Below, piece after piece: positions 1 to 64,000 of a stretch of 64,000 nt of DNA. The position numbers were made by a program, and so were the translations under genes. The DNA lies in the NCBI GenBank assembly GCA_026636295.1, contig CP089460.1:248001-312000 (forward strand), in the 5' to 3' direction. The DNA comes from Medakamo hakoo. Lineage: Eukaryota > Chlorophyta > Trebouxiophyceae > Coccomyxaceae. Each line of letters begins with the position of its first letter. Within the stretch, counting starts at the first letter, position 1. The notes beneath the pieces are model-generated. The model was given only the letters and a program-made list of their open reading frames with translations, searched no databases and was not told the origin of the DNA.

Positions 1-2166
1 GCCCGATGCCCGCGTTCATTTGGGTGACGCCCAGCAGGATGGACATCTTCATCTTGACGGAGTTCAGGAAGGACAGCTCCGTGCGGGAGCCGTGCCACGC
101 CGGGTCGACGCCAAAGGGGTACGGCCGGCCGCCGTGGGTGGGGGCCAGCCCGGCGGCAAAGGCGGCGGGGCAGGACGCCGGGTCGGCCCGGATGCGGGCG
201 GGGGAGGTCAGGCCCGGGTTGCCCGGGCAGGCCCACCGCCCGCCGCCGAACAGTGACATGGGGATGGAAAAGGCTTCATTGTAGATCAGCCCCGTGAACA
301 GCGAAAAGACCGCCATCAACAGGATGCAGTACCGGCCGCCGAAGGCCATGGCGCCCATGTCGCCGCCCGGCGGCTGGCCGCCCGGGGACCGCGCCACCGC
401 GGCCTCGCCCGCGATCATGGCGCCCGCGGCCAGGAGCATCAGCGCCGCGTGGCCGACGTCCCCAAACATGACGGCGAACAGGAAGGGGAAGGTGATGACC
501 GTGAGGACGGCCGGGTTGACTTCACGGTACGACGCAGTGGCGTACGCGTCGACGATGGATTGGAAGGGCGCCAGGATTTTAGTGGGCGCAAAGTGCGTGG
601 GCGGCGACTCGTAGGTCAGGAGGGGTTGCAGGACGGGCGTCGCGCCGGCGGCAGCGCCGGCGGCGGCGGCGCGGGCAGCCGCCGCCGCCGCCGCCCGCGC
701 CCGGACGGGGACCCAGGCTTCCCCCACCAGCACTTGGCGTGTCACGTCGACGGAGAAACGGTTGAGCGTCGCGTACACGGCCGCTTCCGCGCGGACGCGC
801 GCGGCCCAGGCGGGCAAGCCAGAGGCTAAAGTCGACACCAACGCCCGGCGCTGGGCGTCGCCGGCCGACGCGGCCGCATCCAGGTCGCGCAAGCGGCCGC
901 CGACTTCAGAAGCCAGAGCGGCGGCCCGGGCGGGCGAGTCCGGGTAAGGGTAGCGCCGCGCGCCGTGCGCGTCGGCGGCTTTCGTCACTTTTGCTTTCGC
1001 GCGGTCGCCGGCGACGAAAACAACAAAGACGTGTTTTTCTTCAAGCGCGCACGTGCCCGGGTCCAGGACGCGGCCGACGGCAACATCACGGTAGACGCAG
1101 TTGCCACGTGTCGCCCGGAAGAGCAGGCGTTCGAACGCAGCGGCGCGGGAGGCCGGGACGGTGCCTGCGACGCAGGTTAAGCGGGCGGCCGCAGACGTGG
1201 CGGACGCGCCGTCGCCGCCGCCCAGGCCGCCTCCGCCACCCAGCAGCGGCGCGTCCGGGCCCGCCGGGTCCAGGAGGGAGGAAGAGGAGGCCTGGCCCCA
1301 CTCGTCTCCGACGCCGCCACCACCGCTCGCGGCACCTGCCACCGCACGGCGGTGGGCGTCGTCGAAGAAACGGGACGCCGTCTCCAACACCAACGACAGC
1401 TCGCCCAGCTCAGCCCGGGCGCGGTCGACACGCTCCGCCGCCCCCGCCGCGTCGACGAGTTGGGCCTCTAAATCCGCTAGGCGGGCTTCCAGCGCGTCGA
1501 GCGGGGTGTCACCCGCTGCGGCGGGCGTGCCGACAGTCGACGGGATGGAGGGGACGCCCGACGCGGGGAGGGCGCCCGCTTTGACAGCCGCCGCTTCGAA
1601 GACGCGCAGGCGGCGGGCCATTTCGTCGCACCGCTTGACCTGTTGTGAGGGTGTGGGGAGTGCTGAGCGTGCGTTTCTTTTGCTTTCCCAGGCGCGTTTC
1701 GGCGAGGGGTTGAAAACCGATCGGGTCAACGAAAAAAATCAAAACGACTTACGTGCGACGCAAAGGTGCGTTGGAACGCCGGCCGGTCCGCGTTCAGGTC
1801 CTTGAACTGGACGGTGCCCAGCCGACCCAGGGCGGCGACGGTGGCGTGCGCGGCTTCGGCCGGGATGAGGAGCTGTGTGTTGAGTGGAGGGAGGCAGGGG
1901 CGTGAGAACGAATGGGCGCGCTCGAGTGTTTTCGGTGTCGCGCGGGCGTGCGGACGCTCCAGCGCGCTCTGTGTCTCCTCCCACCGGGCGTGTAAGGCCA
2001 TCGTCCACACGACGGGCGGGTGTTGGAGGGTGTGCGGGCCGTGTGTCGCGCCCCCCTCAACGGAACCAACCCCCCCCAGGCAGGGCATTCAACGCGCCGC
2101 TCCGCCCTTTCGCCGCACCTGCATCAACTGCATCTCCTCCGAGCGGAACATTTCGATGCCTCCCAT
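1..2166 (-). CDS. VHA-a: V-type proton ATPase subunit a (Vph1/VHA-a family), 3' end beyond window
   Basis: This is the membrane subunit a of the V-ATPase, which carries the proton half-channels and pumps protons into the vacuole and Golgi/endosomal lumen. Exons on the minus strand are 2166-2119, 2119 being followed by donor GTGCGG, then 1872-1753 and 1639-1, leaving the window in frame. The N terminus reads FRSEEMQL and then LGRLGTVQFKDLN and VKRCDEMARRLR, all hallmarks of the family. The first membrane helices are visible (ITFPFLFAVMFGDVGHA) and PYPFGVDPAWH follows near the edge. About 602 residues of a usual ~820 are present, so the catalytic arginine helix lies outside. A poorly conserved Gly/Ala-rich insert of about 40 residues (near 1200-1330) lengthens the cytosolic domain. 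The gene is divergent from GcvT. Identification is firm; the first intron is supported by exact family alignment across the joint. Confidence 0.93.
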
Positions 2167-2543
2167 GGTCGCCAGGGCCCGCCCGAGGGCGCTGCGGGCG
2201 GCCGCTCCCCCCGGGCGGGAAGCCGTGGCGACGGAGAAGGCCTCCGTCGCGGCGGCGCCGCGCGGACGGGCAGAGATGGACGGGTGGGCGGGCGCGGACG
2301 AGGAAAGCTCGATGCCCGCCGGCGGGTCTGGCGCGCGGCGGCGACGGGGTGCCGCGGTGGCCAGGGTGCCTGGCGGGGATTGAGAGCGGAGGGCGGGAGT
2401 GGGCGCGAGCTCCCGGAAGACGAGGAAGGCGGTCAGCGGCGCGCGAAAGGGAAGAGAGGAGTGAGGGGCAGGCCGCGCGCTGTGGAGACCAGACGCGAGT
2501 CTTTTTTTTCCTCTCGCTCCCACGGACCCAACGCCTGAACGCC
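2167..2543. promoter_or_regulatory. Divergent intergenic region, V-ATPase a / GcvT
   Basis: This 377-bp gap lies between two head-to-head start codons and must hold both promoters and 5' leaders. I see no recognisable element other than a T8 run at 2502-2509, about 35 bp before the GcvT start. Confidence 0.4.
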
Positions 2544-4303
2544 ATGCGTCGCGCCGCCTCCACCCTGGTCGCCGCCGCGTCCCGGAGCCTGACCCAGGCT
2601 TCTTCCCCCGCGGCGTCTGCGACCAAACAGACGACCGGCGCGGCGATGGCCGTGTTTGCTCGCACTTTCGCGGCCGACGCGGCCGCGGCGGACGCGGGCG
2701 AGGCCCTGAAGAAGACGCCCCTGTACGACATGCACGTCGCGGCGGGAGGTGAGCTGTATTGAGAGGGGTACTCGTTGGTCCCGGCCGTCGGACTGTGTGT
2801 GGCGTTGTGCGCGTGGCGAGACTGTTTATCGTTCCTTGGCCAGGCGCGAATGCTCCTACGGCCGCGTGCATTTTTGGAGTTGCCGCACGGTCACGCGTCT
2901 GCCTCCCCGTTGCGCACCCACGAGCGCGTAGCCAGCACGCCTGGTCCCTCTACCAAAAACAAAGAAAGAGGGGACGAGGGCTCCATCTCGCACTGCGCGG
3001 CGGGACAGCAGAGACTCTCTCTTCCGCGCGCGCGTCTGTTCGCTCGCACCCTCCCACACCCTCTCATTCGGTCTCGGCCACACCCTCTCTCCCCCTCTCC
3101 ACCCAGGCAAAATGGTGCCGTTCGCCGGCTGGTCCATGCCCATCCAGTACACCGACTCGATCATGGAGTCCACCCAGCACTGCCGCAGCAACGCGTCCCT
3201 GTTCGACGTGTCGCACATGTGCGGCCTGACGCTCAAGGTAAGGCGCGGGGCGGGCGGGGGCGGGGTGGGGGAGCGAGCGGCGCGCGCACGCAGCCCGCGC
3301 CGTCCTCACCCCCTCCCTCCCTCCCTCCCCCACAACGACACACGAACGACAGGGTAAAGACGCCATCCCGTTCCTGGAATCCCTGGTCGTCGGCGACGTC
3401 GCCGGCATCACGCCCGGCACGGGCTCGCTCTCCGTCTTCACCAACGAGAAGGGCGGCATCATCGACGACACGGTCATCACCAAAGTGTCGGACACCGAAA
3501 TCTACCTGGTCGTCAACGCGGGCTGCCGGGACAAGGACTTGGCCCACATCGGCAAGCACTTGGCGTCCGCCAAAGCCGCTGGCAAGGACGTCAACCTGAC
3601 CGTCCACGACGACCGGGCGTTGCTGGCCCTCCAGGGGCCCGCCGCGGCCAAAGTGTTGGAGCCGTTTGCGAAAAGCATCGACCTGGGCCGGCTCTACTTC
3701 TCCAACTTTGCCCGCGCCCCGCTGTCCAGCCTGACCTCGGACGCCTGGGTCACGCGGACGGGCTACACGGGCGAAGACGGGTTTGAGCTGTCCATCCCCG
3801 CGTCCGACGCCGTCGCCGTCGCGTCCGCCCTGACGGACGACGGCCGCGTGCGCCTGTGCGGCCTGGGCGCGCGCGACGCGCTGCGCCTGGAGGCCGGGCT
3901 CTGCCTGTACGGCAACGACCTGAACGAGGACATCACGCCCGTGGAGGCTGGCCTGACCTGGACGATCGGCAAGGCCCGGCGGGACGCCTGCTCCTTCCTG
4001 GGCGGCGACGTCATCAAAAAACAGCTGGCGGACGGCGTGTCAGTGCGCCGCGTCGGCCTCGTCGTCCCGTCTGGCGCCCCTCCGCGCCAGCACGCCGACA
4101 TCCTGGACGCCGCTGGCAACCGCATCGGTGAAGTGACGTCCGGCGCGTTCTCCCCCTGCCTGAAGACCAACATTGCGATGGGGTACGTGCCCAAAGCGCA
4201 CGCGAAGGCGGGGACGGAGCTGCAGGTGTCGGTGCGCGGCCGGGCCAACAAAGCGACGGTGACCAAGATGCCGTTTGTGGAGGCGAAATACCACAAGCCG
4301 TGA
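2544..4303 (+). CDS. GCVT: Aminomethyltransferase, glycine cleavage system T-protein
   Basis: GcvT takes the aminomethyl group from H-protein, passes the methylene to tetrahydrofolate and releases ammonia. In plants and algae it acts in mitochondria and serves photorespiration. Exons are 2544-2748, 3107-3237 and 3353-4303 (428 residues). The first ~60 residues are Ala/Ser/Arg-rich without acids, as expected for a mitochondrial presequence. The mature part starts [20 protein letters not shown], with the folate-binding fold running through [11 protein letters not shown] and [13 protein letters not shown], and the C-terminal barrel contains [12 protein letters not shown] and IAMGYV. Both introns fall at family-consistent joints (AGGKM and LKGKDA). 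Length and motifs match the family fully and nothing is missing. Downstream lies RAMP4 on the same strand, 205 bp away. Confidence 0.97.
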
Positions 4304-4508
4304 GGGAGGGGAGGGTGTTGAGGCGAGAGAGCGTGCTTGGGCGTGGGAGAGTGTGTGTGTGAGAGAGAGAGAGTTGGGTGGCGCGGTGTCGATCGAAAAG
4401 CAACAAAGAAGAGACGAACAGGTCGGGGTTGTTTCTCCTCCACTTCCACGAAAAAGAAGTGCGCGCACTCGTCCCTCTCTCTCTTTCTCTCGCCGAAAAA
4501 CTCACACC

Positions 4509-5145
4509 ATGGTGCGTGCCTTCCGCCTTCGCCCACCCCGCCTGAGCGTGCGCACGGACAGTGCCGACCTGCGGCGCGAGCGGCTGAGCGCTGGAATAGG
4601 GGTGGCGGTGCCACGCTCGCCCTTTTTTCTCACAAACTGCATTCACTCCACCCCCCAGGCCGTCTCCAAGCGTGTCCAGGCCGCGCGTGCCCAGAAATTC
4701 AACAAGAACATTCACAAGCGGGGCAACGTCCCCGTCGGCGAGGTGGGTGTGTCGGTCGACGGCGGGCGAGGGCCGTGGGCGCGACGTTTTTTTTTTTTGA
4801 GTGGGTGTCTCACGGACCTCGCCCGCGCGCTGAAACCGCCGCTCTGTCTCTCTCTCGCTCACGCCGTCCATCATCCCCCAACCCTGCAGAAAAAGAAGGA
4901 GGCCGGCTCGCCCGTCGGCCCCATTCTGCTGGGCTTCTTCCTGTTTGTGGTCGTGGGGTCAGGTGAGTCGGAGGGAGGAGGTGTGCGGGGCTTGTTCGTT
5001 TTTTTTCCGTTGGGCCCCGTTCAAACGCGCCCGCCGCGAACCTGCGCCCCCTCTCACCCCCGCTGACCCGCCCTCCTTCCTCTTCATTCCCACTACAGCC
5101 TTGCTCCAGATCCTGCGCACTGCCACCTCTGGCAGCCCGTTCTAG
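4509..5145 (+). CDS. SERP1: RAMP4/SERP1, ribosome-associated ER membrane protein
   Basis: RAMP4 is a small tail-anchored protein that sits at the Sec61 translocon and stabilises nascent membrane proteins during ER stress. Exons are 4509-4511, 4659-4742, 4890-4962 and 5099-5145, giving 68 residues. The protein reads VSKRVQAARAQKFNKNIHK, then KRGNVP, then VGPILLGFFLFVVVGS, then LRTATSG, matching the family end to end. The single membrane helix is near residues 43-60. Oddly, the first coding exon is the ATG alone: the donor GTGCGT follows the start codon directly, so the 5' leader and initiator are on one exon and the whole body on others. The alternative of starting further upstream finds no conserved residues. 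The identity is secure; the first intron rests on frame and family fit. Confidence 0.94.
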
Positions 5146-5508
5146 ATTTGACGGTCAAGTGACGCGCTTTTGCGGTCGGCCGTGCGCCGAACATAAAAAT
5201 GCGGGAGAGTTTTTTCACAACTCGCCTGCCTGCTCATGGATGGATGGTTGGATCCATCCATCCTTTTTGCCCAGCGTCCGCGCGCCATGCCCGCCCCACT
5301 TCGAGCCGCTTTAGAGATTAACCCTACATTTGTGTAAGAGTGTTTTCGACACGAAACGTTTGTTTTTTTTGCTTCCTTCTTTCCGTCTTTGACACACCCA
5401 AAACCACCCACCTCCATCTCCCATCTCCTTTTTTTCTCGTCCCGGAAACGCACGCTCGCACGCAGAAAAACAGAACAAAACCCTCTCACATCAACGCACA
5501 CTGACGCC
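5146..5508. other. Convergent 3' region between RAMP4 and nuclear FKBP
   Basis: This 363-bp stretch holds the two 3' untranslated regions. It contains a short GGAT repeat near 5235-5260 and a TGTAA at 5333-5337. No further gene is visible. Confidence 0.5.
5333..5337 (+). terminator. Probable polyadenylation signal TGTAA of RAMP4
   Basis: TGTAA lies 188 bp past the RAMP4 stop in an A/T-richer patch. TGTAA is the known polyadenylation signal of green algae; its use here is inferred. Confidence 0.45.
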
Positions 5509-7031
5509 TTACTGCACGCCCACCAGTTCGACTGTAAAGTCCAGCACCGCGTTCGGTGGGATGGCCGGGCGCGCGCCCTGCGCCCCATAGCCCATCTGCG
5601 GAGGAATGGTAAGGCGGCGCTTCTCGCCCACGCGCATGCCCGCGACGCCGGCATCCCAGCCTTTGATGACCTCGCCGACTCCCAGCCGGAATTTGAAGGT
5701 GGACCGGCCCTTGGTGGCGTCGAACACCTTGCCGTTTTTCACCAGGCGGCCGGTGTACCGCACCTCCACCCGCCTGCCCGCGCTCGCCGCCTTGGCGCCG
5801 GGCGGCGCTTTCACCAGCGTCTCCACGACAAAGCCGTTGTCGTACCGGCGGATGTTGGAGGCCGCGGGCGGCGGAGGGGAGGGCGCTTTTTGGGGTTCGG
5901 GCGCGGTTTTTTTCGCGGGCGGTTCGGCAGGGGTCGTCGGGGCGGCGGGCCGTTTTTTGGGCGGCTCGGCCGCCGCCGCACCGCCAGGGACTTTCTTGCC
6001 CCAGGTGGGCGCGGGCGCGACGGGCGCGTCGTCCTCGGCCTCCTCACCCTCGGAGTCGGAGCCGTCGGAGCCGGAGCCAGCGTCGTCGGAGGACAGCTCG
6101 TCGTCCTCAGACCCAGACGACGGGCCGCTCCCGTCCTCCTCCTCGCCGCTCCCGCTGCCCGCGCGGCCGTCGCCGTCGCCGTCCAGCTCTTCAATCACCA
6201 CGTCCGGGCGGGGCGTGGCTGGCGGCAGGCCGTCGTCCTCTTCCTCGTCTTCGCTCTCGCTAAAGTCGTCTTCTTCCTCCTCCTCGCCAGACGACAGCTC
6301 CAAGCCGTCGTCGTCGTCGTCGCTGTCTGAGAGCGGCAGGCCGTCGCCCTCGCCGTCGTAGTCGTCCTCCTCGTCGTCGCTCACGTCCGCGTCGGGGAGC
6401 TCGTACCCCGTCAGGTGGATTTCCGCGCCCGACCCACCGTTGCCCACAGCCGTGAATTCGGCGTAGTGGTCGAAGATGAGGTCCAGGGCCGCGCCTTCGG
6501 CCTTCCCACCGCCGCGCAGGCGGGTGAGCGCGAGGCGGGGCGGAGCCTTTTTGTGGTCGTGGCCGCAGTCGTCGTCGGAACAGCCGCCCGCCCGGTAGAA
6601 GACGGTGATGTCGGTGGATTCGTCACCGCCGACGAGGGTGGCCTGCGTGTTGGGTGTTGCGGTCGTGTGCGCGCGCGCGTGTGTGTGTGAGCGCGTGATG
6701 GCGGGGCGGGAGGGAAGGCGGGGCGCGGCAGCGCCGTTCGCTCCTCGCGGAGTGGGCATGCCCTCCGCCGCCACTCACCTGGGACACGTGCAGCCGGCCA
6801 CCATCGGGCGGCGGCACAAACGCGCTACCGGCTTTGCCTGAGGGGGTCGGGGTTGGGTGGCAGGGTGATCGTGAGTGTGTGGGACGGCGCGAAAGGCGAG
6901 GGGTTGAGCGGCTAGTAGCCGTCGCGTTTTTTTTTCCGCACGAGCGCGCGGAATGCTCGGCCGCTCCGATCTCACGCATCTTCCCCACTGAAAAACTCGC
7001 CTGGCTGGAGAATGATGCCCCAGGCTGACAT
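5509..7031 (-). CDS. FKBP53: Nuclear FK506-binding protein with nucleoplasmin-like domain (FKBP53/FKBP46 type)
   Basis: This family acts as a histone chaperone with a prolyl isomerase tail in the nucleus and nucleolus. Exons are 7031-6989, 6837-6779 and 6642-5509 (411 residues). The start MSAWGIILQPGEFFS and the next exon VPPPDGGRLHVSQATL fit the nucleoplasmin-like N-terminal domain. A long Asp/Glu/Ser-rich stretch (about residues 120-265) follows, then a Lys/Pro/Ala linker, then a C-terminal FKBP domain of about 105 residues with KVFDATKGRSTFKFRLG, GWDAGVAGMRVGEKRRL and the terminal FTVELVGVQ. The first donor (GTGGGG after position 6989) is not the window's usual GTGAG or GTGCG, but it is the only one that keeps frame; a different exon 1 end is possible. 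It is divergent from TRM10, with 175 bp between the starts. Confidence 0.9.
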
Positions 7032-7206
7032 GGTGGGAGATTGGGAGCGCGGACAGACCCAAAAAATGCAGAGAGATGCGCGGGGAGGGGAGGCGCGCTC
7101 TGTGCGGAAACTCGTTTCTGAAGACGCCAACGCATGCCACGGCCCCTCACTTTCACTTTCGTCCTGCCCGGCGGGCGACGCACACGCGTGGAGCCCCTCC
7201 AAAACA
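7032..7206. promoter_or_regulatory. Short divergent promoter, nuclear FKBP / TRM10
   Basis: Only 175 bp separate the two start codons, so the promoters must be shared or interleaved. No specific motif was recognised. Confidence 0.4.
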
Positions 7207-8468
7207 ATGACCGTCGTGGATGTGTCGCCCAGCACCACAGCACCGGCTGAGGAGCCAGCGCTCCCACCGGCGCGCGAGCCCGCCGCGCCATCCACGAGCG
7301 ACGGCGGCGGCGCCCAACCCAGTGCCGCCGCCGTCGCCGCACGCCATCCTCCGCCCCCACCGATCACCTACCCGACCACGGCGGCCGACCCGCCTCTGTC
7401 TAAAAACCAGCAGAAGAAGATCAGGCGGTATGAAGCTAAACGGGTAAGGAGGGTATTTTTTTGGGGGGGGGGGGAGGGGGGGGGCGCGGGGGGGGGCGGG
7501 CAGCCGCCACTCCCCGCCCAGGCGCCCGCTCCAGCCGAACGCTCTCAGCCTCGCGCGCGCCCCCCCACCAACACCAGGCCCGCCTGTCCGCCCTGAAAGC
7601 CGCGGCCAAAGCCAGCCGCGCCGAAGCGACGGCCGCCCGCCGTGCTGCTGCGTGCGCGCGCATCGAAGCCATGTCCGCCGACGAAAAAGCAGAGTGGCGG
7701 GCGGCCAAAGCAGCCAAGCAGGCGGTGAGGCGAGCGGCCGCGACCGCAAAGACGGCGCGCCTGGACGCGGCGTACGCGCCCGGCGCGCCCGTCCCGCACG
7801 TCATCATTGACCTGTGCGAGGACTACACGGCCCTGATGACGCCGCGCGAGCGCACGTCCCTGGCCTCCCAGCTGCGGGCGTGCTACGCGGCCAACGCCGC
7901 CTCCCCCCACCCGCTCCGCCTGACGTTTGCGGGGTGGGGCCGTGCCTGGGCGGACGCGATGGGCGGGGCGTCGTCCGGGCTGCACGCATGGAAGATCGGG
8001 CTGGAGGAAGGCGATTTCACGGCCGCCGCCCGGGCGGCGGGCGGGCCGGGCGCCAAGGCTGTGTACCTGTCGGCAGACGCAGACGCGGAGGTGGCGGCCC
8101 TGGAGCCCGGCGTCTCCTACATCATCGGCGGCCTGGTCGACCGCAACCGGCACAAAGGCGTGGCGGCACAGCGGGCGGCCGGGTTTGCTGGAGTGGGCGC
8201 GGCGCGGCTGCCGATAGGCGCGCACGCGGCCCTGGCCGCGAGCGCCGTGCTCACGGTCGACCAGGTCGCGCGCCTGCTCGTCACGTGGTGGACCACGTGC
8301 CAGAGCCGGAGGGAAGGCGGCGGGGAGGGGGAGGGCGGGGTTGACGCGTCTGCGTGTTGGGCGGTGGCGGTGAGGGAAGCGGTGCCGGCGAGGAAGATGG
8401 TCGGCGGCGGTGGGAGTGGGGGTGGGAGCTCCGCCCCGGCGGAGGAGGCGGAGGGAGGCGGCGCGTGA
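7207..8468 (+). CDS. TRM10: tRNA (guanine-9-N1) methyltransferase, TRM10 family
   Basis: TRM10 is a SPOUT methyltransferase that makes m1G (or m1A) at position 9 of tRNAs using S-adenosylmethionine. Exons are 7207-7443 and 7578-8468 (375 residues). After a Pro/Ala-rich head comes LSKNQQKKIRRYEAKR, the Lys/Arg-rich entry seen in this family, then a coiled Ala/Arg helix. The catalytic domain begins VIIDLCEDYTALMTPRE and contains LRACYAANAAS, VYLSADADAEV, SYIIGGLVDRNRHKG and LPIGAHAALAASAVLTVDQV, a near-complete set of family motifs. The C-terminal ~45 residues are low-complexity Gly/Ser. The frame stays open upstream to an ATG at 7012, but that one overlaps the opposite gene's first exon, so 7207 is preferred. 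The intron holds a long G run. Confidence 0.94.
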
Positions 8469-8534
8469 GATGGTAGGAGCGCGAGAGGCCGCCACACTCC
8501 CCTACAAAAAGCCTTTTTTTCATTCGTGGGCCGA

Positions 8535-9629
8535 ATGCGTGCGACCCCGCTCAGCTCAGCCGCCCGGCCGCGGCTGGCCCCGGCCCGGTCGACGGCCGCG
8601 GCCAGCCGCGAAGCGCCCGTGTCGCCGCCGCCGCCCAGCCCGTCGCCAGACGGCCCGACGCTGTGTTCGTCGCTGCGCGCGCGGCACCCCGCACCGGCGC
8701 CGCGCCACCTCCTCCCACCGGCCGACCCGCTGCCGCCGTCGGCCGACCGCCCGACCGCGGTCGCGGCCGTCGTGCCGGGCCGCCTCTGGACGCTGACCGC
8801 ACCCTTCACGCCGTCTCCCATCTCGTCTCTGTCGGCTGAAAACAGAATGACCGTGGCGGTGGTGGGAGGGGGCGGCGACGACGGTGGCGCGCGGCCCGCC
8901 TCGGGAGGCGGCGGGCGCCCTGTGTCGCTCGCCCTGTTCAACCCGCTGACGCCCACACCCGAGCTGTTGGGCGCACTGGACGCCATCCGGGCTGAGGTCG
9001 GCGGGTCCCCCGAGGTCGCCCACATCTTCATTCCGTCGACCAGCCCGGAGCACTGGAGCGGCGCCGCGTCGCTGGCCACCGCCTTCCCCTCCGCGCGCGT
9101 CTGGGCGCCGCCCGGCTTTTTCAGCAGCGGGCCCGGCGGCGGGCGCATCGGCGGCAACTTGCCAGGCCTCAAAGGCCTGTCGGCCGTCCTGGACGCGGCC
9201 GCGGCCGAGGGCCGGGCGGCGGAAGTCGAGTTTGGGGGCGGGGCGGAAGCGACCCTCCTGGGCGGGTCCGTCCGCGCCGCCCTGTTTGCGGGCCGAGGTG
9301 GATTCACGGAACTTGCGTTTTACGTCTCCCGCACTATTTTGACTGCCGACACGGCCTTTGGCTTAGACCCGCGTGACCTGGCCGCGACGCCTGGCGCCAA
9401 CGGGCTCGACGGTGCACTCGCGCGGCTGGCCGGGATTTACGCCCGCCTGGGGTGTGCGACCTGGTTTGTCCTGAAGGCCAGCCCGCAAGCAGCCCAGGCG
9501 TACGTGTCTGTGATCGATGGGTGGCGGACGTCTGCGGAAGGCGTGGAGTGGGTGGTGCCGGCGCACCTGTCCGCGCCCTGGCCGGGCGAGGCGCTGGAGG
9601 GCGCGTTTGCGTTTGTGCGCGGAAAGTGA
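8535..9629 (+). CDS. DUF4336 family protein, probably plastid-targeted
   Basis: A single-exon gene of 364 residues. The N-terminal ~80 residues are rich in Ser, Arg, Pro and Ala and poor in acids, consistent with a plastid transit peptide. The conserved part begins GRLWTLTAPFTPSPIS, continues SLALFNPLTPTPELL and VAHIFIPSTSPEHWSG, then FPSARVWAPPGFF, and ends with ELAFYVSRTILTADTAFGL. These are the landmarks I know for DUF4336, a family of cyanobacteria, algae and plants related in fold to metallo-beta-lactamases but lacking the usual zinc ligands; no biochemical role is established to my knowledge. The start at 8535 is the first ATG of the frame. The next gene on this strand starts 217 bp later. 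Confidence 0.8.
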   Translation: MRATPLSSAARPRLAPARSTAAASREAPVSPPPPSPSPDGPTLCSSLRARHPAPAPRHLLPPADPLPPSADRPTAVAAVVPGRLWTLTAPFTPSPISSLSAENRMTVAVVGGGGDDGGARPASGGGGRPVSLALFNPLTPTPELLGALDAIRAEVGGSPEVAHIFIPSTSPEHWSGAASLATAFPSARVWAPPGFFSSGPGGGRIGGNLPGLKGLSAVLDAAAAEGRAAEVEFGGGAEATLLGGSVRAALFAGRGGFTELAFYVSRTILTADTAFGLDPRDLAATPGANGLDGALARLAGIYARLGCATWFVLKASPQAAQAYVSVIDGWRTSAEGVEWVVPAHLSAPWPGEALEGAFAFVRGK

Positions 9630-9846
9630 TCGGGGTGTGTGTGTGGAGGGGTAGCTCTGTGACTCTGGCGTCTTCAATTCTTTTCTGTCGTCCGAGTAGG
9701 GAGAAGGCGGGCGGAAGGCGTGGGCCCCTCTTGTTTTGTGTGCCGTACGAAAAGAGAGAGGGGCGGAAAGGGTGAGGTGTTTCGCGCTCCACACGGCCAA
9801 ATTTTTATTCTGTCCAGCGACGCGCTTCCCTCCGAATCCCCAAACG

Positions 9847-10419
9847 ATGCCGCGCGCCGCCGCTGCCTCGCTCTTTGCAGTCCTCCTGATTGTTGTCGTG
9901 ACCCTGTCAGGTGAGGGGGTGGAGGAGGGTAGGGAAGTGGGAGCTCTCTGCTGCGTCGTATTTGTTTTTTTTTTGGAGGCCCGCGCGCCTGTGAGGTAAA
10001 AAGAGGCCTGCCTGGCCCCTGCCTCCCTTTGCCTGCGCGCGCTTCGCCCTCACGCCCGCCCCTCTTCCCTCTCTTCCTCCCTCCCTCCCAAACAAACCAA
10101 ACAAACAACGCACGCAGGCGCGGCCGCGGACGAAACGACGGCCGCCACCGCCGCCGCCACCACGACCACAGCCACCCCCACCGCCACCTCCCAGCCCGGC
10201 GGCGCGCTCTTCGTCGCCAACAACGGCGGGTCGGGCGCGCCCGTCGGCTTCGCCATCGGCAACGGCGGCGGTGTAGCCGTGGGCCAGAACGGCCAGGTGC
10301 TCATTTCCCAGGACGGGTCGACCGTGCTGTCGTCGTCGAGCTCCGGCGGCGGGTCTTCGATGGCGGGCGCGAGCGCGGGCGGTGGGGCGATGGCCTTCGC
10401 GGGGACGGGGCGGCGCTGA
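9847..10419 (+). CDS. Small secreted Thr/Gly/Ser-rich protein
   Basis: No known family. Exons are 9847-9910 and 10118-10419 (121 residues). The first exon is a classic signal peptide, MPRAAAASLFAVLLIVVVTL, ending near SGAAA. The mature part opens with an Ala/Thr run (about 20 residues, a likely O-glycosylation site), then a Gly/Asn/Val segment with short beta-like repeats (NNGGSGAPVGFAIGNGGG), and closes with Ser/Gly/Ala runs and FAGTGRR. It contains no cysteine, so it is not a disulfide-rich effector. The intron interrupts a codon after its first base, right at the signal peptide boundary. The two secreted paralogs at 48.1 and 60.3 kb have the same first-intron phase, so it may be a distant relative. 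A cell-wall or matrix role is only a guess. Confidence 0.75.
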
Positions 10420-10822
10420 TGAGAGAGAAGTGGTTATCTTTCCCTATTGTGCATGCTCGCGTTGAAGCACGGCTGTCCTGTGCTCCGTGAAACTACTTGT
10501 TTGACCGTGTAACGAATATTGTTTGCTTTGCCCGTCTCGGAAGAGGATGAGTTTTTTGTTTTATGCCTGGTTTCACTTGCAAACTCGCGCCCCATTCCCT
10601 CGCGTGACCCACAGCTCTTCTCGCCCGCGCCCACCGTCACCGCCGTTCCGCTCCCTCGGCGTGTGCGCAAACGGCGTGTACAGGCCCTGCACACGTGTGC
10701 ACGCGGCGTGCACACTCGTCGGTGAACGAGGCCTGGCACAAGCGGGGGGGCGGCGACGACTTTGCGAACAACTCTGGAGCAAAAAAAAAACGACCCTCCA
10801 CCCTCCACCGAAAAAAAAAACC
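10420..10822. other. Intergenic region between secreted protein and MRNIP
   Basis: This 403-bp stretch holds the 3' end of the secreted-protein gene and the promoter and leader of MRNIP. It contains a short mirror-like cluster of GTGCACGCG near 10690-10715 and two A10 runs at 10781-10790 and 10811-10820; the second ends 2 bp before the MRNIP start. No gene was seen. Confidence 0.5.
10508..10512 (+). terminator. Probable polyadenylation signal TGTAA
   Basis: TGTAA sits 89 bp after the stop of the secreted-protein gene in an A/T-rich patch, the expected place for the green-algal polyadenylation signal. Confidence 0.5.
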
Positions 10823-11671
10823 ATGCCCTTTGCCGCCGTCCGCTGCTCCACCTGCGGCACCTTCCAAGTCCAGGCGGCTAAAGCGGTTCCACGATTTACC
10901 TGCTCCATGTGCGGCGAGAAGCAGGCTTTGCAGCGCGTTTACGCGTCCGCGGCCAAGGCCAAAGACGTGCGGGCTGTGGTGCGGTCGCTCAACGAGGGCC
11001 GCGGCGCCGCGCTCGCGGCCGCGGCTGACGCGGCGTTCGCGACGGCCACTGCTGCCCTTGAAGAAGGAGGAGACGAAGAAGGAATCGACGCGTGCGGGGA
11101 GGAAGGCGTCCCTCCGGCCGGGACGATGTGGGACGGCGGCGGCGGGCGGTGGGCGGCGTTCTGCGAGGCGGAGGGGGCGCCCGCGCGCCCAGGGGCCGCG
11201 GGGCCGTCCGTCCCTGCGGCCTCGGCGTGGCGGGCGGGCGGCGCCGGGCCGGTGCCTGCTGATGCCGTGACAGTCGTCACGGACTTGCCGAGGGCCGGGT
11301 GGCGCGGCGGCGGCGGCCGCGGGCGCAAGCGGGACCGGGAGGGAGGCGGTGGCCTTGGTGCCCGGCCCGCCGGCCCGCCCGCCACGCAGCAGCCTGACCC
11401 GCCTCCGCCACCTCCGCCACGCCCGGCTCCCGCCCCTCTGCAGCCCCGCCCACAGCCGGCCGCGCCGCCCGCCCGCCCACCCGCCGCCGCCCCTGTCTCC
11501 CGGTGGGGCGGCTTTGGCGGCTGCGACGCTGTTGCACCAGCCGCGCCTCCACAACCAGCCGCCAGCCGGTGGGGTGCCGCGGCCGCTCCCTCAGCTGCTC
11601 CGTCCTGGCGCGTGGTCACATCCCTAGAAGAGGCCGGGGCGGGCGCGGCGGTGCCGGAGGAGGACTGGTAA
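10823..11671 (+). CDS. MRNIP: MRN complex-interacting protein (MRNIP/UPF0544 family)
   Basis: In animals MRNIP binds the Mre11-Rad50-Nbs1 complex and protects broken or stalled DNA; the plant role is uncertain. This is a single exon of 282 residues. The conserved N-terminal zinc ribbon is clear: CSTCGTFQVQ with the paired CSMCGEKQALQRVYA, followed by AKDVRAVVRSLNEGRG. The remainder is low-complexity Ala/Pro/Gly with an RKRDRE nuclear-localisation-like patch near residue 172. Two SRWG motifs near residues 225 and 250 resemble the conserved W-rich C-terminal elements of the family. The start codon directly follows an A10 run. The gene faces the propeller-like gene tail-to-tail with 45 bp between stops. 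Confidence 0.88.
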   Translation: MPFAAVRCSTCGTFQVQAAKAVPRFTCSMCGEKQALQRVYASAAKAKDVRAVVRSLNEGRGAALAAAADAAFATATAALEEGGDEEGIDACGEEGVPPAGTMWDGGGGRWAAFCEAEGAPARPGAAGPSVPAASAWRAGGAGPVPADAVTVVTDLPRAGWRGGGGRGRKRDREGGGGLGARPAGPPATQQPDPPPPPPPRPAPAPLQPRPQPAAPPARPPAAAPVSRWGGFGGCDAVAPAAPPQPAASRWGAAAAPSAAPSWRVVTSLEEAGAGAAVPEEDW

Positions 11672-11716
11672 CGATTAGAACGCAGGGTTTTTCTTTCCTT
11701 TCACACGCGCGCCCTC

Positions 11717-13186
11717 TCACGCTCCCGTTCCCCCGCCGTCCGTGCGCGGCGGTGGCGGCCAGGCCAGCACGCCCACCCCACCCACCGCATCGCACCATAG
11801 CAAGCCCTTGCCTGCGGGCAAAGCCGCCAGGCCGCGCACGCACGGGCCGGGCTGCGGCGGGCACGCCAGCGTCGTGGGGGGCGGCGGCAGCGGCCCCCCT
11901 GCTGACTGTTTGTCCGCCGCCACGGCCGCCGCCGCCGCCCGGGGCGGCAGGGCCAGCCGGGGCAGGCCGTCCGGCTGTGGCGGCAGGCGGAAGGGCGGGC
12001 GGGCGGGAGCGGTGCGACGCTCCGCGGCCGCCCCGCCGCCCCGCGGCCGGCCTTCCCAGACCGCACGCGCGCAGGCGCACCCATCACCCCCCTCCCGCAC
12101 TTCCACGGCCACGACCCCACGCCCGCGCGGCGCCAGGGCCAGCAGGGGCGGGGACCCGGGCCCGGGCGGCCAGGCCAGTAGAGTGGCTGGGCCGTCGTCG
12201 GCCGCGGGCGCGGCGTCGTCAGTGGCGGCGGCGGCGGCGGCGGTCGCACCGCCACCACTCTCGCCGCTCGGCAACAACGCCGCCAGCGCCCACCCCGCCG
12301 CCGGAGGTCCCCCGCCCTCGTCGCTCGCTTCCATGGCCAGTAAAGCAGGTGCGGTCGGGTCGGGTGGTGGCGGGCGGGGCGTTGGCGGCGTCCGCCGCCA
12401 CAGGGAGAGGCCGCCGCCCCAGCCCGCGGCCGCGAGCCATTCCGGGCCGTCGCCGGCAGGAGGCGAAAACGCGAGCGCGGTCACCCGGTGGTGGGGCGCC
12501 TGGGCGTGGGCGAGGGCGGTGATGGACGGTGGATCGCCGCCGCTGTGCAGGGGGCCGACCTGCCACACCCACAAGTGCCCGGCCGGGCCCGCGGCCGCGA
12601 GGAGCGAGTGGGAGGTCGATGGAGGCGCTTGCTGCTCGCTCCACACGCACGCGCACGCGGGCCAGGGCGCGCCCAGCGCCCGGACCCGGGCAATGGCGGC
12701 GCCACGGACCGTGAACAGGACGACGCCCGGCCCGCCCGCGACGGCGACGTCCAGCGGCGGCGGCGAGCGCGGCGGCGGCGGGGGCTGCTGCCCGCCCAGC
12801 GCCGCGCGGACGGCCACGCCCTTTGGCCAGAAGCTCAGGGCCAGGCCGGCCAGGGGCTCCAGGCGGCCGTCGCCGTCGGGCGAGAGCGTGTACACCACCA
12901 GGGCGTCGCGCACGGCAGCGACTAGGGCCCGGCCGCACGGCGACCAGGCCGCGGCCGCGAGCTCGCCCGCAGGCAGCAGCGGTGGCGTCGGTGGGGGTGG
13001 GGTCGTGGGCGCGCTGCTTCCACCCTCGCTCACGCGCAGCACCCGCAGCGCGTCCGGCTCGCCCAGGTAGGCAGCGTACGCGCCGCCAGCAGCCGGCGTG
13101 GCCAGCGCGTTGGCCAGGGGCGCCAGCGGCGGCGGACGGCCCGGCGGAGGTGGGGAGGGCGGTGGGAGGGCGGCCACGCCACTCAT
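11717..13186 (-). CDS. WD40/beta-propeller-like protein, unassigned
   Basis: A single exon of 489 residues. I cannot assign it to a named family. Segments of the form hydrophobic-beta, Asp or Gly, then W are spaced like propeller blades: AAAAWSPCGRALVAAV, GHLWVWQVG and GGGLSLWRR, each preceded by small turn residues. The middle and C-terminal thirds are interrupted by Ala/Pro/Gly runs, which hide any remaining blades. There is no signal peptide or membrane helix. Its ATG overlaps the stop codon of the upstream POLE3-like gene by four bases (13183-13186), so it is probably translated from the same transcript. Alternatives considered include a nucleoporin or a TFIIIC-type propeller; neither could be supported. 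Confidence 0.7.
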   Translation of the reverse strand: MSGVAALPPPSPPPPGRPPPLAPLANALATPAAGGAYAAYLGEPDALRVLRVSEGGSSAPTTPPPPTPPLLPAGELAAAAWSPCGRALVAAVRDALVVYTLSPDGDGRLEPLAGLALSFWPKGVAVRAALGGQQPPPPPRSPPPLDVAVAGGPGVVLFTVRGAAIARVRALGAPWPACACVWSEQQAPPSTSHSLLAAAGPAGHLWVWQVGPLHSGGDPPSITALAHAQAPHHRVTALAFSPPAGDGPEWLAAAGWGGGLSLWRRTPPTPRPPPPDPTAPALLAMEASDEGGGPPAAGWALAALLPSGESGGGATAAAAAATDDAAPAADDGPATLLAWPPGPGSPPLLALAPRGRGVVAVEVREGGDGCACARAVWEGRPRGGGAAAERRTAPARPPFRLPPQPDGLPRLALPPRAAAAAVAADKQSAGGPLPPPPTTLACPPQPGPCVRGLAALPAGKGLLWCDAVGGVGVLAWPPPPRTDGGGTGA

Positions 13187-13930
13187 TCCACCGCAGCCGG
13201 GGGAGGGGGCGCTCCTCCTTCGGCCGGCGCCGCCCCGTCCTCCTCGCTGGTCAACCGCCGCTTTTGAGACGGCGGCGGCGCCTCGTCAGCGGCGTCGGCT
13301 TCAGCCGCCGCAGCGGGTTCCGGCGTCGCGGACGGCCGGCGGGGCTGTTTGGTCGCACCACCCGCGGCCGCAGCTCCACTCGCGCCGTCCACCAGCTCGT
13401 CAAAGCCCGTGTCGCTGAGGGCGGCCAGCACGTCGGCCGGGCCAATCGTCTGGCGTTTGGCTTCCCGGGCGCCGTCGTTGGCGGTGGAGGTCAGGTAGTG
13501 TAGGAAGATCTGCGTGGGAGGAGAGGGTGTTCGTGAGAAAGGTTGGGCGCGAAAAACACGGACAAGAAAACGCATGCGGTCGCCCGTTTTCCGCCTCGCT
13601 CCCTCCTTTGCTCACCTTGGCGCACTCGCCCAACGCCGCCAGGCCTTCCTTGGACACGGCCACGTCCGCGCCACCGGGGCCGGCGCCTGTCAGAGCGGCT
13701 TTCACGAGCTTGCGGACGCACGCCTTCGGCAGGTCGAGCGCCGCGGCAGCGGTCGGGGCAGGTGCAGGAGCGGGCGACGCCACCGCGGGCGAGGGCGAGG
13801 GCGATGCGGGCGGCGCGTCAGTCTCGGGTTGAATCGGGACAGCGACGTCGGCGGCGGACATGTCGCCCGTCGGCGTGTTTTCGAACGAGCGCGCGCCGAC
13901 GCTCCTTTTTGATGCGAGTGTGGAGGCCAT
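13183..13930 (-). CDS. DPB4: DNA polymerase epsilon histone-fold subunit (POLE3/Dpb4-like)
   Basis: Dpb4/POLE3 pairs with POLE4/Dpb3 as an H2B-like histone fold that lets polymerase epsilon hand parental histones to new DNA; a related dimer serves in CHRAC. Exons are 13930-13616 and 13509-13183 (213 residues). The fold reads LDLPKACVRKLVKAAL, then VSKEGLAALGECAKIFLHYL across the intron, then TANDGAREAKRQTIGPADVLAAL, which matches the family closely. The C-terminal ~85 residues are Ala/Pro-rich and acidic, as is common in this subunit. Two starts are possible, 13930 and 13861; I give the first ATG. It is divergent from the metallophosphoesterase (100 bp) and overlaps the next gene by ATGA. The NF-YB and Dr1 families share the fold but fit less well. 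Confidence 0.88.
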
Positions 13931-14030
13931 TCGGCTGACAAAAAAAAAATTGTCGGGGCCCCTGTGTGTGTTGTTCTCCCCTCACCGCACCCTGGCGCCC
14001 GCTGCCTTGCCCAGCCCCAGGGTCCGGCCC
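13931..14030. promoter_or_regulatory. 100-bp divergent promoter, POLE3-like / metallophosphoesterase
   Basis: The shortest head-to-head gap in the window. It includes an A10 run at 13940-13949 close to the POLE3-like start. It must serve both genes or be invaded by transcripts of one. Confidence 0.45.
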
Positions 14031-15311
14031 ATGGCGACGCACCGCCGGGCCGGGTGGTGTTGTGCGGCCAAGGCGCCGCCCTCGCCCGGCGCGGCGGCCG
14101 GACGGCCGCTGACGACCACCCCCGCGTGCTGCGTCGACCTGCCGCCCCCCCTCCCACCGGCGCACGTCACGGCCGTGTACGCGACGTCCGACATCCACAC
14201 CGACGCCGCCTACCCCGAGAACTGGGACTGGGTGGACCGCCTGTCGGCCAACCCGGCGTACCGCACCGCCGCCCTCATCGTGGCGGGCGACGTCGCTGAA
14301 GGCGCCGACCGCGTGGTGAGCACCCTCGCCCGCCTCGCGCGCGCGTTTGCGCACGTCGTCTTTGTCCCGGGCAACCACGACGTGTGGCTCCGGGCGGGAG
14401 CGGGCCCCCGCCCCCCAGACGGCGACGCGTCCGACGCGGAGGCGGTCCGCCCACCGCCGCCCGACTCCATCGCCAAGTGGCGGGCGCTGGAAGCCGACAT
14501 CGCGTCCGCCCTCCCCGGCCGCGCCCACACGACCGCGGTCGCGTTTGGTGGCTCAGTCGTCGTCTGCCCGCTGCTGAGCTGGTATGAAGCCGGCTGGAGC
14601 GCGGAGCCATCCCCCGCCGGCGCCCCGCCCGCGCCCTCCATCTTCACTGATTTCAGGGCGTGCCGGTGGCCGCACGGCCTGGCGGAGGGCGCGGGCGTGG
14701 GGCGGGCGCTGGCCGACTGGTGGGACGCCCAGAACGACGAGCAGGGCCGGGCGTCCGCCCTGGCCGCGGCCCTGGCCGAAGTCGCGGCGGCCGGCGGCGC
14801 CGCGACGCGCCCGCCGCTCGTCACGGCCTCCCACTTCCTGCCCTTCCCCGCCTGCCTGCCGGAGCGGCGTTTCCTGTTCCAGCCCTCGCTCGCCGACGCG
14901 GCTGGGTCGCGCGCCCTGGGCGACCGCGTCGCGGGCCTGCGCCCCGACATCCACGTCTTTGGCCACACGCACATCGCCATGGACGTGGACGCCGGCCCCG
15001 TCCCCACGCGGTGCGTGCACTGGCCGCTGCGCTACCCGGCCGAGCGCAAGCGCGCGGCGGCGGGCGGGGGCAGCCCGCGGCTCAAGGGCCTGCCCCCCGA
15101 CGGGCCGCCGCCCGCGCTGGTGTGGGACTGCGTGGCGCGCGCGCCCGGCCCCCGGTTGCACACGCACTGGTCGGCGTATTACGCCCAGCACGAGCGGACG
15201 CCCGAAAACGTGGAGCCCGCGCCGTGGGTGTTGGCGAGGGCCGGGTGGGCGCAACAGCAACAGCAGAAGCAGACGCAGGAGCAAGGTGGGGCACAGAGGG
15301 AGGCGCGGTGA
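14031..15311 (+). CDS. Calcineurin-like metallophosphoesterase
   Basis: A single exon of 426 residues. All five metal-binding blocks of the superfamily are present in order: SDIHTD, VAGDVAE, FVPGNHDVWLR, SHFLPFPACL (the His after the core sheet) and FGHTHIAMD. These coordinate a two-metal centre that hydrolyses phosphoesters. The spacing and the YATSDIHTDAAYPEN start are those of the single-domain phosphatases found in plants and algae, whose substrates are largely unknown. The N-terminal ~45 residues are Ala/Pro/Arg-rich and could be an organelle presequence. The tail ends in a Gln-rich run. The start at 14031 is the first ATG downstream of the neighbouring gene's exon on the other strand; the frame is open further upstream but would overlap it. 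Confidence 0.9.
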   Translation: MATHRRAGWCCAAKAPPSPGAAAGRPLTTTPACCVDLPPPLPPAHVTAVYATSDIHTDAAYPENWDWVDRLSANPAYRTAALIVAGDVAEGADRVVSTLARLARAFAHVVFVPGNHDVWLRAGAGPRPPDGDASDAEAVRPPPPDSIAKWRALEADIASALPGRAHTTAVAFGGSVVVCPLLSWYEAGWSAEPSPAGAPPAPSIFTDFRACRWPHGLAEGAGVGRALADWWDAQNDEQGRASALAAALAEVAAAGGAATRPPLVTASHFLPFPACLPERRFLFQPSLADAAGSRALGDRVAGLRPDIHVFGHTHIAMDVDAGPVPTRCVHWPLRYPAERKRAAAGGGSPRLKGLPPDGPPPALVWDCVARAPGPRLHTHWSAYYAQHERTPENVEPAPWVLARAGWAQQQQQKQTQEQGGAQREAR

Positions 15312-15535
15312 GCAGTGGGGTCGGTGTGTGTGTCATGGAACAGCTTTAGGCATGGAGTCAGCAGCTCCCCACCACACCAACACACCACCGTGTGCACGCA
15401 CGGCAACCCAAGCAACAACAACCTGCAGCACGTCCGCACCTTCATCTTTGCATCACGCACCCCACCCCCAAAACCGCCCCAAAACAAAAAAATCTCCGTG
15501 TGTGCACTCCCCCCCATTTCCTTCTTCTTCTTCTC
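15312..15535. other. Convergent 3' region, metallophosphoesterase / FKBP16-3
   Basis: 224 bp between two stop codons, C/A-rich and without a recognisable gene or TGTAA signal. Confidence 0.4.
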
Positions 15536-16445
15536 TCAGTCGTCCAGCCCCGGAATGTACAGCAGCTGGACGTCAAACACGACCGGCGACGCGGGCGGCA
15601 CGCGCGGGCGGCCCGGCCCGCTCGGCAAGCCCTTGGGGAAGGCCAGGGCGCCGGGCACGTACACGCGGCGCAGGCCGCCGACCTTCATGGACGCGATGCC
15701 CTCGTCCAGCCCCGCGACGATCTGGCCCGACCCGACGCGGATGTCGTACGGCGCGCCGCGCGTCAGCGAGGAATCAAACACCCGACCCGCGGGCGTCATG
15801 GCGACGTAGTGCGCGACGACCTGGTAGCCCGTCGGCGGGGACGGGCCGGTGCCGACGACGATGTCTTTGAAGGACAGGCCGGACGGCAGCTCCGTCAGCG
15901 GCGTGTCTTTGAGTGCGGCCTCGCAGGCGGCGTCGCACAGGACTTTTTCTTCGGTGGCGGCGGCGCCAGCTCCGCCAGAGGTGGCGGTCGCGGCGAGGGA
16001 CGGGCTGTTTGGTAGTGCGTGGGTTGGGGGCGTGGGGGGTTCCGAGGATGGGATGGGATGGTATGGGATGGTATGGGATGGATGGATGGATGGATGGATG
16101 GATGGATGGATGGATGGATGGATGGATGGTTGGAGGGTCGTGTCGCCACGCGAGCGCGCTTCTCTCTCGCGACGCCCGGGCGCCGCGATCGCCGCCGCAT
16201 TGGACTCGCGGCCCACACGCGCGACACGAACAGCCCGTCTTTGTCCATGGCGTGCGCGGCATTGGGAGAAAGGGGTCGTCTGCTGGGCCCTCTCACCTGG
16301 AGACGGCCAGGACGGCCGCGGCGACGCCGGCAGCAAGCGCGGCTCGGCGGGACGGCGGCTCCGCGGCTGCCACGACGGAGAGGCGGCGGGTGGTGGGCGC
16401 GGTGCGAGCGGGCGCAGCCAGGGCAGGCGCGGCCAGGGCGGGCAT
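15536..16445 (-). CDS. FKBP16-3: Thylakoid-lumen FKBP-type prolyl isomerase, FKBP16-3-like
   Basis: A prolyl cis-trans isomerase fold of the FKBP class, in plants found in the thylakoid lumen and linked to assembly of photosynthetic complexes. Exons are 16445-16297 and 16004-15536 (205 residues). The first exon is a bipartite leader: an Ala/Pro/Thr transit part followed by [20 protein letters not shown], a twin-arginine motif before a hydrophobic core, typical of lumen proteins using the Tat route. The domain reads [67 protein letters not shown] and ends [11 protein letters not shown], which is very near the plant FKBP16-3 pattern as I remember it. The intron contains a GGAT microsatellite. 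Divergent from the phosphatase gene. Confidence 0.9.
16078..16129. repeat. (GGAT)n microsatellite inside the FKBP16-3 intron
   Basis: About 13 copies of a four-base GGAT unit, preceded by imperfect GGGATGGTAT copies from 16048. It lies wholly within the intron. Confidence 0.95.
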
Positions 16446-17078
16446 TCTGTGTCCGGTCGTGGAGTGTGGTTTTGCTCTCGTGGCGGAAATTCCTGTGGGG
16501 AGAGAGCGCCGCTCCGTGCTTCCCGCAGTCACTCGTTTGTTCGGTCGGCGCGAGCGCGGCTTCCCCCAGCGCGGGCTTGCCCGCACCCCCCTCCACTCCC
16601 ACCCACACCCGTCCCTGGCGCACGGCCAGGGCTTCCTGCCCTCCCAGCTACCGTGCGGAGCGGCAGTCGAGGCGTGCGAGGTGGGTGGGCGGCCCGATTT
16701 TTTTTTTGCGGGGGCAAGGCTGGGGGCCCATTCGCCGCCGGGCCTGTGACTCAGACGCCGACGCGCCGCCCGCCTCTGGCCGCGCGCGCCTTGCCCTGGC
16801 CTGTCTCCGCGCCCCAGCGGGTTGGAGAGGCCTCGCACCACGCTGGTGCGCGGACGCAGGCGTCCGGTTTCACCTGCGCACCCGTGGTCTGCGCGCGTGC
16901 GTGGTGTCGTTGCGCCCTCTCTCTTTGACCACTCAACAACCTCGCACCACACGCACACACACAAAACGCCTTTCCCACAGGGTTCTCGCCGCCGTTTCCG
17001 CGCCCGGCGCCCTCTCTCCCCGCGTCCGAGCGCCGCTCGGGCGGGCACGACAAGGCAAAACACGACATCTGAAAAAAC
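16446..17078. promoter_or_regulatory. 633-bp divergent region, FKBP16-3 / dual-specificity phosphatase
   Basis: The longest gene-free stretch in the window. Open frames across it show no recognisable protein. Features are a T10 run at 16698-16707 and a pyrimidine-rich CCACAG near 16975-16980 that could be the acceptor of an intron in the phosphatase 5' leader. It should contain two promoters. Confidence 0.4.
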
Positions 17079-18123
17079 ATGGTGACGACGGGCACGCTGG
17101 CCCAGGCCGAAGCGGCCGCGCTCGCGCGCTTGGCCGCCGCGCGCGCGCGCCTGGACGGGGATTCCGGCCTGGCGGCCGTCGCGCCGGGCGTCTTCATCGG
17201 TGAGTCGTGGGCGGAGAGGCGTCGTCTAGCGGGCAAGGACCGTGGCGGCCGGGCGGCGAGCCCCAGTCCCGCCTTCCCCCCCCGTCCATCCCTCACCCCC
17301 ACCAAACACATCCCCCCACCCCCCCACCCCACCCCAAAAAACAATCCAATAGGCTCTGTCGCCGCCGCCCGCAACCTGCCCGGGCTGAAAGCCGCCGGCA
17401 TCACCCACATCCTGAACGCGTCACCCGCCGTGCCCTGCTTCTTCGCGGGCGGCGCGGACGGCGGCGGGGGTGAAGGCGACGACCGCCGCGCGGCCACCAC
17501 TGGGCCGCGCGCCTCGCCGCCCCCGCCACCCCCGCCGTCGCCGCCGTGCCCCTTCACCTACGCCCGCGTCCCCGTGTACGACGACCCGGACGAGGACTTG
17601 GTGTCCCACCTCCCGCCCGCCCTGGCCTTCATCGACGGCTGCCTCGCCGCGGGCGGGTCCGTCCTGATCCACTGCTACGCCGGGCGCTCGCGGTCGGCCG
17701 CGCTCGCCGCGGCCCACCTCGTCGCGGCCGCCCCGCCGCACGCGCCCGTCTCGCTGGCGGCCGCCCTGGCGTCCGTCGCGGCGGCCCGGCCGGGCGCGGC
17801 GCCCAACTCGGGTTTCATCGCCCAGCTGGCCGCGTGGGCGGCGGGCGGGCGGGAGAAGGTGGGCGGCGGCGGCGGCGGCGCCGCCGCCGGTCCGCTCGTC
17901 CAAGGAGGAGAAGAGGCGGCGGCCCTGCTCGCGCCACACCCGCACGACCGCCACCACCCGCTGCGGTGCCGCCCGCACCCGCCGCACCGCCTGGCTGCCG
18001 CCGCCGCCGCCTGGTGCGGCAGCCTGGACGGGGCCGGGCCCAACGCGGCGGGTGTCGTGGCACCGCCGCCCGCGGCTGGCGCGCCACCCGCGCCACTCCG
18101 CCCGACCTCGCCCTGGTCCCTGG

Positions 18124-18160
<37 letters not shown>

Positions 18161-18470
18161 GCCGTCCGAGGCCGGGTCCACGCCCGCTGGGGTGACGTGG
18201 TCCTGGCTGGCCGGGCGCGGCGGCCGCGGCGGGAGCGGGAGGGCCCGGGAGCCGTCCCCGGGCCTCTTTGGCTCGTCCGTCGAGGATGGTGGCGGGGCGG
18301 GCGGTGGTGGTGGCCCGCACCAGCCGGTGCGTCCTGCGCCGCACTTGCGCGCCCACCGCCGCCATTTGTGGGCGGGCGGCGGCGGCCCTTCGCCGTCCCC
18401 ACCGCCCATGAGCGAAGACGGCGGTGGCGGTGACGACGACGGCGCGGTGGCCGAGGGCGAGCTGCGGTAG
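17079..18470 (+). CDS. Dual-specificity phosphatase with low-complexity tail
   Basis: A cysteine-based protein phosphatase of the DSP fold. Exons are 17079-17199 and 17353-18470 (412 residues). The catalytic loop is [10 protein letters not shown], with the general acid Asp in [10 protein letters not shown] about 35 residues before it. The start of the domain reads [19 protein letters not shown] and [13 protein letters not shown], normal for small DSPs such as the MKP-like and PFA classes. A Gly/Pro insert of about 30 residues interrupts the domain before [11 protein letters not shown]. The C-terminal ~160 residues are runs of Gly, Pro, His and Ala with no visible domain. The intron is 153 bp with no in-frame stop, so its retention would give a longer protein in frame. 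Substrate unknown. Confidence 0.88.
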
Positions 18471-18821
18471 GGAGGGGGAGGGAGGGGGCTTTTCCCTCCC
18501 CTCCCCCCCACCGTCTATCCTTTCCCTGCCTGCCCTCCCCCCCCCCCACCACCACCCCACATGCTTGCCTTGCACACACCCTTATTTAATTTGTACTGTG
18601 TAATTGATTCTTTCTCCTGTAGCGGACTGCCTTGCACGCATGACGACATCATGTGGTTTGGCGGCGGAGGGCGGGCGCACACGAAACACACACACACACA
18701 AAAAAACTGGAGGCTGGAGGGTGGCGGGCCTCCTCACTTCACACAAAGAAAAAAGGGAGCGGCGCGGTGCGCCCCTCCGCACCAGCGGCAGCCCGCGCAC
18801 CGGCCGGGTCCGCCGCCAACC
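18471..18821. other. Intergenic region before the CBP/p300 gene
   Basis: 351 bp holding the 3' end of the phosphatase and the promoter of the acetyltransferase. It contains a C-rich run (18537-18555), TGTAA at 18599-18603 and a CA repeat near 18688-18700. No gene seen. Confidence 0.5.
18599..18603 (+). terminator. Probable polyadenylation signal TGTAA of the phosphatase gene
   Basis: TGTAA is 129 bp after the phosphatase stop, inside the most A/T-rich patch of the gap, as expected for green-algal 3' ends. Confidence 0.55.
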
Positions 18822-21800
18822 ATGGACGCCTGGAAGGATGACCCGTCCATCACCCCGCACCGCAAGCGCATCCTGGGCCTGATGTGCGTTTGTAGCGCGG
18901 CGGCAGAGTTTTTTTTTTTTTGGCGAGGAGCGAGCGCGCTTCGTCTCTCGACCCCTCGCCTCACCCGCGCCTTCTTTTCCCACTCAACAGCCACGCCCGG
19001 TTCCGCAACTCGCATCCGCACTCTTTCGCGGACCGGTTGCCCGACTTCGCCAGGCGTCTGGAAGCCCAGCTGTTGCGGGCGGCAGATTCTCTGGTGCGTC
19101 CTCGTGTGCGGCGGCGTCTCCTTTTGTTTTTTGTCCATCGACGCGCCGCGTTTTGCGCCTTCGCACCCGACAATTGCCCCGCCTCCGCCAGCGCTTGCCC
19201 CCGCCCCCGCCCCACGCCGCACCCACGCGCGCGTAGCCGACGTCCTCCCGCACCCACACACCCTAAAAAATCCACACAAAACAGGCCGTCTACCTGGACG
19301 AGTCCACGCTGGAGGCGCGCCTGCAAGACGCCGGACGACGCATGGTCGCCCAGCGCCAGGCCGCCCAGCAGCAGGCAGCCGCTGCGGCCGCTGCGGCGGG
19401 TGGTCGGCCCGTCAACGGTGAGGGCGTGCCCGGGCCGCCGCCCTTCCCGGGCGGCGGGCCGCCCGCGTACCCGGGCGCAGGCATCGCGCCGCCGCACCCG
19501 CCGCCGTCTGCGGCTGCGCCGGCCGGCGCGCCGGGCTTCATGTCCAACGGCGCGCCCGTCCTGCTGCGCGGCGCGGCCGCGCGGGGCAGTGGCGGCGCGG
19601 ATGGTGGCGGCAGCGGCGGGTGGGCCGGCATGGTGGTAAGTTTTGTGCGGGCGTGTGCGGCGAGCGAAAACGCGGGCGGGGGGCGGGGGGAGGGGCGGGA
19701 GCGCGCGCCCGCGCGGCCGAGGGGACCGACCCTCGACCTCCGCCCCCCCCCCCCCGCCCCCGTCCCACCCCCCCCAATCCCACCCTCACCCACCCACCCG
19801 CCCCACACACACACAGCCGTCGTCCATCACGCCGCCCTCGCACGTCCTGATCCCGGGCGCGCCGGGCGGGCCGCCGCCCCCGCCGCCGCCGCCGGGCGTG
19901 GCGGCCGGGCCCGGCGGCGTGCCGGCGCTGCTGCCGGGCGGGCCGCCAGCCACGGGCGCGGCCGGCCACCAGCGCGCCGCCGCCGCCGCGGCCGCTGCCC
20001 ACCACGCCGCCCACGCCGCGCGTTACCAGCAGCAGCAACACGCGGCCGCCCTGGCGCACCACCAGCACCAGGCGGCCGCGGCCGCGGCGGCGGCGGCGGC
20101 GGGAGGTGGGGGTGGGGCGGCGCCTGGCGCGCCGCGCCCGCCGCAGACCGCGGCCGCCGCCGCCGCCGCCGCCCAGCGCCGGGACTACATCGCCCGCCAG
20201 CAGCGGTGGCTGCTGTTCTTGCGGCACTGCGCCAAGTGCGAAGCGCCCGAGGGCGCCTGCCCGTACGGCGCCGCGTGCACGACGGCCAAGGCGTTGTGGC
20301 ACCACATCCTCGCGTGCGCGGCGCCCGACTGCGCCTACCCGCGCTGCGTCGCCTCCCGCGAGCTGCTGAAGCACCACCAGAAGTGCGTGGACCCGGCGTG
20401 CCCTGTCTGCACGCCCGTCAAGCAGTACGTGCAAAAGCAGCGGGCGGCGGCGCTGGTGGCGGCGCAGCAGGCGGCCAACGGCGCCCGCGCGGGCGGCCTG
20501 CCGCCGCCGCCGCCGCCGCCCGCGCAAGCGGCCGCGGCCGCCGCCGCTGCGGCCGCTGCCCGGGGCGCCACGCCCGCCGCCCAGCAGCAGGCGTACGCGG
20601 CCGCCTTCCAGGCCGCGCAGCAAGCTGCCGCCGCGCACGCGGCCGCTGCGGCGCGGGCGGCGGCGGCGGCCGCGGCCCGGCAACAGCAAGCCGCCTTTGC
20701 CGCGGCGCGCGGTGGCAGCGAGCCGCCGCCCGCCAAGCGCCAGCGCCGCACGCTCGACCTGGGCGCCGGCAACCGGGGGTCGTCCCTCATCGAAGCCTTC
20801 TCCGCGGACGAAATCTCGTCCCACCTGGAATCGCTGCGCGCGCCCAACGGCGAGCGCGGCGCGGCGGCCGCGGCCGCGCACGCCGCCGCGTCGCGCGCCG
20901 TCGCGGCCGGCCGGCCGCCCGCCGCCGCCGCCGCCGAAGCCGCCGCCGCGCTGGCGTCGGGCGTCGGCGGCGTCGCCCCGCTGACCGTCGTGCCGGGCGT
21001 CCACGCGGCGCCGCACGGCACGCACCACGAGGACGACTGCGCCGCGTGCGGCGCGGCGCGCCTCACGTTTGAGCCGCCCTCGCTCTACTGCACCGGCTGC
21101 GCCGCGCGCATCAAGCGCAACCAGGCGTACTACGCCCTGCCCGCCGCGCCGCAGGCGGGGGGCGGGGGGGCCGGCGCGCCGTCGACCACGCCCGGCCCCG
21201 CCCGTGGCGCGTGGTGCCACGCGTGCGTGTCCGACCCGGCGCGCGCCGACCGCCTGGAGTGCGATGGCGCGCCCGTCCGCCGGGCCGACCTGGAAAAGCG
21301 GCGCAACGACGAGGACGTGGAGGAGGGCTGGGTCCAGTGCGACGCGTGCGAGCGGTGGGTGCACCAGGTGTGCGGCCTGTTCAACCGGTCCCGCAACTTG
21401 GAGGGCATTCCCTACCTGTGCCCGATGTGCCTGGGCGACGGCCTGGCGGCGGGCGCGCGGAAGCCCATCGCCGTCCGCCCCCAGGCCATGCTGGAGGCCC
21501 GGGACCTGCCGCGGTGCGACCTGTCCGACTTCCTGGAGCGGCGCCTGGGCGCGGCTCTGGCGGCGGACGCGGCCGCGCGGGACGCGCTGGCGGGCCGGGA
21601 GGCGGCCGCTGCGCCGCCTGGCGGCGGCGGCGCGCCGCCGCCCACCCCACAGCCGCCGGCAGCGGGCCCGGCCCCGTCCGTCGCGTCCAAGTACGTCCCC
21701 GTGCTCACGCTGCGCGTCATCAACAACGTGACCAAGCGCATGGAAGTCAAGCCCCGGTTCGCGGACACGTTTGGGCCGGGCGGCAACAACGGCGCGGGGC

Positions 21801-24442
21801 CAGCGGCCGGCGGCGGCGGTGGCGGCGGCGGGTCTGCCTCCACCACGCCGGCGCCCGCCCCGTCGCCGTCCGCCGCCGCCGCGGCCTACCCGCCCCTCCC
21901 CGCCTCCTACCCCTACCGCCAAAAAGTCATCATGCTCTTCCAGCGCATCGACGGCGTGGACGTCGCGCTGTACTGCCTGTACGTCCAAGAATACCCTGGC
22001 GGCCCGTCCATTTCAGGCGTGGCGCCGGCCAACCCGGGCGCGTGCGCGCCCCCGCCCAACGCGCGGTGGGTGTACCTGTCCTACCTGGACTCGGTGAAGT
22101 ACTTCACGCCGGGCGGGCCCGCGGCCGCGGCCGGCATCATCGTCGGGGATGGGAGTGGCGGCGAGGCCGGAGCCGGCGGCGGGGTGGCGCAGTGCTTCAC
22201 GCCCGGCCCACCCCCGCCGGGCGGCGGCGGCGGCGGCGAAGTCGCCCTCCGCACGCTCGTCTACCACGAGATCCTGACGGGCTACTTGGCCTACGCCAAG
22301 CGCCGGGGGTACACGTCCATGTTCATCTGGGCGTGCCCGCCCCTGCAGGGCGACGACTACATCCTGTACTGCCACCCGGGCAAGCAGAAGACGCCCCGGT
22401 CGGACCGGCTGCGGGAGTGGTACTTTGCGGCGCTCCGCCGGTCGCGGGCCGAAGGCGTCGTCTCCCACGTGTCCAACCTGGTCGACACCTTTTTCGACGG
22501 GGGGCGCGACCACCGCCTGCCCGGCCCCGCCACCGCGCGGGCCCTGCCCTACTTCGAGGGCGATTACTGGCCGGGCGAGGCGGAACACCTGCTCGCGGCG
22601 ATCGAGGCCGACGCGAAGCTGGTCGCGGCGGGCGGGGGGGGGCGGGCGGGCAAGGCCAAGGCCGGCAGCGCGGCCGCCGCGGCGGCGGCCGCGACGGCCG
22701 GCGCGCCCGGCGCGGCGGGCCTGCCCGCGGCGTCCCTGCCCGGCGGCCGCGCCAAGGCGTCGGCCAAGGGGAAGCGCGCAGCGGCCGCGCTGGGCGGCCC
22801 GCCCGACGCGCAGCTCATGGCCCGCCTGGGCGACGCCATCGGCGCCATGCGCGACGACTTCATCATCGTCCACCTGGCTGAACCCTGCTCCTTTTGCCGG
22901 GCGTACATCGGGGCGGGCGGCGGCCTGGGCGGCGGGCCGGCGGGCGACCCGGCCGCGCCCAACGCGCGCGGCGGCGTGCGCCACCCGTCCTCCCTGTCGC
23001 CCTGGGGCGAGGTCGGCTGGCGCCTGCCCTCCGTCCCCGGCGCGCCGCCGCCGCCCCTGACGTCCGCGCCCAAAGGGCTGGTGGGGCCGGGCGGCGTGCC
23101 CCACCGCTTTGTCCTGTGCGACGCGTGTTACCGCCTGGAGGGCGGGGCCGGCGACCCGCGCCCCACGCTCGAAGCGTTCGATAAAGAGGCGGAAGCCAAA
23201 GCCAGGGCGGCGGCGGAGGCGAAAGCGAAGGCCAAGGCGGCAGCTGAAGCGGCGGCCAAAGCGAAAGCCGAGGCGGAGGCGAAAGCCAAGGCGGAGGCGG
23301 GCGACCCGAAAAAGGAGGGCGGCGGACAGGAAGGCGGCGGAGCGGGCGGCGACGCGCCCGCTCCGCCTGCGGCAGAGCCGAAAAAGGAGGGGGAGGGCGC
23401 AGGGCCGGCCGGCGACGACCCTCCCGCCCCTCCTCCCCCGCCCGCGCCGCCGGCCGTCAAGGCCGAAGATCCGACCCCCCCGCCGCCGGCCGTCAAGGCC
23501 GAAGACCCGGCCCCCGCTCCGCCGGCCGCCAAGGCCGAAGACCCGGCCCCCCCACCGCCGGTGGCCGACCCCCCGCCCGCACCGCCGCCGGCCTTCCCGC
23601 CGGCCGACCCGTCCGCGCCGCGCGCGCCCCTGCCCCCCGGCGTCGACCTGGGCGCCCTCGTCCCCTTCGCGGCCCCCCGCCTGCCCGACGCGTCGGCCGA
23701 CGAGGGCAACCCGGACGCGCCCTGCGAGTTCTTCGACACGCGACAGGCCTTCCTGTCCCTGTGCCAGGGCAACCACTACCAGTTCGACGCGCTGCGGCGG
23801 GCCAAGCACTCGTCCATGATGGTGCTCTACCACCTGCACAACCCGGACGCGCCCGCCTTTGCTTGCACGTGCAACGTGTGCGGCACCGAAATCGAGGCGG
23901 GCGCCGGGTGGCGGTGCACCGTCTGCCCGGATTGGGACGCGTGCGCGCGCTGCGCGGCCGACCGGTCGGCCGGGCCGCCCCACCCCCACCCGCTCGTCCC
24001 CCACGCCCGCGGCGGCGACCGCGGCGGCGGACCCGGCTCGGAGTCGGCCGCCTTTGACGCGACGCGCGCCCGGCTCACGGACGAGCAGCGCGCCGAGCGG
24101 GCGGCCCAGCTGGCCCGGACGATGGCGCTGCTGCGCCACGCGTCGGGGTGCACCGACCCGGCGTGCGCGTCGGTCAACTGCGCAAAAGTGAAAGGCCTGT
24201 TCCACCACGCGGTCGCGTGCCCGCACAAGGTGGCGGGCGGGTGCCCGCTGTGCCGCCGCATGTGGGCCCTGCTCCAGATCCACGCCAAGCAGTGTTCCGA
24301 GTTGGCGTGCCCGGTGCCGCGGTGCCGCGAGCTGCGCGAAGCGCGGCGCCGCCAGGCCGCGAAAGCGGACGAGCAGCGGCGGGCGGCGTACCAGGCCATG
24401 CTGCGTGGGCAGGGCGGTGGTGGGGCGAGGGGGGCGTACTGA
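18822..24442 (+). CDS. HAC: CBP/p300-type histone acetyltransferase (plant HAC class)
   Basis: A transcriptional co-activator that acetylates histones. Exons are 18822-18883, 18991-19093, 19285-19635 and 19817-24442, giving 1,713 residues. Domain order is a short helical N-terminal region (RLPDFARRLEAQLL, STLEARL); TAZ1 zinc finger about 300-380 (LRHCAKCEAP, ILACAAPDC); a Cys pair region about 580-605; PHD finger about 678-714 (WVQCDACERWVHQVCGLFN); KAT11 catalytic domain about 875-1290 (MLFQRIDGVDVALYCLYVQE, RRGYTSMFIWACPPLQGDDY); a tail of KAEDPAPPPPA-type repeats about 1386-1422; ZZ finger about 1520-1565 (CNVCGTEIEAGAGWRC); and TAZ2 about 1608-1690. There is no bromodomain, which fits plants rather than animals. 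Long Ala, Gln and His runs link the domains. Four exons and three introns are supported by frame; the short first exon is least certain. Confidence 0.95.
23455..23570 (+). repeat. Coding tandem repeat (AVKAEDPxPPPP) in CBP/p300
   Basis: Three near-identical copies of a 12-13 residue unit, preceded by an Ala/Lys/Glu helix-like stretch (23185-23300). They lie between the catalytic domain and the ZZ finger and read as a flexible spacer. Confidence 0.8.
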
Positions 24443-24670
24443 TGCCCGGAGGGTAGGCCAGGGGAGGCCAGGGTGGGTTGGGCGGGGGAGGGAGGCGTTC
24501 CTGTGATTTGGCGGGTTGTTTCGTTGGTGTTGCAGGCAGGGGTGGGTGGACGGGGAGGGGAGCCCGCGCTCGCAGAGTCAGGTCCCTGACTGAGCGAGTG
24601 CTGGATCAAAAAAAAACGCGGCACTCCCGCCTGTCCTTTGCGCGCTCTCTACATCAGGCCGCGACCCTCC
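24443..24670. other. Intergenic gap between CBP/p300 and the membrane protein gene
   Basis: 228 bp, G-rich, with an A9 run at 24607-24615 shortly before the next start. No recognised element. Confidence 0.4.
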
Positions 24671-25949
24671 ATGGCTCCTGCTCCCTCCCGCCGTGCGTCG
24701 CGGCGGAGGCGCCTGTCCCTGCTGGCGGTGCGGGCGGTCGCACCGATCGCTGCGCTCGTCTTTTTCGTCGCGTCGCTCCTCCTCCCACCAGCCTCGGCCG
24801 CCACGCACGCCGGCCGCGAATTTCGGCCGGGAGACTTCTTGCCGTCAGCCCGGCGCCTGCAGTACCACGGGGTGAGTTGAGTGGGCGTGTGGGAGTGGGA
24901 AAACGCAACGCATTGGCTGTCCTTCCCTCGCTTGCGCGCGCGCGCGCAACCTCGCCATCCAATGCCTCCCACCCCTACACACCCAAAAGGTCCGCACGCC
25001 TTGGGCCGACCTGCTGGGCCGCCACTGCCCGCGCTTCCTGGACGACGGCCTGGTGAGTTGTTGGTGTGAGGTGTCTTTTTCCTCCTGCTTTTACCCGGCC
25101 GGTTTCTCTCACCCCCAAAAAAACTCGCACGCCCAACCACAGCTCGCCATCCCGCTGCCCGCCCCGGCCGACGGCGCCGCGACCTTGACCGGCACGTACA
25201 AAGTCCAGCTGGCCTTTGACGGCGACCGCCTGTCCACGCCCTGGCTGACGGTGCTGGGCCGGGCCGTCGTCCAAAAGGACGGCGGCCCGGCCGTCCCCAT
25301 CATCCGCCTCGTGTTCCAGTCGCGGGGTGGGCGCCTGGCGCGTGTGAGCGCGTCCGTGGGTTCGGCGCCGCCGGACTACCTGGCAGCGCACGGTGGGTTG
25401 GCGGCCGAGTGGGCTGATCCGTCCGCCTGGCCCAAACACGTGCCCGTGGCCGTGAGCTGGGCGCCGCCCGCCCCGTCCGTCAACAGGCGCGCGGGCGCGG
25501 GCGCGGTGCTGGCCACCTGCCTGGCGGCGGCGGGCGCGGGCTTGGTGGCTGCCCTGGCGGGCAAGGAACGGCTGGTGGCGGAGCTGATGGACGATTTGGC
25601 GGGCGCCGTGGGCGCGAGCGGTGGGCCGGCCGGCCCGTGGGACGCGGCCGCGGGCGGGAGCGGGAGTGGCGGCACGCCACTGGCGAGCGGCGCTGGGAAC
25701 CCCGCGTTCCGGCCGCCGCAGCCTCAGCAGCCGTACGCGGGTCCGCCGCCCGCCCTGTACCGCCCTGCGCCGCCACAGACCTACGCGGCGGCGCCGGCGC
25801 AACCTCAGCCGGCGTGGCAGCAGCAGCTGCAACCACCTCCCCCGCCAGCGCACCACCACCACCCTCTTTATTCCAGCGCGCCGCCGCCGCCGCCGCCCGG
25901 CCCGCCGCCGCCCGGCGCGTGGGGCGCGCCATCTTCTAAAGCGGACTAG
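24671..25949 (+). CDS. Conserved two-pass or single-pass membrane protein, unknown function
   Basis: Not assigned to a named family. Exons are 24671-24871, 24990-25052 and 25143-25949 (356 residues). An Arg-rich start (RRASRRRRLSLL) precedes a hydrophobic helix (VAPIAALVFFVASLLLPPAS), either a signal anchor or signal peptide. The ordered part has well-formed segments that look conserved rather than drifted: GREFRPGDFLPSARRLQYHG, RTPWADLLGRHCPRFLDDG, LSTPWLTVLGRAVV and WADPSAWPKHVPVAVSW. A second hydrophobic segment (AVLATCLAAAGAGLVAALAG) near residue 215 would anchor it, leaving a Pro/Gln/His-rich tail in the cytosol with HHHHPLYSS. The arrangement suggests a lumenal or extracellular domain with a cytosolic proline-rich tail. 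A plant family with this head probably exists, but I cannot name it. Confidence 0.75.
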
Positions 25950-26091
25950 AGAGAGAGTGTGTGTGTATGTGTGTGGAGCGGTTGTGTTAGATCATCAGTT
26001 TGTTTTTATCGCGAATCGACACACACACTCACATCAACCTGCGACCCCACCACCCTCCACCCCACCCCCTGTGCATTTCATTCCCTAAAAA

Positions 26092-26096
26092 TGTAA
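26092..26096 (+). terminator. TGTAA abutting the OPA3 stop codon
   Basis: TGTAA lies 143 bp after the membrane-protein stop and ends one base before the OPA3 stop triplet on the other strand (26098-26100). If used, plus-strand transcripts would end inside OPA3 coding sequence. Confidence 0.4.
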
Positions 26097-26097
26097 C

Positions 26098-26825
26098 TCA
26101 CGGCCCCGCCACGCTGCCCTGCCACTCCCGTACTGTCCCCGCGACGCTGGTCTGCCAGGCGCTGAGCCAACTCCTGTTGTCCAGGGGGGTCACGGCCACG
26201 CCCGCTCGCCCGGACGCCGCCAAGCGCCTCTCAATAGCGTCCAGGCGCCCGCCCATCTCCGCGGCCGCGTCGGCCGCACGCGCCGCCGCCGCGGCAGCCG
26301 CCGCCGCCGTCGCCGCCACGTCGGCTGTCCGCGCTTCAGCCGCCGCTCGGTACGATGCTTCCGCCTCCTTTTTGGCGGCGTCCTTGCGCGCCTGGCGCGA
26401 GACTTCCAAGCCCAGGACCACGGTCGCGACGCCCCACACAAACCCTTCGGACGCGACCTTGCCCGCCAGTTCCACGGCCTTTTCTTCGGTGAGGTCGCCT
26501 ACGAAAGCAGGGCCGGTTTTGCCCTCGGCGCCCCGGGCGATGGCGACTTCCAGGCGGTGCAGGCGCTGTAGTTTTCGGTGTTGTTGGGACAAAAGAGGTT
26601 TGGGAGGGGAGGGGTGCAGGTTGGCCTGGACAGGTCTATGCACGCCGCCCTCGTTTTTCTCCCCCGCGCCCACACCTCCCCTCCTCCCACCCAACCCACC
26701 TGGGCCGTGTTGATAATGTGGCCCCGTGCGACCGGGTGGTTGAGCGCGAACGCCGTGAAACGGGCGGCCAGGGGTTTGGAAATGGTCTTCAGCGTGAGCG
26801 TGAAGATTTTGAAGGGCAGGGCCAT
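26098..26825 (-). CDS. OPA3: OPA3-like mitochondrial protein
   Basis: OPA3 is a mitochondrial membrane protein; loss of the human gene causes optic atrophy and 3-methylglutaconic aciduria, but its molecular action is unclear. Exons are 26825-26700 and 26565-26098 (197 residues). The start PFKIFTLTLKTISKPLAARF and the following ALNHPVARGHIINTAQRLHRL are the family signature. A central hydrophobic stretch follows (GFVWGVATVVLGLEV), then a coiled-coil of Ala, Glu, Lys and Arg ending in MGGRLDAIERRL. It is slightly longer than animal OPA3 because of the Ala-rich coil. The gene is convergent with the membrane-protein gene (148 bp between stops) and divergent from CYP97A. Confidence 0.88.
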
Positions 26826-26935
26826 TTTGAAAAGGGGGGGGCTGGAGACGCGGCGCTCGGGCCAGGCTAACAGCAGGGGAGGTCTGGACTATCCGCGGGT
26901 GGAGTGAGGCGGGGAAGAACGGGGCGCACGCACGC

Positions 26936-26975
<40 letters not shown>

Positions 26976-27354
26976 CCTGCGCAAACGAATGCCAGCGCGC
27001 CGCTCGCGCGGAGGTTTGCGAAAAAGGCGTGACAATTGGCGCCGCCGCCCCGCCGCCTGGATGCGGATGTGTGCGGCGAGGTCTCGAGGACGTGGAGTCT
27101 CGAGCAGAAAGGGAATCGGATCGGAGCGGTAGGGGGAGAGACGCCCCGTTGGCTGTCTCTCTCTTTTGCCAGCGAAAGAACAGAGCAGTGTGGGGGCGCG
27201 GTTGCACGAGACGCGGTCTCGCACCAGACGCGAAAAAAAAAGCGCCACGAGACAGACGGGTGCGGCGCGTCCGACACTCGCGCATTCTAGCTGAGCGCAA
27301 GCACCAGTCCTATCTCCTCCCCCGCAGCTTTACCGCCAGTCGAAAATTCGAGCG
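26826..27354. promoter_or_regulatory. 529-bp divergent region, OPA3 / CYP97A
   Basis: A gene-free stretch with both promoters. It includes a CGCA-type microsatellite at about 26928-26973 and an A9 run at 27233-27241. Nothing else was recognised. Confidence 0.45.
26928..26973. repeat. (ACGC)n microsatellite in a divergent promoter
   Basis: Roughly eleven copies of a four-base ACGC unit, a perfectly alternating purine-pyrimidine tract, 100-150 bp upstream of the OPA3 start. Confidence 0.9.
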
Positions 27355-29373
27355 ATGCCGCTCCCGGCCTCGCTGTCGGCCCGGCTGCGCCCGGCCGCCG
27401 GCGCGCCGGCGTTGCGCGCCCGCCGCGCCCACGCCGCGCATCCCCTGCCTCGTCATCTTGTCCGTCCAGCTGCGCAGGTCAATTAGTGACATGGGGGGTG
27501 TGGTGCGGATGCACAGGCCCGTCTCCTTGCTGCGCGCGCGGAGCCGAAAGCCAATTCCGTCGCTGTCTCGCGACTCGCGCCCTCCCCACCCTCCCAACAC
27601 CCGACACCCCCCCACCACAAAAAAAAAACGCAGCCGACCGCTGACGACGACGGCGAATCCATCGACCTGGACGCATCCGTCGAAGCCGGCATGGCCAAGC
27701 TCATCGACCCGGCTGGAGCTGGCAGGTCCATGGTGTCCCCAGGCTGGCTGACGCAGCTCGGGCGGCTGTGGGGCGGCGCGAGCGGGGGCGTGCCGGTCGC
27801 CGACGCCAAGCCCGCCGACATCGCGGACCTCCTGGGCGGCGCCCTGTTCCGCGCCCTGTTCAAGTGGATGACGGAGACGGGGCCGGTGTACTTGCTGCCC
27901 ACAGGTGAGAGAGGCTGGTGTGCGCCCACGCAACGAACAAAAAAAACGCTGTGGTTTCTTTTCCAGTGGCCTCCCCCCCCCCCCCCCCCCCCCCACCCAC
28001 CCCCCATCCCGCCAGGCCCCGTCTCCTCCTTCCTCGTCGTCTCCGACCCGGCGGCGGCCAAACACGTCCTCCGCGCCACCGACAACCCGGGCAACCCCAT
28101 CTACGAGAAAGGGCTCGTGGCCGAAGTGTCCGAATTCCTGTTTGGGAGTGGCTTTGCCATCGCGGGCGGCGACCTGTGGCGCGTGCGGCGGCGGGCCGTC
28201 GGCCCCGCCCTGCACAAGGGCTACCTCGACGCAATGCTCACGTCCGTCTTCGGGCCCGCGTCGCTCCGCCTGAACGACAAGCTGGCCGCCGCCGCCAAGG
28301 CCGGGTCCTCCATCGACATCGAAGCCTGCTTTTCCCAGCTCACGCTCGACATCATCGGCGCCGCCGTCTTCAACTACGAGTTCGATTCGTTGACGTCGTC
28401 GTCGCCCGTCATCCAAGCCGTGTACACGGCCCTCAAGGAGACGGAGTCGCGGGCGACGGACGTGCTCCCCCTGTGGAAGCTGCCGTTCATGTACCTGATC
28501 GACCCCCGCCAGAGGAAGGCGCGGGACGCCGTCGCGCTCATCCGGCGCACGACGGAAGAGCTGGTCGCCCGGTGCCGGGCCATGGTGGACGCCGAAGCGG
28601 CGGGGGGCGCCTCCCTGGCCGACCCGGGCGCCTCGCCCGCCGACCCGTCCATCCTGCGCTTCCTCATCGCGTCCCGCGAGGAAGTGTCCTCCAACCAGCT
28701 GCGGGACGACCTGCTGTCCATGCTGGTGGCGGGCCACGAGACGACGGCGAGCGTCCTCACGTGGACGGTGTACCTGCTGGCGCGCAACCCGGGCTGCATG
28801 GCCGCCGCCGTGGCGGAGGTGGACGCCGTCCTGGGGAGCGACCCGGCCCCGACCTCGGCGGCGCAGTACGCCCGCCTGCGCTACCTGACCCGGTGCGTGG
28901 CCGAGTCCATGCGCCTGTACCCGCACCCGCCCGTCCTGCTGCGGCGCGCGCGCGTGGATGACACGCTGCCGCCCGGTGCCTGGCCCGTCCCGGCGGGCCA
29001 GGACGTCATGATCTCCGTCTACAACATCCACCACTCGCCCGACGTGTGGGGGGACACAGCGGACGACTTCGACCCGCTGCGGTTTGGCCCGCTGGAAGAC
29101 CCGCACCCCAGCGAGCAGACGACGGATTACAAGTTCATCCCGTTTTCGGGCGGGCCGCGCAAGTGCGTCGGCGACCAGTTTGCGATCATGGAGGCGGTGA
29201 CGACGCTGGCCGTGCTGTTGAAGCGGTTCTCCGTGTCGTTGACCCCTGGACAAGACATTGGGATGACGACGGGCGCGACGATTCACACCACGAGCGGGCT
29301 GTTTGTGAACGTGCGGGAGCGGGAGGGTGGGGTTGGGGTGGTGGGTGAGCCCGCGGCGGCTGTCGTGGCGTGA
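27355..29373 (+). CDS. CYP97A: Cytochrome P450 CYP97A-like carotene beta-ring hydroxylase
   Basis: CYP97A (LUT5) hydroxylates the beta-ring of alpha-carotene in the plastid on the way to lutein. Exons are 27355-27477, 27634-27904 and 28016-29373 (583 residues). The first exon is an Arg/Ala/Pro transit peptide without acids. The P450 core carries LVAEVSEFLFGSGFAIA, the oxygen-binding helix VAGHETTASVLTW, the ExxR motif in ESMRLYPHPPVLLRRA and the haem loop FSGGPRKCVGDQFA, ending TTGATIHTTSGL. These blocks match plant CYP97A more closely than CYP97B or CYP97C as I recall them. A long C run precedes the acceptor of intron 2, and an A run that of intron 1; the first donor (GTCAAT) is weak, so the transit-peptide joint is the least sure part. 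Confidence 0.93.
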
Positions 29374-29574
29374 GAAAGAGAGAGAGGGCCGTGTGTGAAA
29401 CTGTCTTGTGATTTTGTCTGCGGCGTTCGTGTCTCCGTGGTGCGGCGGGAAACAGCGGCAGAGGGCGGGCGTGGCGTGGCGTGGGGCGAGAGGGATGGCG
29501 AGAGAAAAAGAAAAAACCTGGCCGCGCAGCCTTGTTTTGTCGTCGCTATTTTTCTTTTCTTTACTAACACGGCT
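29374..29574. other. Convergent 3' region, CYP97A / ZW10-like
   Basis: 201 bp between two stop codons, with no recognised signal. Confidence 0.4.
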
Positions 29575-32073
29575 TCACTTGTCCACCTCCATGATCGCGG
29601 CCATGGCCGCCCGCCGCGCCGGCGTATCTTCGAACAAAGCATCTGTCAGGCGCAGGAGTGCGCGGCCGTTCAACCCAGCTTTGGCGGGTGCGCCACTCTT
29701 TGCTCTTTCAACGATCCCCGCCAGGCGCAGGGGCAGCAGGGTGAGCACTTCACGGAGTAAGGCGAGGCCGGGGGAGGACGCCGTGATGGCGGACGCGACA
29801 TCCGCGTCAGTCGAGCCGTCGCCGGCAGCCGCGGCAGCGTCGGTCTCGCCCAGCACCGCGCCGACCGCCCTCCCAGCCAGCGGCCCCAGCAACGCGGGCA
29901 GGGCGTCCGACCCGGCGGCCGAAATGTCGCGCAGGGCCAGGATGGAGGCCACGACCGTGCCGGCCACGGCTTCGACCAGGGCGGCGCCGACGGCGGCCCG
30001 TTCGCGCGGCGGTAGCAGAGGGTGGGCGAGGTCTCCGCCCGTCGCGCTCAGCGCGCCCAGCGCGCCCTTGACGCTCTCCGCCACGCCCGTGTCCGCGCCG
30101 CCGCCCGCGCCGTCCACCGTCGCTAGCACGGTCGGGCTGAAGGCTGCGCGAGTGGCGTCGGCCAAGCCGGCAGCCGCTTCTGCTGCGGCCTCTTTTAAAG
30201 CAGCCGCACCCGCGGCGCGCACCCTCTCCCCCGCCGCGGCCAGCACAGCCGGCGCGGCGGGCGCGCGCGCGCCCAGGGCCCGGCCGTGCGCGGCGAGGGC
30301 GGATGTCAAAGACGCGCCCACCCACGCGCAATCGTTACGCAGGGCGGCGGCCATCCGCAGGGGCAGCGCGGCGCTGGTGCCGTCGCCACCACCACCACCA
30401 CCTCTCAGCACGGGCTGGAGCAGCGCGCACAGCTCCGCGCCGTCCGCCGCGCCCCGGGCCAGGGCCTGGGCGGCGGAGGGTGACGCGGCCGACGCGGCGT
30501 TAGCGACCGTGGACGCGACTAAATCAGCCAGGGCCGCGCCCGACGGCGACACTTCAAACCGCCCCTCAGCGAGGAGGGGCGCGCCTGGGCCGGCGCCGCT
30601 GTTGCCCTCTCCCCAGTCCAGCCCGCCGGCCGTGCCGCCTTTCGCGGGCGGCGGCAAAGGCAGGCCGACCATGGTGAAGGCGTCGGCTGCTGCTGCTGCT
30701 GCACCGTCGACCAGGAGGGCCCGGGCAGCGGCGACGACGCCCACGCGCGCCGCGGCCGCCGCGCGGTCGGCGGCGCCGCCCACAAAGTCGGCGAGCCGAC
30801 TGTTGCCGCCATCGGCGGGCGCCAAGCCGGCTTTGCGGGTGGCGGACTCAAAGCGCAGAGCAGCCGCGGCTCGGTCGCGCCAGAGAGAGGACGTGGGCCG
30901 GGCGTCGCCTTCCTCGGCTCCACCACCACCAGCCGCAGGCGGCGGCGCCGCAGCCACCGGCGCGAGCCGGTTTTTGATGACCACAGCCGCGACGGGAGGC
31001 CAAAAACCGGCTTGCAGGGCGGGGAGGACGCCGGCAGAGGACGCTGCATCATCCCGGCGCAGCGGGTCCACCAGGGCGGCCCCCAGCAGGGCAGCCGCGC
31101 CCGCGGCCGCGTCTTCAGGGCTCACACCGCCCTCTGCATCCACCGCCCACCTGAAGAGCCCGGCCGACGCCTCCGCTTCAAAGCGGACGCCGTCCGGCAC
31201 GGGGTCTTCAAAGAGGGGGAGGATGAAGGCAGACGCCAGGGATGCACCTAGGGCTTCCGCGGCTGGTGCAGCAGCGGCGCGCTCGCCTCCTCCGTCCTCG
31301 AGCGCGGCGGCGGCGAGCAGCGCGTCCGCGGCCGGTCCGCCGCTCACGCGCGCGCCGCCGCCACGCCCGCCTGCGACGGGCGGCGGCAGCGCCGACACAG
31401 CCGACCCCAAGACGGCATCGATGGCACCACTACAAGCTTGGCGCAAGGCTTCAGCAGCCGCTGACGCGTCGTCGCTGCCGGACAGCGCGCCCAGGCCGCG
31501 CGCAGCGGCACCCAGCCGCCCGCCCTCCAGGTCGCCCGCCACCGTCCCCGCCGCCTGCGCCAGGCCCGCCGCCGCCGCCGCGGCCGCCTGCCGTGCCCGG
31601 GCGTCAGCTAGCGAGGACGCGATGTCCGCGCTCTCGGCAGCCAAGGCGGCCAGGCGGGCGTCGTCGGCATTGTTTTCATCCGTGCCTTTCAACCCAGCGG
31701 CCAAGGCTGCGAGCGGTGGTGGTGGGTGTGCGCCGTCGCCCTCTTCTTCTTCTGCTTCTGCCGTGACAGCGTCCGCTAGAGCCGCGTACGCGGCAACACG
31801 GGCCGCGTCCGCCCGGGCGGCCAGGGCGTCGCAGTACTCTTGCAGGGCGGATGCGGACAGGCCCTGTTGAGGTGGGTTTGCGGTTGTGAGCTTTTTGTGA
31901 GGGAATGAACGCGCGTGCGTTGCGCCAGGGGAGGCGTGGTGAGGCGCCCTGACGCTGGTTCAGTCCCTCCACCTCAGCGGGTGCGGCCACGCCTCAGCAC
32001 GCCAGCGTGCACACTCCATGCTCACCTCGGCTTCCACGCGGGCCGGGAGCAGGGCGAGCGTGGACTCGACCAT
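29575..32073 (-). CDS. ZW10: ZW10-like protein (NRZ/Dsl1 tether, kinetochore)
   Basis: ZW10 works in the NRZ/Dsl1 complex that tethers Golgi-derived vesicles at the ER, and in animals also at kinetochores. Exons are 32073-32026 and 31863-29575 (778 residues). The protein is extremely alanine-rich but its helical layout and C terminus follow the family: IKNRLAPV mid-protein, an ALVEAVAGTVVASILALRDI helix corresponding to the ZW10 region before its last domain, and a final LLRLTDALFEDTPARRAAMA that parallels the RALFQNTERRAAAL ending known in human ZW10. The N terminus (MVESTLALLPARVEAE) is short; an in-frame ATG at 32154 is an alternative start. Low complexity makes homology hard to see, so I hold this at moderate confidence; another helical tether subunit is the main alternative. 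Confidence 0.6.
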
Positions 32074-32348
32074 GACGCTGGCGCGCGGTTGAATGGAGCA
32101 CGCTTTTGAGGGTAAAGGCACGGGAGCAACGCCTGTTTGATGGTCAACCGTCAAGCCCGAGGGCCGGGCGTCACGGCGGATGAGGCAGGTCTAGAAAGCG
32201 AGCACCTCCTTCCGTGTGGAAGGCGCGTGCTTTTTTTTTCCTTCTCGACGCCCGCATCGGCAGTCTGGCTCGCCTGCTCGACGCGTCTCGACGTGTCCTC
32301 ACACTCGTTTTCTTTTCCGCGACCCTCTCCGCACGTGCACGCCACGCC
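32074..32348. promoter_or_regulatory. Divergent region, ZW10-like / MnmG
   Basis: 275 bp between start codons, shrinking to 194 bp if ZW10 starts at 32154. A T9 run lies at about 32230-32238. No specific element recognised. Confidence 0.4.
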
Positions 32349-34742
32349 ATGGCGACGCCCCTCGCCCGGCATGGCGGCCATGCCACCACGTCGGCCAGAC
32401 AGCAGCCGGCGCTGTCGTCGCCCGCTTGGGCGCGCGCTCTTGGGCGTTGTGCGGCGCCGACACGCCGCGTCGGCCGTCGCCACCTCCACATTGCGGCCAC
32501 GCCCACGCCCACGCACAGCCCACGCCCGACCGTCCCCGTCCCGGACCCGTCAGCATCCGGCCTGACACCCACTGGCGACGCCGATTCCGATTACGACGTC
32601 ATCGTCGTGGGCGCGGGCCACGCGGGCGTGGAAGCCGCGCTCGCGGCGTGCCGGTATGGTGCGCGCACTTTACTCGTGACGCTGTCGCTCGACCGCATCG
32701 CATGGCAGGTGAGTGCAGTGTTGAAGAATGGGCCTGGCCTGGTGAACGAGGGAAATGAGCGCTGTGGTGTGCGTGCGCCGCCCGCTTCCGTTTTTCTCTC
32801 GCGCCGACCGAGGACCTAGCCGCACCATCCCTCCCACCCACCCATCCAACACACACAGCCCTGCAACCCGGCCGTCGGTGGACCCGCCAAATCCCAGCTC
32901 GTCCACGAAGTCGACGCCCTGGGCGGCGCCATGGGTAAACTTGCCGACGCGACCTACCTCCAAAAACGGACGCTCAACGCGTCCAAGGGGCCCGCGGTGT
33001 GGGCGCTGAGGGCGCAGACAGACAAGCACGCCTACTCTGCCGCCGCACGCGCCGCGCTGGAAACCGCCGGCCACGCGACGGGCGGCCTGCTGCACATGCG
33101 GGAAGCCATGGTCACGGGCGTGGAGGTGGGGCCGGACGGCCGGCTGGCCGCCCTGACGACCTTCTTCGGCGGGCGGCTGGCCTGCCGGGCGGCCGTGCTG
33201 ACGACTGGCACGTTTGGCAACGGCCGCATCTGGGTGGGCCGGGCGTCCATGCCGGCGGGCCGGGCGGGAGAAGCGCCCGCCGTCGGCCTGACGGAAGCGC
33301 TGGTGGGCCTGGGCATGGAAGCGGGCCGGCTGAAGACGGGGACGCCGGCGCGCGTGGATGCGGGCACGGTCGACTTTTCGCGGACGGAGCCGCAGCCGGG
33401 CGACCCGCACCCGCGCTGGTTTTCGTTCGACCCGTCCGCCCACGTCCCGCGGCCCCAAGTCCCGTGCCACCTCACCCGCACGACGGCCGCCACGCACGCC
33501 CTGATTCGTGAGCACCTGGGTGAATCGCCCACGTACGGAGGGTGGGCGGGCGACATGGGCCCCGGGCCGCGGTACTGCCCGTCCATTGAAGACAAGGTCG
33601 TGCGCTTCCCTGCGCGCGAGTCGCACCAGGTGTTTTTGGAGCCGGAGGGCGCGTCGACGCGCGAGCTGTACGTCCAGGGCTTTTCCACTGGCCTGCCAGA
33701 ACGCGTCCAACTGGCCATGCTGCGCACGCTGCCCGGCCTGGAAGCCGTGCGCATGCTGCGCCCGGCCTACGCGGTCGAGTACGATTACTTCCCCGCGACC
33801 CAGCTCGACCCGACCCTGCAAGCGTCCCGCACCCTGCCCGGCCTGTTCCTGGCCGGCCAAATCAATGGGACGACGGGGTATGAGGAAGCGGCGGCCCAAG
33901 GCCTGCTCGCCGGCCTCAACGCCGCCCGGCTGGCGGGCGGCGGGGAGCCTGTGTGGCTGGGCCGGGAGTCGAGCTACCTGGGCACGCTCGTCGACGACCT
34001 CACCACCAAAGACTTGCGGGAACCGTACCGCGTGCTGACCTCCCGGTCCGAGCACCGCATGGCGCTGCGGTCCGACAACGCAGACGCCCGGCTGACGCGG
34101 TTGGGGGCGGCGTGGGGCATCGTCCCACCCGACCGGCTCGCCGCGTTCGAGGCCAAGGCCGCACGCGCCGCGGCCGAGCGCGCGCGCCTGGACAGGACGC
34201 GCATCCCGGCCGACCACCCTGCCGCCGCCGCGGCGGCGGCCGCGTCGGGCCAGGGCATCCCACCGCTGGTGAGCCTGACGGAGCTGCTGAAACGGCCGCA
34301 CGTGCACTACAGCCTCCTGGAAGCCCACGGCTGCGGGCCGGACGAGCGCGGCGGCGGCCAGCCGCTGCCGCCGCATGAGAGGGAAGCGATCGAGATCGAG
34401 GTCAAGTACGAGGGCTTTGTGTCACGCGCCGCACGCCAGGCTGCTGCCGATGCGGCGCGCGCCGCTGCGAAGCTGCCGTCGGACCTGGACTATGCGGCCA
34501 TTCCAACGCTGTCGTTGGAAGCACGGGAAAAGCTGGGCCGCGCGCGGCCCGCGAGCGTCGGGCAAGCCGCGCGCATGGGCGGCGTCTCACCGGCCGACGT
34601 GTCGGCGCTCTTGATTCACTTGGCGGCCGTGAAAAAAGCAAAGAAGGGTGCGAGCGGGAGTGAGGAGGATGAGGAGGATGGTCCGCTGTCCCGGCGGGCG
34701 CGGCGGGAGGCGCGGGTCGCCGAAGCGGGTAGAGCTGGTTGA
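32349..34742 (+). CDS. MTO1: MnmG/GidA/MTO1, tRNA U34 carboxymethylaminomethyl-modifying enzyme
   Basis: MnmG is an FAD enzyme that, with MnmE, modifies the wobble uridine of organellar tRNAs. Exons are 32349-32708 and 32859-34742 (747 residues). The N-terminal ~70 residues form an Arg/Ala/Thr presequence, so the product goes to mitochondria or plastids. The FAD fold starts [16 protein letters not shown]; other signatures are [46 protein letters not shown] and [20 protein letters not shown]. The C-terminal domain ends with the YEGF(V)SRA and [20 protein letters not shown] blocks. An acidic then basic tail of about 40 residues ([16 protein letters not shown]) goes beyond the bacterial enzyme. 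The PPR-SMR gene follows 115 bp later on the same strand. Confidence 0.96.
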
Positions 34743-34857
34743 AGCGGCGAGATGGGACATGTTAACAGACACGTTTCGCGGCTAGAACGATACACGCAGA
34801 CGGCCCACCATGGCGCTTTCCACCGCCTCTCTCACTCCCTACACTGACTAATTAGTC

Positions 34858-37236
34858 ATGTTGCGCCGGGCTGTCGCCCACGCGGCAACCCTGGCATGGC
34901 GGCAAGGTGGCGGCAGCCGTGCCTTGAGCAGGGCCTCTCCGGCGGCATTGGCCGCCGCGGATGCGGCCGCGTCAACGCCGCCGCCGCCGGCAGCACGCGG
35001 CACCGCCGCCGGCACACCCAGCCCCAGCAGTCGGGGTGAGAAGAGTGCGCCGAGGACTAGACAGGCGGCGGCGCCACCGCATCGCTTGGGCCTGCCCATC
35101 GGCGCGACGCACCCGGCCCGCTTTCCCCGCCGGCCCTGCCACCGCGCCACCTCCTCGGACGACGACGACGGCGGCGGCGGCGGCCGCGGCGGGCCGGAGG
35201 GCACGTCTGAACGACGCCCGTCCTTTTGGCGACGGCCCAGGGGCGGCAGTGAGCTGGCGGCTGCCAAGTCGGCGGCTTTGGCGGAGGCGCTGGCGGCTGG
35301 GCGGCCGCCGCCGCCCCCGCCAGGCGGTGGCGACCCGCTGCGCCCGTTTCTCGTCGCTCGCCGCATGGCGGCCGCGCCGTCGGCAGCGGCAGCCAAGGAA
35401 CTCATGAGCCTGGCGCTGGCGGCCGGCATGGCCCTGGACGGCCGCCACTTCACGCTGCTGGCCTCCCGCTTCGGACAGGAAGCGGACCCGGCCGGCGTGC
35501 GGTCTGTGATCGCCGACGCGCGCGCCGCCGGCCTGCCGCCCCACCGCCAGTGGTTCACCTCTTTGATCGCCGCGCACGGCCGGCGCAAGGACGTGGCGGG
35601 CGCCCGGGCTGCACACCGTGAACTGGACGCGCTGTTCGGGTCTGATGAACGGTCCGTGGCGGCCCTCGTCTCGGCGTTGGCCGGGGCCGGGCGCGCGGCG
35701 GAAGCCGCCGAAACCGTGGCGGCCCTGCGCGCGCGCGCAGCGGGCGACGCCACCGCGGGCGTCTGGGCGGCGCCCGCGGCGCCCGCGGACGACTGGGCGC
35801 TGACGGGCGGTGGTGGGCGTGGGCCACGCCCCGGCGGCCCCCGCCCGCCCGTGTCCGCCCTCAAGCCGACGCTGCGGACGTACACAGCGCTCCTGTGCGC
35901 GCACGCAGAGGCAAAGGATACGGCGGGCGCGCGAGCCACGCTCGCCGCCATGGCCGCGGACGGCGTCGACGCGAGCGCCGCCCGCCCTCAGCGCGCCCTG
36001 CTGCGCCTCTATACGCGCGTGGGCGATGAGCGGGCGGCGCGGGCGGCGCTGGCGGGCGTGGCCGCGGCGTCGCCGGGCGGCGTCGCGGCCGAGGAAGATT
36101 GGGCGTCGCTCGCCAACCTGGTGGCGGAGCGGGCCGGCCCGGCCGGCGTGCACGCCGTGCTGGCCGAAGCCGACGCCGCCGGCACCCGCCCAGGCACCGC
36201 CTGTTACACGGCGCTCGTCTACGCCCGGGCGGCGGCGGGCGACACGGCGGGCGCGGACGCGGCCGCGGTGGAAATGCGCGCGCGGCGCGTCCCGCTGTCG
36301 CGCTTCACCTACGGCGCCCTGATCCAGGCCCACGCCCGGCGCGGCGACTTTGCGGGGGCGGAGGCCGCGCACCGCGAGCAGGCGGCCGACCCGTGCGCGG
36401 GGCCCGACCCCGTGTCGGACGCGGCCCTGGTGGAGGCCGCGTGCCAGGCCTGGTGGAACGGCGGGCGGTCCCGCCCCGCCCTGCTGGCCGCGGCCTGGCA
36501 GGCCGCCCTGCGCCTGCGCGTCGTCGACCCGACCCGCCTGTTCCCGGCGAGGTGGACGGGTGCGAGGTCGGCCGCCAGCGCGGCGTCGGGCGGTCCGCCT
36601 GTGTGGCAGGCGGGCGCCGTCCACCCCTGGGCGGTGGCGGCGAGGTGGGGGGTGGGCGGCCGCGCCGCGCGCGCGGCGCGCGGGGGCCGCCAGACCACGT
36701 CACAGGGCCACACCGCGCCCTTTGTCTTGGTGGACATCCACCACTCCGCGCACTGGCCCGCGCAACTTGGGTTGTTGGCCGCGCTCGATCGGCTGCTGGT
36801 CGCGGGCTGGCGCGGCGGCGCGGCGCACGTGCCGCCGGCGGGGGCCGCGCACGAGCGCTGGGTCGCGGCGCGCGCGGGCGCGGCCGCCTCCACGCCGGCG
36901 CTCCACGTCATCACCGGCATCGGCCGGCGGTCCCGTCAGCGTCACACGTCGGTCGTCCGGCACGCGGCCATTTCCCTGCTGCACCGGCTGGGGCTGCCCG
37001 TGAAACTGGCGCCCGGGAATGAGGGCGTCGTGGTGGTGTCGGGCGCCGAGGTCGCGCGGCTGTTTGCCGACTGCGACGCCGCGTGCGCACTGGGTGGCCG
37101 TGGCAGGAACGAGCGCGGCTGGCGCCGGCTCTTGCCCACGCACTGTGCGGACGTGCTGGACGGAGAGAGCCCGGGGCCCGACCCGTTTCGCGTGGATGGG
37201 AGGGCGGGTGGTGGCGGAGGTGGGTCACAGTTTTAG
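34858..37236 (+). CDS. Pentatricopeptide-repeat protein with C-terminal SMR domain
   Basis: PPR-SMR proteins bind organellar RNA or DNA; the group includes GUN1 and pTAC2 of plant plastids. A single exon of 792 residues. A presequence-like head and an acid/Gly linker lead into about eight helical repeats of the PPR type (for example LRTYTALLCAHAEAKDTAGA, TACYTALVYARAAAGDTAGA, RFTYGALIQAHARRGDFAGA). The C-terminal SMR domain reads VLVDIHHSAHWPAQLGLLAA and LHVITGIGRRSRQR, with the Gly-rich TGxGRxS loop intact, but the usual LDLHG of catalytic SMR domains is VDIHH, so nuclease activity is doubtful. The start at 34858 is the first ATG. Proteinaceous RNase P was considered but the C-terminal domain is SMR, not a NYN nuclease. 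Confidence 0.9.
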   Translation: MLRRAVAHAATLAWRQGGGSRALSRASPAALAAADAAASTPPPPAARGTAAGTPSPSSRGEKSAPRTRQAAAPPHRLGLPIGATHPARFPRRPCHRATSSDDDDGGGGGRGGPEGTSERRPSFWRRPRGGSELAAAKSAALAEALAAGRPPPPPPGGGDPLRPFLVARRMAAAPSAAAAKELMSLALAAGMALDGRHFTLLASRFGQEADPAGVRSVIADARAAGLPPHRQWFTSLIAAHGRRKDVAGARAAHRELDALFGSDERSVAALVSALAGAGRAAEAAETVAALRARAAGDATAGVWAAPAAPADDWALTGGGGRGPRPGGPRPPVSALKPTLRTYTALLCAHAEAKDTAGARATLAAMAADGVDASAARPQRALLRLYTRVGDERAARAALAGVAAASPGGVAAEEDWASLANLVAERAGPAGVHAVLAEADAAGTRPGTACYTALVYARAAAGDTAGADAAAVEMRARRVPLSRFTYGALIQAHARRGDFAGAEAAHREQAADPCAGPDPVSDAALVEAACQAWWNGGRSRPALLAAAWQAALRLRVVDPTRLFPARWTGARSAASAASGGPPVWQAGAVHPWAVAARWGVGGRAARAARGGRQTTSQGHTAPFVLVDIHHSAHWPAQLGLLAALDRLLVAGWRGGAAHVPPAGAAHERWVAARAGAAASTPALHVITGIGRRSRQRHTSVVRHAAISLLHRLGLPVKLAPGNEGVVVVSGAEVARLFADCDAACALGGRGRNERGWRRLLPTHCADVLDGESPGPDPFRVDGRAGGGGGGSQF

Positions 37237-37466
37237 AAAGGGCGTGAGTAAGCGCGGAAAGAGAGTTGTCTCGTCGTTCGGGGCGGCCTGGGGCGTGGCG
37301 CGGACACTGCATCCCGCTTCGTCCCCAAACCATCTCTCTCTCTCGGACGTGACCACAGCACCTGCGCTGCCGGAGTGGCGAGGCGCGTACGTGCGTGGTA
37401 TTGAAAAACAACAGGAAAAAAAGGGGCGTTGAGGTTTTTTTACTTTCATCCGTTCACTCCCCTGCC
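37237..37466. other. Convergent 3' region, PPR-SMR / NAT10
   Basis: 230 bp between stop codons; no recognised signal. Confidence 0.4.
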
Positions 37467-40400
37467 TCACCCCACCGCCCGGCGCTTGTTCCCGCCACTT
37501 TTCTTCCCCTTTTTCTTCCCGTCCCGCTTGTACATGGTCGGCGATGGCGTGGAAATGGCGGCAGCAGCGGCTTTTTTAGCGGACGGATCCGAGCGGACGG
37601 ACACGACGGCGCCGCTGGTCAGCGCACCACCCGCGGCTGCGGCGAGCGTTGTCGCCGACGGCCCCACCGCAAATTTGGACAGGCCGTCTTTCCCACCTAA
37701 AGCGGCCGCCACCTCAGCTGCCGCGACGCGGGCGGCTTCGCTGGCTGCCGCGTCCAGTTCCGCGTCCACGCCCGCGTCGGTCGGGTCGGGCGTGGGCAGG
37801 GCGGCGGCCGCGCGCGCGGCGGCCGCGCCTGGGAGCGCCGGCGCCAAATCCCCGCCCGCCGCCGCTTCGGCCCTGGCCGCCAAATGCGCGTGCAGCCGGC
37901 GGATGGCTTTGTTGAACAGGGCCATGGCCTGGTGGGAGGGCAGCGTCAGGGCCGCCGCCGCGTCGGGCGGGGACAGGCGTTGCAGGCCGACACAGACGAG
38001 CAGGGCGGCCTGCGCCGGGGAGAGGGTGACGGGCAGGCGGCCGCCCACCCAGGCGGCGGCGAGGGCGGGGATGAGGTCTCCCACCAGGGCAGCGTCGGCG
38101 AGCGCGGACGCGTACGCGCCCAGGCGGGCCAGGTCGTGCGGGGTGAGCGGGGTCCCGTCCGCGTGGACGACGGGCGGGTTGGTCGCGTCCGCGCCTTGCG
38201 CGGCCGCGCGCACGGCCTCGCCCGCTTCGGCGTCCGAGTAAGCCAGGCGCGGGGAGAGGAGGCCGAGGGCCAGGCCAGGGGCCAGGCCACGGGCGGGGCC
38301 GCCGAGCAGGGCGGCGGCCCGGCGGCGGAAGTCGGTCACAAAGGGCGTCGTCCACCCGGGCGGCGGCGGGTCGGGGCCTGTGCCCCCGCCGTCGAGCTCG
38401 CGCAGCACAATCACTGTGTGCTCGCCCGTCAGGTCGCTGGCCGTCTGCCGCAGGTACACAGGCACGTAGCCGGCCTTGCGCCAGAAGCCGTACAGGGCGG
38501 GCGTGGCGCCGAACGCGGCGGCCAGGTAGTGGACGGGCTCGGGCGGGCGGTCGGGCAGGGCGGTCAGGAGCGGGGGCAGGCCGCTCCGCGCGCGCAGCCG
38601 CTCCGAGTGCAGGGCGCCGCCCGCCGGGGCGGGCGCGGACGCCGCCCCCGCCTTTGGCTGCCCCGCGCCACCGCCGCGTCCGCCGCCACCGTCGCCTGCC
38701 TCGTCATCAGAAGACGACGCCAGGTCACCGCCGGCCAGGCCGCCCTCGTAGTACGACGCGAGCAGGGACAGCGCGCGCGACCCGTACCCAGCCCGCCCCA
38801 GCTCCGGGTGCACCGCCAGGCGCACCACCCGGGCGGCGGACAGGCGCGCAAAGCCCGCGTCCTGGAACTGTTGGCCGACAGTCCAGGGGACGAGGTCGCC
38901 CGCGGGCGCGTGGCCGTGGGCCAACGCCGCTTTGGCGGCGCCGGACGCGACGGCGCCCTCGAGCGCGACCTGGACGACCGCCAGCACGTCCGGCAGGCCG
39001 CCGCCCCGGCCCGCGTGTTCGGGGCGGGCCGGGCCGAGCAGCACAAACAGGCGGTGGGCGGGCGCGTCGGCCAGCATGACCAGGTCGTCCGGCGTGTTGC
39101 GGTAGTGGGACGCGGTCAGCAGGGCGACGGCCGCCTGGAGAAAGGCTTCCGCGGCCGCGTGCCCGGAAAACAGCGTGTCGCGTTCGACCGCGTACAGCGA
39201 GCACGCGGCCGGCGGGGGGAGGACGGCCGGCGGTGGGGGCAGGTGCGCGGCTGCGTCCAGGCACAGGACAGAGTGCAGCCAGGCCTCGACGCCGTCGCCG
39301 CGGGCGTACCGGATGGGGTCGGACAGCGTGACCTCCCTGAACGTGCGCGGGTGGGTGGTGGCGGCCGCGGGCGCGGGCGGGCCGTCGCCCGGCGCGGCCG
39401 GCCCGCCGGACGCGGCCTCGGACCGGAGCTGGGCCAGCAGCTTCAGGGACAGGGACCGGCCCGTGCCCTCGTACCCGTTCACCGTCGAGCACAGGAAGAC
39501 GAGGTACGGGCCGAGCAGGCGGCGGACGAGCGGGAGGGGGATGGCCGCGGCCTCGTCTATGACGACCAGCTCCGCGCTGCCCGCCACGCGGTCCGCGTGG
39601 TGGGGCAGGACGAACTGCACCGTCTGGCGGTGGGAACGGTAGACGTTGAGCCGGACGACCGCGCCCGCCAGGTCGGGCGACGTGGCTTCCACCAGGTCGT
39701 AGTCCGCGTGTTCGGCGAACCCGAGCGCGGCCAGGCCGCGCGTCGCGAAATCGAACAGCGTCCGCACGTTGTCGGGCGAGGGCGCGGTGACAAAGATGTT
39801 GGAGTAGCCCAACGCCAGGGCTCCGGCGATGCCCAGGCCCAGGGCAGCGGACTTGCCGCGGCCGCGGGCGGCGGTCAGGGCGACGGTGCCGCGGAGGGCC
39901 TTGTCCGACGCAGCGTCGAGGAACGTGACGACCGCGCGTGCCTGGTCGAGCGTCTTGGCTTGGGCGACGAGGTCGCCCGCCGGTTTGGCGTCGGCCAAGG
40001 AGGAGACAAGGTCGGCGAGCTCGGCCGCGGCTGGGTCGGGTGGGGGCGGGGAGTCGGCCAAGCGGGCGCCGCCGGCCGCGGCGGCGGCGGCCGACGAGGT
40101 CGGCAGCACATTCAACTCGTCGTCGACGATTAAGACCGCCGGCGACGCGGCCAAGGCCAGGACCAGGCGTTCATTGAAGCGCGGGACGAGCTCGGCGCAC
40201 GCCGACGCCGCGCCCGCACCGCGCAGGCGGGCGTGGACGTCCATTGTCAGGGAGTAGAGCCGGGTCAGGGAGTCCATCGCGGACAGGAGCAGCACGACCA
40301 GGCCGCCGCCCTCGACCGTTTCGATCGTCCGGGCCAGCAGCGACGGCGTCAGCGCTTCAAAGTCTTGCAGCACCGCCATGCCAAACGTGTTGCCCAGCAC

Positions 40401-41178
40401 CCGGTGCGAGTCGGCGTAGTGGCAGTACCGGATGTTGGTGGCCGCGACGAAGAGGGCGAAGGGGTCCTCCGCGTCCGCGTCCAGCAACCCGCGCGCGGCG
40501 AGCTTCTTCAGCTGGCGCATGCGCTTTTTCTTGTGGGAGGACAGGTATAGCTCCTTTTTGTAGCACCACAGGACGGACGGGCGGGCCTTGACGACGGTCT
40601 TCGAGAGCAGGTAGTGCAGGTTGACGACCTAGGGGGACGGATGGGTCGGGGGGGGGGGGGGGCGAGTTGGTGAGTGTGTGTGCGAGAGGGGACGGGGCGG
40701 GCGGGCGTGAGGGACGCGGGGACAGGCACGGAGGTCGGGCTCGAGTGATTGGGTCACCAATACGGCTCCTTTCCTTGAGGCGTGGCTAGCGCCGCCGTCT
40801 CTCCCTCCCCCGCCACGCGAGACAGAATGAGAGAGAGAGAGAGGTTGATGGAGGAACGCAGGCACGGCAGGCGGCTAGCCGCTAGCCGTCGCCGTCGGCG
40901 CGAACAAAAATAAACGCCCCGCACCAGCGGCCCAAAACTCACCTGGTCCCGCGCTTTATCGCCCACGATGACAAACAGGGACCGCGTGTTGGTGGCGACG
41001 CCATGCTCGACCAGGGCGCGGACCTGTGTTGGTTTGGTGTGGGGCGTGGCAGAGCGCGTCGTCAGTTTTTTTTTCGTGTCGGCGGCCCGGCTGCATGCGG
41101 TGGCACCACGGCGCCACGCCCTCACCCGCCCGTCTCCCGTCTGCACCAACGCACCCGTGGATCCACTTTCTTCCGCAT
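37467..41178 (-). CDS. NAT10: RNA cytidine acetyltransferase NAT10/Kre33
   Basis: This enzyme makes N4-acetylcytidine in 18S rRNA and some tRNAs, in the nucleolus, using ATP and acetyl-CoA. Exons are 41178-41155 (only eight codons, MRKKVDPR), 41023-40943 and 40628-37467 (1,088 residues, close to the human 1,025 and yeast 1,056). The joined N terminus reads SLFVIVGDKARDQVVNLHYL and KARPSVLWCYKKELYLSSHK, exactly the family pattern. Then come the ATP-binding loop ARGRGKSAALGLG, a helicase-like domain (TAPSPDNVRTLFDF, VVIDEAAAIPLPLV), the GNAT domain (VVRLAVHPELGRAGYGSRAL), and a basic Lys/Arg tail for nucleolar targeting. Introns are placed on exact family alignment. Divergent from ADNT1 with 230 bp between starts. 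Confidence 0.97.
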
Positions 41179-41408
41179 GATGGGTGTATTTGTGCCCAAG
41201 GGAAAGCGCCACGTGTGCTGGCACACGAAGAAGAAAGCAGACGCGGCTAGCCACAATAGCGAGTCTGGGACCGATGCTCTGCAAAAAAAACAAGAAACCA
41301 CACCCCTTTCCTCGCGAGGGAAAAAAGCAGCGAGTGCGCCGCACTCGTCTGGGGCACCTGTCTTCCTTGCCGAGGGCGGCACGCCGTCCCCCTCCCTTCT
41401 ACAGCAGA
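41179..41408. promoter_or_regulatory. Divergent region, NAT10 / ADNT1
   Basis: 230 bp between start codons. An A-run is present (41281-41290). No defined motif. Confidence 0.4.
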
Positions 41409-42949
41409 ATGGCGGCCACGACGCGTGAGCAACAGGCCGGCGCGTCGAGCTCAAGCAATGGCGCGAGCGCTGCCGCGGCCGCCGCGGCAGGTGCAGCCGC
41501 CTGCGCGCCCGCATCCGGCGAGCAGGAAGGCCGCCACGCCCGCACCCTGACCTGGAGTTCCATTGCGAAGAGCTTGTTGGCCGGCGGGATTGCGGGAGGA
41601 GTGTGAGTTTGTTGCGTGGGATGGAGTTGGGGCGCGGCGGAGAGGGTCGCGACGACCGCCTGGCCAAATCGGGAGAGAACGCTCACGCCCGTCCCAACCC
41701 TCCGCACCCATTAGTTCTCGCACGGCCGTCGCCCCGCTGGAGCGACTCAAGATCCTGATGCAGGTCCAGGGCAATGAGCGGGTGTACACGGGCGTGTGGC
41801 AGGTAAGGAGCCGTGGTTGAGGGCGGCGAATTGCGATGGCAGACAGCGGCACGCCGTGGAGACGACCGCGCCGGGCGTTTCCGGTATTTCTGTCGCTGTG
41901 GTAGAGGGCTGTGCCATGCACAGACACGGCAGGAGGAGTGTGGGGCGCTGGTGGCGAGAGTGGCTGGTTGCTGGACGGCGCAGGCAAAGCCCGCGCCTGC
42001 TGGGGTCGCCCTTTCCAACCTTGCCACGCGCGCCCCATCCTCCCTCACGCCTCCCCTGTCCGCCTTTTCCAACCCGCCCACACACGCACACCAGGGCCTC
42101 GTCCGCATGGTTCGCGCCGAGGGCGTCACCGGCTGCTTCAAGGGCAACTGGACCAACTGCGTGCGCATCATCCCAAACTCCGCGGTCAAATTTTTGTTGT
42201 ACGAACAAGCCGTGCGGTCCCTGTCCCACGCCTCGCTCGACGCGGGCGGGGATGGGCGGCTGGGGCCGGTCGCCCGCCTGGGCGCGGGCGCGGCCGCCGG
42301 CATCGTCGCCATGTCGGCCACCTACCCGCTGGACATGGTCCGAGGCCGGCTGACGGTGCAGGGCGGGGCGGCCGCGGCGCCTCCGCCAACGCCCTCCCCG
42401 ACCGCCACCACCGCCACCGCCACGACGCCGCAGTACCGGGGCATCGCGCACGCGGCCCGGACCATCGTGGCGGAGGAAGGCCTCGTCGCGCTGTGGCGGG
42501 GGTGGCTCCCCTCCGTCATTGGCGTCATCCCGTACGTCGGCCTCAACTTTTGCGTGTACGAGACGCTCAAGGACAGCGTGCTGCAGTGGCAGGGCCTGGA
42601 GGACGAGCGCCAGATCCCCGTGGCGACGCGCCTGGCGTGCGGCGGCGTCGCCGGCACGGTCGGCCAGACGGTCGCGTTCCCGCTGGACGTGGTGAGGCGG
42701 CGCATGCAGATGTCCGGCTGGGCGGGCGCGGCGGGGCTGCACTCGGTCGACGCCGCGCACACGCAGGCGATCGCCTACCGCGGCATGCGGGACGCCTTCT
42801 CCCGCACCGTGCGGGAGGAGGGCGCCCGGGCGCTGTGGAAGGGGCTGTGGCCGAACCTGATCAAGACGACGCCCAGCATCGCGGTGGCGTTTGCGACGTA
42901 CGAAAAATTGAAGGAGGCGATGGGCGTGCAGCTGCGGATTTCAAGCTAG
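41409..42949 (+). CDS. ADNT1: Mitochondrial adenine nucleotide carrier ADNT1-like
   Basis: ADNT1 is a mitochondrial carrier that in plants exchanges cytosolic AMP for matrix ATP. Exons are 41409-41602, 41715-41802 and 42095-42949 (378 residues). Three carrier repeats are present with signatures PLERLK, PLDMVRG and PLDVVRR. The joined sequence AKSLLAGGIAGGVSRTAVAP, then NSAVKFLLYEQA, then SATYPLDMVRGRLTVQ, then WLPSVIGVIPYVGLNF, then VRRRMQMSGW, ending GVQLRISS, closely follows plant ADNT1 from start to stop. A 40-residue Ser/Ala head precedes the first helix, and a Pro/Thr-rich insert of about 25 residues sits in the loop after the second signature. The family also includes CoA and ATP-Mg carriers, which fit less well. 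Confidence 0.95.
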
Positions 42950-43242
42950 AGTGGGGGCGTTCCCGGGGGACGGAGTGTGGCAAGGGCAGTGAAGGCGTCT
43001 GGGCAGCCGGCACGGGGGTGTGGGGGCGCGTGGTGTTGACAAAAAGCATGAACAAGGCAGGGCGCGTGTCATGGCCGCACTGTGCAGGAGGGGGACGCGC
43101 CTGGGTGGTGGTGGCATGATTGGGAGGTGTGTGCGCGTCCGCTCCCAACCAACCCCCCTTTCGCCTTCCATTCCCGCGTGTGGCCTCGCTTTGACACAAC
43201 ACGGCGCCCTCCCTCCCTCTCCCTCCCCTCCCTCTCACCGCC
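42950..43242. other. Convergent 3' region, ADNT1 / dipeptidase
   Basis: 293 bp between stop codons with no recognised gene or TGTAA signal. Confidence 0.4.
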
Positions 43243-44991
43243 TTACGACGCGGCCGCCGCCTTGCCACCGCCCTTCTCCTCACTCAACACTTTCAGCACG
43301 CCCAACAACGCCTCGTAAAAGGGCGCGACCGTGTCCACCTTGACCGCCTCGTCGGGCGAGTGCGCCCCCGTGATCGTGGGCCCGAACGACACGCAGTCCA
43401 AGCCGCCGGGGACGCGGGAGCCGATGATGCCGCACTCCAGGCCCGCGTGGATGGCGCCAATCTTCGGTGCCGTCCCCGTCACGGCTTTGACCGCGTCCGC
43501 CGTCAGGCGCACGACCCGGGAGGCCGGGTTGGGCGCCCAGCCCGGGTAGGCTTCGTCCGACTCGATGTTTGAGGCGCCCGCAGCCAGCGCCGCGGCTTTG
43601 ATGGCCCGGCGCACGGACTCCAGAGCGGGCATGAGGGACGACCGCGTGGACGTCTGCACGACGAACGACGCCGGCAAGCCGCCGCGCTCGCCCTTGGGAG
43701 TGATGGACGCCAGGTTGGTGGACGTCTCGACCAGGCCCGGCACGGCCGTGCTCATGCGCACGGGCCCGTGCGGGCAGATGCGCAGGAACGTGATGACGGA
43801 GGTGGTCGAGCGCGGCGTGAGGGCGGAGGTGACGGACGCGCACTGTTCGGCGTCGACGCTGACGTCCAGCCCGCCCTCCAGCCCGCCGTACTCTTCTTTG
43901 ATCGCGGCGGCTTCGGCCTGGGCGGCGGCGACGGCGGCGGCGACGGCGTCGGGCCCGGTCCCGGCCACGGCCAGGCTGACGACGCACTCGCGCGGGATCG
44001 CATTCCGTTTGTCCCCGCCCGCCGCGGACAGGAGGCGGACGGAGGACGCGCCGCCGCCGGCGTCGATGGCGGCTTCGGCGACACGGGCAGCCAGAGACAG
44101 CGCGTTGCCGCGGCCCTCGGCGATACACAGGCCGGAGTGGCCGCCCAGCAGGCCCCTGACCGTCAGGGTCAGGCGGGTGGCGGGGGCCGGCAGGCCCTCC
44201 GCCTCGGCCGGGAGCGTGATCAAGGAGTCGCCGCCCCCCGCGCACCCGATGAAAATGTCGCCCCAGTCCTCCGTGTCCAGGTTCAGGAGGGTGCGCCCGG
44301 TCAGCAGGGAGCCGTCCAGGCCAAAGGCGCCGGTCAACCCCGTCTCCTCGTCGACGGTGAACAGGGCTTCCAGCGGCGGGAGCGGCGTGTCCGGCGGCGA
44401 GTCCAGGACGGCCAGCGCGGCCGCGACGCCGATGCCATTGTCCGCGCCCAGGGTCGTCCCATCCGCGCGCAGCCAGCCGTCCTCGTGCAGGACGAGGCGA
44501 ATTGGGTCTTTGCTGAAGTCGTGGGCCGTGCCCGCATTTTTTTCGCACACCATGTCGACGTGGCCCTGCAGGATGACGGCCGGCGCGCCCTCGCCGCCGC
44601 CGGACCCGGGGCGGCGGATGACGATGTTGCCGACGGCGTCCTGGCTGTGCGGCAGGCCGCGCTCGGCGGCAAACGCTTTCAGCCAGTCCAACACCCGGCC
44701 CTCGTCCTTGGACGGGCGTGGGATGGCGGAGAGCTCCTCGAAGAACCGCCACAGAGAGGCGGGTTGGAGGCCGGCGGTGGCGGCAGTGGATGAGGGACCC
44801 ATGGTGGCTGACGAGGCGGGCGCCTGCGACGAGGCCGGGCGGCGGGGTGGAAGAGCAGACGTGGCAGAGGGTGTCGGCGCGCGGCGCAGCGGCGTCGGAG
44901 GCGGAAGTGGTTTGCTTTTCAGCGCGTACAGGGAAAGTGAGCGTCTCGCGTTCACCAGACGGCGTGCCTGTCCACCGGTCAAGGCGCGCAT
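43243..44991 (-). CDS. pepD: Aminoacyl-histidine (cytosol non-specific) dipeptidase, PepD-like
   Basis: An M20-type zinc peptidase that cleaves dipeptides including carnosine-like ones; this subfamily is mainly bacterial and scattered in algae. A single exon of 582 residues. Metal-binding blocks are GHVDMVCEK, TTLGADNGIGVAAALAVL, VDEETGLTGAFGLD, and the late His region IGAIHAGLECGIIG. The core begins LWRFFEELSAIPRPSKDEGR. The ~65 residues before an inner Met (44802) are Arg/Ser/Ala/Pro-rich without acids, a good plastid or mitochondrial presequence, so the start at 44991 is preferred. The absence of introns and bacterial kinship allow an origin by old gene transfer or from an endosymbiont; base composition does not differ from the neighbours. 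Confidence 0.93.
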   Translation of the reverse strand: MRALTGGQARRLVNARRSLSLYALKSKPLPPPTPLRRAPTPSATSALPPRRPASSQAPASSATMGPSSTAATAGLQPASLWRFFEELSAIPRPSKDEGRVLDWLKAFAAERGLPHSQDAVGNIVIRRPGSGGGEGAPAVILQGHVDMVCEKNAGTAHDFSKDPIRLVLHEDGWLRADGTTLGADNGIGVAAALAVLDSPPDTPLPPLEALFTVDEETGLTGAFGLDGSLLTGRTLLNLDTEDWGDIFIGCAGGGDSLITLPAEAEGLPAPATRLTLTVRGLLGGHSGLCIAEGRGNALSLAARVAEAAIDAGGGASSVRLLSAAGGDKRNAIPRECVVSLAVAGTGPDAVAAAVAAAQAEAAAIKEEYGGLEGGLDVSVDAEQCASVTSALTPRSTTSVITFLRICPHGPVRMSTAVPGLVETSTNLASITPKGERGGLPASFVVQTSTRSSLMPALESVRRAIKAAALAAGASNIESDEAYPGWAPNPASRVVRLTADAVKAVTGTAPKIGAIHAGLECGIIGSRVPGGLDCVSFGPTITGAHSPDEAVKVDTVAPFYEALLGVLKVLSEEKGGGKAAAAS

Positions 44992-45346
44992 GCGAGAGGG
45001 GCGGGGCGAGCGCGCGTTCGTGGGCGCTGGTGCGGAGGCCAATGCCTCCCACGGACGAACAAACAGACAGTGTGAAGGAGAGGCGTGTGCGAGTGAGCTC
45101 TCTGCGCCCTGGGCAGACGAAAAAAAAAGCAGAAAAAAAGACGGGCGTGTGCACAGCGACCAGGGCGTCGCTTTCACTCTCAACCCACGTCGGTGTGATC
45201 TCAAGCGATCCAGTCACACGCTTGACCAACCAGGCGCACGGTCCGTGACCCGCTCGCCTTCAAGTCGCGCCTGGCAGTTGGTCTGTAGGTCGGGGCGAAA
45301 AAACGCTCGCACGAAGTTCTCCGCGCGCCCCACGTCAACAAGAACA
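44992..45346. promoter_or_regulatory. Divergent region, dipeptidase / CDPK
   Basis: 355 bp between start codons with two A-runs near 45119-45140. No gene or defined motif was recognised. Confidence 0.4.
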
Positions 45347-47627
45347 ATGCGCTCGCTCGCGCCCAAGCCGCGGGTGGGCTGCACGCAGCCACCTCGCCGG
45401 CTGGCCGGGCCCAGGTGAGATGCAGAGGCGGGGCGAGGCGGGGTGGGGCGCTCAATGCAGGCGCGGCAAAGGAGGGGGCGTCGGCGCGCGTTCGCCCTGC
45501 CCCCCTCCAACCCTCAACCGGCCGCACACGCGGCGGTGTCGCGGCCGTGGCCGCCGCGTCGCCGTCCGGGAACAGGCACGCCCGCGTCCGCACACGGCCC
45601 CGACGGCCCCGCTCTCCCCCACCCGCTCCATCCGCCCCGCGACGTCCACCCCCCCACAACCCCACCACCACAGCAGCCGCCCGTGCCCGCGCCCGCCCGC
45701 GTCCCTCCTCCGCTGGGTGTCGGGGGACCGGCGCTCGCCCTCCCCGCCTCCGTCGCAGCAGCCACCGGCGGCAGCGCCGCCTGCGTCGGCAGCTTCCCCG
45801 CCGCCGCCGCCGCCTGATTACGCGGCCGCGTCCACCGACCCGGCCGTCCTGCGCCTCCCTCCCAAGACGGAGCTCGCGGCCGCCGACGTCGCGTCCGTCT
45901 TTGGCTACCCGCGCGACCTGGAAGCCCAGTACCAGCTGGGCGCCGTCCTGGGCGCGGGTTCCTTTGGCGTCGTCCGCCGGGCGGTGCACCGGCGGACGGG
46001 CGCGGCGTACGCCGTCAAGTCGATCGCCAAGCTGCCGCGGCGCGGGCCGTGCACGCCCCGCCACCTGCTCAAGCTGCGCACCGAAGTCGACGTCATGCGC
46101 CAGCTGGGCCCGTCCCTGGATGCGGTGTACTTGGCCGGCGCCTTTGAAGACGCGGGCGCGGTCCACCTCGTCACGGAACTGTGCGAGGGCGGCAGCCTGC
46201 TGGACCGCCTGCGCGGCGGCGTCGGCGCGCCCGCCTCGTCGCCCGCCCGCCCGCTCACCGAGCAGGCCGTCGCCCGCATTGCGGCCTCCGTCCTGCGGTT
46301 CCTGGCCCAGTGCCACGCCAAGGGCATCGTGTACAGGGACGTCAAGCCCGACAACTTTCTGTTCCTGAGCGACGACCCGTCCTCGCCGCTGCGCGCGACG
46401 GACTTTGGCCTGGCCATCCGCTGGGACGGCGCGACCGACCCGCCCCTCCAATCCCGGACCGGCACGCCCGTCTACATGGCGCCCGAAGTCGTGCTCCAAC
46501 AGTACGGCAGCGCGTGCGACGCGTGGAGCGCGGGCATCATGATTTTCCAGCTGCTGACGGGCGACCTGCCGTTTTGGCCTGGGGACAAGCTGGCGACCCT
46601 CACGCTGCAAGACGTGTGGGCGGGCGTGCTGCACGGGGCCATTGACCTGGACAAGGGTGCGGGCGCGCGGCTGCCGCCGGGTGCGCGGGACCTGCTGCGC
46701 GGGCTGCTGGTCCGGGACCCGGTGGAGAGGTGGTCGGCGTCCGAGGCGCTGGAAAAAGCCGCGGACTGGCTGCGCAGCGGCGACGCCGCCGTCGCGCCCG
46801 CGTCCGCCGAACTGCCGCTGGACTCGTCCGTCGTGGCGCGCCTGCAACGCTTTGCGACGCACGGCCGGCTGAAGCAGTTGATCCTGACGCGCCTCGCCGA
46901 AGACGTGATCCGGAGTTCCGAGGGCGGTCCGCCGTCGCCCTCCCCCTCTTCGTCGTCGTCGTCGTCGTCGTCCTCGCCGCGCCGTGCCTCCACCCCGCCG
47001 CCCTTGCCACCCCGCCTGGCCGCCGCGGCCGCCGCCGTCCGCTCTCTGTTCACGGCCTACGACGCGGACGGGTCCGGCGGCATCGACGCGAACGAACTGG
47101 CGGCCGGCCTGGCCGCGCGCGGGTACCGCGTCACGCCGGGCGAGGTCGCGAAGCTCATGTCCCGCCTGGACGCGGACGGGGACGGGAGCGTGTCGCCCGC
47201 CGAGCTCGCGGCCGGCTTGGTCGACTGGAGCGGGGCGGACTCGCCGCCGGCGGTGCGGTCCGACCGCGGCTCCGGCGTGCTGTCGTCGGGCGATGGGACG
47301 GCCTGCGGCTGCTCCGGGTGGGCGGCCGCGTGGGCGGACGCGGCGTTTGACGCGCTGGACGCGGACGGCAACGGCACCATCGACCTAGACGAACTGGCGG
47401 CCCTCTTGCCGCCGGCCGAACAAGCCCAGGACGGGGCGGCGTTGCGTGCGGCCGCGGCCGAGTTGTTGAGGGAGGCCGACACGGACGGGGACGGGTGCGT
47501 GAGCCGGTCAGAGTTTGAGGCACTGCTGTGCGAGGTGGGCGGGGCGGACCGGCTGAGTCTGTACGATTCGCGGCTGCCGCCGGCCGGTGGCGGTGGGGCG
47601 TTGAGGGCGGTGAGGGGGGCGGAGTGA
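45347..47627 (+). CDS. CDPK: Calcium-dependent protein kinase (CDPK)
   Basis: A Ser/Thr kinase switched on by calcium, of the plant/alveolate class. Exons are 45347-45414 and 45674-47627 (673 residues). The kinase has the Gly loop GAVLGAGSFGVV, Lys in AYAVKSIAK, catalytic loop YRDVKPDNFLF (Tyr in the first HRD position, as in AGC kinases), ATDFGLA and MAPEV. A Ser-rich linker and then four EF hands follow: DADGSGGIDANE, DADGDGSVSPAE, DADGNGTIDLDE and DTDGDGCVSRSE, all with intact ligands. The N-terminal ~110 residues are Pro/Ala/Arg-rich; there is no Gly at position 2, so no N-myristoylation. The intron acceptor was chosen because it alone restores frame in a suitable place; others nearby cannot be excluded. 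Confidence 0.93.
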
Positions 47628-48115
47628 GGCGGCGGCCGTGGTTTGTTTGTTAGGGCGGGTCCGTGAGTGTGTGGTGGTTGGTTTTTGTTTTTGTTCCACA
47701 TCCTTTTGGTTATTCGCCTCGCGCGCGCTTTTTACAGACAACCAAAGAAGACAACCAAAGAAAAAGCCGACGCGCGCGCGCTCGTGCCCTACCACTCTAC
47801 TCCCTCGGCAGACGTGGGGGTTATTTTCGGACGGAAGAAGGGCGGTGGCCTGTTGTCCGGACAACAGGCGGTGACGCGCGGCCGCCGCGCGGGGATGGAG
47901 GAGGGGGGGAGCGAGGGGGCCGCACAGGGTGCGCCCGTCCTCGCCCTCCCCCCGTTATTCGTCAGCAAAAAGCGTTATCATCCCGCGCGCGCCCGCGCCC
48001 GCCCGCCGACAACGAGGCCAAGCCAGTACACATGCACACACACACACACACACACGCACACACACACTCCACACCGAAGACAGGAATTCAGAAGGAGACG
48101 GGCGGACGGCGCACC
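47628..48115. other. Convergent 3' region, CDPK / secreted protein
   Basis: 488 bp between two stop codons. It contains T-rich patches near 47680-47735, a CA microsatellite at about 48033-48070 and a short direct repeat of CCTGTTGTCCGGACAACAGG type (an inverted repeat at 47848-47870). No gene was recognised. Confidence 0.5.
47848..47871. repeat. Short perfect inverted repeat in CDPK 3' region
   Basis: GCCTGTTGTCC and GGACAACAGGC are exact reverse complements with no spacer, able to form a hairpin. Its place after the CDPK stop could be a 3'-end element; no function is shown. Confidence 0.6.
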
Positions 48116-49100
48116 TCACTTCTTGCCCGCGGCGGCCGCGCTGGAGGCGGCTCCGCCGCCGCGCCCGCCGCCGGCCGCGGCGCTCGAGGCCGCGGCCCCG
48201 CCGCCGCCAAAGTTGTTGAAGCCGCCGCCCCACCAGGGCCCAAACCACTGGAGTGCCTGAAAAAAAGGTTGGGGGTGGTCAGGGGGCGGGGGCGGGGGTG
48301 GATGCGTGTTGTGAGTGGCCAGGGGATGGAACGGGTTTCCTCTCCCCTCTCGGTCCCTCTTCCCTCGCCCTCTCACCTGCCGGGCGTGGGCGTCCTGGAT
48401 GTCCAGCATTTTACGGCCGGCGGCGGCCGCCGAGCTCGCGGAACCCCCGCCGCCGCCGTACGGGTAGCCGTAGCCCCACGGGCCGTACCCGCCGCCTCCA
48501 GAGGCGGCCGACGACGCGGCCGCCCCGCCGCCAAAGCCCCCGCCCCAGAACGGGCCGAAGCCCCAGCCTCCCAGGAATTGCAGGGGGACGCGGCCGTGGT
48601 TTTCAATCGGGGCTGTCGTGTGTGTGTGTGTGTGTGAGGGTGGGTGGGTGGGTGGGTTTGGGTGAGGGGTGGGACGGGGCGGACAGAGAGAGGGCGGAGG
48701 CACACACAAAACTCGCGCAGCGCGCGACCCGGCCCCGGCACACACAACTCGCGGCGCGCGCGCGCGCGGGTTGTAGGACAGGCGCACTCGACCGACCGCG
48801 CGCGCGCGCGACCGCCCGCCTCCTCCCACGCCACCCGCGGACAGAGAGAGAACGGAGGCACACACAAAGCGCGCGGAGCGCGCGACCGACCCCGGCGCAC
48901 ACAACTCGGCGCCAGGGCACACACACAACCCGCGCGCGCGCGGGTTGTGCGCGGGTTGTAAGACAGGCGCGCTCAACCCCAAACCGCGCGCGCCCGCCAG
49001 CCCGCCTCCTCCCACCCTACCCGCCGCCCACACCTTCCGGCTCGGCAGCGGCCGACAGGCCAACCAGGGCGGCGAGCAGGACGATGGCGAAGGAACGCAT
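48116..49100 (-). CDS. Secreted Gly/Ala/Ser-rich modular protein (paralog B)
   Basis: No known family. Exons are 49100-49034, 48612-48377 and 48256-48116 (147 residues). Exon 1 encodes a signal peptide (MRSFAIVLLAALVGLSAA). Exons 2 and 3 each encode one copy of a module: an aromatic Gly-rich part (FGPFWGGGFGG; FGPWWGGGFNNF), the core GGGAAASSAA, a Gly/Tyr loop, then ASSAAAAG followed by Arg/Lys. Exon 2 ends RKMLDIQDAHARQ. Intron phases are 1 and 0. There is no cysteine and little charge, so the mature protein should be low in regular fold and prone to assembly, like wall or silk-type proteins; that role is inference. It is paralogous to the gene at 60.3 kb. Intron 1 contains long tandem repeats. 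Confidence 0.82.
48681..49020. repeat. Two tandem ~160-180 bp repeats in intron 1 of secreted paralog B
   Basis: The unit starts GGACAGAGAGAG at 48681 and again at 48839. Both copies contain GGAGGCACACACAAA, a CGCGCGACC block, alternating CG tracts, GGTTGTA(G/A)GACAGGCGC and CGCCTCCTCCCAC. Copies differ by small insertions. They lie within the intron. Confidence 0.9.
48925..48948. repeat. 24-bp perfect palindrome with CG core
   Basis: A self-complementary sequence, ACAACC on the left, a 12-base CG alternation, and GGTTGT on the right. It lies in copy 2 of the intron repeat. Such tracts can adopt cruciform or Z-form. Confidence 0.85.
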
Positions 49101-49313
49101 GGTGTGTGTGTGGCTGTTGGTTTTGTTTTTGGTGAGGAGGGGGAGAAAGGGGGGGGGTGGAGGAGAAAAGAGGTGTGTGCTGTGAGAGCACAAAAAAAAA
49201 TAAAAAACTCTCTCTCATCCACATCCTTCTCACACATCCCAGGTGCAGGCGCACGCCCCGCCACGCCGCCCACGGACACGGCCGCCCTCTCCTAAATCTC
49301 CGACACGGACTAG
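49101..49313. other. Promoter of secreted paralog B and 3' end of next minus gene
   Basis: 213 bp with an A9TA6 run at about 49191-49206. It should carry the promoter of the secreted-protein gene. No defined motif. Confidence 0.35.
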
Positions 49314-49976
49314 TCACCCCCTCGCCCGCCCATTGGTCGCGCCGCCTCCACCCCTGCCCCCACCCCCACCATTCGCGCGCGGCCCATCCTTCTTCCCCGC
49401 CGCCCGGGCGGCGAGCAACCTGTCCTCCGCGCCTTCCACCAACGCTTCTGTTGTGGCCACGCTCGCCGCAGACAAGACGTGCCAGAGCGAGTGGACAAAC
49501 GGCGTGGACGGGCGCAGGTCCTCCAGGAAAAAACACGCGACACCGACGGCCGAGGTCGCCAGGTGGATCCGTTCCTTCGCCCGCACGGCCGGGTCCGTCT
49601 TGGCGCGCGCACGAAACTCGGACTCCATGGCGAGTAAGTGAGCGCCGGTGACGACCAACGGGTGGACGGGCGTGGCAGCCAGGCTGACGGCCGTGATTTT
49701 GCGCGCGTCGGCGGAGGGAAACAGGACGCGGCCCAGGGCGGTCGCGGCCGCCGCAATCGCCCAGTAATCCGCCTTGCGGCCCAGGGGCTTGGCCGGGCCG
49801 TCGAGGGCGTGGAACAGCGTCGCGCCCGCTCCTGCGCCGGCAACGCACGCCGCGTACAGGCGCCGCTCCGGCGTCCGCGCCCGGGCATAGTGGCGGGCGG
49901 CCAGCGCAAAGTACGGGGCCGTCGTCACCAGGTTGGCAATGCGTTCGGCCCGGTTGTGGTCGCACACGCCTGGACC
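49314..49976 (-). CDS. Multi-pass membrane protein with CREST-like Asp/His motifs; 5' exon(s) unresolved
   Basis: The last exon, 221 codons, is clear; the start of the gene is not. It encodes about six hydrophobic helices (LVTTAPYFALAARHY, AACVAGAGAGATLFHAL, DYWAIAAAATALGRVLF, VVTGAHLLAM, SAVGVACFFLEDL, FVHSLWHVLSAASVATT). The pattern of an Asp in KADYWA, His in FHALDG and paired His in HSLWH recalls the CREST superfamily (alkaline ceramidases, PAQR, PER1), metal-dependent membrane hydrolases, but the match is partial. The acceptor is a consensus CACAG before GGTCCAGG at 49976. Upstream (to 50560) lie a CA repeat, an A10 run and several possible exon 1 candidates; I could not choose among them. 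RimP follows upstream on the same strand. Confidence 0.7.
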   Translation of the reverse strand, partial: GPGVCDHNRAERIANLVTTAPYFALAARHYARARTPERRLYAACVAGAGAGATLFHALDGPAKPLGRKADYWAIAAAATALGRVLFPSADARKITAVSLAATPVHPLVVTGAHLLAMESEFRARAKTDPAVRAKERIHLATSAVGVACFFLEDLRPSTPFVHSLWHVLSAASVATTEALVEGAEDRLLAARAAGKKDGPRANGGGGGRGGGGATNGRARG

Positions 49977-49988
49977 CTGTGTTTGTGC

Positions 49989-50036
<48 letters not shown>

Positions 50037-50560
50037 AGGACAGCGTCGTGAGGTTGGAGCAGGCCTCGCGCGCGGTGCGTTTTTTTTTTGCATCCTCTCC
50101 AGTCGCCGCGAGGTTGGTCTGGGGCCTGGTTCGAGGCATTGGCCTCCCTCCGCGCCCTCGCTCCCCACACAGGCCGCCGTCGGCTCCGCCCTCCACACCC
50201 ACGCAACAGTGTGCGTGTCGTCGCTGTACCCACGCACCCGTGGACGAGGACGAGCGACGTGTTTCAGCGCCGACGCGGCCGTCCGCGCGCCGGCGTCCAG
50301 CCGCGCACGAAGGCCGCCCTTGCCGCCGTCATCCACACGAGTCAAGCCAGTTTGCAAGGTCACGGCTCCAGCAGGCCGGGGCTTGATGTCCACTGCCCAC
50401 GGCCAGCTGAAGCGGCCGGACGTGGAGGGCTGGGAAGGCGGCGGCGCCTCGTTTTTTGTGCGCGGTGCACCCATCTGTTTGTCGACGAGCGTCTGCGCTG
50501 TGGAGCCGAGGCCACGACCACCACCTCTCCACTGACCCACCTCCCACCTTTTTCTTCGTT
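49977..50560 (-). other. 5' region of the multi-pass membrane protein gene
   Basis: 584 bp that must contain the intron, missing first coding exon(s) and promoter of this gene, and the 3' end of RimP. It contains a GT/CA dinucleotide tract (49988-50034) and a T10 run (50079-50088, plus strand). Open frames exist on the minus strand but none shows a conserved protein. Confidence 0.5.
49988..50034. repeat. (GT)n/(CA)n microsatellite in intron
   Basis: More than 20 nearly perfect GT units immediately upstream, on the gene strand, of the acceptor at 49976-49977. It may double as part of the pyrimidine/CA-rich acceptor tract. Confidence 0.95.
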
Positions 50561-51421
50561 TCACACGTCCAGGTGCAGGCGCACGCCCGCCACGTCGCGC
50601 GCTTCCACCACCGCTCGTGCCTCCCGCTGCGCTTTCGTCAACCGCCCCGTCGGACCGCGGTTCCCCCTCACATCCGCGGGCGCCCACACGATTTTGCCGC
50701 CGCCCTCCTCCACGCCGACCAGCCGAAACAGGAACGGTGCGGCCGGCGGGCGCGGGGGCGCGCCCTTTGGCGGCCCGCAGCCAGCCGCCAAAGCCGCGGC
50801 TGCTGCGGTCTCAGACAGCCTCACCGCCATGGGCAGCGACGCGAAGCGTTCCAAGTCGCCGGGCACGCGCAACTCGCGCTCGGCGCCGGGCGAAGAGACC
50901 TCGACCTCCACCCGGTCGGCCGCGTCCACGCCCGCCGCTTCTTCAAAGGCCGGGCCAAAGGCTGCGGCAAACGCCGCGACTTCGTCCAAGCTGGGTGAGC
51001 CGTACTCATCGCTTGGCTTGTCCAGGCGAATGGCCAGCCGCCCCGCCCGCGCGTCGGCGGACAGCGACCACAGCGCGAGGTCGGCCAGCGCTGGGTCCGT
51101 CGACAGAATTTTCTGGGCGGCGGCCACCGCCGCGTCACCCCAGGCCACGCCGCCCGTGTGGAGTCCGACACCCGTCGTGTCGGACTCTGGAAGCTCCAAA
51201 GCGTCGTCGTCGTCGAGGTCTTGCTCGGCGGGCTCGGCGGGCTGTCGTGCCGCGGCCGTGCGAAACCGGTCTGCGGCGGTGGTGGTGGTGGCGGTGGTGG
51301 CAAACGGTGCGGCGGCGGCCAGCGCCGGCGGCCGTCGCGACGCGACCAGCGGCACAGTCCGCGCCTTCACCCTCCACAACCTCCCACCAGTCACACAGCA
51401 GCGTGCGGCCCGGGCCAGCAT
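50561..51421 (-). CDS. rimP: Ribosome maturation factor RimP-like, organelle-targeted
   Basis: RimP helps assemble the 30S subunit; in algae and plants it acts in plastids. A single exon of 286 residues. The first ~60 residues are a Thr/Ala/Arg presequence (MLARAARCCVTGGRLW). An acidic linker follows, then the RimP N-terminal domain: RLAIRLDKPSDEYGSPSLDE, AAFGPAFEEA and VEVSSPGAERELRVPGDLERF, the family signature. The C-terminal SH3-like part includes the GRLTKAQ region and ends VRLHLDV. A Pro/Ala insert separates the two domains. The gene is head-to-head with PSRP1/HPF, another plastid ribosome factor, 156 bp away. Confidence 0.9.
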   Translation of the reverse strand: MLARAARCCVTGGRLWRVKARTVPLVASRRPPALAAAAPFATTATTTTAADRFRTAAARQPAEPAEQDLDDDDALELPESDTTGVGLHTGGVAWGDAAVAAAQKILSTDPALADLALWSLSADARAGRLAIRLDKPSDEYGSPSLDEVAAFAAAFGPAFEEAAGVDAADRVEVEVSSPGAERELRVPGDLERFASLPMAVRLSETAAAAALAAGCGPPKGAPPRPPAAPFLFRLVGVEEGGGKIVWAPADVRGNRGPTGRLTKAQREARAVVEARDVAGVRLHLDV

Positions 51422-51577
51422 GGCGGGGACGGGGGGTAAGTGGTGCTGTCGCGTGTCGGAAAAAAAAAAACAGACGTCTGGCTCGAGGGGCATGCGTTCT
51501 CGTCTGCCCCTCCTCACTTTTTCGTTTTGTGCTTTCCCATCCCGCGCCCCTCCTCCGAAACCGCCGACCACCCCAAA
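51422..51577. promoter_or_regulatory. 156-bp divergent promoter, RimP / PSRP1
   Basis: Lies between the start codons of two plastid ribosome factors. It holds an A10 run at about 51461-51470. No motif was recognised, but the short distance makes shared regulation likely. Confidence 0.5.
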
Positions 51578-53115
51578 ATGCTCCTCGCCCGGTCCGCGAG
51601 CGTCGGCCGGCCTGCCGCCCCGGTCGTCCGCCAGCCCCGCGTCGCGGCGGCGCCGTTCATCGCTCCTCTCCTGCCTGCGCAGCCGCGTTGCTCCTCCATC
51701 GTCGCGGCCGCCGCGCCACAGGGCGCGTCCACCGTCCGCGTCAACGTCCAGGGCCGGCACTTGGAGGTGACGGACGCGCTGAAAGCGTACGCGGTGAGTC
51801 GTTGGGGTCGTGCGCGGCGTTTTGGCGACCGAAAAAGAACGCCGCGTTTTCTTTTGAGGGTGACGCTCCTGACAAACCGCTGCCGTGCGCCGCGTTCCTC
51901 TGCGGGGAAAGGTCTCCCAGCCTGTCCCCGTGTGCGCACAACACTCTGCCCCCCGCAAAGGGGCCGGAAAAACAGGCGTGTCGGAAGGGTGGAAGGACGC
52001 TCGCCGGCGGGGTCGTTTTTCCTCCGCAACGCATGGAAAGAAAAAAGGCGCGGTATCGCCCTCATCTTCGCGCGCAAGCCCTGCCGCCACCTCCATTGGC
52101 CGCCCACCCTGGTTTGCTGGACGGGCGAGGGTATGAGGCCGCGACCGAGCTGGAGGAGTGGTATCGAAGCTCCGGCCTGCGCCTGCCGTTGCGCGTCTTT
52201 TCGTGCGCGGGCGAGCTAGCAAAAAAAAAAGAGCGCCCCACCCTCCGCGTCCGGTCGCCATGGCGGCCCCCTCTCACCCCCCCCCCTTCTCGAAACCACG
52301 GCCCACACACACTGCAGGAGGAAAAAGTGTCGCACGCCCTGCACAACTTTGAGGGCGCCGTCAAGTCCGCCGACGTGAAGCTGTCCGTGGCGGGCGGCGA
52401 CGCCGGCAAGGGCGCCAAAGCCCAGAAGACGGAGGTGACGATTTACACGCTGCGGCACGGCGTGGTGCGTTGTTTTGTTTTTTTCTTTTTTGGGGTGTGT
52501 GTGTGTTTGCCTGTGTTTTTGTGAGGCGCAGCAGCGCACTAGTGGACGTCGCTGCGCTGGTATGCGCCTCTGTCCGCCCGCCCGCCCTCCCCGCCGCTGT
52601 CGGGCCCCACCCCCCCTCACGCGCACACCTGCCCACCCATCCCCCCGGAACCAAACCCGAAAAAACTCAAGGTCCGCGTCGAGGACGTGGAAGCCTCGGC
52701 CTACGCGTCCATCGACGTCGTGTGCGACAAGGTCCGCGGCAAGCTGCGCCGCCTGAAGGAAAAGGCCATGCAGCGCGGGCGGTGGCCGGGCTCGGCCCGC
52801 CCGCGCGGCGCCAAGCCCCTGGCGGACGAGCTGGCGGACGAGGGCGGCGTCACGTCGTCGTCCGAAGACGAGGGCGAGTACTGGGATGGCGGCGCCAAGG
52901 CGGCGTCCGCGCCCGCCGACCCGGCCATGGCCGTCATCCGCGAGAAAAGCTTCGTGCTGACCCGCATGACCGCCGCCGACGCGGCCGAAGCGGCCGACCT
53001 GCTGGGCCACTCCTTCTACGTGTACCAGGACGCCGACTCCGGCGGCGTCCGCGTCGTGTACAAGCGGTCCGCGGCGGGGTATGGCGTCATCATCCCCACC
53101 GTCGCGGACAAGTGA
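51578..53115 (+). CDS. PSRP1: Plastid ribosome hibernation factor, long HPF (PSRP1)
   Basis: PSRP1 is the plastid long-form hibernation promoting factor; it binds the 30S decoding region and silences ribosomes under stress or darkness. Exons are 51578-51793, 52318-52464 and 52672-53115 (268 residues). The first ~45 residues form a transit peptide (VAAAPFIAPLLPAQPRCSS). The S30AE domain runs STVRVNVQGRHLEVTDALKA, then HALHNFEGAVKSADVKLS, then EASAYASIDVVCDKVRGKL, with an RRLKEKAM exit. An acidic Ser-rich linker leads to the C-terminal dimerisation domain, IREKSFVLTRMTAADAAEA and LLGHSFYVYQDADSG, ending in a VVYKRSAAGYGVI strand. Intron 1 is over 500 bp, the longest in the window. Divergent from RimP. 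Confidence 0.96.
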
Positions 53116-53494
53116 GGAGCGTGCGCCCGCGGCCGCTGCCTGGCGGGCTGGTGCCCTGGCCATGTTTGGGAGAGAGAGAGAGTGTGGGCGAGGGTGGAGT
53201 GAGGGCTGGAATGGGATCGTCCAGGGAAGTTTTGCACGCGCGGGCACTGTTTTTTTTTCCATTCACGCCTGGGATTGGAGAGAGGAAGGCAAAGCAGGGG
53301 ACGCGGCGCGGACACCATCAGCAAAGTGAGAGAGGTTGCAAAAGCGGGCGTGGTCGTGCGTGTGAGAAAAAGATTTGGGTTCCGGGTTGCCCCATCCACT
53401 CTCCCTCGCACTCGCATCATTTTTTTGACGCATGCGGCGCGACAGTTGAGCGCCGCGCCGCGCGCCCCTGACAACCCTCCCCTCCCCTCCTCCA
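53116..53494. other. Intergenic region between PSRP1 and MRS2
   Basis: 379 bp with the 3' end of PSRP1 and the promoter of MRS2. It contains a GA repeat (53171-53181) and a T10 run (53250-53259). No gene was recognised. Confidence 0.45.
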
Positions 53495-55425
53495 ATGGTG
53501 CTACCATCGCGCCGCCGTGACCGCTCGCGCGGCGACCTGCTACCGACGACATCGCTCGTGTCGGCGTGGGCGCACGCGACCGGCAGTTCCGTGCCGCACA
53601 ACAGCAGTCGAGGCAACAACAACAACGGCCGGGCCAAGACGGCGGCCGCGGACTTCTTTGATTTTAAAGGTGCTGCCGATTTCGTGCCGACCGGTAAGCG
53701 GCAATGGCTGCGGTATGATGCGCGCGGGCGCATGACGGTCATTCCGGTGCGTGGAATTCTCATGTGTTGGGTTTGGGGTGCATGGAGAGGTTGGGGGGGA
53801 CAACGAGCGGGCCCACACCCACCCCGGGCCCACACCAACCCAACCCACCTCACCCCCAGGCCGACAAGCGCCCCATCATCGAAGAACTGCGCCTGCCCTT
53901 TCGCGACGCCGTCATGATCAACCCGCTCGTCCCCACGCCCTTCCCGCCGGCCGTCCTGATCCGCGACGCCGCGCTCGTCGTCAACCTGGGCGCCCTGCGC
54001 GCCGTCGTCGGGGCCGACCGGCTCTTCCTCCTGTCTGTCCCCGACCCGGCCTCCGACCATTGGGCGTTCCCAGACCCGGCGGGCGGCTTCGAGCGCGAGC
54101 TAGCGGCCCGGCTGGCCGGTGCCGCCGAACCCGTGTCCACCGCGCCGAGCGGGGTCGGGGGTGGTGGCGGCGCGACCGCCGCGCCGCCGCCGGCGCTCAA
54201 CCCGCCCTCCCTCGCGCCCTCCGCGTCAGGCGCCGACCTGCTCGCCGCCGCGGCCGCCCTCGCCTCCCCACCCCCACCGCCCGGCGCCCTGCCTTACGAA
54301 CTCCGGGCCTTGGAAGCCGCCCTCCAAGCCGCGCTGGGCGACCTGTCCACCGAAGCGGCCGGCGTGGCGGAACGCACGCTGCCGGCGTTGGAAGCGTTGG
54401 CGGAGGGCGCGGACGTGACGCGCCGCGGCCTGGAGAGCGTGCGGTCGTCCAAGCTCTTGATCAAACGCCTGGAAGCCCGGATCCTGGGCCTCAAGCGGGA
54501 GCTGGAGGAGCTGATCAACGACGACGACGACATGCGCGACATGTTCCTGGGCAGGCGGGCGGCGGCCGCGGCGGCGGTGGCGGAGGCGGTCGCGGCCGAG
54601 ACGGCGAGCGGGACAGAGGGCGAGGACGACGCCACGGCGTCGACGACGGCCACGGGCGACGACGAGCCGGGGCAGCCGTCCCCCCGCCCGGCCGCCGACC
54701 GGTCCCTGTCCCCGCGCCCGGGCCTGCGCCGCCGGTCCGTCGGGCCGCCCGCCCTCGCCGGGCCTTTGGAACGGCTGGCCTCGGCGGGCTGGGCGCCCGT
54801 CCCCCTCGAACCCGGCGCGCTGGCGGGCCCCGAGGCGGGCCCGCAGCCCGTCCGCGCGGCGAGCCACCACGACGTCGCGGCGTGCGAGAGCATGCTGGAG
54901 AGCTATTTCATGCAGGCCGACTTCCTGCTGTCCCGCCTGTTTGTGCTCAAGGTATGAGCGTTGTTGCACGCGCTCGTTGTGTGTGAGAGCCCCCGCGCGT
55001 CCGTCGCGGGACTGCGCCTCACCGTGCGGCCGCCGCCCGTTGGACTCGTGGAACGCTCGCGGCACAATCTGGGCTCCATCCACACACACACACACTCCTC
55101 CCCCTCATCGCACCTACAACACTCCCCCCAGGAACGCATCGACGACACGGAGGACTTGATTGGCATTGAACTGGATTCCCGGCGCAACGACCTCGTCGCC
55201 CTGCAGCTCCTCGTCACCCTGCTGACGTGTGCGCTGGCGGTCGTGTCCACCGTCGGCGCGCTCCTGGGCATGAACCTGGCCCCCCTGCCCATCGAAACGA
55301 CCGTCGCGCCCTTTTGGTGGATCACGGGCGGCAGCATTGCGGGCGGCGTCACCCTGTTTTTGCTGACGCTGGCGTACGCGCGGAGCCGGCGCATTCTGTG
55401 GATCCCCAAAGTGCCGCGGGAGTAG
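53495..55425 (+). CDS. MRS2: MRS2/MGT-type magnesium channel (CorA superfamily)
   Basis: MRS2 proteins form pentameric magnesium channels in mitochondria, plastids or vacuoles. Exons are 53495-53746, 53860-54951 and 55132-55425 (545 residues). Evidence: RQWLRYDARGRMTVIP at the N-terminal domain start; the first-domain core ADKRPIIEELRLPFRDAVMI; LPYELRALEAALQAALGDL; the long helix with RLEARILGLKRELEELINDD and an Asp run before MRDMFL; YFMQADFLLSRLFVLKERID leading to the first membrane helix; and the pore motif GMN in TVGALLGMNLAP, with a second helix GGVTLFLLTLAYA. An Ala/Gly/Pro insert near residues 160-205 and a charged loop near 365-420 are extra. The GMN triad is intact, so it should conduct magnesium. 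Confidence 0.95.
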
Positions 55426-55671
55426 GCGGCGGCCCAGGCCCCGGGCGGCGGGGTGTGTGTGGGCGTGTGTAGTCTTGTCCCGCGTGCGGAAGGGCACCGA
55501 AACAAAACGCGATTGAAAAGGCTCACCCACAGAGTAACACGCCACCAACCACCAACTGTAGGAGCGCAGGGGGGTGCAGGCAGGGGAAGGGGAGCGGGCG
55601 GGTCCGTTTCCGCGCCACACCCGCCCCTCACACCCGCCCGGACGCCCCCGCAACTCCCTCCACAACCACCC
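55426..55671. other. Convergent 3' region, MRS2 / RPL26
   Basis: 246 bp between stop codons; no clear signal. Confidence 0.4.
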
Positions 55672-57083
55672 TCACTCCACGGTCTCCATGGCAGCCACCT
55701 CCGCCTCGGTCAGCTTGCCCTTGCCGGCGCCGCCCTTGCCGCCCTTGCGCCCCAGGATCGCGGTCCGGTCCTTGTCCATCTTCAGCTTGGTGATGACGCA
55801 CTTGGACGGGCACACGCCGACGGGCGCCTGCGCGCCGTTGACCTTTTCCCGGGTCAGGCCCGCGATGTGGATGACCCACTTGCGGCGGTAGACGGTCGTG
55901 ACCTTGCCCTCCCGGCCCTGTGTGTGCGCGTGGGTGGTGGTGGTTGGATGGGGGACGAGGGGCGGGAGGGTGAGTGCGGGCGGGCGGGCGGCGCGACGAG
56001 GGGCGGGCGGGTGAGTGCGGGCGGGCGGGCGGCGCGACGAGGGGCAGGCGGGTGAGTGCGTGCGGGCGGGCGGCGCGCAGCGAGGAAACAGGAGCGACCG
56101 GCGACACGAGACGCCCACATCATCGCCGTACCTTGTACGTGCCGCGCACGACCTGGACCTCGTCGTCCTTGCGGACGGGGATGGCGCGGGCCTGGCAGGT
56201 GGTGAGGGGGATGGGGGAGGGAACGAGTGAGACGACGGCACCGATCGGTGGGTAGCACGCGAGGATGCGTGCAGGGAGCCGGGCGCACGGGTCCATCGTC
56301 CGCCACGCCCGTCTATACGCCGTCACGGCCCGGCCGTGAAGTCTCTGGCGGAGCGCGGGCGGGTGTGCGAGGGAGCGGGCGGCCCCGAAGCGACACGGCC
56401 CTCGATTCGGCCGGCTCTGCCGCACGCGTCGGGCGACAGCAGCCAACGGCAGCGGAAATCCACGCCGCGGCCACGCGCGCCTACACCCTCAAGGCCCCGG
56501 CCTTGACGCGGCGCGCAACACAAGCGCGGTCAGGCACGCCCGCCTCGCCGAGGCAACGCGGCCACACACGACCAACAAATCGACGCACCGAGTGTTTGGC
56601 CCGCAGCTCGGCGGACAGCGGGGCCGACATCAGCTTGCGGCGCGCGTCCGAGGGCGCCGTGAAGTGCGCCTGGTGTGTTTGATATGATGGGGAAGGGCGT
56701 GTGGCGCTGTGCGTGAGCGACGGGTCGGGCGGAGGCAAGTAGAGAGGTGCGCGGCGGCGGCGCGCAAGTTTGCCGGCAAAGCCGTCTACGGGCTGCCTGA
56801 ACCCAGACGAGGGTTCTGGCGCGGTCACAGACAGCCACAGGCATCGGAGCACCGCCCGAGAAAGAATCGGACGAAGGCTGTGGGGCTGATAAGGGTGCCC
56901 GACGGCCGCGACGGCGGCCTTTTACCTGCCGATCCGGGCCGGCGGCGCGGCGGCCAGCGTCGGGAGGAGACGCCGCGCCGGAGGCGACCCGCTCTGTCCT
57001 CCTCCACAAAAAAGAACACAAAAACAACGGACCTTGCGCGACTTGCGCCGGGAAGAAGAGACGGCGGTGGAGTACTTCGCCAT
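55672..57083 (-). CDS. RPL26: Cytosolic 60S ribosomal protein L26 (uL24)
   Basis: L26/uL24 sits by the peptide exit tunnel of the large subunit. Exons are 57083-57033, 56669-56589, 56191-56132 and 55917-55672 (145 residues). The joined protein reads [80 protein letters not shown], then [20 protein letters not shown] and a basic Gly/Lys tail. It matches the family throughout. Three introns, one over 390 bp, interrupt a short coding sequence. Divergent from EMC5, with 121 bp between starts. The third intron contains a 41-bp minisatellite. Confidence 0.97.
55954..56076. repeat. Three tandem 41-bp units in RPL26 intron 3
   Basis: Unit starts GACGAGGGGCGGG and ends GGGCGGGCGGCGC, with GGTGAGTGCG in the middle. 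Copies are almost identical. On the gene strand the unit is a CACTCACCCGCC-rich pyrimidine tract. Confidence 0.9.
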
Positions 57084-57204
57084 GGTTTGTTCGTTGGACA
57101 GGGGCCGAACAAAAAAAAGTCGAGTGAGGCAGGCGAGTGGCACGCTCGCGCTCATTCATCAGAGCCTCCCCCCGGTTGTTGTTCCTCTCGCGCCAAAAAG
57201 CACG
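57084..57204. promoter_or_regulatory. 121-bp divergent promoter, RPL26 / EMC5
   Basis: The gap between two start codons must hold both transcription starts. It includes an A8 run at about 57111-57118. No other motif was recognised. Confidence 0.45.
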
Positions 57205-58171
57205 ATGGCCGGCGCTCCCTCCACCGCCCGCGGTGGCGCGGTCGCCGCTGTCGCGGGCGCCCTGCTCTTCCTGGCGGCGGGGTGGGCGGTGCTGCGGCGT
57301 GCGTTCCTTTGTTAGAGAGGGGCGAGCACGAGCGCGCCGAAACACCGCCCCTCTTCCCATCATCCCTGTCCCCTCCTCCTCCCGCCTGGGCCCTGACGCA
57401 CGCCCTCCACCCCTCCCCCCCCCCCCCCCCCCCCCCCCCCCCTCACTCAACAGACCGGTCGGCGCTCAAGCTGGCTCACGAGGACTGGGACGGCCCGCCC
57501 GCCCTGGTCCGGGCCGCCGTCGCAGCGGGTGCCGCGCTGGCGGCGGCGGGCGCGGCCGCGGTCGCGGGGAGCTTGCGGCCCATCAGTCCGGCGGCCAATC
57601 AAAAGTGAGTTTTTTTGTGGTGGGTTATGAGGCATGGGCTTCGCAGAGGCGTGGGTGGGAGGTGGGGAGACTGTGCGCGACCTGTTCGTTCCCGGCGGTG
57701 GCGTGGCGGGGTGGGTCGCAGCCCGCGCCCCCCCTGGTCGCGCGTGCTCAGGCGCGAGCAAGCCCAGCGCGCGCGTGTGCCAGGCGCGCCTTCCGCGCCG
57801 CGCCCTCCACCACGGCGCCCACGACTGCGTCTGAAGCGTGGGGCGCGGGTCCGCGCCGCTCGACCCCTCCACAAAAGACTCACGCACACACGCGCCCCCG
57901 ACCCACACACACACACACCACACCCAGCCCCCTCGCCGGCCGCCCCTTCCGCCCCGACTTCCTCACCCTCCACCACCGGGGCAACCGCCCGGGCTCCGGC
58001 CTGGCCGCCGCCGGCATCCCGCCCATCGGGCCCATCCCGCCCGGGCTGGTCGCGTTGGAAGCCCGGTGGCGGCGGGGGGAGGCGGGAGGCAGCGCGCGGG
58101 TGGGCGGCGGTGGCGCGAGGCCGGCCGAGTCGGACGCGGCGACGACAACAACGATCACGGAGCTCGAGTGA
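57205..58171 (+). CDS. EMC5: ER membrane complex subunit 5 (EMC5/MMGT1)
   Basis: EMC5 is a two-helix subunit of the ER membrane protein insertase EMC. Exons are 57205-57298, 57454-57604 and 57928-58171 (162 residues). The joined protein shows helix 1 (GGAVAAVAGALLFLAAGWAV), the loop LRHRSALKLAHEDWDGPP, helix 2 (LVRAAVAAGAALAAAGAAAV), then RPISPAANQNPLAGRPFRPD and FLTLHHRG, which line up with the YRS..KL, PI and FNHRG landmarks of EMC5. The C-terminal tail of about 65 residues is Gly/Ala/Arg-rich and ends in a Thr run. A C27 tract stands just before the acceptor of intron 1. Assignment is by motif order and topology rather than strong identity. Confidence 0.8.
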
Positions 58172-58184
58172 GGGCCCTCACTCG
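58163..58184 (+). terminator. Hairpin-forming inverted repeat at the EMC5 stop codon
   Basis: CTCGAGTGAGG and CCTCACTCGAG are exact reverse complements separated by no more than two bases, and the TGA stop lies in the first arm. It could form a stable stem in the mRNA at the end of the coding sequence. A function in 3'-end formation is only possible. Confidence 0.5.
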
Positions 58185-58354
58185 AGCGGGAGGGGGCGGC
58201 GCGTGCGCGCTGGGTTTTGTAGAGAGACACACACACTCAAAGCCAGGTCACACAGGGAAAAAAGTAAGGACTGGGAAACAAAAAAAAAACGGGGGACCGC
58301 ACGGAGGACAAGACACACACCCACGCCCCTCCCCGCCGCCCTCCGACAGCGCGC
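58172..58354. other. Convergent 3' region, EMC5 / small plastid protein
   Basis: 183 bp between stops; an inverted repeat (GAGCTCGAGTGAGGGC... GCCCTCACTCGAG type) spans the EMC5 stop at about 58161-58185. No TGTAA was found. Confidence 0.4.
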
Positions 58355-58955
58355 TCAGAACTTGAACAGCAGCGTGCCGTCCGGTAAGACCTCCGCTTTG
58401 CCCGCTTTACCGCCGGCGGGCTTGGCCGGGGCGGCGGGCTTGGCCGGGGCGGCGGGCTTGGCCGGCGGGGCGGCGGCGCCGCCGGAGGACTTGGCGCGCC
58501 ACGCCGAGATCCAGGCCCGGGCTTCGGCCGCGTTGGACGCGGTCGCGGACGCGCTGGTTGTGTGTTTGGGTTGTGGGTGGGTGGGGAGGGGAGGGGTGTG
58601 GGTGCGAGAGGTTGGACCGCGGCTGGCGCCGCGCGTGCTTGTTTGGAGCGCGCGTGCACGACAGGCGGGGATGCCGACGGGAGTAAACACATTGTGATGG
58701 GTGGACAGGTCCACAAGCGCAACCCTGTGCGAAACGGGCACGCGACAGGACGTGGTTGTGGCGCGCCAGGGGCGCGCGCGTGGCACAACCCAGTCGGGGG
58801 ACGGCGAGCGCGCGCGCTCGGGCCGAACGGGCGCTGCCGGCGGGCTTATTTCTTCCCCGCCGCACTCAGGCCGCAGTGTCGCACGCCCTCCTCACTCACC
58901 GGACGGTGACACGACGAGACCGGACCACGGGCGCACGAGCAGAAAGGAAGGCCAT
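58355..58955 (-). CDS. Small plastid-targeted protein, unknown
   Basis: No named family. Exons are 58955-58900 and 58553-58355 (84 residues). The head MAFLSARAPVVRSRRVTVRA is a short transit peptide with a likely cleavage site at VRA. The mature protein of about 65 residues has an amphipathic segment EARAWISAWRAK, a repeat of (PA)APAK three times, and ends GKAEVLPDGTLLFKF. The WI..W helix and the closing VLPDGTLLFKF strand look conserved rather than random. The intron breaks a codon inside the presequence, as is common for plastid genes. Divergent from the MTR3 gene, with 188 bp between starts. It might be a photosystem or NDH accessory subunit, but nothing in the sequence proves that. Confidence 0.7.
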
Positions 58956-59143
58956 GGTTGGAAAGGAGTGGCGGGGCGCGGGAAAGTGAGAGGTTTGTGG
59001 TCGTCGCTGTGAGTTTCGGCTAGCGAGTTTTTGGCTTGCATTCGCCTTCATAACAGAGCGACAATTAGCGCGGTCCAGCGTACCCTCATCTCCCGGGGCC
59101 GGCCCACATCCCGCACGACCCCTCAGCGGCCATTCCATCTACC
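58956..59143. promoter_or_regulatory. Divergent region, small plastid protein / MTR3
   Basis: 188 bp between start codons; no clear motif. Confidence 0.4.
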
Positions 59144-60191
59144 ATGGCCACCCGCGTCGACGGCGTCGCGTCCGTCCCGCTGCCACGGCGGCTGGACGAC
59201 GCCGCGCCTGCAAAACCCGCCCTCATCGACGGGTCCGGCCGTCGTGCCGACGGCCGTGGCCCTGAAGAGTTCAGGCGGACATGTGAGTGTGCCAGCGGCG
59301 ATGAGGGGTGGGGTGGGGAGGAGGCGGGTGTGGGCAGGAGGGCGCGCCGAGAAAACCGCGGGCCGCCGGCCGCATGCCTCTCTGCTCTCACCAACCTGCA
59401 CCCACCCACCAAAAAAAAAAACAGTCATGCAAGCCGGCGTCTCTTCCCAGGCATCCGCGTCTGGCTCGGCCTACGTCGAACTGGGCCGCACCAAAGTCAT
59501 GGCGGCCGTGCACGGGCCGCGGGATGGAGGCGGCGGAGGTCCGCCGTCCTCGAACCCGCTGTCCGGCCGGCTGGCCGTCGAGTTCCGGGCGTCGCCCTGG
59601 GTGGGCGGCGGCGGCGTGTCGTCCACGGGCGGGGGGCGAGGCGGTGAGGCCGGGCGCGAGGCCGCCGCCTTGATTGCGGCGGCTTTGGAGCCGGCCATCT
59701 TGTTTAACGCGTTCCCAAAGGTGAGATGATGGGGTGGGGTGGAGTTGAGAGACGTTGAGAGACCGCACCGCTTTTCCTGACGCACAACAACCCCACGCCT
59801 CTCCCGACCAAAACCTCAGTCCGTCGTCTCCCTCGCCATCCACGTCCTCGACTCGGACGGCGGCGATTTGGCCGCGTCCATCACCGCCGCCAGCTTGGCC
59901 TTGGCCGACGCGGGCGTGCCGTGCAAGGACGTGGTGGCGGCGGCGGGCGTGGTGAAGGCCGGGGACGCGTTGTTGCTGGACCCGAGCGCGGGCGAGGGTG
60001 GCCGGGCGGGGGTGTCGTCCCTGACCCTGGCCGTCATGCCGGCAGCGGACAGGGTGACGCAGGCCGTGTTTGCGGGCAGTTGGGGGCCTGACGCGGCGGA
60101 GGGCGGGGTCGGGCTGGCGAGCGCGGGCTGCGCGGGCGTGGCGGCCGCGATGAGGGCGGCGCTGGTCGACCGGGCGGCGGGTGGTGTGTAG
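59144..60191 (+). CDS. MTR3: Exosome RNase-PH-like subunit MTR3/EXOSC6
   Basis: A ring subunit of the RNA exosome that degrades and trims RNA in nucleus and cytosol. Exons are 59144-59282, 59425-59720 and 59820-60191 (268 residues). The joined protein reads RRADGRGPEEFRRTFMQAGV, ASGSAYVELGRTKVMAAVHG, GRLAVEFRASPW, LEPAILFNAFPKSVVSLAIH, and ASITAASLALADAGVPCKDV, all typical for RNase PH rings. LLLDP near the end and the GSAYxExGxTKV start suit MTR3 (EXOSC6) slightly better than RRP41 or RRP46. A Gly/Ser insert of about 15 residues lies near residue 85-110. An A13 tract stands directly before the acceptor of intron 1, in place of a pyrimidine tract. Confidence 0.87.
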
Positions 60192-60246
60192 AGAGACCAG
60201 GTGTGTGTTTTAGTTCGGCGCAAGGCCGTCGTTTATTTTCCTCAGA

Positions 60247-60251
60247 TTACA
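60247..60251 (-). terminator. Probable polyadenylation signal TGTAA of secreted paralog C
   Basis: TTACA on the plus strand reads TGTAA on the gene strand, 95 bp after the stop of the minus-strand gene, beside a T run. Confidence 0.5.
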
Positions 60252-60345
60252 TTTTTTTGGGCCGGACCACCCAGATCCCACACACGCGCGCGCGGCCAGA
60301 GGAAATCAGATTCAAAAATTCGCAAACAAAAAACGGAGGGCGCCC

Positions 60346-61103
60346 TCACAACAACATTTTGCGCCCAGAGACCGCGACATTGGAGGTGGTCGCGCCGCCG
60401 CCCGCGGACGACCCGGCCGCGGCGCCCGGCACAGCCACGGAGCTGGAGACGGCGCCGGGCGACGCGGCGCTGGACGCGGCGGCGCCGCCGCCCACGTTCC
60501 CGCCCCAGCCGTTGTTGAAGAGGAGGAAGGGCAGAATGCCGCCCAGGCCGCCAAACTGGGGAGTTGGAAAAGAAAATGAGACAGGTGAGTACCCCCCCGC
60601 CGCCTGCCCGCCCGCCCCGCCTCCCTCCCCTCAAACGCTCACCTGCGCCAGCTGGCGCGTTATGTGCTCGTCAATTTCGGCCAGGCGGCGGCCCGCGGCC
60701 ACGGACGACGTCACCGACCCGGGCGACGCGGCGGAGCTCGCGGCCGCGCCGCCACCAAAGCCTTGGTTGAACCCGCCAAACAGCCAGGGAGCAAAAAGTC
60801 CGCCGAAAGGCAGGAACTGAGTGAGCTCACGCGTGGGGTGGGCGGGCTCTGCGGGTGGGGCGAGGGGTGGGGAGGGATGAATGGGATGGACGTGCGGGAG
60901 GGAAAAATACGCAAGCGCGCGCGCGCGCGCGCACGCGTTTTGTGTGCGCGCGGCGCGGCCGCGCTGCCGCCTGCCCGCACGCGCCCGCCGCCCGGCGCTC
61001 CACCCCGCCTCCCGCCTCCCGACCACGCACCAGCGGCGACCGTGCAGGCCAGCATGACGACCAGGGCGGCGGAAGCGATGATGACAGCGGAGGCGCGGGC
61101 CAT
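60346..61103 (-). CDS. Secreted Gly/Ala/Ser-rich modular protein (paralog C)
   Basis: Not a known family. Exons are 61103-61031, 60848-60643 and 60555-60346 (162 residues). Exon 1 gives a signal peptide (ASAVIIASAALVVMLACTVA). Exons 2 and 3 each carry a module: a hydrophobic aromatic strand (FLPFGGLFAPWLFGGFNQ; FGGLGGILPFLLFNNGWGG), the core GGGAAASSAASPG, a V/SSVA turn, and a closing segment GRRLAEIDEHITRQL or SGRKMLL. Introns have phases 1 and 0, the same as paralog B at 48.1 kb, with the second intron right after an RQ-like end in both. There is one Cys in the signal peptide and none in the mature part. Likely cell surface or matrix; function unknown. The GH1 beta-glucosidase gene lies just upstream on the same strand (228 bp). 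Confidence 0.83.
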
Positions 61104-61331
61104 GGTTGGTGGGAGGCAGGCGGGCGAGGGTGGTGGTGGTGGTTGGGGTGGGGGTGAGCGCGGATGGAGGGAGTGAAGAGCGGCGAGGGCGTTTTTTGTT
61201 TTTTACACACAGAACACCTGCACGCACGCCTCACTGCCATGCGGGAATCACACATCATACCACGGAAATCGTGTCCCTCACACCAGCGCACACACACACA
61301 CACACAATCTGGCGCTACTCCACCCCGCGCA

Positions 61332-63630
61332 TCACGGCGTCTTGGGCGACGGCGGCTCGGAGTCGGCCCCACCGTTCGGCTTAAACTTGTCCGGCAGGGT
61401 CGCGCCGCCGCCGCCGCCCCACAGGTTGGACAGGAATTTGAAGGAGTCCTTCGGGTACCGCTTCTGGCCGTCCTTGTAGTCGACGTACGTGATGCCGAAG
61501 CGCTTGGCAAAGCCGTCCGCCCCTGGTTGGGTGGGTGTGGTGGGGAAAAAGGGAAGGGTGCGTGAGGGCGAGGCAGTTCCGTTTTTGTTTCGCGCGGGCG
61601 CGCGCAACCTTCACCCCCCCTCCATCCATCCATCCATCCCATCCCATCCATCCACCTCCCACGCACATTCAAAGTTGTCCAGCAGCGACCACGCAAAGTA
61701 CGTCTTCAGCGGCACGCCGTCCTCACGCACAGCGTCGGACGCAGCCTTCAAGTACGAATCGTAGAAGTCCACGCGGAACTGGTCGTGCAGCACGGCCGGG
61801 AAGGGCAGCGAGTCTTCCTGCGGCACGGACACGCCGTTCTCCGTCACGGCCATCTCGCCCGGCTTGTACCGGTTGTTCAGGTACGCCAACGCCTTGCGGA
61901 AGCCCCAGGGCGTGACGATGAGCCAGGACGAGTCCGCGACGGGGCCCAGGGGCGCGCCCTTGGCGTCCTGCTCCAGGGTCTCGTAGTTGGCCAGGCCCAG
62001 GCCTTCCGGGTTGTTGGCGCCGGGGGACGCCTTGACGTAGCGCGTGGTGTAGGCCTGGGATGATGGGGGGAGCAGGGGTGGGGGACGCGGAGGGGTGTGT
62101 GTGTGTCAGTGTGCGCGTGAGGGTGTGTGACGCTGGTGTTTGCCGTGCGCGCCGGTGTTTTGTAGGCGCCGGTGTTTGCCGCGCGCGCCGTCCCCCCGCC
62201 CGGCTCGTCCTGCTTGTCGCGCAGGGCGAGAAGGGCCGCCGCACGCTCGACTAGCCCCCATGCCAAGCCACGCACACAAAAAAAACAAACGCACATTGAA
62301 CGAAAACAGGTCCATGCTGCCCTTGAGCGCCGCCGCCAGTTCCGGCGTGATCTGGCCCAGGCCGGGCGGCGCGTGCTTCAGCACCGAGTCCGGGTACTTG
62401 CCCAGGTACAGCGGGTCCGCGAACAGGCCGTAGTGGTAGTCCCGGTGGATCTGGGCGGCCTCCACGTCGGCGGGCGAGTCGGTCAGGGGCTCGCCCCACT
62501 CGCCGTCCAGGTTCATGGACAGCTTGCCGCCCGGGACGGACGCCCGGAACGCCTTGGCGGCCTTGGCGTGGCCCTCCAGCACGTGCTGCACGCACTGCCA
62601 CGTCTGTTCCACGGACTTGATCCCCGGCGCGTGCACGCCCACGCCGTAGCCCAGCGTGCAGAAGGTGCGCGGCTCGTTGAACGTCGACCAGTTTTTGACC
62701 TTGCCCCCAAACTCCTTGAAGACCAGGGCCGCGTAGCGCGCGTAGTCGTCCACGACCGCGGGGGACGCCCACCCGCCGTACTTGTCCTGGAGCGACTGGG
62801 GCAGGTCCCAGTGGTAGGTCGTCACCCAGGGCTCGATGCCCGCGGCCAGGAGGGCGTCGATGACCCGGTGGTAGAAGGCCAGGCCTTCCGCCGACGGCTC
62901 GCCCGTCGCGGACGGGATGATGCGCGGCCAGGACAGGGACATGCGGAACTTCTTGACGCCCATGGCGGTCATGAGCTCGATGTCCTCCGGGTACTTGTTG
63001 TAAAAGTCGTCGCCGACGGCGGCGGCCTGGGGTTTTGAGGGGGGCGGGGATGATTTTTTTTTTTTTTGGGTGAGACCGGGGAGGTCCCTCTCCCCCTCTC
63101 CCATGTTTCCCGTCTCTCCTCTCCCCGTCCCCCAGCGGCTGGGGCACGACGGCGGTCGGCCGCCCCACCCCGCCGCGTCCCCGGCCGCCCCCCCCCCGGC
63201 AACAACGCACATCATTGGAAAACGTGTCCCACACGGACGGGGACCGGCCGCCCTCGCGGGCGGCGCCCTCGATCTGGTAAGCGGCCGTCGCGACGCCCCA
63301 GTCAAAGGGCGGGCGGGCCGACGCGGCGGCGGCGGTCAGCGAACGGCGGGCGGCGGGCGCGGCCAGCGGGCGCGTGGCTGGTGGTTTTGTTTGGGTGGGT
63401 GGGTGGGTGGTCGCGGGGCGTGAGCGCGCGTCGCGTCTCAGGCGGGACCAGGCCGTGCGAGGCGAGGGTCGTGCCCACGGTTCGGCGCGCGCGCCCGCCC
63501 CCCGCCAGTTTCCCCCGCCTGCCTGTTTCCGCGAAAATAGTTTTTTTCCTGACGCACCTCCCGTGAACACAGGCGCCGCCAGCAACATGACCGCCAGGAA
63601 GACGCGCAGCGAAGTCCGGGACGGCGCCAT
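61332..63630 (-). CDS. Secreted glycoside hydrolase family 1 beta-glucosidase
   Basis: GH1 enzymes split beta-glucosides with retention, using two glutamates. Exons are 63630-63558, 63377-63211, 63026-62295, 62054-61667 and 61522-61332 (516 residues). A signal peptide starts the protein ([19 protein letters not shown]). Motifs are [26 protein letters not shown], the acid/base glutamate in STFNEPRTF, the nucleophile in AVTENGVS, and [17 protein letters not shown] at the end, joined across the last intron. Family members normally carry about ten more residues (a Gly-rich GKxxxGDTGD loop) between VWDTFS and DDFYxxY; here the joint gives [11 protein letters not shown], so the loop is short or a tiny exon was missed. 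All four introns begin GTGCGT. Probably works on wall or secreted glucosides. Confidence 0.93.
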
Positions 63631-64000
63631 ATGAAGGGAGGGTCGGTCTGTGTGGGGCGTGCGTGGCGTCTGGGTGAGCGAAGCATTGAGGCGGGAACGC
63701 GGACGGACGGCGTGAATGCATGCCTCGTGACAGGGCGCATCCAACAAGCCGTCCCACCCCACACACGGCCCGCTCAGCAAGGCCGCCGCGATGTGACCAT
63801 CAGCAAGGGAGCGGGACAAGTGTCAGGAGGGCCCGCACGCCGAAGCGGCTGGGGCTTGACTTCTTCCTGGCGCGCCGTGCGGCCTGCACGCAGGGTGCCT
63901 CAGACCCCCACGCCGCCGGCCGGGCCTGGCGAGCAGGCGAGCCCCGATCGCCGGCCGCCACCAATCGCGTGAGTGAGAGCATGTCGCCACGCACCTGGAC
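63631..64000. other. Upstream region of the GH1 gene to the window edge
   Basis: 370 bp containing the GH1 promoter. A GTGAGTGAG donor-like site on the plus strand at 63970 and a CAG/GTGCGTGG donor-like site on the minus strand at about 63990 suggest that another gene may begin or pass here, but no coding sequence can be supported. Confidence 0.4.

Follow-up and report, generated by a model that had tools for sequence, protein, structure and literature searches.

Two genes on the minus strand of the 64-kb window (the whole stretch of DNA that we analyzed), here called A and B, encode small proteins that each consist of a signal-peptide-like first exon followed by two related modules with a strictly conserved core. 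We tentatively favor the explanation, to which we give a little less than even weight, that A and B are old paralogs producing small, secreted, mostly disordered silk-like proteins of the wall or surface, whose modules are probably cut apart where a glycine is followed by two basic residues.

In both genes the introns (four of four) run from GT to AG, the first in phase 1 and the second in phase 0, and the exons join in frame (Table 1). These in-frame models, together with the relatedness of the modules, bear out a preliminary description of this DNA, which had proposed that the two genes are paralogs with an identical architecture of signal-peptide exon, phase-1 intron, module, phase-0 intron, and module. 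When exon 1 was scored with a von Heijne weight matrix (a slash marks the cut), gene A gave 11.4 at GLSAA/AEPEA, its best site, which lies one residue before EP, and 7.1 at LSAAA/EPEAP, and gene B gave its best score, 7.9, at CTVAA/EPAHP, which is at EP itself. Among six starts compared, the context ACCATG was common to gene A, gene B, an L26-like ribosomal protein gene, and two others, and a neighboring GH1 gene differed. The motif TGTAA, the poly(A) signal of chlorophytes, lies 379 nt past the stop of gene A and 94 nt past that of gene B.

Table 1. Predicted structure of genes A and B, with positions counted from the first nucleotide of the window
Feature	Position	Strand	Remark or basis
Gene A	49100-48116	minus	predicted 3 exons, spliced translation of 147 aa
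Gene A exon 1, signal peptide	49034..49100	minus	spliced translation and weight-matrix score
Gene A intron 1	48613..49033	minus	421 nt, phase 1, internal repeats
Gene A exon 2, module A2 and linker DIQDAHARQ	48377..48612	minus	
G-R-K at end of module A2	48410..48418	minus	hand-counted coordinates
Gene A intron 2	48257..48376	minus	120 nt, phase 0, without in-frame stop
Gene A exon 3, module A3 and stop	48116..48256	minus	
C-terminal G-K-K immediately 5' of gene A stop	48119..48127	minus	hand-counted coordinates
Gene B	61103-60346	minus	predicted 3 exons, spliced translation of 162 aa
Gene B exon 1, signal peptide	61031..61103	minus	spliced translation and weight-matrix score
Gene B intron 1	60849..61030	minus	182 nt, phase 1
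Gene B exon 2, module B2 and amphipathic linker AEIDEHITRQLAQ	60643..60848	minus	
G-R-R at end of module B2	60685..60693	minus	hand-counted coordinates
Gene B intron 2	60556..60642	minus	87 nt, phase 0, in-frame stop inside
Gene B exon 3, module B3, GRKMLL, and stop	60346..60555	minus	
G-R-K at end of module B3, followed by MLL and stop	60358..60366	minus	hand-counted coordinates

The introns of gene A have some features of their own. Since its second intron contains no in-frame stop, retention of that intron would also yield an open protein, and a second CAG nine bases inside exon 3 is a possible alternative acceptor (region 48248-48376); either intron retention or use of the second CAG would alter the linker between the modules. 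The first intron (48613-49033) contains blocks of 30, 40, and 51 nt that recur 158 to 186 nt apart with 88-90% identity, and it therefore seems to have grown by imperfect duplication. A weak module-like stretch in the translation of this intron (domain E 13) was disregarded.

All four modules follow the same plan: an aromatic and glycine-containing head, the string GGGAAASSAA, a spacer that varies in length, a tail of Ala and Ser, and a Gly-basic-basic end. Their similarity goes beyond composition: five of the six module pairs scored above all 2000 composition shuffles (z 8.1-12.4), with the A3-B3 pair being weaker (z 4.3, 1 of 2000 shuffles equally good). The core GGGAAASSAA had already been described as present in every module, and we found it identical in all four, where at 10 aa it is the longest string that they have in common; the longest common strings reached by composition shuffles (2000) and by first-order Markov samples (5000) had 4 and 6 residues, respectively. 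Any two cores compared at the nucleotide level show 2 to 6 changes in their 10 third codon positions, and the two serines of the core are encoded as TCG TCG, TCG AGC, AGC TCC, and TCC AGC, with switches between the TCN and AGY classes. Because of these silent changes and class switches, the core is conserved as protein and is not the result of repeat slippage, and we conclude that selection acts on the protein sequence of the core, which is also better conserved than the aromatic head. The two-module family is thus confirmed within the window. A module search of six-frame stretches found no fifth module in the 64 kb (the best match outside both genes had an E value of 0.21, which we took as chance), and among six-frame stretches of at least 20 aa the pattern GGG(A/S)AAS did not occur beyond the four modules; the shorter AAASSA was present once elsewhere in the window, in the plus-strand stretch 29399-31867.

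The preliminary description regarded exon duplication as the simplest origin of the paired modules. Tandem duplication of the whole of exon 2 is rejected, since this exon is phase 1-0 in both genes and a tandem copy would break the frame; we infer that duplication of only a part, with an intron either newly arisen or retained at the joint, is the better fit. In both genes a linker is present after module 1 and absent after module 2, which points to a two-module plan older than the separation of A and B. The two linkers, GRKMLDIQDAHARQALQ and GRRLAEIDEHITRQLAQ, are identical at 6 of 17 positions without gaps, and in this hand alignment the phase-0 intron is offset by three codons between the genes (RQ/ALQ in A, RQLAQ/ in B); an alignment with MAFFT placed a three-residue gap in the linkers, which makes the intron positions coincide. 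Little weight attaches to the phase-1 intron near the signal-peptide cleavage site, since an excess of phase-1 introns is general at such sites (PMC1626468) and the unrelated GH1 neighbor also appears to have one.

Each module closes with a glycine and two basic residues, namely, GRK in A2, GKK in A3, GRR in B2, and GRK in B3, and neither protein has any other pair of basic residues. A GR(K/R) element had been listed before, although the point that it amounts to a glycine plus a basic pair in four of four modules was overlooked. When the mature parts were shuffled, none of 100,000 shuffles had at least two Gly-dibasics in each protein, and 0.086% had at least four dibasics in total. The test was post hoc, the pattern having been noticed first and tested afterwards, and the four sites are not independent, as the modules are homologous; we therefore take the result as support and not as proof. 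In the six-frame readings of the GC-rich window, G(K/R)(K/R) is common (823 matches).

The composition of the two proteins is silk-like. Their mature parts contain 31% (A) and 20% (B) glycine. The SilkSlider rule for silk-like proteins calls for a secreted protein with at least 25% glycine in 80 aa, or 35% under a 28-aa rule (PMC4944945). Both proteins have a predicted signal peptide (best scores 11.4 for A and 7.9 for B with the weight matrix), and glycine reaches 35% in A and exactly 25% in B over 80 aa, and 50% and 35.7%, respectively, over 28 aa; composition alone is no proof of a material role, the rule was made on animal proteins, and B stands only at its threshold. Of the earlier suggestion of a self-assembling surface or wall protein, the composition thus holds up under the SilkSlider rule, and assembly and location are parts of the mechanism proposed below. 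The proteins had also been called uncharged and Cys-free. The former is incorrect, with 12 of 128 residues charged in A and 11 of 138 in B, mostly at the N-terminus, at the Gly-basic-basic sites, and in the linker after module 1; the latter is true of the mature parts of both proteins, and the signal peptide of gene B has one Cys.

AlphaFold2 models of the two exon-2 modules, made from a four-row alignment, had mean pLDDT values of 59.6 and 52.4, with no confident fold for heads and cores. A predicted helix recurred over the Ala/Ser tail, the Gly-basic-basic residues, and the linker (47-68 in B2, 60-77 in A2); it was better supported in B2, with a block pLDDT of 78-82 over its main part, than in A2, with 62-69, and the B2 model had an additional short, weak helix at 20-24. 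The helical moment of the linker was matched by 0.7% of shuffles for B2 and by 5.0% for A2. From an input of four sequences, these models show little beyond the absence of an obvious fold outside the predicted helix.

No known family had been recognized for the module, and this agrees with our searches, in which none was matched in Pfam, NCBIfam, PHROGs, PDB, viral contigs, or prokaryote genomes. For the two proteins, Pfam and PHROGs each gave 0 families, and the single NCBIfam row, for A, was at chance level (E 0.69; 8.4 bits, with the cut-off at 322.7). By sequence, PDB gave nothing for A and two chance-level capsid rows for B (E 0.54 and 0.58). Pattern searches gave 72, 62, and 600 matches in viral contigs and 508 and 593 in prokaryote genomes, with no relative confirmed by tblastn in either. 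As these collections are viral, bacterial, and archaeal, absence from them says little about algae. The excerpted literature on green-algal Gly-rich or silk-like wall proteins contained nothing visibly matching genes A and B, and that on the string AAASSAA contained nothing related to them.

The window has an average GC content of about 72% and includes other spliced genes. A Pfam search of 20 of the 63 coding-like segments recognized, among others, a CDPK-like kinase with EF hands, a histone acetylase of p300/CBP type, an S30AE ribosomal factor, DUF4336, DUF7912, and GH1, and several of these are typically found in plants and algae. The acetylase (two TAZ, PHD, KAT11, and ZZ) occupies one open stretch of 1530 codons at 19814-24403, and a NAT10-like gene at 37500-40628 has an open stretch of 1043 codons, so that large single exons stand beside short-exon genes. 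The best-matching chains of the L26-like protein, whose gene lies at about 55675-57083 (spliced by eye), are presumably those of plant ribosomes. Like the domains typical of plants and algae, this match supports a host that is probably a green alga; the GH1 gene described below does not in itself point in that direction. Within an apparent intron of this gene, at 55954-56077, are three copies of a 41-bp unit (96% match), and a run of about 33 C (93% match) is found at 57410-57442, shortly upstream of an apparent plus-strand splice acceptor. Directly upstream of gene B and on the same strand is a GH1 beta-glucosidase gene (61332-63630, bounds by eye), the signal-peptide exon of which apparently ends in a phase-1 intron that is followed by ARRSL (by eye). 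Among solved structures, the GH1 piece came closest to 8in1 (a beta-glucosidase of 994 aa) and Klotho chains, with plant enzymes ranking lower; the number 8in1 appears with a paper on a sea-hare enzyme (PMC10619976).

Secretion, assembly, cleavage, and location belong to the mechanism that we propose for the A and B proteins. Cleavage of the signal peptide would take place one residue before the conserved EP or at EP itself, the aromatic heads would act as stickers, and the Ala/Ser stretches would pack against each other, leading to assembly on the wall. A subtilisin/kexin-like protease would probably use the Gly-basic-basic ends to cut the modules apart and trim them, much as fungal Rep1 gives rise to wall-surface peptides.

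Alternatively, A and B could be structural wall proteins that are not processed, the modules staying joined and the Gly-basic-basic residues forming a cap or charge patch that ends the Ala/Ser tail and starts the linker helix. We consider this doubtful, while recognizing that the inner sites lie within the predicted amphipathic helix in both models, which would make cleavage there less easy, and that RK, the pair at two of the four module ends (two GRK, one GRR, one GKK), is a poor cleavage site, being left out of the known convertase motifs (PMC6313938); fungal KEX2 cuts at KR or RR and, with lower frequency, at KK (PMC6339444). However, A3 and B3 keep Gly-basic-basic without any helix after it, which argues that these residues have a role of their own. 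It is a good deal less likely that the proteins are prepropeptides for secreted signals, in which a convertase would cleave behind the basic pair, a carboxypeptidase would remove that pair, and PAM would amidate the exposed glycine, so that each precursor would give two related amidated peptides. A signal peptide with G(K/R)(K/R), the combination used in a Chlamydomonas screen, is found in both proteins, with such a site in all four modules, and gene A has a C-terminal Gly(K/R)n as well (PMC6919629, PMC6313938). PAM or PHM sequences are also reported from several green algae, namely, Chlamydomonas, Gonium, Volvox, Ostreococcus, Coccomyxa, and Chlorella, some of them without cilia (PMC6529398). 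Yet the products would be long, at 52 to 77 aa, the best-conserved part of the module is internal and does not adjoin the supposed amide, and such sites have a high base rate among the proteins that algae secrete: according to the excerpted reports, of 771 soluble secreted proteins in Chlamydomonas, 331 contain G(K/R)(K/R) and 24 end in Gly(K/R)n, and three amidated products were detected by mass spectrometry (PMC6919629, PMC6313938).

The aromatic and glycine-containing heads (QFLPFGGLFAPWLFGGF and similar) might also belong to Gly-rich antimicrobial or membrane-active peptides that act on the membranes of competitors. Hydrophobic heads of this kind are found in all four modules, next to a signal peptide and possible processing sites, but charges are few, the mature parts have no Cys, and the GGGAAASSAA core is better conserved than the head that would do the work, so that we think this very unlikely. 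Finally, in a window of about 72% GC with long open frames in all six frames, A and B could be open frames in simple sequence and no functional family at all. We reject this as scarcely credible, given the conservation of the modules at the protein level with silent changes, the two parallel spliced architectures, and the confinement of GGG(A/S)AAS to the four modules among six-frame stretches of at least 20 aa.

In our judgment, lineage-specific Gly-rich secreted proteins are common, and what could set A and B apart is the Gly-basic-basic end of every module. If the modules stay uncut, these would be lineage-specific silk-like surface proteins of an ordinary kind. If they are cut there, the genes would represent a multi-copy, amidation-ready precursor of the green lineage, of which we found no report in the literature as excerpted, and they would connect the building of the wall with the machinery that processes peptides. 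An improbable further step is that the green lineage has a family of precursors with repeated, amidation-ready modules encoded by exons, so that two related polypeptides, amidated or trimmed, come from a single transcript. Such a family would parallel, in the plant lineage, the multi-copy prepropeptides of animals, and might supply self-assembling wall peptides like Rep1.

Several known systems offer a comparison. Hydroxyproline-rich glycoproteins and classical AGPs are defined by Pro-rich SPP or PPP runs, or by more than 50% PAST with AP/SP repeats. A and B contain no SPP or PPP, their PAST content is 34% and 39%, and they have 1 and 5 AP/SP dipeptides, respectively. Class I GRPs, the Gly-rich wall proteins of plants, have a signal peptide and a Gly-rich part with GGX runs, as do A and B; however, glycine at 31% and 20% is below the class I level, and A and B differ in their large Ala/Ser share and modular repeats. 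The SLSPs, the class delimited by SilkSlider (PMC4944945), resemble A and B in having a signal peptide, at least 25% glycine over 80 aa, repeats, no confident fold, and no known domain, although this class was set on animals by composition and not by homology, A and B have only two modules, and their paired basic ends are outside its definition. Among the amidated prepropeptides of Chlamydomonas (Cre03.g204500 and others; PMC6919629) are secreted proteins with G(K/R)(K/R) or a C-terminal Gly-basic, one of them at the very C-terminus as in gene A; unlike these, the A and B precursors carry two related modules each, and the excerpted report states that multi-copy precursors of the same peptide are absent from C. 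reinhardtii (PMC6919629). In fungi, Rep1 is a repeat precursor that is cleaved into amyloid-like fibril peptides affecting the properties of the hyphal wall (PMC6339444, PMC9769878). A rule for such KEX2-processed proteins (KEPs) asks for at least three repeats with KR, RR, or KK between them (PMC6339444), whereas A and B have two modules each, separated by RR in B and by RK in A. A and B thus depart from Rep1 of Ustilago and its like in having two repeats versus three or more, RK, KK, and RR versus KR, and a host probably of the green lineage, and the likeness consists of a signal peptide, internal repeats, and basic pairs at the repeat ends.
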